Part shown: positions 1 to 64,000 of the stretch, piece by piece
How positions within the stretch are numbered: position 1 is the stretch's first letter
Layout of the letters: the number at the start of each line of letters is the position of its first letter
Assembly (NCBI RefSeq): GCF_041260155.1
Contig: NC_091931.1
Coordinates: 26,677,654-26,741,653, forward strand
Reading direction: 5' to 3'
Source: Ptychodera flava
Taxonomy: Eukaryota; Hemichordata; Enteropneusta; Ptychoderidae
DNA: 64,000 bases
Notes under the pieces: model-generated
Told to the model about the DNA's origin: nothing
Database searches by the model: none
Seen by the model: the letters and a program-made list of their open reading frames with translations, nothing else
Program-made: the position numbers and the translations under genes

Positions 1-139
1 TTATATTAAGTAGTTGCACTTAACCTGTTATGAATTAACATTTTTGGAAGAAGACAAAATTGAAGATTCACACCATGATGGTTCATCTTTGGCATGAAAT
101 AGGCAATAGCTAGAGATAAGGTATAGTTTACTGATATCA

Positions 140-650
140 CGTATCAGTTTTGTATTGAAAAGTATTACATAGTTTTCTCATAGACTACCATGTATAACGA
201 ATCAACATTATCAAGAGCTAATTATCAATTAAATCCAAGTTTCAAAATATTGTACCACATGTTTGCACAAAGAAATTGTCATCCACCCGTAATATCTGTT
301 CAATCCCTTTCAGGGGGAATTTCAAAATTGTAGGAAGTCAGAGGGGGAAATTTGATCGTTAACACATTGTGATTTTGTAAAGTGGGGTCATTTGATAAAA
401 TCTGAGAATCTTTTTTCGGATTCTATTGCCCACCCCCACCCCACCACCCCCACCACCCCCGCGCGCCTCCAGAGGTGTTTGTGTGTGCAGCTTTACTCAA
501 ACAATGGGGGGTCATGAAATTTCTGTCATCTTAAAAGAATGAGGGTCATCAACATTTTGGTGTAATGGTAGGGGGTTAACTTATTTTCACTGATGCACAG
601 GAAGAGTTTGCCGGCCCACCCCCGGCCATAACAACTGAGCTCTCCCTATA
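140..650. repeat. Partial copy of the repeat family also found after the SLC13 gene
   Basis: The words TAGACTACCATGT and AATCAACATT near 181-210, several runs like GGGGGTCA, and a CCGGCCCACCCCC block near 611-625 match parts of the inverted-repeat element at 13838-15151. The segment 421-475 is a C-rich low-complexity run. Only a fragment is recognisable; no inverted ends were found here. Confidence 0.45.
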
Positions 651-2071
651 GCTGGACAGAGCGTTTGGCCGCTTTTGCCACGCAGTAGCACCACTATGCT
701 TATTTCGAAATGATAAACTGATGTTGAAAATAGAAAATAGAAATAGGGGTATATTCCAATATGCGACAGATTTTAATTTACCACAAAAATCAACAAAAAT
801 CTATTTTCAAATTCTTTTATTGAAAACTTGTTGTAGTAAACAGTTGGCCGCTATTTGTCACGGATCACACAAACCATAACTTATCGTCTGCGAACAGTAG
901 CTGCAACAACGAGCCATCAGGGAGCTTTAAAACTCCGTGGCACATTTCGGCCAACCAATAAACCAATTTGCATCTTCAACCATAATAGGGCTAATTGTCA
1001 CTTTTCAGATGGTTTAATCATCTTGATTATTTAATTTTAGGTCTATTTTTGAATTTAAAAATTTTCGACCCAAGATTGAAATGCAGGAAATAGGTATATA
1101 TACTGCTGTGAGGATGGCACTTTGCGGCCATCCAAAGTTCCGTCTGATAAATTCTATTTCCAACAATACACTATTTCCGTTTCTTAAATTTCCAATATAC
1201 TAAATGCCTGATTTCCCCATTTCATTTGGGGCGAGGCTCAGTATCTTTTGATACTATGGCGGAAATAACTATCAAATTGGAATTGGACCGATGTCCCAAA
1301 AAGTCGGTTCAAATTCGGTGAGTTTTTTATGTTGCCTAATTACAGAAAATTACTTATTCAATATGTAAAGGGGCTAATAACTAGTATGTCACACTCACCA
1401 AACTTTCTGCATAAGTAATAAATGTACCTCAGAAGTCCGGTCATATTAATTGCATTCAGTTTTAATGCAAGGCAAAATTAGCATAATTCGCCATGTATGT
1501 AAATGAGATAACAGATGAGTACGCCATGCCTACGCGACGTTATTCATATAAAACATCAACGGAGTTATTACTATAATTTCAAAGTCACACTATGTCCACG
1601 GACTCTTCAGACGTTGCACGACAGTTTGATATCATTACTTTTGAGAATTTGTCTCATTATAATGCAAGCTACAGCTTCCACGAACCAATCAAATCTAGAT
1701 CGACCCACGAATATATGAATACAAAAGTTCATCAGTAATCGCTGTTTTTGAGTCATGAGAGGAATAAAATATTCTGTCTTATAGAGGCGATTTCATGTGA
1801 CCAAATGGGATATCGAGGGAAATGTGCATGATATGCTCTAGTTTCGTAGAGACTTTAGGTATTTTTAAGCAAATCAATAAATTGTGGTTTTCATAAATGA
1901 GAAACGCTTTGCGTCCTTTTTGCCGTTAATGGACAAACAGTGCAATAGTTGTAAATCAAACTATTTGTATTTTGGAATCTACGATATCTACATTATACGA
2001 GCCTAAATATTCATATTATGATATATCTATTATTTATTATAATAGTCACTTAATCCCGTCATTTCTGCCAA

Positions 2072-2073
<2 letters not shown>
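651..2073. other. Upstream region of the SLC13 gene with no recognised gene
   Basis: No convincing exon, tRNA or repeat was recognised. A promoter and a non-coding first exon of the SLC13 gene may lie here. The longest open frame (1515-1718) has no codon or motif support. Confidence 0.4.

Positions 2074-2162
<89 letters not shown>
2074..2162. repeat. (TA)n microsatellite
   Basis: An uninterrupted TA dinucleotide run of about 89 bp ends 43 bp before the SLC13 start codon. The 63-aa IY-repeat open frame that crosses it is an artefact of the repeat. Confidence 0.97.
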
Positions 2163-2163
<1 letters not shown>

Positions 2164-2205
2164 CGACACAAAGTGCATTAATTTTCCCTTTGCTATATTC
2201 TCAGT
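2164..2205 (+). promoter_or_regulatory. Probable 3' splice site just upstream of the SLC13 start codon
   Basis: A pyrimidine-rich stretch ending in CAG (2202-2204) lies one base before the ATG at 2206. This suggests the start codon sits at the very beginning of an internal exon, with a 5' UTR exon further upstream, possibly beyond the TA tract. The upstream exon itself cannot be identified from sequence. Confidence 0.45.
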
Positions 2206-5200
2206 ATGAAGATGAGGTCTAGAATAAAGACGTTTTTCCTGGTACTGTGGGCTCTACGTGGTTTGTTAGTAATGATTCTCACACCAATTATATTGTGTCC
2301 TCTGCTCTTGATTGGAAGTGTGGTAAGTTATAACAACCTGCAATAAATGTTCAAGACAGAACAGGCTAAGTTGACAATACCTTTGGTATCTCAAAATCTC
2401 ACAATTCTTTAACGGTCTCCACCTGGTCGGCATTAATTTTGAAACATGTGAAGAATGTTACTGATGTTGATTTTTTTTCAGGGTCCTGTTTTCGTGAAAA
2501 AATCTATCGGCAATGCTTGCGAAAAAGTTGAGGGATCGATCAACGTCATCTGAAAATAATGCGCCATCTTGCAGCAATCGATACAGATTGTTAGAAGCAC
2601 GAATGTGCATATGTCTCATTTGTAAACATAAAGAGAAAAGTATTTATTGTCATTCATGTCCCCTAAAACTGACAAACTTGCAGAATTATAAGGTACATGT
2701 CTAAAAGGATTGTATGGTATGTAGCAAGGAAACTGCGCGCAATATTCAGTCTCAAAAAAGATGCAAGTCTTGACTGTTTACTTTTTGAACTACTAGAATT
2801 ATGACATTTGTGGCTTACAGGAAGAATGCAGTATAGAAAATTGTTATTCTCTTTAGCAAGACTGATTACTCAAATTGCTCGAATGGAGAATCTGAAGAAT
2901 GTTATATTTCGGAAGTCGGATATTGTCAGTACAAAACAAACAAAAAACGGGAAATGAAAACACGAAGCCATTGAATCACCCTTGCAAGAAACCTAGGATG
3001 AGAAACAGACCTATAACTAGTCTTGTCTACCCTTTCTGCCAAGGTCAACTGTTCATAAAATTATAAAAATTCTGGCTTCTCCAGAACCAATAGAATGTAC
3101 AAAATGTCAATTTTTTGTTGAAGATTGCTTAACCCATTCGTTAATGGTTCAAGTGCTTTGTAAACATGTGAGTGGGTGAACGCAATTATATGTGCTCTGT
3201 TTTTATATGAAACGTGTGAGTTTGGTGACGGCGATGAGTGGAGCGAACGCGATAGAGGGGAGTTTCACCCGGTATCACAGGTGAATCCGGCAGAAACTAA
3301 CTCACTACTGCGCAGACTCAAAGGTAACGCGTCCGATAGCACGGAAAACCTGATGACCTTGCCTGCCAAATTCTTATTAGGTTTTTATGAAAATAGAAGA
3401 GACTCAAGGAGGGCTTTTGCAAATGATTTTATTTTTTTTTAAATTCACCAACTTGAACAAAGTATAAGTTATAACGTGTTTGGACTGCGGCAAACTGTCT
3501 GGCTCAATGAGTAAACAAAGCACTAAAGTTTGAATTGTGCCAGGCACGATCAGCAATCAGATCCATGTGTTGCCGCCTGGCGACAAATAGAACAAAGTGG
3601 AAATGGTAGGGTCACTGCATGATTATCGGCGTTTTCCACCTCAATAAAACAAGAAAGAAAATTACAGGCTTAATTGTCAAATTGCATTCCTTTCACTGTT
3701 TCAAAGTAGATCGCGCCTCGAGGACACATATTCGGACTCCCAACCTTTTACAATTCTTTTCTGATATACCACCTGTGGGCCCGGGTATTCATTTTAAAGC
3801 TCTTGGTGTAAGAAAACTTTTCCCCGGCTTAGTTTTTCGAAATTCGAATATTTTATTTCTCCATAGAGTTAACGCAGCGATGGCGGCTATTTTGAATATT
3901 AAATATCGGTAAATCTTGGGTTATTTGTTTCTCTAGTTTATTCTTGATTTTAAAAGAGAATAGTTGAAAGATCCCTTAAACAAAATTTTGGAGCAAAAGT
4001 TCAAGTCTTTCACTTTCGAGGCGCGTTCTACCTTAAGCCTAAATAGTTCTATTTCGGTGACAAAATCATGTTTCTCTTTTTTGCAATTTACAGTGTTTTA
4101 TATATGAGTCAGCGTGTGTATTTATTCTTTCGGACTGTCTATCAATATGCCATCCTACGTGATTTTTACCAGTGATGCACCATATAGTGCCCACTCGCAT
4201 GGCCAACTTTACCAACCCCTCTGCCTATACAGCTATATCAGACTGTGTAGTAGGCTAAAGTTGACTATTTGAGGGCGCACTGGTCTGACATATAATTAAG
4301 GCAGACTTCGGGTATGTCTGAAGATACTGTTCTCATATTCAGTACATATTCTTTCATGTTTTGATGTTACCAGTTTAAGGCCCTATGTTTTGCTTTAACT
4401 ATACACGTTACTTTTAAGTCTATTTACCTTTTGTCTCGAGTGATCACAGTTTCAAATTTTGATCGTATTTCGTTATTTGGATATTTCGTGAAAGCACGAT
4501 GACGTAGCAATTGATAGAAATTTCCAGCACGACGCATTGTGTACAACGTGTTGGTGTTCTTGTTGACAAATGAATTCTCAATGAACAGAGTTTAGATATA
4601 ACCATAAAACAGAACATTCAACATATACATGCTGTGTTGCCAATCTACTAGCAGGCATGTCAATGTGTCAAGGGTACTAGAACAAGAAACTATATCTTGA
4701 AACAAACGAAAAATAACAGAAAATACATTTATATTAAAGCTACAGCTTACAGACTTTTATTACTCAGACATATCATTAACGAGTGTTATCATGATTAAAT
4801 GTCGCGGCCGTGTCATTAATTCATGCGTTTCACGGGCAATTGTGGTAATACACGTTTTTTTGTTTCATTCTTTGTAGGAAGCAAGATGCGCTTTCGTGTT
4901 ACTCTTGGTCTGCATATATTGGATGTTTGAGGTGATGCCACTTTCCATCACCTCGGTGATACCAATCTTCATGTTTCCTGCTCTTGGGGTCATGAACGCT
5001 GCAGATACTGCCTCCGCCTACCTCAGAGATCCGGTACTCTTCATATTCGGTGTGTTCGTCATAGCTGTCGCCATCGAAAAGTGGAACCTTCACGAGAGAC
5101 TTGCTTTGACGTGTATTCTTGTTGTCGGTACATCATTGTCCACGTGAGTTGATACCCAATGACAGGCACAAGCAATGCACGTCTGTATCGCTGCGAGAGT

Positions 5201-8200
5201 TAAAGCCTCAATAACTGCGAATGTGTAATAAACCGATCTCAAAATATCCCCCGTTTTCAAACAAAATGTTTTTGTTTTCAAGAAAATGTTGGCCATCGTA
5301 TGTCATGCATTCAAGTAAATAGCATCATCCTTGTTTCTTTTATGATCACGTTGTGTATGTGCATGAAATACTGCATTATTTGTACTTTTCCATGGGAGCG
5401 CCATTTTGTGAGTGTGGCACCCGTTTGTTATTTAACCTGTTAAACGCGTAGACAGGGTCCGAATCAGTGAGTAGTGACAGTTCAATACACGTCCTTCAGT
5501 TGGCACATTTACACAAACCAGCTTTGGTTTGAAAATAAAATCATGTAAATAATGCATAACATTCAGTTATTGGAGCTTTATTGGTGAATGTGCCATGCGT
5601 ACATTCATGCTAACTCTCATGGGTTTGCATAGTCGCAGGTTTCAGGGTTTTGGATCCGCATAGCCTGACGTGAAGGGTCGCTTGCTAGACCATTACCTAC
5701 TATCTAAAGGATAAAAACGTTCATTTCCAACATGAAGCTTTTCCGCTACTGGTTAAGTTATTTTCTTTTGTTTATGTTTTGGTGTTGTTTTTGGTTCGTT
5801 TTTTTGTTGTTGTTTTTTACTGCCGGTGAGTCATTATCAAATCCGACGTTGCATAGCTAACGAATCGCAAGTTCTACTCTTATACTAAATTGAGATGTAA
5901 ATGTGTAGATTTGTACCGAGAGGCTATGGTCTTGATAACAAATCGCATCGTTATGAGCAAAAATGTCAAGTAATATGTCGGAGCCAATCACTGTCGAGCG
6001 CTCAAGGTAGTATGCGCCTCGGAAGTGAAAGACTTAAACTTTTGCTTAAATTTTCCTCAAGGAATCTTTCAACAATTCTCTTTCAAAATCGAGAATAAAA
6101 ATTGAAGGTAACCGTGCAAATTTTGGTACTAGAGAAACAATTTACCCAAAATTTACCGATATTGAAATTCAAAATGGCCGCCATCCCTGTGTTAACTCTA
6201 TGGAGAAAAGTGTTAACTCTATGGAGAAAAGTAAAATTTTCGATTTTCAAAAAAAACTAACTACAGACGATGAAAGTTTTTCTTACTCAAAGATCTTCAA
6301 AATGAACCCCAATAAGTGGTAGATCAGAAAAGAATTGAAAAAGTTTGAGAGTCCAAATGTCTGTCCCAGAGGCGCATTCTACCTTAGGCCTAAGCCGGTC
6401 TAAAATGGAATAGACTCTGCTATGGTATAGACACTCTTGCATAAGCTTACTCTACTTTGTGATGATTTCGTATCAAATGATTGAAAGGAAACCATTGTCT
6501 ACACATTTCTGTCTGTCGTCTGTTATACCACAGAATTCTCTTCGGTTTTATGCTGACGTCGTTTGTTATATCAATGTGGATGATGAACACGGGAACCACG
6601 GCCATGTTGTTGCCGATAGCTCAGGCAATGGTAGACGAAATCGAGAAACACAAGTCTCAGGCAAGTCGCTTTCTCATCGTACTGCGCCTGGGGAAACCTA
6701 CATGATGCCAAATTCTATCCGTCTCATATTAGAAACGGCATATTTACAGAAAAAAAATGTAAGAAAGGGTAATCATGAATCATGAAAATGATAAAAATTG
6801 CAGATGTGGCATGATACAATTAAGAGACAATTGTCAATGTGTGACAGATGCTGCTTTGCTAGGGACACACAGAGATGAACTATGAACAGTGATGGAAGAC
6901 GAACGTTGATACATTCAAGTTTTCCATCCGTATGATTTTCAGGAAGAGGACACTAAAAACACACTGTTGGCCGAAGATGAGGGAAAAGAGACGGGAAAAC
7001 CGGGAGACCAAGTGGATAAAGACAGTAAATGTGTGTAAGTAATGTACGTAAATAACCTGATTAAATCTTTGAAGCGTCGGGAATACATAATTAAGTATCA
7101 TTCATCACGTGAAATGAAGCTAAATATGAGATGACCAATTTCCATCTTTTGACAGTTTTGCTTATATTTTTCACGCACACACAATCTTACTGTTATTTGT
7201 AAAATCATATTGTGTCGGTCAGTTCTGTAGAGTGGGGTTGACGACATGGTTTTACACTTCATTGCGCAGCCATGTATTATGCTGCTGAACATCCGTACCT
7301 TTCAAGCGATTTTTCAACCACTTTGGTATGTTTCGTCACGCTGCATGATCACTACAAGGCGAAAAATATCATTAGGTATCATAAATTTATCTACAAATTA
7401 TGAATTGACTACGATGCAGATTGAATCATCGCGCTGCGGGACGCTGCAACAAATTTGAATGGTTTACATTAAAAAAAAAGATTAAGAAATTGATTTTGAT
7501 CGATATTCTCTTTCCGACTTCAAGGTGAATCGCAAGTCATTTCGTGCATTCAAATTTTACTTTGAACCGATCAACAGAGAGAGCGATACGGGAGACGGCA
7601 TTACTATCAACGTCGAAGAAGTCTGTGTAGGCAGAAGCAAAGGAGATACCGCAACGGGCCACTCTATCAGAAAGGCGTTCCAGTTAGGTATTGCCTACAG
7701 TGCAACGATGGGCGGCGTGTGCACACTTGTTGGGACACTCCAAGTAATTTTGATGGAAGAATTTCTAGACAGGTAAGTCTTTCTAAGGGATTAAATATAC
7801 CAGTGAATGTAGCTGTCGCGATATAAATGTTCTACTTTGGCCGAGAAATTCACTCGACACAACACTCTTCGTCCAATCGTGATTACGAAAATCCGTAATA
7901 TTGACGATGCAATAAAATGTACCTTGTAGAACAATTTATGCAGAACTAATATTTAGAAAACACTTTTATTTGAGCTCCTAATTGGTGGCTTACATAAAGA
8001 ATAATTTTGAACTTCCTTGTAATTATGAAGCAGTATATTGTAGGTAAACGAGATGTTCATTTGTAACATTGGCCAATGAGAGACCAATTTGGGGACAATA
8101 TGCGGACGGTGCCATTCCGATTCGCCTTCTAATTACATGAATATAAACCTTACAACGTCCATCAGAGATGAGCGATGCACGCTCGGGCTTTTCAATATCT

Positions 8201-11200
8201 TAGTAGTGGCAATTACACTGAGGACATTCAAGACATTATAATTTTCACGGATATGAAATATTCGAATATGGCATGTTTGTGGAGCAAGCATGCATTTTCA
8301 AAGTTTAATGTCATCGACAACTAAGTAGACTGAAAACGTTTTTTTGATGAATTCACTACCAACGAGATCAAATGGTCCGTTCCTTAATCGTTAATACGCA
8401 CGTTTTTATTTTGCTGCCAAAAGTACAAATCTACGTCAAATTTTGGATCTACAATGAAGATCTGAAATGGCCACGAAAGGCATACAGACTCTGTTGCTTC
8501 ACACTGAGCTTGTCGGACATATGTTGTTGCGGGACTTCCATTTCTCATTGTACATAAGGACAGCATGCTTCCTCCAGACAAGAAAGTTTTGGTTAATTCC
8601 CCACGAAATGTTCTTGTATTTTTCATTCTTACCCCGGGATGTTAATGTGCCGAACTTGTTAACATGCTACTGAAGAATTTTGATGAATGTATGCAGATTT
8701 CCTACCCATATTTCACAAAATTTTGCTTTGCAGGAGGTATGGTCCTGAAGCTATGAGCTTTACCGCTTGGGTGGCTATGGCCATACCTAATCAAGTCCTC
8801 ATCGTGTTATTCGGTTGGATATGGCTGAATTGGTTGTTCATTGGTTTCAGGTATATCAAATATATATTACTCCGAGACGAAACATTGGATATCGCAATAT
8901 GTGACCTAAATATCATAAAATGTATTAGAAAAAATTTAGTCTCGAAGCAATCATTATTTCATTTGCCTGAAGAATTTCTTGACGTCAATCTTAAGGAATA
9001 CAGCCATCACAAAAGTGATGATGAAAACATCACATTGGCTACGAATGAAGACTAACAGTCAATAGATACCAAAACGATGTCAAATTCCAATGCATTAGGT
9101 TTTGCTCACAGAGTGCTTCGAATTCTTCATATTTGATTCCTTCTAAAGATTGATAAAATCTCTTTACACCTCAGAATCAGGGATGTGTTTGACTGGTGTA
9201 AACGTCCAAAGAAATGCCATCGAGAAGAGAAGAAAGCTTACAAACTAAAGGTGTACTTACGTGCAAAGCTGAAATCACTGGGACCAATGAAGTAAGCAGT
9301 GCCGATACTCAGTGTCTGCTTTTCTTAATGCTTTCATAACTTGTACCGTTATATTTCATTATTCAACACAGTTTGCTTTTTTCCGCCGTTCTTCGTTAAA
9401 GATGACGTGTGTTAATGTACATTTATCATTATGGCTGAAAAAAACTGGTAGGTTGTCAAATATCTGAACTGGCCATGCTGACCTACCGTAGATAACATTA
9501 CAGGCGCACGAGTTGGGTTTTTTGTTTTTTGGGGTTTTTTTGTTTCGCATTATTTAATGATTTTGCAAAGTAGAATCAATACATGCAAATGTATTTACAG
9601 TAGGATATAGACATAGTTATGCAAAAACGTTTGATATGTTTATGGCACAAACGCGAATCCCTACAGAGGCAATGTGTCCCAAACGATTGAAATCCAATGC
9701 ACTGTAGTAGCAATAGTAGTAGTTTTAATAGTTGCTTATATACACTTTATTACCCCTATCGGGTGTTGTAATTTCTGCGAGCTTTATAACATAACCTTTT
9801 TTTATATGTTGGGAAATTCAACATAAAGTTAAAAACATTACTGTCAAATTGGGTCGCCCAATCTTCCACAAATGAATATATTTTTAGTGTAAAACCAAAC
9901 TTGGTTGTTCTCTGGGGGGTCTACGGGTAGCATCCCATAATCATGTGAGAAACTTGTGACATATCGTAGTGCCAACATGATTACTTTGCAAAATGACTTG
10001 CACGATCTCTCTTAAGTTTCTCTTTTGAATTCATACTTTTGCAAAAATGAGAATAGAGTACTTAGGATACAGGTTATAATCGATCTAATCGACATGTTAA
10101 TACAAATTTTTATCTGCCCTGGGACTTAAAGTGTTATTTTAGGCTGTTCAAGATTTGAGTTAAGATTCTTAGGAGCAGAAACTATTCAATTATTCTAAAG
10201 TTTGTCATGCAGATCTATAATTTTGTACTTTGTTTTTAATCAATGTGCTATTTCTTTCAACAACACTTTAGATGGGGCGAAGGAGCTACACTGGCCGTTT
10301 TCATCATACTGATATTGCTATGGTTTTTTGCCGATCCGAAGCTATTCCCTGGATGGTTATCTCTGGATAAAAACGGGTAAGCCATCAGAATATGAATGGA
10401 TTCAGTATGTCAGTATGTCAGTATGTCAGTATGTATGTATGTCAGTATGTCAGTATGTCAGTATGTCAGTATGTCAGTATGTATGTATGTATGTATGTAT
10501 GTATGTATGTATGTATGTATGTATGTATGTATGTATGTATGTATGTATGTATGTATGTATGTATGTATGTATGTATGTATGTATTTACGAACGTACGAAC
10601 GTACACATGGTTCGGGGATTTTATGGATGGATGGATGTGTATTTGTAAAGTATATTGTTTAAATGAATATTGTAATAGTTCATCCTAAAACATTACATTC
10701 TAAAAGCGATATACAATCCGTAGGACTCGAAGATGGAAATTAAAAAATGTGCTTCCTTAATTTGAAAACTGTTCGGGTAATTACTAACTACATGCATAAC
10801 TAACACTCAGATGTAACTGTAATTCCTACAATTGCAACCGACACTCATGTCGTCATTTTCGTCACCAGGAAGATAAAACACAGGTAAATGATACAATATT
10901 TATTTGTCGTTGCTCTTTTTTTCTGAAAAGGTATGTGAGTATTACTGCTTCTTCTGTGGCAGCAGTTGTGGCACTTTTCATCATACCGGCTGACCCGAAG
11001 AAGGCATTTATGGATTTCAAAAAAGGTTTGAAAATGAACGTCACTCTATGTTCATTTATTAAGCTTCAGAAAAGAAGTCATCTTGAAAAATGTGAGACAT
11101 GCCGGAATCTGTGGTTTACTGTTTCGCCCATAAATGCCGGTCTTTGACCTGTCAGAAGAAATGCTAGCAACAAACCGAACGCTGTCATAACGTTAAAGTT

Positions 11201-13822
11201 TGAGCAAAACTTACATGTACCTGTCTTAACTTATTACCGGGGGAAGATTGTCTTAATTTCAGTAATGCCACTGAAATGATGACAACATGACTCGAGATTG
11301 CTTACAAAAACAGATGTGCATGTGCCGAATATTTGAGCTTATAACAAAGTCTTGATGATTAAAGAAACAATATCGTCCATGTTACATCGTTTGGTTGGTT
11401 CCCCCTGCTGTTGACTCATCAACCAAGTAATCAAAATTCAGTGACCTACCGATGGTTAATATCGTGATTCAACAATTCTCTTGCACACATGCATAGATCC
11501 CACCAAGAAACTGGACTGGGAACGAGTCTTGGATCGCCAGACAATGCAGACCAAGTTCCCTTGGATGGTGCAGTTTTTGATAATGGGTTGTATGCTTGCT
11601 CTCGGAATTGCTTGCCAGGTAAATACGCATCGCAGAAAATTTTGAAACATATTCCTTATTTGGCTGATATAGTTCGTAAAGATGGCGAAGAAGCCACGAG
11701 TTGATGTTTTTTGTGCCACTTTAGCAGCTCCCTGGTCAATTCTTGCATTCTAAATTATTTTTTGCCAATATTGATTTACCACTGTCTTGTAGCTCTCGTT
11801 GTGTTTAGTCGACGTGGCTGCTTCTTTAGCGTATAGCTCTTCGCTCAATGGATATTACGAAATCTGCCTCTCATTCGATAGTTGCTTTCTTTTCAGAAAT
11901 CTGGATTGTCTGTCGTGATAGCAGCGAAACTTGGCACTTTATCTCACCTAGATCCACCGCTGATGGTGTTTCTGATTACTTTGATCGTTTCCTGTATGTG
12001 TGAAGGTCTTGGTAACCCAAGTGTTGTCATGGTCATGTTGCCGATACTGTCAGAACTGGTGAGTATGGCAACATGGAAGTTTCGCTGTGCCAAAGTCAAA
12101 AATACACGAAATCAGGCGAAACATCGGACTGTCCTTTATATGGAAAGTGACACTCTTCAACCAAAGCCCACTTTCTCTGAAAAATGTGATCTTAGTATTC
12201 CACCAATGTAAATATCTCGCGTTTGTAGCCGCGAAAACTTATCGATTTCAATAAATAGGTTAATCTTGTACAAATGGTACAGCCTTGAAAGTAGTAAGCG
12301 AGATGTACAGCTTTAGAAAGTGCACCATGTCTTGTAAAGAGACGTTTCTCCAAAAGTTGAAAGGCAAATACAAGGTACCAATAAACACAAAGCTGATTAG
12401 CTCCTTGAACAAGTAGTATCTTGCCCATGCGAAATGCGGGTCTCTGGGAGAATTGATTAACTCCGACCATTGTGCGAGTTGCTTTATCCCGAGGAAATAT
12501 TTGTTTATCATTAAAATGTTAAAATAAGAAGATCCGCTCGTGAAATATAAACGTCCAGGTTAAAAATGGTGCTAAAACCTTTATCTGAGGAGACCAATCT
12601 CTAAAGGAGGGGGTTAGCTTTACTAACTTTAAGTGTTCCCGCCAAAAATAGAAATGAAACCGTCACGGAAGAAAACTATCCAATGCCCTTATGTGTTTGT
12701 GACATCAGATTGCTAAGCTACGGCCATAGTATAACTTGCCTTGATCCTCAAACACCCCTTCACGAAAAACATCTGCATTTACTGTTTACACTGTCAGAGC
12801 AACAGGCGTCTCGTTTTCACATTTATCATTCAATCTCTCTTTTTAGGCAGAAAGAATGCATCTGAATCCATTGTATTTCATCGTTCCAATGGTCCTTGCC
12901 GCGTCTTATGCGTTTATGCTTCCTGTGTCGTCAGGTCCAAACATTATTGTATTTGCCTGTGGTAACCTGAGAGTTCATGACATGGTAAGTTTCTTGAACA
13001 CAATAAGCTCATAAGTTAATATTTGTGACTTATGATAAACTGGTTCACCTGGTGTATTTTCTTCTTTCTCTTCTCATTGTTCGTTGAACAAAAAAGTATC
13101 AGCACCGGAAACGCAATTCGTCGAGCAATATAACGCAGAACAATAATGTTGCTTACAGATGAATTTTTGTCCAGACCTGCATTCAGTTGTCAACAATACA
13201 CAATCGAACATTGCACATATACAGGTCCTGTTTACAAGTAGGACACCAGGAAAAATTGTTTTACAGAGGAGCAAAAAGAACATAAATGATGGGAAATACC
13301 TAAACAATAATGGCTTATGGGACTTCAAAAACGGCAAGACATACTTCGATGGTGACGAAGGTTCACCAGAGTCTTTACAATTGAATTGAGATAAAGTTAT
13401 ACATTTTAAGTCACACGATACTGAGTCATCAGAATGAGCTCATACAGTGAATTTTACAGTGATCATGTAAGTAGGGGGATTAATCATCGTAAGACAGCGT
13501 TGAAATATTATATTATAAAATACGAAAATATGAGCAAGAACAATTCCGCAAATTGTTATGTCATTTTCCGAAAGGAACAAAATGTCTTATTGATCTCAGA
13601 ACTTAGCTATTAAACCGTTTTCGTGAGCATAGAACACGGTATGAAAGTTAAACTTCCTGCTGCATATTTTATTTTTTCCAGATGAAGGCTGGTTTTGTGA
13701 TGAATTTGTTCTGTCTAGCCATTGTCAATCTGTCAACTCATACCCTAGGGGTATTGATATTCGATGTGCACAACTATCCTGACTGGGCGCCATCTCTCAA
13801 TGCCTCTTCATCGACTCCATAG
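2206..13822 (+). CDS. SLC13-like sodium/anion (dicarboxylate or sulfate) cotransporter, divergent, 13 exons
   Basis: Predicted exons: 2206-2322, 4878-5143, 6534-6660, 6943-7032, 7525-7772, 8734-8850, 9175-9291, 10272-10376, 10931-11025, 11497-11618, 11897-12058, 12847-12984, 13682-13822. They sum to 1845 nt (614 aa plus TAG) and all phases agree. Family members are about 570-620 aa plasma-membrane carriers with two helical hairpins and two Ser-Asn-Thr motifs that bind Na+ and the anion. Recognisable blocks include KWNLHERLAL (exon 2), MWMMNTGTTAMLLP (exon 3), LDWERVLDRQ followed by FPWMVQFL (exon 10), VMLPILSEL (exon 11), NPLYFIVPMVLAASYAFMLP (exons 11-12) and a C-terminal NAS glycosylation sequon. 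Both SNT motifs and the usual GTAPN loop are altered, so substrate and coupling are uncertain. Intron 3 has a GC donor. The exon 4 donor is chosen by phase (TGT/GTGTAA); the stronger GTAAGT two bases on would break the frame. No stop interrupts any exon, so this is a gene rather than a relic. Confidence 0.9.
3709..4036 (+). mobile_element. MITE family A, copy 1 (SLC13 intron 1)
   Basis: The ends are GCGCCTCGAGG on the left and GAGGCGCGTTCTACCTTA on the right. The interior carries the family marks: a TTTTAAAGCTCTT block, ATGGCGGC-TATTTTGAAT, AAATATCGGTAAAT and TTATTTGTTTCTCTAG. Six other copies occur in this window. No protein is encoded, so it is a non-autonomous inverted-repeat element. Confidence 0.8.
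6004..6386 (-). mobile_element. MITE family A, copy 2 (SLC13 intron 2)
   Basis: This is the clearest copy. It begins AAGGTAGTATGCGCCTC and ends GAGGCGCATTCTACCTT, giving near-perfect terminal inverted repeats of about 17 bp. It lies in the opposite orientation to copy 1 and carries a local duplication of GTGTTAACTCTATGGAGAAAA. It ends about 150 bp before exon 3. Confidence 0.88.
10403..10584. repeat. CAGTATGT / ATGT compound microsatellite
   Basis: Octamer units CAGTATGT grade into a pure ATGT tetramer array. It begins about 26 bp after the donor of SLC13 exon 8 (10376), inside intron 8. The three overlapping MYVC-type open frames across it are repeat artefacts. Confidence 0.97.
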
Positions 13823-13837
13823 ATCGAAATCTAAGGG

Positions 13838-15151
13838 AGCCTTCAGTAATTACAGGCGGAGTGGGCCGGGGGTCTTGAGGGAGGGTCACATTTTAGAAAA
13901 CTGTCCAAGGGGGAGAATAACTTTTTGTAAACCTATGTTAGGGGGAGGGTCACTTTTGACAAAAGATGATTTTACCGCCAAACCTTTGAATGTCCATTTG
14001 ATATTTCCTGAATAGGAAATTGCCGACAAAATACGTCGATTCTTTTAAATACACACACATTATCGACAAGCTTCACAAGCCAAGAAGATGCAGTGGCATC
14101 CTATATTAAACACCTCCAACAGTTAAAACTGAAGAAAGATAAGAGACAAAAACATATGGGATAGATGACAAAGTGTAAATCAAATACCAAATGTCTATAA
14201 ATGCACATATATTGTTAGTTTTATGTTTTATATTGGCAAAAAAATGATCATAGTTATCTCACTAACATGTACGGTGAGTCAACATTTCGGTGAATTCCAA
14301 AATCCAATTTCTTGCAAACACATCCATTTGTAACCACTATAGTATAATCACGTACATTGATATGAATAATCAAGCATAATAAATACATAGATATACCTAT
14401 TTTTGTACTGGAAAAATTATTTATAGTTTCTTCATAGACTACCATGTGTAGTCAATCAACATTTCGGTGAAATTCCAAAATCCAATTTCTTAAAAACACA
14501 TCCATTGTAACCACCCTAGTCTAATCAAGTACATTAATATGAATAATCAAGAGTACATAAATACACAGATTTACCTATTTTTGTGTTCGATAGACTAACT
14601 GTATAGTAAATCAACATTTTCAATGAAATCCAAAACTCCAATTTCTTGTACATACATGCATGTTTTTCCTACTTCAAGCAAAGTACACTGCACTTAAATA
14701 TATTATCAAACAGATATAGCTTGTTGTGTGGAGGAAAATTGTCAATAGTTTGCCCGATAGACTCCCATGTATTATGATTTGATATTTTTGGGTGAAGCAC
14801 TTAATCAGGCACATCTTGCCGCCGTATAGTTGCGCAAAATATGGTGACCCTCCCGCAAATGCATGACCCTTCAAAAATGCTGTGTGATTAATTGCAATCC
14901 TCCCTCCCAGAACGCCAGCCTCCTCCCTGTAATTTTTGTCTGTAACTTACATAACAATTAAACTATTTGTTATGTAAATTAGCTGCAACTGTTTTCAATT
15001 ATTCCTGGAGAGAATGCTGCAGTGATTAGGGAGAATGCCGGACAAGGGGAGGGTCACATTTTAGACACAAGGATGGGAGAGGGTCACATTTTACAGAACA
15101 GGTGCGCGCGGATTTCACCCGGCCCACCCCCCTGTAATTACTGAAGGCTCA
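13838..15151. mobile_element. 1.3-kb terminal-inverted-repeat element in the SLC13 3' flank
   Basis: The left end AGCCTTCAGTAATTACAGG is mirrored by CCTGTAATTACTGAAGGCT at the right end, and both inner flanks contain GGCCGGG/CCCGGCC and GAGGGTCACATTTTA blocks. CTAAGG flanks both sides (13831 and 15152) and is a candidate target-site duplication. The interior 14250-14680 holds three degenerate tandem units of about 155-177 bp, each containing TCAACATTT followed by CCAATTTCTT. No transposase is encoded. It lies about 15 bp after the SLC13 stop codon, so it probably forms part of the 3' UTR; an AATAAA candidate lies beyond it at about 15757. Confidence 0.82.
14250..14680. repeat. Three internal tandem units of the 13838-15151 element
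   Basis: Similar words start at 14279, 14456 and 14610, each followed by CCAATTTCTT and, in the first two, by AACCAC and ATATGAATAATCAAG. The spacing is 177 and 154 bp, and the third unit is the most degenerate. Confidence 0.75.
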
Positions 15152-15896
15152 CTAAGGGCCTTAGAACTTATGAACTATGAACTGTCGGTACGCACAAAAA
15201 AAGTAATGGACGACTCACTTGCTTTTGTGACATATACATAAATCAAATCATGGTTAATGCGATACTTTCATAGAATAGAAGATTTTTAATGAACTATTAT
15301 TCGTTACGTATACATATTAGCCTGAATAGAAGATTTTTAATGAACTATTATTCGTTATGCATACACATTAGCCTACTTTATAATACTTTGGCTGAAACCG
15401 GAAGAACCGATTTAGAATTATTGAAGCATTACGCTATTTGACTAGCTCGAATTTCTTGGGGAGATGAATTTGAGAGGAGGTACTTCGAACTCCTCGAAAT
15501 CAAACAAAAATCTGAAAAAATAATGGCCTTGTATAAAGACACACGATAAATCACCACATATACAAACTCCAAATTTAATTTTGATTTACACTGCCCGGCA
15601 TTCCAGAACAGAATAATATCAAACGAGTTTCTAAAATCTCCGTGTAGCTGAAAATACTTTTATCCACTGATCTAGTTTTAGCATGTAACCTATGATAGAT
15701 ATATTGCAGCTAATTTACATAACAAACCTATGATAGATATATATATATATCTTATTAATAAAGATCGTTTGAAGATTGAAGAAATTGGTCGAGTACGCCT
15801 TTCATTTCTCCACACTGTGTCAAGACTTTGCTGTACTCCCGCTTCTTCCTGATGACTTCAATAGTTGCAGTTGGACTGACTCTATTTCTTGGAATT
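15152..15896. other. Possible SLC13 3' UTR end with a 51-bp duplication
   Basis: Contains two direct copies of a 51-bp unit beginning GAATAGAAGATTTTTAATGA at 15273 and 15324, and an AATAAA hexamer at 15757-15762 that could serve the SLC13 transcript. Nothing protein-coding was recognised. Confidence 0.45.
15273..15374. repeat. 51-bp direct tandem duplication (two units)
   Basis: The two units differ at only a few positions, which indicates a recent local duplication. Confidence 0.9.
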
Positions 15897-15901
15897 CTAT
15901 A

Positions 15902-15986
<85 letters not shown>
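15897..15986. repeat. (TA)n microsatellite
   Basis: A TA run of about 90 bp, with one short interruption near each end. Open frames rich in I and Y across it on both strands are artefacts. Confidence 0.96.
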
Positions 15987-16440
15987 GACAGGATAGGTCA
16001 AGCAGCACCAACTCTAGGACACAGGGTTCTTCACTACAAACTAAATTTTATTGTCCGACGTTTCGTGGGCTTAATCCCACTTCATCAGGGTTAAAAACTG
16101 AAATAAACGGATAACAGACTATAAGAGCATGTAAAAGGAAATAAAGGAAAGCTAAAATATTGAAACGAACTTGAAAAGCGAAACTCTAACTAGTATTTCC
16201 AGTGTTAACTGGACCTCAGACTCAACACGAGGATCTATACTGCACGTCAGAAGTTGTAACGCAAGAGTGTACTCACTTGTTGACTGTCAAGATGGAAATG
16301 ACCCTGAACCAACCAGAGCAGCAGTTGAAATGCAATGAGTGATTGACACCTACAAGCTGATTTACATATATTGAATGCAATGTACATCACATGTGAAACC
16401 CTACAAACGTAAGAAATGTGCAATATGGCGTACAATACAA
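15987..16440 (-). mobile_element. Repeat fragment with a hammerhead-like core, between two TA tracts
   Basis: On the minus strand the segment contains CTGATGA, a five-pair stem, GAAA and CGTC (see the entry at 16057-16088), followed by a T-rich tail. Such cores are known from the terminal repeats of Penelope-like retroelements and from retrozymes. No reverse transcriptase remains here, so the family assignment is only inference. TA tracts bound it on both sides. Confidence 0.4.
16057..16088 (-). ncRNA. Hammerhead-ribozyme-like core (probably incomplete)
   Basis: Read on the minus strand: CTGATGA (16088-16082), then a hairpin with GTGGG pairing to CCCAC, then GAAAC and GTC. This is the conserved hammerhead order of box I, stem II and box II. 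A matching stem III return strand with a cleavage triplet was not seen nearby, so activity is doubtful. Confidence 0.4.
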
Positions 16441-16453
16441 ATAGACAAACAAT

Positions 16454-16541
16454 GTATATATATATATATATATTTATATTCCTAGTATATATACTAAATA
16501 TATATATACTAAATATATATACCATATATATACCATATATA

Positions 16542-16612
<71 letters not shown>
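16454..16612. repeat. (TA)n microsatellite with imperfect left half
   Basis: Imperfect TATATAC and TAAATA units lead into a pure TA run from about 16540. Confidence 0.95.
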
Positions 16613-16615
<3 letters not shown>

Positions 16616-17128
16616 GCACACAAAGAGGGACCAAAAGGACATTTTTCAGCGAATAATGGATTCCTCACAGTCTATGTTACCTTTATTCCATGTATGTTTG
16701 TGTATACTTTACGTATACACATTCACTTCTCAATATTGATGTCTTGAGCAAGGTCAAATATGCTTGAAGTTGCAATCATTCATTGTCCTACATTACTGAA
16801 ACCGGCTATGTCGGTGTGCTGTTAGTGTATAAAGAATACGAACACTATTTGAAGGTTGTTTTCCAGAACTTCATTTTTGGAACACCTCTGTTACATATTT
16901 TACAAATATGTTCCCTCTTCGGACAAAGTCAAGTACTGCCATATGCGTTTTGTAATAAGAAATATATACCTGTCCACCGTATAATTACACGAACTTATTG
17001 GACCCTTTTACTATCAGTGAGTAACATATATAGCACATTTACTTTTTATATCAAACTTTTAACCTTAATAAAGGGAGCAGAAGCAACATTCTTGCGTCTA
17101 TCGAATTTGTTGCATTCATTTTTGTTTC
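16613..17128. other. Intergenic, nothing recognised
   Basis: The open frame 16783-17178 runs into the adjacent MITE and has no recognisable protein signature. Confidence 0.4.
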
Positions 17129-17315
17129 AAGGTATACTGTCACCTGTTCCAATTTTGCTACAGTTACCATGGAAATAAAAACTCTAACCAATCACAGATT
17201 TTGAGCGGGTGGCCGCTTTTTTAAAACAGCGCCGTCACATGGGCATTTTGAATACCAAGGAACACCCCTTTGACCATATATGGGCATATTTAGATTACAG
17301 GTGACTGTATACCTT
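17129..17315 (+). mobile_element. MITE family B, copy 1
   Basis: Ends AAGGTATACTGTCACCTG and CAGGTGACTGTATACCTT form terminal inverted repeats. The interior has AACCAATCACAGATTTTGAG, GGTGGCCGCTTTTT and GGGCATTTTGAATACCAAGG. A second copy in the opposite orientation lies at 63745-63932. Confidence 0.85.
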
Positions 17316-25278
<7,963 letters not shown>

Positions 25279-25520
25279 CCCACCCCCGCGCGTAGCAGAG
25301 CGATACTCTAACAAATGCAAATTATATTATTATTAATGGTGTGATGCAGGAAAGACCAAAATTCAACTTTTCGGAAACGACGAGTTTCTGAATATAAACT
25401 TAATTCCAATCCACTTGGAAAGTCCCGTCTTAGACTCCTAGGTTGCTTTGAAAGTCTTGAATTTGTTTATGAAACCAGTACTATTGGAAGACTGAATTAT
25501 ACAGCTAGTGGCACTTCAGA

Positions 25521-28500
25521 TTAGAATCTGACTCCGCATCTTGGTCCGTAATATTGCGCGCGGCATCTACAGATGGGATGACCGCCGTCCAGGTAACATG
25601 TGCCACTGTTGCTGCAATGGTTGCTTGGACAAGGCACAAGATCACAGGTTTCGTAGGAACACTGGCAGCTTTCACCGAAATAGCCCCCTCGGCAGAGGCA
25701 CACGTGTAAATTGTTCGGTACGTGGGTTCTGCACACTCCGTCATGCCGACAGTGGTTGTTCGATTCAAGACATTCGGTAAACTCACACGATGTTCCGTAC
25801 GTACGGGCAACACACTCACAGTACGCTGTGTACGTTCTGTCTCGTATCTGTAAACAGGCATTTTCAAAAAAAGGAGAATTATCAACAAATAATGACAGAC
25901 GTTGCACTGATTGGGATGAGAGCAATTCTTCAATCTGTATTGAAATATTACATTTCCAATAAGACTCGAAGAATTGCGGTATTTCCCATGCATTTTTCGA
26001 ACGGTGTGCATTTGTTTCTTTGACCTTGGGGTCAAATTCAAATGTGTCTCTCACCTGTAAATTGCAACAATCTCAAATGGAAATGTTTCTGGAGCATATT
26101 TCTAGCAACGCGAGCTAACTTTGGTGCCCTACGCAGATTAAAAAACTTTGCGTTCCGCATGGACACCCAAAAACGTTGAATGGCAAATCAAAACATTACA
26201 TATCCTACCTGACAAATCCCGCCGTTGTGACATACGTGATTAGCGCAGGGGTTATAGGTCAGCGAACAGTCATTAGCTGAAAAACAGGAATCAAAATGAA
26301 AAGAAGTAAATTTATCATTGTACTGGAAGTTAGTTTTAAATCGTAATGATTTATGACCGTCTAGGAATGCTTATAATTATAGCAATATGATTTATGAATC
26401 GTGATCGACATCCGTAGGGTATAAACAGGGATTTATCAACATAAAAATCACCGATTCATCAGGCTGCTATTTATGGTTGTATAAAGTGTCACATACCGTA
26501 AAATCCAGGTGGACAAATGCAATGGTAACCACTGAGGGAACTATCTATGCACGTCGCACCGTTCTGGCACGGTTGGGAGTGACACCCCCGGGTATGCTCC
26601 TCGACCAAGCCCTCTCCTGAAAGAACAACGGATATGACGTGGCTAATGGTATCAGCTCAATGAAACGTCCTTACAAGAATCATTAGACTCAATGGTCGTA
26701 ACTCTCTGAACCACAGAGGGCCATAATGGATGTGAGCCTCTAATTATAGAGGACGACCATGCATGTGACATCCTAAATTGTAGAGGACCACAATAGTTGT
26801 AGCTAAAAGTAACTTTGAAAGTGGAGAAACTATTCATCCAATCAAACAGGGAAAATATTGATTCTTTAATCAATTGCGGCAACAATATCGAATCGGAAGA
26901 CGTCTTGTTATGACATCATATGTGAGGCCGATAGCCCTCTTGTCCGCCTTGTGATTTGTCATTCATTGTATGTTACCGGAACACATATATTGCCTTCTAT
27001 CATATAATCTCTGCCTTTTGTGTAAACAAACCCACAATTACAAAATCTGTAACATTTATATAAGGTGCTATTCTGGTCTTCGATTTTTAATAGAAATATA
27101 AAACCAGAGAAAAGAAGTGAAAAACGGAATTCTTTTGAAGTTTGTTCAGCTGTTCTATCACAGCAACTTCTGCAAGTCAGGTGAAAACGTGTTTATTCTC
27201 GTCCTGTTTCGGTAATTTCCTGCTCTGTGCGCGGAGTGCAGTGCTCGATGCAGTATCGCAGGGCAGCAGAACAGTATATGAATAGAAATAAAAACACACC
27301 AAGTATCCCATGCATGAAGCTCGAGTAAGACATCTCTTGTGTACTTGATATGTTTTTTAATAAATGTATGTTTACATATTATATGTAAACGGACATAAGT
27401 CTACAGATGTCTCCGTAGAAAATTAGACAAGGCAGAGCTTTAACATAAAGTTCTTCAGCTACAAAGTTATGATATGTGTTTCTAAAGTTTCTTGCGTCTC
27501 TTCAGACATTCTGTGTTATCTATGACATTTCAAGGCCAAACAAGATATGCAATTCAAATACACTAACATGTCCTTTTCCTTTCTATCGAGTACGTCGCAA
27601 CGACACGCTTTTGTAGACTTGCAACTAAAGTCCTGTTGGTGACGGCATCTGCGTTCGTTTGGTCGTCATTTGTATTTTTTGTGTATGGATGGTTTTACTT
27701 GAAGTCATTTTTGACCGTGTAAAACTGAGTATGGAAAAGAAAATACGGCGACGACTGTGAAAGTCGTGGTGTATATTATCTCAAGTGCACGATTAAATTT
27801 GATTAGTCACAACATAAGGGCTGCTTATTTTTAGTGCAAAAGTAATACAGTAATACCTCTGTCCTCCAAAACCAACTCTGACCGTACATCGTGTCGATCA
27901 AGGCAGACGACATGATGCCTGCAGAGATGCGGAGAGAGACTTTGACAAGTGGAAGTAGCAAATTTCGGTGACAATACGGTACTTTTGGCGTACGTCTGTC
28001 GTTATCGGAAGACAGCGTGGCTAATATGTGTAAAATGCGCCAATGGCGTGTTTCAGACACGAAAGTGATGATGACATCATTAATTTTTATCTATTTTATA
28101 AAAAATTGCCAATCGGTCACGTGGTCACATTGGAGCCTTATTCAGCAAGTGTACCTGACATGCTGTAAATTCAAAAAGAAAAAATCAAAGAGATTAGTTT
28201 GTGGAACTAAAGTACATGTGTTCAAGATCTGTCGGTCACAATATGATATATCGACATATCAGTATACATAAGGTAGAAAATTAGAGTCAATATAAAAATA
28301 GGAAATTATGTTATTGTTGAAATACTGATGTATCTGTTTCTATTTTTCAACTAGATACATCGTTTGACCGCGCCACGCCATACATTTGTCTGAAGATTGC
28401 AAGATCAATGAAACTCAAGAAATATGTTATTTTGCACCAGAAGTAATTTATGTTCATACACCCAACCTGAGATAAAAAATTATTCATTTATCCATTCACT

Positions 28501-29752
28501 TAATAACCGTCTTTTTGTGTATGTCATTTTATAATTACTCTCACTTAAATAAGGTGGAGCAGTATACTTTCAATCGCTGCAGGATTTACATCACAGGGTT
28601 TACGATTGGCATTATTATAATTTCTATCAAGGTAAACAGATTGTTTCACTTCCTCAAGGCTTACCCTGTCAACACTTTATGATATATAGTACTTAATAAT
28701 TGGGATATTTTATTACCACTTGCTGATAGCCATGTATATAGCGTGTTCGTCACTCTCGGTCATGCTTATTTTAGGTTTGTTTGTTGTTGTTGTGTTGTTG
28801 TTTTATTTTGGGGGGTCGGTTTTTGGTTTTTAGGGTTTTTTTGTTGGCTATTTGGTAGGGCGTTGGTAGGCGTTTTGTTCTTTTTTTTCGGAGGCGCTAA
28901 GTTGCAAGGGGTTCAAAGTAGTAATGTTGAATTTCACCTCATTTTTAACCATCCTCCCCACCCCCCAACAAAGATCTATCGGTGGATCCGAAACTTACGA
29001 TGAGCTTAGCGCTGACATGCAAAGAGTGAAGGAAACATATTCAAGACGAAGCTCACTATAAAGCTTATGGAGTAAATAAAGTTTTCGGGAATTTTATTTT
29101 CCCTATAGAGAATTTCGGCCATTTTGAATTTCAAATATCGGTAATAAAATATAAGGTTATTTGTTTCTCTAAAGTTAAAATTTGTACGGTGACCCCCCCC
29201 CCCCTTCGATTTCTATTCTTTATTTTAAAAGAAAATGGTTGAAAGTTTGCTTGAGAGAAGTTTGAGCAAAATTTTGCCTTTCATTTCTGAGACTAGAACT
29301 ATACCTTCAAATAGATTTTAATACCATTGAGCTGATTTGTGACCCGAATAGCGCCGAGTCCAGGCTAGGTTCACAAGCAACGCTGTCCCTTTGTAAATCA
29401 TTCGACACAACCAGCGTCCAGATCTACTTTGCACAGCCCGGTTACGACAATAGCATGCGCACAAAAACGTTGGACACGTACAGTTTTCGGGTACAATCAG
29501 CATTAGCCGTTCGAGTGTCACTCTAGTGGCACTGACACTCCATCAAGATATGACTACACGCACCATGGTAATTGTGTAATTATACTGTGTTTGCTCGAAA
29601 TGCAGCTGAAAATAATAATTTTTTTCTTTCTCTATATGGCAAGAGGTAGCAGCTTGGTATGACTTACCTGGGTCAATATTAGCAGACGACTTTAGGGCTG
29701 AAAGACAAATTATCCCGATGACGAAAATTCGGGGATCCAATATAGGTAACAT
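25521..29752 (-). CDS. Secreted protein with four EGF domains, paralog B (199 aa)
   Basis: Exons in transcription order: 29752-29668 (signal peptide), 26616-26497, 26276-26209, 25847-25521 (stop TAA). Intron phases 1, 1, 0 and the sizes of the last two exons (68 and 327 nt) are the same as in paralog A. The signal region reads [19 protein letters not shown]. The four EGF units are in the same order, and the last exon is 84/108 residues identical to A by direct comparison. Paralog B has a slightly longer linker before EGF1. A secreted extracellular role is expected; no named ortholog is recognised. Conservation is strongest in EGF3-EGF4 and weaker in the N-terminal region. Intron 1 contains MITE copy 4. 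Confidence 0.9.
26640..28990. other. EGF gene B intron 1, left part
   Basis: No additional exon recognised. The open frame 27803-28060 on the minus strand has no domain signature and no supportable splice context. A T/G-rich low-complexity tract lies at about 28770-28890. Confidence 0.4.
29000..29310 (+). mobile_element. MITE family A, copy 4 (EGF gene B intron 1)
   Basis: Shares TTTTGAATTTCAAATATCGG, GGTTATTTGTTTCTCTA, GTACGGTGACC and AGTTTGAGCAAAATTTT with copies 1, 5 and 6. A C run at about 29193-29204 interrupts it. The right end is degenerate. Confidence 0.75.
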
Positions 29753-32139
29753 TTATGACGTAATGCAGAGACAGGTCAGACGTTTGTATATTGTAGATAC
29801 CTCTGTTCGAAATAGGGTTCCACTTACGTAGCTTTCTTTAAATTCTCCCGGTAAAGTTTGCGTCAAAGACAAACAAACACGATGACTGATTAGAAAGGCG
29901 TTGAGTGTTTTGGGAGGAACTTGAGAAACCCAGCCGGCCAAATTGAAGCCTCGAGGACGAGAATGCTGCATGCGTTTTGCAATGTTTACCTGCTCTAAGT
30001 GGGTGCACGTCGGTATGCACGATAAGGATGTCATTATACAGCCTCGCTAATTCGTCCGTGACTGTTAGAACCATCACCTCCGGATTTATTTTCAACCTAT
30101 CCAGCTAGCGACCAGCGCCAGTTGGTTAAATGTTATTGACAGTCTACAGAACCGGTCTATTAGAAGCCGCGTAGGCCCTATATCTGTACGCGCAACTATC
30201 CAAAAAGGGTATTTTTATCACGTAATTCATTTTTTCACAATCGTTTTTTATACCTTGCACGGCATCGCCACTTAATAATTTACCATTTGATTCAATTTTC
30301 TTTCCATTTTACCGAATCAAAGGTAATATTTGATTCGCCTTGGGTGATTTTTTACTTCGATTGATTTTTGTATGCGCTAATTCTGTTTTTTTTAATTATC
30401 ATTATTGGTTCACTACTGCATAATTAATTTTTTAACATTTTACAGATTGGATGGCACGCTATTATAACAAGGTAATTGCGTATAGACCGGACACACGATA
30501 GAGCGGCTTCATTGAAGCAATGCACCCAGGAGTGCAATGGTCCCGCAGAGAAGTCTATCCCGGTTATTCCATTCTGGTGTCGAAATTAATTACATTATTC
30601 ACCAAGTAACAGAGAGGAACACTCCGGCCTATGTTGGAGCTCACATATTTGCTGTGTAGGGATTCTCTTAGGGGCAAAACATTTGTTTGGAGAGGAGGGA
30701 CCAGGTTCTGATCAAGGTTAATGTGTCTGAAATACATGTACTTGACTCTTGCAAACTGGCATACTAATGAACCACGACACAAATTTTGTGTATTCGGCCA
30801 CATAAAATCTATCACACGGCATGTTTTCTAGGGATATTTTGTGTTTTGGTTTATTTGCTTGTGGAACGTCAAGACTTTTTTTTCTGGCCTCTCTCGCACA
30901 CACACGCACTCGCATGCAAATATTGAGAGTAACATGTGCAGTATGTCTTTTTATCTCTCATTAACACTTTTTATTTATATTTGTTTCTTGATAGACCATG
31001 AACACGATTGGAACTTATCTGGGAGAATAGAATACTGTAGAAATTCTGGTTTAATCAGCAAACTTAAGCTCATCTACTTTTCTTCTTGTTTTGCAATTCA
31101 CTTGTTTTTATTGGTAATTTGTAATATTGCAACTTTCAGCTCTAGGGCCACCTAACACTTTTGATAAATTTGAACAATTAAAAGATCCTACTCCTCCTAA
31201 TTAGTTCCTATCGTGTTCATGTTAAAGATACAAATATTGAGTTTACACACACTTCCATCACAATGGTGTAACACCTTACAGTGATTTATACAAGCTTGCC
31301 GTAACGTCACTACCGAATTATGCTGTTGTCCCCGGCCATGCATAACCCTACTCACTAACGTGTTTTTCTGGGACACCCTTGGCTGGTTCATCTGAGAGAG
31401 GTGTTGAGCTTTAAGCTGTGATTATCCAGCATACTTTAGGTGACAATGAAGCAGAACATGGAGGAAAAAGAAGCAATAAGTAACAACAAGACCTTTCATT
31501 ATTGATAGATTTGGGGTCAATCATGGGGGGTCCACAATTTGGGCAACTGAGGAGTAGCCTTAGATAACAGACTGGGACTATGCATTGAATGCCAAAAAAA
31601 TTTCCAATATTTAACAAGTATCCTCGATTTGTTCTCTGTCTGCCTGTTTAAAGACAAAGTTTCTCTCTTGTTGTCGCAATCAAAGCACACAGGAATGTTC
31701 CTAAGCAATCTGTCAACAAGGGCCCCAGACAAAGCCCAGCATTTTCTTTTCATATAAAATAATTCTGTGTAAAAAAATACTTCACTGGGCAGACCTACTT
31801 TAACGCTAGAAGTATAACAGATGTGATGGTGAAGCGGAAATACAGAGCAAAGAAATTATGAAGAAAGTGAGCACGTACGTGTATTTGTACTATGTATGTA
31901 TATAGTACAAATGTAACTGTATACTGGTATGTATATACTACATATGTTTATGTTGACCATGATGGTGACAGTATTGTTTGCGTAGGACACTAAACTGCTA
32001 TTTGAAGACACAGCTACATGACTGCCTTGCGACAGATAGATATTTTCAAAGTTTGGATGGTGATTTCTGTCCAATATTCTTGGGGCAGTTTAGATTTGTT
32101 CCTTCAAACTTTGCATTTACTAAAATGACCCGTTCGTCT
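29753..32139. other. Intergenic: EGF gene B promoter side and VPS36 3' flank
   Basis: Both neighbouring genes read leftward, so the left part should hold the EGF gene B promoter and the right part the VPS36 3' UTR. Several open frames of 60-100 codons exist, but none has splice or motif support. No repeat family was identified. Confidence 0.4.
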
Positions 32140-35100
32140 TCATCTCAAAGGCCCCGTCAGGAAAAGATTTGGATAAAACCTAACGCCCTCAACAGACTCA
32201 TCCCTACACGCTCTCCCTTTCTCTTCTGAAGCAAGTAACCTGAAACACAAAACACTTGAATGAGTGAGTGAGCTTTCAAACAATACCAATGTTTGGTTGA
32301 GTCCTGTTCTTTTCAATTTGAATGTTGATAACAATTTACACAGAAAAGAAACCCATACCATTACACCTAACTATCCATGTAGCATAGCAGTAAAACACAG
32401 TAACAGAAAATATAGTAAAATCTCAATTTATATATTTCCAGAAACGTGTGATTTCATCTCACACACATCCCCTTTTCTCTGCCAATCTCTGATAGATTTG
32501 AAACTCATAACTCTGGTTTAATCACGACTACACAGCTGGATTTGAAAAATACCAATTTTGTACAGAGATGATGCTATTTTTTTTGCAGTGGGTGAAAAAA
32601 ATCTTAATCCACTTACCTTCCTTTAGCTAGTACTACTGATATGCCAACTGAGTGAGACAATTCATCAGCTGTGAGGGAGCCTTGTGCTGTAAGCTGAAAA
32701 CAAAAACAAACAAAAAAATATTTTCAATGAAATCTTTGCTCCAGAGGACTCAATTCGAACACTGCAAGACAACAGTGAGTCAAACCATAATATTTATGAA
32801 AATCAATTATTCACAGACTCAACATATATACTGGTAGCCAGTTTGAATAAAAAATATTGGTGTCCTACATGAATTTTGGCTCTCTACAAACATTTCTTTC
32901 AAAATATTTCAAAAGACTGACAGGGAGGCATTTTGAGAACTTCCTCCAGAGCATGATTTGAAAAAATACAGAAACTTGGTTCAGAGAATACTCCTCCCCT
33001 AGAAGGAAGCTAAACTTTAATACATAATAGGTGATATATCAGGAAGATTCAATGAAACTAGAAAACAGCTACATGGGGGGTACACTGAGCATACGGTACT
33101 CACCAATTCAACTGTTTGGTTTATAGCCTGTTCCTCTGCATGGGACACCAACTCAATGACTTTGACTCCACTGGTAAATGTTCGAAGTCTGCAAGTGATA
33201 AAATCCATTAGTATTTCAAATGTGTCAGGAGTGATATGAGTCTAAGTGACACATTATTTAACCCTTTCACCCCTAGTTCCCTGTATACAGGTCCAACTTT
33301 ACCATAGAAAACAATGGATTTGGGACAAACCATGGTGGTGAAAGGGTAGGACATATTTTTCCTTTGCACTAAATAATCTCTTTTTCACAGAAAATTATGG
33401 CTCTTTTTTGAGTTTTACAAGTAGAAAGTTGGAATATTCTTGGGTGTGCATGTCTGGTTTTTGTGAAACTGAAGGGTTGCGCACTTGGGCATTCTGACTA
33501 TAATACTGCAAATCAAACAGACGGGCAAGTTTATGAAATGACAAGGTATTAAAAGGATTTACACAGAAGTGATACCAAGTTTCAGAGAGATAAAGATCAT
33601 CCTGAGCACACTGAGAGAAGATTAAACAAAAGAGTAACATGAGCCATGAAACAATTTTCAGCAAATACAAGAGTACAGATATTCTTGGCTCTATTCAACC
33701 ACACAGTCACAATGTGAGGGGGCACTTTAATGAAACTACCAAACAATTTTCAAAAAAGCAATGTTCAGCTAAATAGGAATAAAGACATTCTTGCCACTCT
33801 TCAACCATGTGAGGGCGCACTTCAGTGAACCAGAGAACCAATTTTCAGAAAATAGATTTTCAGCAAAATATGAGTAGAGACATTTTTGTCACTCTTCAAC
33901 CAACCATTGACCAAGTGAGGTCACAACTGAATGAAGCACACGCTAGACATACAATGCAAATAGTAAAGAAACTATATTATCACAGAAAAAGAGAAATGAG
34001 CAATATGTGTTACAGTCTCAGCTTTGGAGAGAAACTACAACACTTTGAATGTTTCATAGCTTCTGAAAGAAAAGTTCACTACACAGGTTTTGGATAAAAC
34101 CTCAAATTAAATATCTCCAAGAGAGCAGAATACGGCATATGACCTTCTTACCTAAGTGGAAGCTTCAAAGATTCAAATAATTTACAGGCTTCAACAAGGT
34201 CATCTGGAGACAGTAACTGTGTGAATAAAATGTGAATTATAATTTCGGAAAAACATGAAATTCTGAAGGTGTGCGTCTTTCAAAATACCAATGCATGCAT
34301 CACTGTCGTTTATCAATACATCCATATTTTAAGACATGAGAACAAAGGTCAAATATCAAATTTACCTTTGAACTTCAATGGGCACCTCTTTCTGTCTTTG
34401 TAACTGTTGCCGTATATATCCGCATAAGTGCCCATGCTCCAGTAAGCACCCACCCCTTGCTTTCAATGAAAGTTTCAAATGACCAGGCAAGAGCCCACCA
34501 CAATTTGTCAGGTTTTTTTGAAGGGGAAACATTAAAATTTGAAATCATCGTCAGCAAGTCTCATTCATTCTAAATTTTCAGTTGTGCCAGCTGGGCTCTT
34601 TGCATATTTGGTGGCCCTAATTATCAAGACAGTTTGTTATGTGTCTAACAGTGAACAAATTTGACGACATAATCTGAACGACATGGCATATGTCAAACCT
34701 TCACTGCCTTCTTTTTGCTGACAATGAAAACAGATCATTTTAACAAAATTCAAGCATGTTGAACATGTTTGGGTGAGGTAAGGGTATGCATCCGCCTCAA
34801 ATTTCTGAGAGAAAGACATGCACCGGACCCTGGGTGCTTTCACAGATACAAACATCAGAAAACAACATATCTTAGTCTTTGCTTTCTGAGACTTATCACA
34901 AAATAAGACGACGCATGTAATGTATGAGTAACATGTATTTTGTAAAGAATAGGAGTACCTCCCCCTGATATTTGCTTACCTCCATTCCCCGGGCCCTATT
35001 AACTCTACAGTACACATCTGTCAAAGCCATCATTCCACCATTTTCCTGGAGGACAAAAGAGAATGACAAAATGAACACTTTGAGATAAAACATCGCTTTC

Positions 35101-38100
35101 ACACATCTATTTATAACATTTCTACTGACTCTATCATTGTGACATATTTAATTACAGGTCTTTGTAGTATGTTTTTTTCTGAGTTTTGTAGACTTGTACT
35201 ACAAAATCACAAATGTCTTACTTTCTTTGCACTGCAACCTCAAATCTCACTGTTACTTGAACGGTAACTGTTTGAGACTATATTGGAAGTTTCTGCACTA
35301 GTTTGCTGTATGGTCCCTTGCTTGAGGGCGCTCTACATGCCCCCTTACATAAAGAGAGGAAGCCAAGAGAGCACAATCGAGCGACAGCTCTTTCAGTGTA
35401 ACTGTGTCTTGTGCGCTCTGAAGTTACAGTGCATGTAAAAGCATACGATAAAATTTTCACAACTAATTTTTGGCAAGAGTTCAAATGCTTTCAATGACAA
35501 CGTATCAATGCGTCTGGCACCCTACACTGACATTTTTGTGCTCTGCAAGTTCAACGCTGGTCAATGCATAATGCCAGTGTCATGGCATTATTTGGAATAA
35601 AGGAATAATCACTATAGTGTGTTCCAGGACTACTGGAGTAACATTCCAGAATGTGTTCCGGGAAAAAATGGACTGACCACAATACTGATCACGATCCAAG
35701 GAAATGAACAGAGACTGTTCTCTGCTACATTGAACATCTCTCAAGGATATCATGGTATCTTAAGGGGCCGTCGATAATAAAAGCTGACGCACAAGAAATG
35801 TAATTCCTTCATTACTTGAAACCCTCTCCCCCCCCCCAAAAAAAAAAACGAAAGTTCTTATGCGAAATCAATTTCGTATTATGATGCCTTTTCTGACAAA
35901 CCCACACGCACCTCTCCGATCCGCACGCCCATGAAAATACCGGAAGTGCACATTGATCAATAAACCTCCACTTTATGCGTATCAAGTTTTAAGACACAGA
36001 ACATTTTAATGTATTTCGCATGTAGGAAAATGTTTCACGTACATGTTTCACGTTGAAAAAGCATACAAGTTTTTATTTCACATTTATGTCTTTTCGTTGT
36101 CTTTTCTGTCTCTGTATTTTGTGGTCATTCCATTCTCGATGAACGCGAAGTTAGTATTACGTTCTCGCTGCAAAGTCACACTTCGAAAACAATTGACGAA
36201 AATCCTTATGCGATTTTGACGCACACAAAACGGAATGAGCTTTAACCCCCTCCCCCCTAAACGAAAGAATTACGTTTGTCGTGCGTCAGCTTTTATTATC
36301 GACGGCCCCTAACAGTATAACTGAATTCGGTGACTTTTTTGTAATCCTGAATACTGTAGTGATGTACCATTTTTTGACTTGCTCTGTGCCCTTGAGCTCC
36401 CTAATGTTTTGTCTTGAATAAATAGAACAGATGATTCTGAAAAAAAACTCCAGGTGTGTTTTTTCCGAAGTATTGATCGGATGGCATCCACATGTTGAGA
36501 GTGTGGTAATTGCACCATATAGATGTGACAGAGAAAGTCCCGCATACCATTTTCCATAAACATCCAAGCACTCCAATACAAAATTACACAGTGAATGAAT
36601 TGAAGCTGGTCACAGCCGGAAGAGGTCAGAACAACACTAGACAGTAGAAGCGAGATTCCACTGTCTATGAAACAACTGAATGAGTTCACGATTTTCCGTA
36701 AACCAAAGACATGAATCAAGCATATGATAACTTAGTTTAACCCTTTTCCTGCCAGACAGTAATAACTGCATCACTTCCCCATTAGCCAAGTCAGTAAAAA
36801 AGCGGTATTGAGCCAAAAACATAACGTATTTTCACCCACTTGGCTTGGTATGTTAGAGCATCTTTGTCCCAAAAAAATCAACTTTACAGTATTATGTTTT
36901 CAACAGCCTTCAAATATACGGTATTATGTTTAAAATACATCATGTGGAATACGTTGTGTTCATTAATTTTAACCATCTTGACCTGGTGGTGAAATATGGA
37001 CTTGGCAGGAAAAGGGTTAATTATTTTCCTATGCCACAGGGACACGTCTTGCAAACATCACTGCTGCACATGAACTCTGAAGAATCCTGGATCTCGGAAA
37101 ATTGTTTTATGGTTATGCACGATATCGGTAAAGGTTGGGAAAATAGTTTGGTTATTTGCAATGGATGTCAAACAGTGAAAAGCACATTGAACATACCCCA
37201 GTCAGCACCATCATCATCACACTAAAAGATTGAGATAACTACATGTAACACACGCACATCCATGCACACTCTTCTTTGCTTTTTATTACTGGTTATTTTC
37301 AGCTGCTTACTCATGTGAAATGACTCATCTCTATGTGACATGAATTGCACATGGTACGTATCACTTACCTTTATTGGCGTTTCCAGCATAGTGGCCAATT
37401 GTTTGGCAAGTTCTATGTGGTACTTGGTGCCTGACCCGTGAGTTTCCCTGGTGACTGGGTTGCTGATGCCCAGACTGAGCAGGTATGCCTTAAACTTCAC
37501 AGTCTGCAGTGATGAGAAGAGCAAAGAAATGACAAGCTTTCATTCGTATTGTTCTCAGAGGGAGGGAGGGAGGGAGGGAGGGAGAGACAGAGAGAAAGGA
37601 AGAGAGCTAACAGCATTCTCACAGATCAAGTTCATTACAGATGACTGTAACAGTGTCAGACTTCACAGACTGATGACAGGCACACATCTTGAATATCATC
37701 ATTGCTCTTCCTTAGCAGCAACAGACTTGGTAAAGTTTACAATCTATGTGACAGCAAAGTCAGGCTTGATCTCTTTACACTTTCTACTACCACAGAATAC
37801 TTTGTTTTGCTGAATCAGTAAAATGTCACATAGTGTATACAGCAACATGGTAAATGTCAGACCAAAGGGTAACAATGTGTGATGGTAAGGGGCAAGTCAC
37901 CTGTATTATTAGACTGATTCTCTCGTGTTTAAACTTTGGTTTCATATAAAATTTGCCGGTTCAGAGTCATGCTGTGCACGTTGTGGTGAGTACAGCCTCT
38001 GTGTTCAAAATTTGTGTGATGCCCTTTGGTCAATGTGATTATCTCTAGACAGTGCATGAAAGACTGATAAGTAATGAGCCTTCTCAGATAGCCAGTCATT

Positions 38101-41100
38101 CAACAGCGAGTGTATGAGTGTAGATGGTACAGTGTGTGGCTACTTGTCAAGCTGAGTTAAAGCTAGACACAAAATCGACAAATTCTGATGGAGAGACAGC
38201 AAGAGAGATACATTTGAGACTGTGTTGAGTTACGATGATTTCTGTAGTGACAACATAGCACCTGAAATACAGAGAGTGCTGCCTCGTATGTAATCTCTAT
38301 TATTAATGGGTAGTATTCAAATACATGACTTCGCTTAAGTTGCAAACTCTTGTGTGTAGTTGATGTTTTATTTACGGGCTGTGGAACATTAACCCTATCA
38401 CAAGCACCGTGCTCCAAAAAAGTCCAGTGTGATTAAGTAGACAACAGATAGATGTAAAGACGATGTAGGAATGTCGCAAATGAAATTTCCAGCTGAGATT
38501 AATTTGATATTCAAGATGTGATGAATGATCTGACAGCAAATCATCAACTAACAAAAGTAAATTTTTTTTATTGCTGCTTACCTCATCCTCTGTGATGTCA
38601 CCTTTCTTCTCTTTGATTTTTGTGGCGATGTTTTTTGACAAGTCAACCATGCTTTTTGCCTTGCGTAAAGATACATCGAAAAAGTGAAAGCAAATTTTGC
38701 ATGAACTCATTTGAACAGAGAAGTGTGATAAGAATCTAGCATGTGTCATGTGACTTTGTACAGGTAAATCATTACTCCTCACGTTGTGTACGAAGGTTAA
38801 CCCTTTCACAACAATGGTTTGACCAAAACCAATTGTTGTCAGTGTTGATTGTGGACCCGTTCACAAGGAACGGAGGTAGGGTCAACAGGTCAAAGCCATT
38901 TCAGATGATAAACTGACAGACGACTACAGATCAAACCAGTATGAAATGTAAGGGCCATTTTGACAACATGAAACAATAGGTTTTCCAGTACTGCATTGGT
39001 ATTTGAAACACTCTTATTGTCCTCTGCAATAAGAGTGTCTTTGTTTCCACATTTGTTTGCTACGTAGTCGTAAAATCAACATCAACCTGTCCAGTCAGAC
39101 CACAGATTACTGGGAGAGGAAGACCAAAGAAGCATGTTGCACGCTGAACAGTTATCCATGTCGCTCAACAAACAATTTTATCACAGTACAATAATGATTT
39201 ACAGTATACTCACTTGGTCCATTAACTTGCCGAGATCTTGAAAAGCCTTAAATTGACAGAAAAAAAAGGCTTGTTTACAAAAATGTTGGCTGAAATAATC
39301 AAACTGACAGCATTGACAGTTCATGTAGCCTGACACAATAAAGCGATCAGAATAATTTTATGTGCATGCCATGAATAAAATAATGTTCAGATAGACATCA
39401 GAATACATGTATATTTGACCAGATCTCACCCTTGCTGTTTTAACCCTTTGAGTGCTGTAATTTTTCCCACCAAAATTCAGTGCAACATTTTAACAATTTT
39501 TATGAATTTTTCTGTAATTTTTTTGATTATGTTAGACCAAACAGACATCACATTTCATTGGCTACAGGTTTTCATCAAAATTTTGGCAAAAATCTGAAAA
39601 AAATTTGACTGGGGTATATTTTATACAGTAAAGGTGACAAAAGTTGACTTTGGCGCTCAAAGGATTAAAGATTCATAGCTACCTTATTCGGCATAGGAAA
39701 AAGACAGTCAATAAAGAAAAGGATGGAATAGTCCTTTGGATACATACACCAGCATGCAAATAAAATGTATGGGAAGATTAGAGAGTGACATTTTCCATTT
39801 TCCAATTGAATTGAATGAGGAAAATCTCCATACGGGAACTTATTGTGGAAAAGTTTTCACAGGAAAAGATCTTGCTACCACTTCATAAAATAGAGGGGTT
39901 TTCTCTGCATGTTTTATGCCATTCCAATATATGTGCACAGTTGCATTTTGAAACATCCATGAGAATGATGTTTCTGTACTCACTGCTCATTATTAAAATG
40001 CAACAATCTCACAATTTTCTGGTGCACTTTTCAGAGAATGGCAAGTCTTTAAAATGGGAAATGACAAAATTGGTGATTACTGTTCTGTCTGTTCATTTGG
40101 TTGCATACTGTATGTACATGGCTATTTTGACATCTCCATATTTGTATTCTGTATCTGCAACAGTGTTCTCCACAGCTTGGAAAAAACAGAGCGGTGGCCA
40201 ATTTACATAACAATACTTGATTTGCATATCCTTCTGTTGTTGGAAAATGTATTCTTTTGTATGTTTATTCACACATGAATAGATTGCTTGAAAAAACAGA
40301 CGGGTGGCCAACCTCTAAAAATCCCCAGTGGAGAACCCTATGTGAACTGAAATTGAGGGAAACAAAAAGGAAAATGCTCAAGAACTAGTCTGTATTTCCT
40401 AATCCATTCCATTTAGTTTTACGAGAAGTTGCTTGTTCTGTCGTCTTACCATTGAAATGTTCTGATCTGTTTCTTTCCTCTTCTCTTCCAATTTTCTTTC
40501 AATGCCCACAATACCTGCTCGGACTTGACGCGGCTGTGAAGGAAACACAGAGAAATACAGAATTCATTCTGAATCTCAATCTTAATTCTTCCAAGGATCA
40601 TTAAGTCTATGGAATAGCAGATGGTGGTTATACTTTCATATCAGAGAAAAACATTAAGTACTGTCTTGACATAAAATCATGATTTAACATTGTTAAAGGA
40701 TGAGTGGATGGATATTAGTTGTGCTAAGAAATGCTTACAAAAAAAACTAAAACACAGGTAAAATATAATTATTGACATGAGTCTGACAGTCATCATACTG
40801 CTTTTTTTATTTTCTCTTTCAGTTGTGTGCGCAATTCCACGTCTTTGTGAAATAAAGGTTTACACTGTTTTATAAAGATGTGCTTAAATTGGCTTATCTT
40901 CAACAAACTGGGTCAGAATGATGAAAGTACGCATCACTCCTATGTAAAATACGTGTTGGGTGAAGATATGAGTACATCACGTAAAATACAGCCAACGCAC
41001 GACCTAATCAATGGATAAAGCAGACTAGAGTGGCCTGTATAAAACATTAACTATGAAACAAATTACTAAAAGGCACATACCATGCAACCTCAACACCAAA

Positions 41101-44100
41101 GTGTAAAATGACAGTAAAAGCAAAAAGTTGCAAAACGATTTAGCCTTCTTCCGAACACACAGAAATTATGACACGATATGTTTAAGAGAAGATAATACTC
41201 CTAACTGCATTGTAATCAATACCTGACTTGACTGCTTGGTTGGACTTTGTTGTGCCGGTATGCTCTGATGTTCCCAAGTCCTCCTCTGCAACTGGTCTGA
41301 CAAACACCTGTGAAACTACAATACAGTGAAAAATAATCAAACCATAATTCACATTTCAGATCTGCTCCAATTTTTTCTATGATTGGCATAAGGGGTAGCG
41401 CCTTGGCAGCACCCACAGTGTTTGTCTCCGTCTTTTTAGTGAAATTTTCAGTTGAACTTTTGGTGTTCCTGTCCACGTTTGTCCTGTGTACATGTGAATG
41501 GGTCAAGAATCTACTGGGTAGGCTGGATGTGTTACACCGTTGGACATTTCAAGAAAATCTGAGTTGTTTTCTTGGCTTCAGTTCGTCAACTAGAGGTACT
41601 GTCTGTGTGCATGTTCTCTGTACATCAGAATATGCTATTTGCATATAATACAAACATGTTGTTGGCTATACGGAATGTGGTGATCAATAACCCACTATTG
41701 AGCCGATTGGAGCCTGACACCTGGCAGAGATTGAGGCAACTACAGCTGTGTAAAATTCCACCAACCAAGAGAGGGAAATCATTTAAAGGTCACAGACCAC
41801 AGCCAATCCCTGTCAGAATATCATACCAACGTAAAACCTGTCAACTTCTACAAACTCGTCCACAAACCTTAGTTCAATTACGTAATTCTATGTACTCTGT
41901 GAAACCGAAGGTACTACCTAATGTAATGGTGTGCAATGCGAGATCCTTGGTAAGAAAAGTTGATGAACTAGCTGCAGTATGTGAAATGAATGAGATCCAG
42001 ATTGCTGCAGTAACTGAAACCTGGCTTCATGGAGAGATTACCAACAACACTGTTTCTATTCAAAATTACAAGTTATTTCGGAAAGATCGTTCTCAACAAC
42101 GTGGAGGTGGTGTATGTTGTATATTCATGATTATTTACAACCACAACCACTGGAAAGTCAGGGAGATATTGAATCCATCTGGTGCACAGCTCGCCCTTTC
42201 TGGTTACCGAGGAGCGTATCTCAACTGCTCATTGGCTGTATTTACCATCCACCAGGAGCTAATGAAAAACCAGTAATATCTCATGTCATTGACACTGTTG
42301 ATATGATAACACGTAAATCACCAGAGACAGGTGTCATTATATTGGGTGACTTTAATCGACTGAATGTGAACAATATTTTGACTAGTTGTCGTTTAAAAAA
42401 ACAAGTTGTAAATATTCCTACGAGGGTCAATGCAACCTTGGATCTCATATTCACCAACCTTAGCCATTTGTATAATCCCCCCTTTTCTGTTGGTCCATTG
42501 GTTCTTCAGACCATTCAATGGTGGCGATGAAATCTTGTCAAATTTGAAAATTCCGATAAAAAAGGTAAATATCCGACCCATGAAAGATTCAAGTAAAAGG
42601 GAATTTGCGCAATGGATCATTAATAATGATTGGTCTGATGTTTTACAAAAGCCTTCTTGTGAGGAAAAATTTAATTCGTTTGCAACCTCTGTTTCCACAG
42701 CAATTGATAAATTTTTCCCCCCAAAGCCCCTGCGTTTTTCCAGTTCTGATAAACCATTCATAACTGCCTCGATTAAGTATATGATAAGATGCCGCCAGAA
42801 GGCTTTTAGAAACCAAAAGTCGACATTGTATAGATACTGGAGAAATAAGGTAAATCGGGCAATTCACACAAACAGACAGAATTACTTTGCTGAGAAGATT
42901 AAGTCTGCATCTGCAAATAGTAAACAGTGGTGGAATGAAGTTAACAGGATATGTGGTCGTAGGAAAAATGGTACCATCCCAGAAATTGAGGTTAGCGGCG
43001 AATGTTTAAGTGGTGTTAATCTAGCCAATGCTATCAACAATCATTTTGTTAATATAACAAGGACTATGTTCCTTAAACTATGATGAGCTTATTCGTAATC
43101 TCCCAAATAGTAATTCCCTTCCGATTGTTACATACAATGGTATTGTCAACTTATTAAAATCATTACCCTGTGCCAAAGCTAGTGGCCCTGACCAAATTTC
43201 AAATAAATTGTTGAAGGAATTTGCACATGAATTTGCTGTTCCCCTTGTTGATATCTTTAATTATTCCTTTCAAGAAGGTCAAGTTCCATCAAAACTTAAG
43301 GAGGCCATTGTAATTCCTCTAGCTAAAAAACAACCACCCTGCTTCCCTTGATGATTTTCGGCCGATTTCTCTTACCAACAGTGTGGCCAAGGTAATGGAG
43401 AGTTTGATTGAAAAATGGATCAAACAGGAAGTAAAGGATAAGATAAAAAAAACGCAATTTGCAGGTGCTAAGAAATCGTCCTCAACAACTGCCTTGATAG
43501 ATATGATACAGACTTGGCTCGAGCAACTGGAAAGTCAAAGAAATATGGTTAGAATTTGTTACCTTGATTTCAGTAAAGCCTTTGATAAGATTGACCACAA
43601 CATACTTCTTCACAAATTATCAAAATTCGGTATAAATAGTAACATAATTAAATGGACAGCACATTTCTTGTATAATAGATCTCAAAGGGTGAAGATTGGT
43701 GATAGCTTTTCTTCCTGGCAAACAATACGTGCAGGTGTTCCACAGGGAACAAAATTGGGCCCAATTCTATTTATGCTCATGATTAATGACATTCCTGATT
43801 GTATTGGGGGATCAAACTTTATATTCATGGATGACACCACGGTGTCAGAATGTTTCATTCCAGTACTCCTACTAATTCGCAGATGCAGACAACATTATCA
43901 CACATTGACCAGTGGGCTTCAGTAAATAATATGAAACTAAATCCAAAAAAATGTAAAGAAATGAGGCTATTTTTTGGTAAGGTACCTCCTCCTTTTCCGC
44001 CATTGTTACTAGGCAACAGTGTCTTAGAAATCAAAGAGAATTTTAAATCTCTTGGGTTAATCATAAATAACAAACTAAAATGGGATAACCATGTTGATGA

Positions 44101-44831
44101 TATGGTCAAAAAATCCTCACAAAGGTTGCACATTCTCCGTGTTTTGTGCAGATTTGGGGCTACAGCTCATGAGCTTAAACAAATTTATATCTCATTGGTT
44201 AGATCAACCTTAGAATATGCCTGTACTGTTTGGCAAGGTGGTCTCACTGAAAAGAATAGATCAACGATTGAAAGAATCCAGAAGAGAGCACTACGAATTA
44301 TTTATCCATTTTTGTCTTACAGTGAATCACTTTCTCTATTACAGCTAGACACACTCGAAACTAGACGTCAGAAAATTTGTAAAAAGTTTGCTGAGGAAAT
44401 CATAAAACCAGACCATAAACTAAATTATCATATTCCCCCTAAATCAGGTCACGGATATTCGACAAGGAATAAAAGCTTGGTTAACTTTAAAATCCGCACA
44501 AAACGTAAAGAATCAAGCCCGTAGTCTACTGCATTAAACTACTCCAGAGTTCATGATTCTCTGTCCTGTGTTGAGCTGTTGTGAATGTTGGTTTTGTCAA
44601 ATTTCTGTTGTGTCTATTTGATGTCTTGTCGTCGTTGTTGTTTTTTAATTTTTCAAATTCTTTTAGGGGTTTTTGGTGCTCGTTTTTGAAATTACCAGTT
44701 GATGTCTTGCTTCCTTGGGAGGTCTTTTTCTTGTAGTTTTTTTTAGTGATGTACTGTAAATTTTTTATTGACTGTGTTGTAAACTCATTTTATTTGACCA
44801 TTTTGGGTCACAATTTGAGTATTAATAAACC

Positions 44832-44863
<32 letters not shown>

Positions 44864-47800
44864 TCACTATGAACATTTCAAAGACAAGCTTTGCCTCATA
44901 ATGTGTATTGTAATTTTAAAGAAAATGTTTCTGAATTGTCGATCACTGAGTAGATTGTAATCTTCACTGCCTCCCTTTCTCTATCTCTTGCCTCACAAAT
45001 GAAAAGTTTGCCGTCCATTTGAATGACAAAAAATGCATCATATGTCCTTATCTCATTCATGAAAAAACAAAATTGTCGAAAATGTGACACATTTTCTATG
45101 AACACAGTAATATGAATGAAAATATTGCTTGAGAGGAAATTTTGAATGCAACTGTGTATGCTCAACAACCATGAATATTACAGAACTGGGACAGTAAAAT
45201 TTACCTCTGTCTCGCCAGCTGCCTTGAATGATAATTTGATGTATGTATTCGGGCTGTACATGACGGGTCCACCCTGTTTGTTAGGAGCAGCTGGATGGAG
45301 GTAGAGTATTATCTTGGGACTGGAAGGGGAAAAAGGGGAAGAAAATGAAAATTTGCCAGACTGTCACTGCTGTAATTTCAATAATAACAAAGTGCCCATA
45401 ATGATCATTATGTATGGCCAGTAACTGTCTCTATAGAAAGTATACAGGGGGCCAATTTTTTTCAAAGTTTCCAAAGCATTCACCCAGCTCATTGTTTGGC
45501 AAAGCAGGACAAACATGTACATGCAGTTCAACAATTCCCATGACAACATGGCTTAAGGCCTGCCTTTGGCAGGATAGATTGAATAATTTTCTCACTGGCA
45601 TGAATTTTGTTGATCTCAACTGTAGCCAAAATTCAAGTTAAAAAAAAATAACTATCTAATGGGCCAACTCTGGAATAAAATGTTGGACTGAGACTAATAC
45701 ATTGTCATATAGACCGTCAACAGTCCCCCGGAATTCAAACAGGCCATGGTATTCACAAAAACCATGTGCAGAAAAGTATATAGATCTATGTTGATTCATG
45801 TGCGCGTGTTTATCAACAAGTATTTGTATGTACTGCTATAATAATCTGCAGTATCACTTATCCATAGAATACTGTAACACTGCCTTTGGCACTCGTGTCA
45901 TGCCTTCGGCACTATGCCCCCATTTGTGCAAGAAAACTATACCAATAATAGAAAAATTTTGATATGCATTGACGAGATGACAAATGGAACTTGTGCATGG
46001 CAGTTTGATCAAACGAGTTGATCCAAATATAGGAAACCATTATGTCTTGGCCTAGGTCAGCTTTTGGAGAAGGTTGACGATATCTCTCCAAATTTTCCTA
46101 CTCAATTCATCCAAGTACTACCAATAAATAAAAAGTGTCAATCCAAACTTGCCTTTTACCAAAGCTAGACGATTGCTCTTCGACAAACACAACCTGTGAC
46201 AGATGCATTGAGATGTTGTAATTCTGAAATGAACAACAAAATTAAAAGAGGTGAAATACAACAGAGAAATCTCATAAAATCACATGAAGAATGAGCATTG
46301 AGAAATGCTACTTTCCAACTTCTATACATACATGCACAGGGTTTTCTCTCGACTGCGTAACTTCGCATTTCAAACCACTTTCTGCCCTTTAAAAGTTATT
46401 GACAGTGCGAAAATCGCGCACAGAACACAGCAAGTAAATACGCCCAGACCCAAGCGTGTAGTTTAGTGACCTGTGAATTTGCTGTTGTTTCTGCCCCTAA
46501 AATGTCAAGTCTGCCCCCAATTTTTGATGAATGGGGCAGAAATTGCCCCTTCAGTGAACAAACAGAGAAAACACTACATGCATACATATGTTATTACCAT
46601 AATAAGGTAGAATGTGCGTTGGGAACAGATATTAGACTTTTTAAACTTCTTCAATACTCTTTTGGCCTATCACTTGACGGGGTTCATTTTGAAGCTTGCG
46701 GAGTAAATAAAGTGTTTGTCAGTTTAGTTTTGTGAAAATCAGAAATTTTGTTTTTTCCATAAAGACTAACACAGGGATGATGGCCATTTCGAATTTCAAA
46801 TATCGGTAAATATTTGGTGATTTGTTTCTCCAGTACAAAACTTTGCATGGTGACCCCAAATCATTTTTTGATTTTGAAAGGGAAGATTGAAAGTTTGTCT
46901 GAGGAAAGTTTGAGTAAAAGTTTATGTATAACATTTTCGTGGCGCAAACTGTGTGAAAGAGGAAACTCTTCATATCTGGGATTGAGCACGCCTATGAACA
47001 TTACCCGTCCCCATTGTCTGCAATCCTTTACAATCAGCCTCTCTTTGATCTACTTACCGGTCTCACTGTATCTTTCCATATCAGTCTGTAATTTGTAAGA
47101 ACCAGATTACCTCTTTCAAAGCCCGTCTGTTTAAAAAAAAAATCAAAAAAAAAGAAAGCCTGAATAAGACTGATTAATAGTTGAACAAATAAATAAAGTC
47201 TTGACAGTTCAATTGTTTCAGAAAGTTACAGGGGCCCCCCCCAAGAATACTGTTGTTTTTATCACGTGCATTCAGTCTGTTGTTCTGTGGGTGCGCCATT
47301 TATACCATTCTAAAATCTCAAGGTCATGTGGTCTGTACACCTAATGTGTTCTATTTATTACATTTAAGAGTTTATAAATGCCTGGAACCCTTTACAAAAG
47401 TGATTGCAATATATCAATTTGTGCTGAACGAATGGAAGCTATATGATAGGTCTATTGCTATGCACAATATATTCCAGCATTCCTTGTGTATATCAAACAT
47501 TTTGAAATGGTGGCTGTACCAAGACTTGTGACTCTGCCAAAGCAGCTTCATGTAAATGGAGGTGGTAAAGCCTTACAGAGAGTTGAAAGCTACAAAACTG
47601 GTGAACTTTGAACATGCATCAAATGCTGACCTCGCTGCACATTTGCTCGACATTTATAAGCACACTTAAACTTGCCAAAGCAGTTCAGTGACTCCTTGAA
47701 AATCGGTAAAAGATGAAAATTTACAGCAACAAGGCTTATATTTTATTCAAATGAATAATCCAGATCATAAATTTTTGAGACTGGGTGAAGACATAATCAT

Positions 47801-48939
47801 GCATTTTTTTTCAGATGCAAGTAACGTTGCATACATGTTACTACTGCAATTCTTTTACTGGTGGAGCTAGCACACAGATGTGATGTTGCACATTTGATGA
47901 TAACAACAGAGGCATGCTTCATTACTTGGGAGCATGAATCTCCTTCTACATGAATGGGGCACATAGTTACGAAATACTAGTACTACAGGCGATCAGTTGA
48001 CAGTATACGATACAGCCATAGAGGCAGTCTTGCTGCTGCCATGGACATACCACAAATGCTGCTACCTACAGCGGTGCAGGTCTAAATCAAAGGTACATAT
48101 TGAGCCTTTCTCATACTCTTTGGTGTATACAGTATAGTGCATGAGATCCCAAGCATCTAACAGTGCGGCAGGGGTCTCATTTTTGGGGGGTTTTTTGATA
48201 CAGCCTTTTTACTGCAATAGTATTTTTCTATTGCAATCCGTAGGGCTGTATGTAATGCAGCAGTCAATGTAATCTCAGAGGGACTCCATCTCAGGCGATA
48301 CGGGACAGATGTGGGAGATTAGACCGAGTTTGCCATGAATTATGCCTGAGGGGGTGGGGCAATTGCCTCATAATGATCCCCTTAGTCACTTTCACGAACA
48401 AGTGTAGAATTTATGAATGCCCCACCGATTGGAGTGGGGGATTTACTAGTTTTAGGTGGGGATTTTTCAGATTGTCTTGCCCCTGGGGGTGGGGCATTTG
48501 ATAAATTTCATAAGAATATGTCCAGATCCGCCACTATGCCCCGAGGCGGGGAGGACAGGGGTTGACATTGACTGCCGCATATCGCGTAATAATGTAGGGT
48601 TATTGTCGACCTCCATTGGCATTGCTTCATAGTGAGGACACAGCGAACACAGAACAATCAGTACAGTCACAGCTCCTAAAGGAGCCCCTGGAGGGACTGT
48701 AGTACCATGGGGGCACATGGAGGTATGTGTGCTACTTCCATGGTGCAATAATCAGATCATGATCTGCAGAGTGCTTGCAGATCCCTATATGTCGGTGATT
48801 TAGTTTCTCAGGTCACACAGTTTTACTACAAACTGTCACGAACCTTATCCTCCCCGTCGTAAAGTTTGACTCCAGCCTGCTGCGTTACAACTGATTCCGC
48901 TGGCAAGAGTAATCCATCTGACCACTCAAACCTGTCCAT
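32140..48939 (-). CDS. VPS36: VPS36, ESCRT-II complex subunit (388 aa, 14 exons)
   Basis: Exons in transcription order: 48939-48844, 47126-47058, 46223-46153, 45319-45205, 41315-41223, 40533-40450, 39246-39214, 38659-38582, 37503-37369, 35045-34980, 34216-34152, 33188-33104, 32693-32617, 32239-32140 (TGA). All phases join to 388 codons, against 386 in human. VPS36 joins SNF8 and two VPS25 copies in ESCRT-II on endosomes and binds ubiquitin and phosphoinositides. The N-terminal GLUE domain (about residues 1-148) starts [13 protein letters not shown] and includes YRLIWKD and [10 protein letters not shown]. The linker helix holds [19 protein letters not shown]. The EAP30 winged-helix region includes [40 protein letters not shown] and the C-terminal [16 protein letters not shown]. 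Exon 7 is only 33 nt. Intron 3 uses a GC donor. Introns carry a LINE and several MITEs, yet the coding frame is intact. Confidence 0.97.
33258..33350. mobile_element. Small TTAACCCTTT-ended inverted repeat (VPS36 intron 11)
   Basis: ACCCTTTCACCCC at the left is mirrored by GGTGGTGAAAGGGT at the right, with about 65 bp between. It resembles the longer TTAACCCTTT-ended elements at 36736 and 39438. Confidence 0.55.
35764..36309. mobile_element. 546-bp Harbinger-type MITE with TAA target duplication (VPS36 intron 9)
   Basis: The left end GGGGCCGTCGATAATAAAAG is mirrored at the right by CTTTTATTATCGACGGCCCC, and the inverted repeats extend about 50 bp. TAA lies directly outside both ends (35761-35763 and 36310-36312), a 3-bp target duplication typical of PIF/Harbinger. 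There is no coding capacity. Confidence 0.88.
36736..37021. mobile_element. MITE with TTAACCCTTTTCCTGCC ends (VPS36 intron 9)
   Basis: TTTAACCCTTTTCCTGCCAG at the left is mirrored by TTGGCAGGAAAAGGGTTAA at the right. Total length is about 285 bp with no open frame of note. It lies about 425 bp from the Harbinger-type element in the same intron. Confidence 0.8.
37558..37585. repeat. (GGGA)n short microsatellite
   Basis: Seven or so GGGA units, about 55 bp upstream of the start of VPS36 exon 9 in transcription terms. On the coding strand this is a TCCC pyrimidine tract. Confidence 0.9.
39438..39668. mobile_element. MITE with TTTAACCCTTTGAGTGC ends (VPS36 intron 6)
   Basis: TTTTAACCCTTTGAGTGC at the left is mirrored by GCGCTCAAAGGATTAAA at the right. 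It resembles the 36736-37021 element at its ends but differs inside. Confidence 0.75.
41500..44863 (+). mobile_element. Degraded non-LTR retrotransposon (LINE, Jockey/CR1-like), VPS36 intron 4
   Basis: Antisense to VPS36. In order: an endonuclease region with [20 protein letters not shown] and TLDLIFTN; a connector; then reverse transcriptase with [47 protein letters not shown] and FMDDTTVSE; then a C-terminal region with [11 protein letters not shown] and [11 protein letters not shown]. The reading is spread over at least five open segments (41572-42276, 42114-42530, 42430-43083, about 43083-43350, 43383-43925, 43850-44524), so it is frame-broken and inactive. It lacks the expected SDH endonuclease block. 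The 3' end is an ATA trinucleotide tail at 44832-44863. The 5' limit is uncertain. Confidence 0.88.
44832..44863. repeat. (ATA)n tail of the LINE
   Basis: About ten ATA units directly follow the LINE 3' sequence AATAAACC, as in LINEs that end in a microsatellite. Confidence 0.9.
46604..46945 (+). mobile_element. MITE family A, copy 5 (VPS36 intron 2)
   Basis: The left end reads AAGGTAGAATGTGCG. Interior marks are GAAGCTTGCGGAGTAAATAA, AATTTCAAATATCGGTAAAT and GATTTGTTTCTCCAG. The right end is degenerate near TTCGTGGCGCAAAC. It lies 113 bp from VPS36 exon 2. Confidence 0.78.
48160..48585. repeat. Possible inverted-end repeat rich in TGGGGCA words (VPS36 intron 1)
   Basis: AGTGCGGCAGGGGT near 48161 and a CTGCCGCAT word near 48572 may be inverted ends. 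The interior repeats GGGTGGGGCA at 48351 and 48488. The evidence is weak. Confidence 0.35.
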
Positions 48940-49650
48940 CTTAATTTGAGCTTTATCATCAAGTACTCCTGCTTTCCCGGCAAGACAAGAGTCAAACTCA
49001 GGCCTGAGTCAAACTGGGCTTGTGATGTCGATCGTGAATACCGTTGGGGGCGCGATTTACAACAAGATCCTCTAGCCTTCTTGAAATGTTGCATTATGTT
49101 AATGATCGTAATCACACATCGAGAAATTAATGGTCAAATTCAATTATTTTGCCGAACCGAAACCTTTCATGTTCTAACTCTACTAATATCTATTAATTCG
49201 TTACTGTTTTTCGAGATGTCTTATGGTACTTGCAGAGAAACTCGGCTAATATAATATCGTGTGACTAAATATTCATAACGTTAAGTGGTCTCTAGATAAG
49301 ACTAAAAGAATATTTGCAGTGAGGGATTCGATTGCAATCGAACGCAAATGAAACACATTTATCGTTTTCCATATAGATATATATACCAAAAATAAAATTA
49401 AATTAGTTATCAAATACTACATTAAAATTTAAAGTGTCGAATCGTACTTATTTAGCAAGCTCTCCAATATTTAGTACTGTCAGTTTCATTGGATGTTGTA
49501 CTTGTGACGTACATATGGGTCATTGTCCTTTTGCTTACGCAAGTTACCGGCATCCGGAATCACACAAGCGGTTACCACACTTCAGAAGGCAGCACTCCAC
49601 CAATCCTCCAGTTTCCACGGAAGAACTGAAATACATTTCAAAGATCCAGA
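48940..49650. promoter_or_regulatory. Presumed bidirectional promoter between VPS36 and the 76-aa protein gene
   Basis: The start codons of two divergent genes are 711 bp apart, which is compatible with a shared promoter. The 5' UTRs and transcription starts must lie here. No TATA box or specific factor site was identified. Confidence 0.5.
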
Positions 49651-52600
49651 ATGTTTCAACACCTGACAAGAGCAATACTCCGCCAAACAGGTAAGTCTGT
49701 AGTGTCACCAAGGATTTAATAGTGAGTTTTCATCTTAAAATTAGTGTTGAGAAAATTAAGACAAATAACCTTTATAGACTCACAGGAATTTCGACCGAAA
49801 AAATCCTTTCTTCAAAGTTACTTACTCGTAATACGACTAAGGACCTACTCACAACATGTTTCTATAAATGTAAATTTTAACTTGCTTCACCTAGTTTTTA
49901 AACAGTCAGTTTCAAAATGAATTTGATCCTAGTCCTAGCTATGTGGTCCTCCAGACTCTAATCATGCTATCAGCTTTGCCTTGAAAAGTTCTTACGTAAT
50001 CGCTTTATTTGCCTTTGTCAAGACCGATTAGATTTCAGAGTTCCATAGTTCGTTCCGTATATCAGCGTTTTACCTTTTTGTTCGCTGTTGTCTTTCCTTC
50101 TTCCTTATAGTTCGAATGTGGCAGTCCATAAAAAATACATGTACATTCCACTGCGCGTAGACGGAGTGCGCATCCGTTCAAGGTCGTTTTGGTCACGATC
50201 AGACTACGTCACACACCAACGCATAACGCCAAGGACGCGCCATTTTGTGTCTTTACAATTTCAATACTGTGCATGACGCCATTCACTCTGTATAAACCAC
50301 AGCCCTTCCACCCACGCCCTTTTAAGGGCACTGCTTGCGATCCCAGGGATCGCCTTTGTTCTAGTCTGTAAGAGATTATGGAGGTGTGATAGCCTTTTGT
50401 TTTCCATTGAAATTGTAATCTGGTGGGAAATTTTCTGATGAGACAATCTGGTGCCAACGCACGCCCTTTTAAGGTCACCCGGTTCCAATATTATTGAATT
50501 CCGATCTTTACTTGTAAATCCAGGTAAATTTTTGTAAGTTTTGCGGTGTAATGTAATTTCAAACTGTCAACTCCACTATGAGTGTCTGGGCCATTTGCCG
50601 ATTTTACATACGTTCGTTCACGTATGTATGTATGTATGTACAAAGGTTGTACCCGCGCCTTCATGATACACACACATACCACATACGAGAGGGATAGACA
50701 GAAGCGGAAGGCGCATATCAACGTTCCGGGTAAAAATGACGTTGCAAATAGTCTAGGGTCTCGAATCAATGTTTACCCGTGTACTTGCTAAATTGCTAAT
50801 AAACAGGTTTTCGACACCGTTTATTAACATGATTTTAGCCGTTTGTTTCCCATCGAAATGGTTTTTATCTGGTTGGTCGATTTGTATGTAGATGACAGTG
50901 ATGAAAGCATGCCCCTTTGTCCAAGACTATGAACTTTAAACTCTCTCAATTAATATTAACATTGAGCTTTGACTTGCATAGCCGAACAAAAAGAGTGGTG
51001 ATTGCGCTTCTATAAATGAGGAATCGATCGGTCATCATTCTGAAAAAAAATTATATTTTGCAATCACATGTCACCAAAGACGGTAGAGATATGTGAACAG
51101 GATGTTGTAGAATAAGTCCCGTTAAGTAGATTTTCCTTTCACATTTTAAAATTGTTTCCAACGAAGACGAGGCCATGCCCAAGTATAGAGTACCATGAGT
51201 AATAATTTCACTGTAAAGAAATTGAACAATGATGGAAAAGAGGAAGGGTAGGGTGATGCTGCTTACACTAGTTCCTGCTTTTGGTTTTAAATTTTACTTC
51301 AAGTGATAACATGCCTTTTTTTGTTCTGTAGGCCAACATAGCCGACGTAGCTTGTCTAACTGGGTAGGCAGAATGCGTCCTGGTGCCGAGGAACCACCAG
51401 TCAATTACCACAAAGGCGCCAATGCCATCTTGATTGGAAACATCCTGGCAGCTACTGTCCTCTGGATCTCAGTAAGTTTGTTTGTTTGTTTGTTTTCCCC
51501 GGCGTTTCAACCCCCGCAGTCTGTGGTCTCCGGTCACTTCAACCCTGTCTTCCGGATAGATTGGCAGAATAAGTCTGTGCCTTTGTATAAAATACTATAA
51601 AAATAGTAGAAAGTGAGCAACCAGGTAAAAGTTAGTCGAGGGAGACCTTAACAGCATATCCTTTTGCATATACATGTGAACATTTTTTTAGAATTGTAAA
51701 TTTTCTAACAAAAATTTTTTCCAAATGAGAAAAGCTGTGCTAATATTTGTTCTGGGTAAATTTCAGATTTATAATTTATTTTAGTTCGATGTTGTCTGAG
51801 GATACGCTGTACATCCATATCACTAGCGCAAATAAGATTGCGTGCTGTAACTACAACATACATATGGCCCAGTGATTTATATTGCTGATAGATTTCGCGA
51901 AATGTTGCAGATCATCTTTTGACAAGCTGAGAAGCTGTTTGCAAAAAATGTGGTGAAATTTCAATATTATTTGTGTTTTTAGGACAATTTTGCCCTTTTT
52001 TGATCAAAACATCTATTTCTCTGTAGCAGCGTGTCCAACTTTTGTCAACTTGTTTTTCTGGTTTAAATATTTCTTGTTGTTTTTCTGGTTGTACTGTGCA
52101 GAATCCATTGTCATAACATTGAACGTAGAATTTTCCTGCACTGAACAGATAGAAACAACATTTATTGTTAATCTTTGGTACCCATACTGGTATGTACCAA
52201 TTCTGATCAAATGTGAGCGACACCGTATAATTGCGGTATTTTTGTTTGTTTGTTTTTGTTTTTTACTTACGCATTCTTTTCATTATCAATCATACATACA
52301 TATTCGTACGCCACTAAACCTATGTTCAGGCACACCAAAACACACAACAAAGAATGACTGTAAAGCTATGACTGTATTGAACATCAGGAAAACTTGTTTT
52401 ATTACCCAACAAAACAAGAATGGAACTACCTGGTATTAATCCTGATAGGAAAGTAGGAGATCATGTGTCGAATCAGCATGAAATGAGATTTAAGTGACTA
52501 ATTGATGTCGGTGAAATGCAGGTCGGGAACTTTTAAACGACCTGATGCCTTTTCCCGATTTGATTAGTGCAATAAATAAAAGCACACGAAGGGACAATAT

Positions 52601-53839
52601 CCCAGGTAGCTGGCCCTTCGCCAGTTTGCGAAATCATGCGGACGGACACTCATTAAGAAGCAATGGATGATTGCTATCGATCACACAAGCTCTCCTACGA
52701 CTGGTTCTATAAATTGAAAAGACTGAAGGCCTTCGCATTTATTTTTATTTTTTTTTTTCAAAGAAGGATGTTTGCCACTCAGATAATACTCTCTACACGC
52801 AATAGGTAGCATCTGAAGTCGTTACACCTCAGGGTGGTAATGAAAACCGGCCCTTGGGTGTAATTTTACTATCGCACCGGACAGTGATGTCTTATAATTC
52901 TTAATTCGAACACCGTTCTTCCCCATAGGTTTACATGTACAACTAAGCCCTTCTCTACCTGCAGTTACTATATCCCATAGTTTTTACTATGGTCGAACGA
53001 CCTCAATCCGTTTGGTTTTTTTTTTGAGTTTTTTTTTTTACTTTTACGACCATGCTACGTACAATTGGCAGTTAAGGGGTTTTAAGGGACAGGTTTATTA
53101 ACTTCTTTTGACACAAATTGATTACATGTTACTGGGTACAAGTAGGCCTAATTGTACAATGTCAACAAGACCCAATCAGAAAACCTTGACATTTAACTAA
53201 AACAATAATAGACAGGCAGACAGAGAGAACATAGTTTGTTGCCTAGGGTATTCTTGTACTATATTGAGGCAGATTTGTGTAAGGGATGGCACGGGTCAAT
53301 GGGTAGATGAGCTACAGTTGTGGGGTCGTGGCGATAGCAAAGGCAAGCCCTAAAATGACACTCAAACTGTGCTTTGACTTTTTGCGAGACCCCTCTATAC
53401 TTGCCACGCAGCATAAGCCCCACAATCTACCATAGAATAGTCATTATAAATGTTTTAAACATTTTCATTCCCACGAAGACTTTGTTTGGTTAAAACCAAA
53501 TATTACTGGAGCTCATTACACTCCGTATTCCCGGTTACACTAAGTCTCCACAGGCCTTTTTTCTTAAAACTGAGATGCACGCACCAAAGTTTCGTGATGA
53601 AAAGTGCCAGTAGGTTTAATGGGATGAAAATTTTAAAGGACAACAGTTTTTGTCATCTTTCGACAAACGTTTTGTTATAGGTAAGATTCCTATCTCACCC
53701 GTTTCCTCAGAGCACTTCATATCGAGGCAGATCGATTTGTTACGAATACCAATACCTAACTGGCACTTGCTTGTTCTCAACCCTGTAGGTTGTAACAAGT
53801 GACAGTTTCTTCATCAATCTGGAACCGAAGAGGCAGTAG
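49651..53839 (+). CDS. Small single-pass membrane protein, probably mitochondrial (76 aa, 3 exons)
   Basis: Exons: 49651-49690, 51332-51471, 53789-53839 (TAG). Donors GTAAGT and GTAAGT, acceptors CTGTAG and CTGTAG, and phases 1 and 0 all fit. The N-terminus MFQHLTRAILRQTGQHSRRS is basic, hydroxylated and free of acidic residues, as in mitochondrial presequences. One hydrophobic segment (AILIGNILAATVLWISVV, about residues 44-62) follows, then a short tail ending FINLEPKRQ. This size and layout match small inner-membrane subunits or assembly factors of respiratory complexes. There is a faint resemblance to COX7B in layout, but I do not recognise the family and give no symbol. It is head-to-head with VPS36. 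Confidence 0.72.
51480..53788. other. Intron 2 of the 76-aa protein gene
   Basis: No repeat family or further exon was recognised. A GTTT tetramer run follows the exon 2 donor, and T-rich tracts occur near 52740 and 53010. Confidence 0.4.
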
Positions 53840-54477
53840 ATGATCACAGCCGAGCCGATTGCGAAGAGTCCAAGACACATCGCGGTTTTATTATAGTTTG
53901 AATGTCAAAACCAAGAGAACATGTGGAGTATTTAACAAGAAAAACCGAACTGTACAGGGTAGATTGCTGAATAAATCAAACCATTATCACAAGTTCAGGG
54001 TCAGACTTACACCGTTTCTTTAGTTTACGAATATGTAGTATTTACATGAATATACTGTATATTTCCAAGGGTGACTTTCAACTTAAGTTTCTGTAACCTC
54101 AGGTGATATTTGACGTTTAAAAGTCAAGTTTGTTCCACTCTATCAAACTTTGTATACGTATCATAGATCCTTGTGGTAGTGAAGACGAAATCCCAGTGAA
54201 TTATTTTCAGCTTAACCTTCTGACCATACTTGTAACACAACTAAATTTACGAAGGTTCTTCGTCCAGCCTCAGGAAACTTTGTGACGAATTTTAATATAC
54301 ATTGTACAATGATATTTATAATTTATTGAGTGTTAACTTCATTTCCTGTGGCCGTGTGCAGTTCGAATAAATCTGACTATTTTGTGCTTGATACTAAGTA
54401 TGGTGATTTTTTTAATACGTAGTGTTGCCTGGCTGACTGTCAATATATTTGCGTTTGACTCGTGTGCTCGTTATTGT

Positions 54478-54842
54478 AGAATTCGCCTCGGGGACAGATA
54501 TTTGAACTTGAATTCCTACAAATATTTTGTGATCTACCACAGTGACTCATGGGGCTAATTTTAAAGTTTACGGAGGGAGAAAACCCTTTACAATCCTATA
54601 TAGTTTTTCGAAAATCGAAAACTTGATTTTTCGCATAAAGATAACACTGGGATGGCGGCAATCTTGAATCACAAATATCGCTAATTGTTGGGTAATTTGT
54701 TTCTCTACCAACAAAATTTGCACGGTGACCCCTGATTTTCATTCTTTGATTTGTTTAGACTAAGAGAACGGTTGAAGTTTCATAAAGGAAAGTTTGAGCA
54801 AAGGTTTAAGTTTTTCACTGTCGAGCCGCATAATACCTAAAG
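54478..54842 (+). mobile_element. MITE family A, copy 6
   Basis: Starts GTAGAATTCGCCTCGGGGAC and ends GTCGAGCCGCATAATACCT. Interior marks include GATGGCGGCAATCTTGAAT, CAAATATCGCTAAT, GGTAATTTGTTTCTCTA and GCACGGTGACCCC. The orientation is the same as copies 1, 4 and 5. Confidence 0.82.
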
Positions 54843-55742
54843 AGGTAACGCTTCAACTTCTGATGATAAAATGAAACTATATTCCATCCAGGAAACAAGT
54901 ATATTGTTTTTTCTCTCTTCACAAGTACGTCGATACACAAAGTATTAGACTTGTACACCCAAGTTGTGTGTTGTGACAATATATTAGCTTTAGATCCGTC
55001 GTTAGAGGGCGCTCTCTACGGAAGCGTCCTCGAGCGACGGATCTTTCAGTCTACCCAACTTGTAACGTTTTACGTAATGAATACGATGCTGTACACAAAA
55101 AATCAGTTGTCAACAACCACACTGGCATATCACACTGATGACAGCTCTGTTGGCGAGTTGAACTACATGCGTTTCAACACAATTTTGGGGTAGAACAAGA
55201 AAGTGTGTAATTTTATGAACAGAACAAAAATAAACACCCTAAGGTTCTGGTTTGTACAGCCGAATCAGGTGACTTGAGAAGCAAATTGGTATGTATGCAA
55301 ATCATAATAGTATTAGAACGGGACTATTTGTTTATTAGCACATGTGCTTCACAATTTGTATTTTTATAATTTTGCGTGTTTTATCCGTAACAGAATTATG
55401 CACAGTATGTTATCTTTCTGCTATAGCTGCCCGTTCTCCTTTTCAGCCATGATTTTGTGGACAGACCGTGCTGTAGCCTTCTGTACCATATTTCATCAAC
55501 CGTAGACAACCACCCCCTCTCCTGTTTATGCATCAACATATTGTTGGCCAGACCCTTATTCAGAGGATGACAACACGAGCTCTATAGCCCTTCTGTCTTC
55601 TGTCAAGGCGCACTTGTAAGGGGTTAACAACCCAGAATTCGAATGGGCTCAAAGTACTGTTAACAACAGCCAGCGCTCAGAAATCAGTAATTTAAATGGA
55701 TTTGTTTACACCGTCGTCACGCGATCTTTTAGGCGCACCACA
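54843..55742. other. Intergenic, nothing firm
   Basis: Includes a short inverted repeat, GATCCGTCG (about 54992) with CGACGGATC (about 55036), around a GAGGGCGCTCTC word. No gene was recognised. Confidence 0.4.
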
Positions 55743-55867
55743 GTCACCTGTGGTCTATTCCGCTCTGCATCTATGCGTCCCATAGACGTGTGTACATATG
55801 CCTGAGAAGAAGTATGTACGCACGTCTATGGGGCGCATAGACGCAGAGCGGAATAGACCACCGGTGA
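55743..55867. repeat. Long near-perfect hairpin (about 55-bp arms, 16-bp loop)
   Basis: GTCACC and GGTCTATTCCGCTCTGC on the left are mirrored by GCAGAGCGGAATAGACC and GGTGAC on the right; CATAGACGTGTGTACAT pairs with ATGTACGCACGTCTATG. The few mismatches are mostly transitions. A transcript would fold into one long hairpin. Confidence 0.88.
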
Positions 55868-57403
55868 CGTGGGCGCACTGATCTTTATGGCATGTCCTCA
55901 CGTCCTTTTTGCTCTGGAGTAGGACTGTTACCCACTGTACGCTCGTGCATGGAAGTGATGATATCCGAGTCCTCTGATATCGGGTGGGCCTTCTGACTCG
56001 TCGTGTTACCGTTAGGACGTGGAATTCCGTGTTCCTTAGGTCACAAGCCGGCGGTACCGTACACTTCATTTGAAAGGATATATAGAATGAGACATACACT
56101 AGGCCCGCTCTAAATCTCATGTCTCACTAAACTTACACATTCATATTCGTATTCATCTTAGGACGCGACGTCCTCCGTTGCTTGCCAACGTTCGATCCCC
56201 GTGGTTTCCCGATGATCCACACATATACATGAAAGCTAGGACTGAAAGCGACCCCAGAAGCTCTCACGCTGTACTAATCATGGAATCATACTCGACAGAA
56301 GAGTTCAGTCGATATAAGCGCAGGGTGATGCTTGCAAATTCTATCGCTGTTCGTAAAGAATGATCTTGGCACCCATCTAAAAGCTAATCAGATAAGTAAC
56401 TCACTGAACGAAAGTAAAATTTGATGACCCAGTCTCCTGGCATTTACATATGTTCATGCTGTAAATCGATAAGAAAATATATTGACAGACTCTGGAACCG
56501 ACGGCGAGTGATGGTAGAGAACTTGAACCCATGTATTGAATACGGAACCATGGCTAGGCCTCACGGGCCAGCCACTGATACATCAGAGTATCCCTCAAAT
56601 GAGAGACTAGGTCCCGTTAGTCTGTCCGTGAGTTACTCAGCCTGAGTTAGTCTGTCCAAGCTGTGGCTTACGGTTTTGATCAATGATGCAGTATCGTGGC
56701 TATATCTGTTAGATACCGACGCCATACAGAGCACAACAAAATACCAGTATTTTGATTCCTACCGACATTAAAAAAGATACAAACTAAGGAAAAAAATACC
56801 ACTTGCCCCTACAAGTATACGTGGCGTGCCACAATTCTCTTGTTTCAAACCCACGCCATGGACGAATTAAAACGGCAATAACAGATCAATGTGAAGAGTG
56901 GCCAACGATACAATACGAATATGGAGGTAATATGCAGAATACCTCTATGAGAAGGATACGTTCCTGGCGAAATGTTTAAATGTGTAAACGAGTCAGACAA
57001 CTTTGTTTATTGTTATAGTCCAAAAAGCGTTGAATTGCGCGGATTTATGGCATCCACGGACGCTAATGTATCGAGAGCGTGAAATATTAATTTTTGCGTC
57101 AATTTGGAAGATTATGATATTCACGTTAAATTGTTTTGTTCACGGCTACTCCACTCAAACCGTGTTAGGATATAAGTCTTGGTAATAATAAATTCACCAA
57201 TCTTGTAGTTTCCATGTTTATTGCAGTTACTTATTATCTATCAGCTATTGTTAAGACATGTGTCAAATGATAATTGTTCATTTTGATTCTGATCCCTGTG
57301 CGACCGGTCTTAACGCCCTCTACCAACAGCTGAATGCAAGGATGCGAAAGAGGCAAGTGTTTTTGTTTGTTCGTGTGCGCTCGTCGTTTGTAACACAGTG
57401 CAT
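55868..57403. other. Intergenic with one unproven exon-like frame
   Basis: A plus-strand open frame from an acceptor-like CATCTTAG at about 56160 to TGA at 56363 would encode about 65 basic residues. No upstream partner exon in phase 2 was found, so it is not called as a gene. Confidence 0.35.
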
Positions 57404-57900
57404 GTGACACCCGGTGGTGGCAGTCCCCGGGTTGGTGGGGGTACCCATGCGCGTTACCAAATTCACGGAAAAGGGGGTGTTTTTCTTCAGTCATCTCGGA
57501 GATTCTAGGTCCGTGAAATCGAGAAAAATGGGTGCTTTTTCACAGTAACCTCCGAGATTAGGGGTAGTCCTTTCATAATCTCCCTAGGACACTAAATCTG
57601 GTCTAGTCTCACTCTAGATGATTGTGTATGAATGTGACTAAAATCAGGTGAGGACAAACATTTGTGATGTATGTACATGTATACAAAGTCAACCTCCAGG
57701 GTCAACCCTGGAAGTCAACATACTAACCTCCTAGATTTCGAAAATAAGGGTATGTTTTTTACAGCTAATTTCTCCCAGATTTGCCACAAATAGGGGGTGT
57801 TAATTTTCTCAGAAATATTCTAGGAAAGGGGTACTTTTCAAACTTGGGTAACAAGCATGGGTACCCACCAACCCGGGGACTGCCACCGCCGGGATGTGAC
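57404..57900. mobile_element. About 500-bp MITE with long inverted ends
   Basis: GTGGCAGTCCCCGGGTTGG (left, from about 57416) is mirrored by CCAACCCGGGGACTGCCAC (right). The arms extend through GGGTACCCATGC to the GTTACC/GGTAAC word, about 55 bp in all. The interior carries GGGGGTGTTTTT and GGGGTACTTTT words, also roughly inverted. No transposase is present. Confidence 0.85.
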
Positions 57901-59081
57901 ATACATCCTTGCGTCTACTGTGAGACTCAACTGCTGATCGAATGCACAATTCAAAGGCACAAGGCAATCGTTTAATTCAATCACTGAAAAAAATAAACCT
58001 TCATTCACGTAGTTACTACAATCTGTCCAGAATCAAGTCTGATGAGTCGACATAACTCAGGGGTATCAGCAGACTACATTAATATTCCCGCACTACATGC
58101 AGGTGCTCACAACGTTCAACTTCAGTGACAGTGTGCAGAGTTTCCAGTCAGCACTCGTATAACTAGTCTTGGTGGTTGAGTTAAACTTATCGAAAAACTT
58201 AGGCAGTGTAAATTTTTCCATCAAAAATCCAGAATTCATATAGCCGAGTCACTCGCTGTTCGATCAACCTGCTAGTCAGCCGCCTAATTGAACTTTTCCG
58301 GTTCGTTTTCATAAGCTCCCGCGGGAAACCGCGAGAACTGAAGGATGTAGACAATGTAATCGCAACGCTTACAGTCTGAAGATTTAGGTTATATATTTGA
58401 TAATGAAAAGGGTTGCGTACCAACATATCCATAATTATGATATTAAATAATTCACTTCTTAGTTCAAAAGTCTACCACCACCACAGTATTTTGAACATTA
58501 CATTTTCGGAATGCTGATATTGTTTTTATTTTGATAACAACAAACAATTCCACTGAAGGATATTCATCGTCGATACATTGAAATCCCCAACTTGACATGA
58601 TACAACACACAGTAGATTAAAATTACAGTTCACTAGTGTGGGAAATAAGGTTACAATAACACTAACACAACTAGGTGTTTATAGCCAATGGAGCTCACAA
58701 ATGTATCAATAAACATATCATGTAAATTTATCTATGAATAAATAAATTAGTCTATTAACAATAAATAAATTTTACAAGTGTTTAAATGAATGTTTAAAAT
58801 TGGAAGCAATTCAGTGAGAGAACTAAATAAGGAATCACTTTCGGAACTGAGTCAAACCGTAGAGATACAGTTCCTACTTTAGGCACAAATAGTCGTTTTA
58901 GCATGCAATACATATCTTTGGTAAATTATAAAATGCATGATTTTTCAGCCATCTGATTGTTTTATAGGAAATGAACAAAGCTTGTACACTTCTGTGAAAC
59001 TAACCATGCTGACAGTGTATTCTTCAATGTGAATCGAGTCCATTTAAATCACTAACTAGCTGGCTAGCACATCCAGAAACA

Positions 59082-59087
<6 letters not shown>
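57901..59087. other. 3' flank of the VEGF-like gene
   Basis: Downstream of the minus-strand VEGF-like gene and likely to include its 3' UTR. A TTTATT near 58525 is AATAAA on the minus strand. No other gene was recognised. Confidence 0.4.

Positions 59088-59143
<56 letters not shown>
59088..59143. repeat. (CT)n microsatellite
   Basis: CT run of about 55 bp, starting 115 bp downstream (in transcription) of the VEGF-like stop codon and so probably in its 3' UTR as (AG)n. Confidence 0.95.
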
Positions 59144-59148
<5 letters not shown>

Positions 59149-59257
59149 CTTATCGGGCCTAATAAATAAAAGCACATAATAGGAATGTATTTGTGCATAC
59201 GGTCTTCTTTGTATCATCAAAGGAATCGCCATGACAATGTACTCTTTTCGCCAAAAT

Positions 59258-60177
59258 CTAATGTATAATAGGTGCAGCCGTCAACATTTGGCTCTTTTCT
59301 TTACGCTCTTTACGTTCCTTTCTTCTTCGGCGTTTCTCATTTTTGTCCTCCTCCTCCTCCTCGTCATCTCCACGACGGCCCCCGTTCTTCCGACGTCGTT
59401 TTTTCTCTCTTCTCCTCTTCCTTCTATCTTTCGACTTCTTCCTTTTCTTGCTCGGCGGTGTTGGACTGTAAATAGGAGTTGCAAAGGATGTATCTTTGCT
59501 TACTTCAATGTACGTATAAGTGGATGTTATTTTTATCGAGATCGAACGATTCTATATTTTAAAAGGATGTTTGTGTAATCATGCATGGCGTGGTTCATTG
59601 GGAAATGGCTGCTATTTATAGTAATTCAATCATATGCGTTGAATGGTGAGGTTCCGGGGCATATATTGACATCACAAGAGAAATTTATCCTGTGAACTGT
59701 CATGTTACCAAAAATAAGCTCTGGGTTATTTTTGACTTGATTAGCCCATGAAAAATTGATATCCGACTTGTCGAATATTGTTTTAAAAATCCCGGCTACT
59801 AGTAAACCAAAAAACCTAACGTCAACTGTGAAAAACACAAAAGTTTACGGAGAAGCAACATCACGCTATTTGACCTAGTTTTACGATAATTATGTGAAGA
59901 ATTGAAACCTTAGGTATGCTTTAAAATATCAGTTTTCACAACTGTTGACATCTGATGAATAAAGCTTTCCGATTCAACAGGGATAAATCGATGATACCCT
60001 TTGTATGTGCATACCATTAGTTTGTGTATATTGTTGTTGTTATTTGTATGTATATAAGTCTTAGCTTGTTTGTTTTTATTCTGCTTTATCTGTGTTTTGG
60101 TGATACTTTAACCCATGACCTTTTTGATAACCGTTTATTCTCTAATATATTAAATCTCCATCATCACTATCATCATT

Positions 60178-60251
<74 letters not shown>

Positions 60252-63200
60252 TGTAGTGTATCTCTCTCTCATTTGCTAATTACAGTAAAATCATTTCACG
60301 TATTCAGTAATTTGGAGCAATGAAATTCCAAATCAAATTAATAAAACAAGCCCCTTTACTGGCGAAATAGCTGTAAACATTGATGATATTTTCAGTATTC
60401 TTGTTCAAGAAAAGAAGAATTACAGTTACTGATTTTCCTCCCTGTATAGTGTCATGTTTACATGGCTTTGCTACAGGACTGTTGCTTTGCCAGCACAATT
60501 ACAAACAGGTTACGTTCAAGTTGGTAATGAGGCTGAACATGATTTTGAAGTTGTAACAGGACACTGTACATCAAAATCAACAAAATAGTGGAAAATAAGT
60601 ACATAGTTACGGCTTATCGAGCTGTGTTTGTAATTGTCGTCGTTGTTGTTGTAACCTCTGTAGGACTGAGCAATATAATTTTCATCATAAACTTGATTTT
60701 AACTCATGTAATGACCTTTGACACTGTGAGAATGGTCTCTCACCTGGAGCAGCCGTTTATCTCGTCACCTTCACCACTGCATGGTTTCGTTCCAAGATCA
60801 CTCCCACAATAGCTGCACATACACGCGGTGTGGTTTACAGCCTTGATACTCAAATGCTTCTCACCAACCGGGTCGGCATCTGAAATTATAACCTGAAAAC
60901 ACAGGGAGTATATTAATCAAATACAGGTATTCCGGCCATGGCCGGCTCGATTTGGCTCGTCTTTAACGCCTGACACCCAAGATATGAATGAGTAATGCCA
61001 TTGACTGTTCCGATACCGGTTGAGTTACTCGTAACAGGGTATTGCAAACAATATTCGTCTAGACGTTATGATAAATAAATGACATGCTCAACAGTGTCAT
61101 GTTTGTGCGTATATATCATTTGTATGCTATCTCCGTATTTCAAAGACAGAAGTTATTGATGTTATTGTTTTGGGGTATTTTCTTGTCTCTGTTTTTCGTT
61201 TCCCGCTATATTTTGTGTTGTCTCTTACATGGTCACATTCACAAACAGTTCAACTCACATTTCTCAAAGAATAAATCGTAACATTTCAAAGGAAATGATG
61301 TGTAGCCATTATAAGCACAAACAAGGCCTTTAATCAATAATTCCTGTACGAATGACGTCATCGGATCGGTGAAAATTGCAGTGGAATGGTTTTCCTCGAT
61401 CGGAAGACCAACTTACCACTTTGTCAACAAAGTCGACGTCTTTCGGCACGCATCGGGTGTCGCCGATCCCCTGCATCGGGCAACACCCGCCGCAGCGGTG
61501 CAGCAGCACGCACTGCGGGAAAGTTTGAACGTGCGGCTGGATGGTTTCGCCGGTCGACAAGCTGCTGCTCGGGTCCCGTACCAGCTCGTGAACGTTGATG
61601 ACCACCGGAAATGGTTGACAGCTGGACAGATTATACTCTTTTTGGACTGCGCGGGGAAAGGAAAAGGATATCACTTTATGAATTCTGTCCATAACTATAA
61701 AACAAATGCGAATCATCAAAACGTTGATGTAGTTTGCGCCTCAAAGGTGAAAGACTTGAACTTTTTATCAATGAAACTTTCAACTCTTCTCCTCGACAAA
61801 TCAAGAATAAAAATTAGGGTCACCGTGCAAAACTTGGTACTAGAGAAACAGTTACCCTATACATTTATCGATATTTGAAATTCAAAATGGCCGTCAGCCT
61901 GTGCGGGCAAATGCTTTTTTTTCTAACTAAGACGGCGATTTTCTCCCGTTCCAAGAGCTTTAAAATGAACTCTCACAAACGATAGACAAGAAAGGTATTG
62001 GGAAAAATTGACAGTCCGAATATTTATCTCTAAGGCGCTACCTCCCGTTAACAAATAAAAAAATAACACGATTGGAACTAATTTGGGATAATTAGATCTT
62101 TATATTTTTTAAATTTCTCAAAAATGTTAGGTGCCCTATAGCTGAATGTCTCAATATTACAAATTACTCATAAAAACAAGTGTGTAACGTGAAAAGAAAA
62201 GCAGATGAGCTTACATTTACAGATTTTTTAGACATTACTTCACCATCCAATTATCCAAAATTAGTTCCAATCGTGTTAAATATATGAAGAGGGACACCGA
62301 GAAAGTGTCGTATTTTGCATTACCATGGCAAGACAAAACTGGCGTCGAGTGATTCTTTTTAGCAGAACTGATAAATTCTGTCAATGATTTCGTTGTATTA
62401 ACGCACATAGTTAACGGAAATCTATCGGCTTGGACAAAACTTGATACAAATTTGATGATATCTTATTTGTTACTTAATAAACATCAAGAAGGAAAGTGTG
62501 TGATTCTCTTTCTCAAACAAAAATTGACGAAAGCATGCCCGAGGACAGTCTATACTTCGCCTCATTGAAAATGTCGTGATTTACATAAAGGCAAAACAAA
62601 AAATATAGTCCCCGGAATTTTCTAGCTCACCAACTGAGGTGGTAAGTGATTGTTTTGAAGAATCGTGCATAAATAATTTTTTAATGAAATTCGAAGTTAA
62701 TAAAACAGATACACAAGTGCTGATATAAAAATTCATTATAAATGGTATAATTTACAATTTTTGACATTTTTAAGCATTTTCGCACTTCATCTGGTTTCAA
62801 TAGTGGCCCACTCCCTAAACACATTCAGCTCCAAATAGTTTGAATCGAGCTCCTTTATTTTGTATAGTAATTAAAAGCCCGGCCTCTATAGAGGAAAACG
62901 GAATAACAAATTGAGCACTTGGACACAAGTATTCAGCTTACACCCACTATAGAGATAGCCACGTTGATATCGATAACCTTAATTCAATTTACAACAATTA
63001 AATATAAGGTCATGTATAAAAAAGAAGAGTGTGACTCTGATTAAAGGTTTTTCAAAAACTTATTAGGCTCGGTCGGGGTTTTTTATTGTGGCAAAGTACA
63101 CTTTTTTCCCTTTCTTCATTCTTATGTCTTGCCATTGTTCAAAACACTATAGCTGTGAATAGTTCCACCATAACACATTTTCAAATTGGTCGTCGTACTA

Positions 63201-63552
63201 GATTGTCATATCACAACACAATACCAGTGTATGTATGTCCGTATGCCTGTATTTGAATGCCACCGAAGCTGAATTATCTCATCACATTTTGTTCATGGAA
63301 AATTAACCGTGTTCCAGATTAAAACAATGATTCATATATTAGTTTGATCCTGCATACATTTAAATAAAAATAAACACATGACTTTTGCTCTTTACCAACT
63401 ACTTTATTCGTCCGAACATAAACCAATGCTCGGGCATAAGCGCCTCTCCTTCTTTCAGAGGATCTGTGAAAATGCTGTGAATCTGTGTGTGCCAGTAAAG
63501 CCACACATATAGAATTCAAAAGTCGATGAGTATGGCTTGATCGATGGGACAT
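59258..63552 (-). CDS. VEGF/PDGF-family secreted growth factor with a highly basic C-terminal exon
   Basis: Exons in transcription order: 63552-63396 (tentative, signal-like LLNSICVALLA), 61646-61417, 60892-60744, 59465-59258 (TAG). Phases 1, 0, 2 fit, giving 247 aa with this first exon. The cystine-knot domain (about residues 62-155) has eight cysteines at 62, 98, 104, 107, 108, 118, 153 and 155, a spacing close to VEGF-A, including QCVLLHRCGGCC and NHTACMCSYC. Sequons at N58 and N149 may be glycosylated. The last exon encodes 68 residues of which 32 are Lys or Arg, with an acidic run DDEEEEED in the middle, and would act as a heparan-sulfate binding or retention tail. VEGF-family ligands bind receptor tyrosine kinases as dimers. 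Exon 3 ends AG/GTGAGA, so the next codon read into the intron is TGA. Whether this is VEGF, PVF or PDGF type cannot be settled. Confidence 0.85.
60158..60251. repeat. (ATC)n microsatellite (VEGF-like gene intron 3)
   Basis: ATC trinucleotide run with a few ACC and ATT units. The poly-His open frame on the plus strand is an artefact of this repeat. Confidence 0.96.
61737..62048 (-). mobile_element. MITE family A, copy 7 (VEGF-like gene intron 1)
   Basis: Starts GCGCCTCAAAGGTGAAAGAC and ends near AAGGCGCTACCTCCC. Interior marks are TCAAGAATAAAAAT, GTCACCGTGCAAAACTTGGTA, TTTATCGATATTTGAAATTC and AAAATGGCCG. It starts about 90 bp upstream of exon 2. Confidence 0.82.
62049..63395. other. VEGF-like gene intron 1, remaining part
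   Basis: AT-rich sequence. CACGATTGGAACTAATTTGG (62069) and CCAAAATTAGTTCCAATCGTG (62256) are inverted arms about 170 bp apart, perhaps another small MITE. No exon was recognised. Confidence 0.45.
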
Positions 63553-63744
63553 GTTACGCTGCAGCCGACTGACTGACTGTGAATTTCAGAGATGTCGGAA
63601 CTGGCCCGTATTTGAAGGCGATGTCACCAGAACGACGCATCAACGGCTGTTGTGCTCTCGTGTGTGAAATTATGGAGAGCTATGATAGGGAGAAATTTTG
63701 TAATGAGAGGGGCGCAAGGGTAAGGAAATATAACAAATTATTTA

Positions 63745-63932
63745 AAGGTATACAGTCACCTGTAATCTAAATATGCCCATATATGGTCAAAGTGGCGTTC
63801 CTTGGTATTCAAAATGCCCATGTGAGGGCGCTTTTTTTAAAAAGCGGCCACCCGCTTAAAATCTGTGATTGGTTAGATTTTCTCTTTCCACGGTAATTGT
63901 GGCAAAATTGGATCAGGTGACACTATACCTTT
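63745..63932 (-). mobile_element. MITE family B, copy 2
   Basis: Begins AAGGTATACAGTCACCTG, ends CAGGTGACACTATACCTT and is inverted relative to the copy at 17129-17315. TTTAA adjoins both outer ends, which suggests a TTAA-type target. Confidence 0.85.
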
Positions 63933-64000
63933 AAGCCGGTATAATTACTCTTCAGACCAAATAAACTTGTACAATCATGGAATATGAAATTTGCTGTTTA

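Follow-up and report, generated by a model that had tools for sequence, protein, structure and literature searches.

A PDGF/VEGF-family gene with a predicted separate last exon encoding a lysine/arginine-dense tail

Basic stretches encoded by exons of their own are described for both PDGF and VEGF-A in the accessible parts of the literature. Exon 6 of PDGF encodes a basic, 18-residue, Lys/Arg-rich C-terminal retention motif, which binds heparin or heparan sulfate and is optional by splicing in PDGF-A (PMC3072383). Exons 6a and 7 of VEGF-A are basic and bind heparin or heparan sulfate (PMC5979509, PMC7926383); exon 6a, used in VEGF145, VEGF189 and VEGF206, is a separate basic exon with heparan sulfate binding (PMC5979509, PMC2848586), and the bound VEGF-A forms are freed by proteases (PMC5979509, PMC7926383). 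An earlier note on the DNA studied here had started from the premise that vertebrate VEGF-A and PDGF use separate basic exons for matrix retention, and the available text of these papers says the same (PMC3072383, PMC5979509). In its accessible sections, an animal-wide survey of PDGF/VEGF factors relies on BR3P repeats to place invertebrate members, documents VEGF-A-like forms among echinoderms, lancelets and tunicates and calls this VEGF-A-like kind the shorter one (PMC10328876). No mention of retention, polybasic or positively charged stretches was met in those sections. Likewise, the accessible part of PMC6768484 contained no mention of basic or C-terminal parts, and that of PMC5721910 gave no intron phases.

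The stretch of DNA analysed, referred to below as the window, is 64,000 nucleotides long. As read from the sequence, its minus strand carries the 3′ portion of an animal gene of the PDGF/VEGF family, and most of the gene lies inside the window (Table 1). The span 59258..60892, to which the earlier note had assigned the gene, covers exons B and C and misses the main knot exon A (61646-61417). Introns of 524 nt (A-B) and 1278 nt (B-C) separate the three exons, and the joined A+B+C frame comprises 194 residues, the first exon excluded. Exon B ends in phase 2 with CTGCTCCAG, followed by gtgaga; exon C begins at 59465 with TCCAACACC, preceded by ...tatttacag, and its TAG stop occupies positions 59260-59258. 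The codon at the B/C junction is a Ser codon common to both exons, and the 68 residues of exon C are counted besides it. The B-C intron also contains a (CAT)31 array at 60159-60251, and a (TC)31 array is found at 59082-59143, in the presumed 3′ UTR.

Table 1. Features of the PDGF/VEGF-family gene and their coordinates in the window
Feature	Coordinates	Strand	Description
Exon A	61417..61646	minus	230 nt; phase 1 at its start, phase 0 at its end; encodes the beginning and the bulk of the PDGF/VEGF cystine knot
Exon A protein pattern	61417..61646	minus	SSCQPF...CVLLHRCGGCC...RCVPKDVDFVDKV
Exon B	60744..60892	minus	149 nt; phase 0 at its start, phase 2 at its end; final knot strand NHTACMCSYC, then a linker with two further cysteines
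Exon C	59258..59465	minus	208 nt, predicted last coding exon; 68 whole residues, to TAG
Charged core of the tail	59294..59449	minus	46 K/R/D/E among 52 residues; net charge +18; no cysteines
Acidic block DDEEEEED	59345..59368	minus	GAT GAC (GAG)5 GAC
Possible poly(A) signal AATAAA	58525..58530	minus	GT-rich GTGGTGGTGGTAG about 40 bases beyond; would give a 3′ UTR of about 0.75 kb
Intronic AATAAA	60134..60139; another at 60080-60075	minus	In the B-C intron; a possible end for a short transcript, or perhaps a chance match in AT-rich DNA
Candidate first exon	63396..63552	minus	MSHRSSHTHRLLNSICVALLAHTDS..., phase 1 out, strong hydrophobic stretch, weak donor (3.5 bits)
Rival candidate first exon	62631..62736	minus	MNFYISTCVSVLLTSNF..., phase 1 out, better donor (7.8 bits)

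The spliced protein matched the Pfam PDGF/VEGF domain (PF00341) over residues 39-102 with a score of 35 bits against a gathering cut-off of 27 (E 1.7e-8). The only other Pfam row at E ≤0.1 was CDC45, placed on the charged tail with an E of 0.09, far below the cut-off. Thirty-three distinct PDB sequences matched the protein at E ≤0.01; the best was VEGF-C (2x1w, E 9.4e-7), with VEGF-D, VEGF-A, VEGF-B and PDGF-B also represented, and exon B aligned with the PDB VEGF-C as far as CMCS. Eight cysteines, at residues 9, 45, 51, 54, 55, 65, 100 and 102, follow the PDGF/VEGF family order and by that order correspond to the canonical eight, six forming the knot and two linking the chains. Seven of them lie in the PDB-aligned stretch (residues 40-103), and Cys9, which is outside it, is assigned by order alone. 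Three extra cysteines (105, 114 and 124) are all located in exon B, and NxS/T sites occur at residues 5 and 96. By its domain and cysteines, the predicted gene product is a member of the PDGF/VEGF family, in agreement with the description of the gene in the earlier note as a VEGF-like factor. A second PDGF/VEGF copy was not found: among the 1693 window frames of at least 25 aa, phmmer matched only exons A and B at E values up to 10. In a collection of prokaryote genomes, none of the 47 pattern matches was confirmed as a relative at E 1e-3, and Rfam gave no match in the window at gathering scores.

The splice junctions were scored with general textbook donor and acceptor frequencies rather than with a model trained on this species. 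Among 401 AG sites on the minus strand between 57000 and 64000, the acceptor of exon A comes first, that of exon B second and that of exon C seventh; among 397 GT sites of this region and strand, the exon B donor is first and the exon A donor second. With a score of 2.8, the exon C acceptor is the weakest of the three (9.3 and 6.3 for the other two), which counts against the tail model. Between 60743 and 57330, three acceptors score at least 2.5, a threshold chosen after the exon C score was known; the one of exon C, which is in phase with exon B, is alone in adding more than three residues in frame, while the gain would be one residue from that at 59825 and three from that at 57329. Further on, to 50000, eleven more acceptors are listed, some of which lead into frames as long as 76 residues, for example 30 residues from 56491 and 76 residues from 52140, which also weighs against the model. 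The open frame of exon C extends back to 59551, with no ATG ahead of the tail; to be translated from an ordinary start codon, it therefore needs splicing to an upstream exon. At the level of the sequence, the frame, the splice ranks and the acceptor scan all support the predicted arrangement proposed before, a separate basic last exon joined in phase to the knot exons.

The whole residues of exon C include 32 Lys or Arg (17 R and 15 K) and 14 Asp or Glu, with DDEEEEED in the middle of the tail, and the translation reproduces the counts given in the earlier note. The charged core is built of a basic block of +18 (27 residues), the acidic block of -8 and a second basic block of +8 (17 residues). 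Among the 188 open window frames of at least 69 aa, that of exon C is the richest in Lys/Arg, with 33 in its best 69-aa stretch; next among the matches listed are RERERE frames on TC repeats, none with more than 26, and another reading frame of exon C, with 24.

Purine-rich DNA readily yields frames rich in K, R and E, which speaks against the tail model, and the basic frame may be non-coding or coding by accident, a purine-rich low-complexity tract in an intron or 3′ region, with the real protein ending elsewhere, for example at ...INGCSR* or in an unrecognised exon. We consider this rather unlikely. It would account for the 85% purine content of the 156-nt core (59449-59294), for the second exon C frame being also open and basic (24 K/R in 69), for the TC/AG array nearby, for the comparative weakness of the exon C acceptor and for the intronic AATAAA sequences at 60139 and 60080. 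Dinucleotide shuffles of the core, however, averaged 22.5 K/R and 33.5 charged residues of 52; taking any frame, K+R reached at least 32 in 64 of 20,000 shuffles, and K+R+D+E reached at least 46 in none of the 20,000, so that the charge excess goes beyond composition. In addition, the pyrimidines of the core shun codon position 2 (10, 1 and 13 at positions 1, 2 and 3), an equally empty position being found in 12 of 20,000 shuffles. Nine of the 17 Arg codons of exon C are CGN and hence do not come from an AG repeat, and the in-phase acceptor, the sole useful one as far as 57330 at the threshold used, also argues against a non-coding tract. The shuffle excess and the placement of pyrimidines indicate that the tract is codon-structured and that purine richness is not the whole story; the exon C frame looks to be under selection for charge. 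The acidic run, with five identical GAG codons in a row, may have been born of replication slippage. As a (GAG)5 run is easily made in this way, the acidic block says less about function than the basic parts do.

The domain, exon anatomy, frame and charge excess are shown at the level of the sequence, and the explanation that we consider probable is a cystine-knot growth factor with a separately encoded basic tail for matrix or glycan retention. The likeliest role of the tail, by analogy with PDGF exon 6 and VEGF-A exon 6a, is matrix/heparan-sulfate retention. The product would be a secreted, probably dimeric cystine-knot growth factor, which, judging from its family, would act on a receptor tyrosine kinase of the VEGF/PDGF type. 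Its cysteine-free tail, with a net charge of +18 (+36 per dimer), would anchor the factor to sulfated glycans close to the cell that makes it, at the cell surface and in the matrix, and trypsin-like, plasmin-like or furin-like cleavage at the many basic sites of the tail could release it. Against retention, the 14 acidic residues partly cancel the charge, and furin-type cutting could strip the tail ahead of secretion. The heparin-binding consensus XBBXBX with uncharged X has no match in the tail; loose forms of XBBXBX and XBBBXXBX have 16 and 8 matches, which means little in so basic a sequence.

If the cutting took place during secretion, at RRKRR/RRRR, the tail would be a propeptide that serves folding or trafficking, like the C-terminal propeptide of VEGF-C and VEGF-D in another form, and the mature factor would be soluble. 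The tail does contain three furin-like RX[KR]R sites, two of them overlapping, and according to the accessible text of PMC7926383, VEGF-C and VEGF-D arise from precursors, with intracellular cleavage by proprotein convertases stated for VEGF-D. However, such sites occur in any K/R tract by composition, and similar basic tails of PDGF and VEGF-A are taken as retention motifs in the available parts of PMC3072383 and PMC5979509; a propeptide appears unlikely.

A more far-reaching proposal makes the gene a lineage-specific VEGF/PDGF whose tail originated independently of the vertebrate exons. The basic-acidic-basic order (+18/-8/+8) would then be a tunable matrix tag, its acidic run serving to mask or adjust the binding of glycans or else to bind calcium or mineral, and intronic polyadenylation would give a soluble short form ending in ...GCSR. 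This proposal is a doubtful one. Among the literature matches listed, from a collection covering a minority of subscription papers, none described this tail or a VEGF tail with an acidic run. That the tail directs an intracellular form to the nucleus or nucleolus is very improbable: the tail tracts KKRKK and RRKRRREKKRRRK resemble classical NLS tracts, but the cystine knot and the two NxS/T sites point to the secretory route.

Unspliced exon B reads ...INGCSR*, with the stop as the first whole intron codon; together with the intronic AATAAA, this early stop means that a tail-less soluble form, like short PDGF-A, would be easy to make. Downstream of the exon C stop, other poly(A)-type signals are AATAAA at 57222 and 57011 and ATTAAA at 57976. 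At the 5′ end, where the signal peptide would be encoded, 18 candidate first exons with a donor score above 2 were found between 61700 and 64000, five of which end in phase 1, as exon A needs. Both of the candidates kept (63552-63396 and 62736-62631) begin with a hydrophobic stretch, and the true first exon may lie beyond the window.

The region upstream of exon A also harbors repeats. One copy of a dispersed repeat, 69-78% identical and present at seven places in the window, lies at 61700-62000 in the intron upstream of exon A; the others are at 6007-6191, 46770-46896, 54650-54836, 21728-21952, 29116-29254 and 3937-4024. MITE-like inverted arms of 34 nt, 94% complementary and 147 nt apart, occupy 62064-62097 and 62245-62278, and a relative with 77% identity is located at 31001-31217. 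A 193-base repeat occurs at 63730-63940 and 17126-17318 in opposite orientations with 92% identity and is probably a young mobile element. Elsewhere in the window, duplicate EGF-like exons (RDRTYT.YCEC...) on the minus strand, at 19289-19669 and 25521-26072, are 77.5% identical over 320 bases; Pfam EGF_2 and EGF are above their cut-offs in the former and below them in the latter, and the pair looks tandemly duplicated within a different gene for a secreted protein. On the plus strand, membrane-transporter frames at 7486-12211 matched CitMHS weakly, below its cut-off (E 0.0066 and 0.0017), and possibly belong to an SLC13-type carrier. Remains of a non-LTR retrotransposon with several overlapping frames extend over 41563-44524 on the plus strand, with a reverse transcriptase match (PF00078, E 3.6e-23) at 43323-43925.

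The intron phases 1, 0 and 2 around the knot exons agree with those of human VEGF-A exons 2-4 and with the VEGF-A exon sizes 52/197/77. Exon C, as predicted, adds its K/R-rich stretch downstream of the knot as an exon of its own and in this respect is like VEGF-A exon 6a, which is described as a separate basic exon following the knot exons in the sources available to us. The tail differs from VEGF-A in having no cysteine and no CX10CXC, there is no cysteine-rich heparin domain in the model, and exon B bears the three extra cysteines. VEGF-C is the nearest PDB sequence to the knot; however, VEGF-C, VEGF-D and cnidarian VEGF-C-like factors carry C-terminal BR3P repeats, CX10CXCXC, in the accessible sections of the survey (PMC10328876), whereas the predicted three-exon model contains neither CX10CXCXC nor CX10CXC and so lacks the BR3P character of VEGF-C/D. 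The CX10CXCXC pattern was found in none of the 1693 window frames of at least 25 aa, a search in which a repeat split over exons would be missed; CXCXC was found in nine of them, three on the minus strand, the nearest at 55113-55238, about 4 kb beyond exon C. The shorter, VEGF-A-like kind would fit the gene described here. A further likeness is to the long form of PDGF-A and to PDGF-B with their exon 6, where, according to the available descriptions, a cystine-knot factor is likewise extended by a K/R-rich C-terminal stretch on its own exon. That exon has 18 residues, compared with the 52-residue charged core found here, and no acidic run is named for PDGF in the accessible part of PMC3072383. 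If transcripts confirm the model, it would add a basic retention exon in an apparently invertebrate PDGF/VEGF gene. Such a case would bear on how old this use of a separate basic exon for matrix retention is within the family, and on whether it had several origins. The earlier note had called so dense a tail with a central acidic run unusual and perhaps lineage-specific. In the PDGF/VEGF family, there is nothing out of the ordinary in a K/R-dense tail by itself; its length is unusual against the 18-residue PDGF exon, and what is new here is a longer, charge-patterned version of a known basic module.
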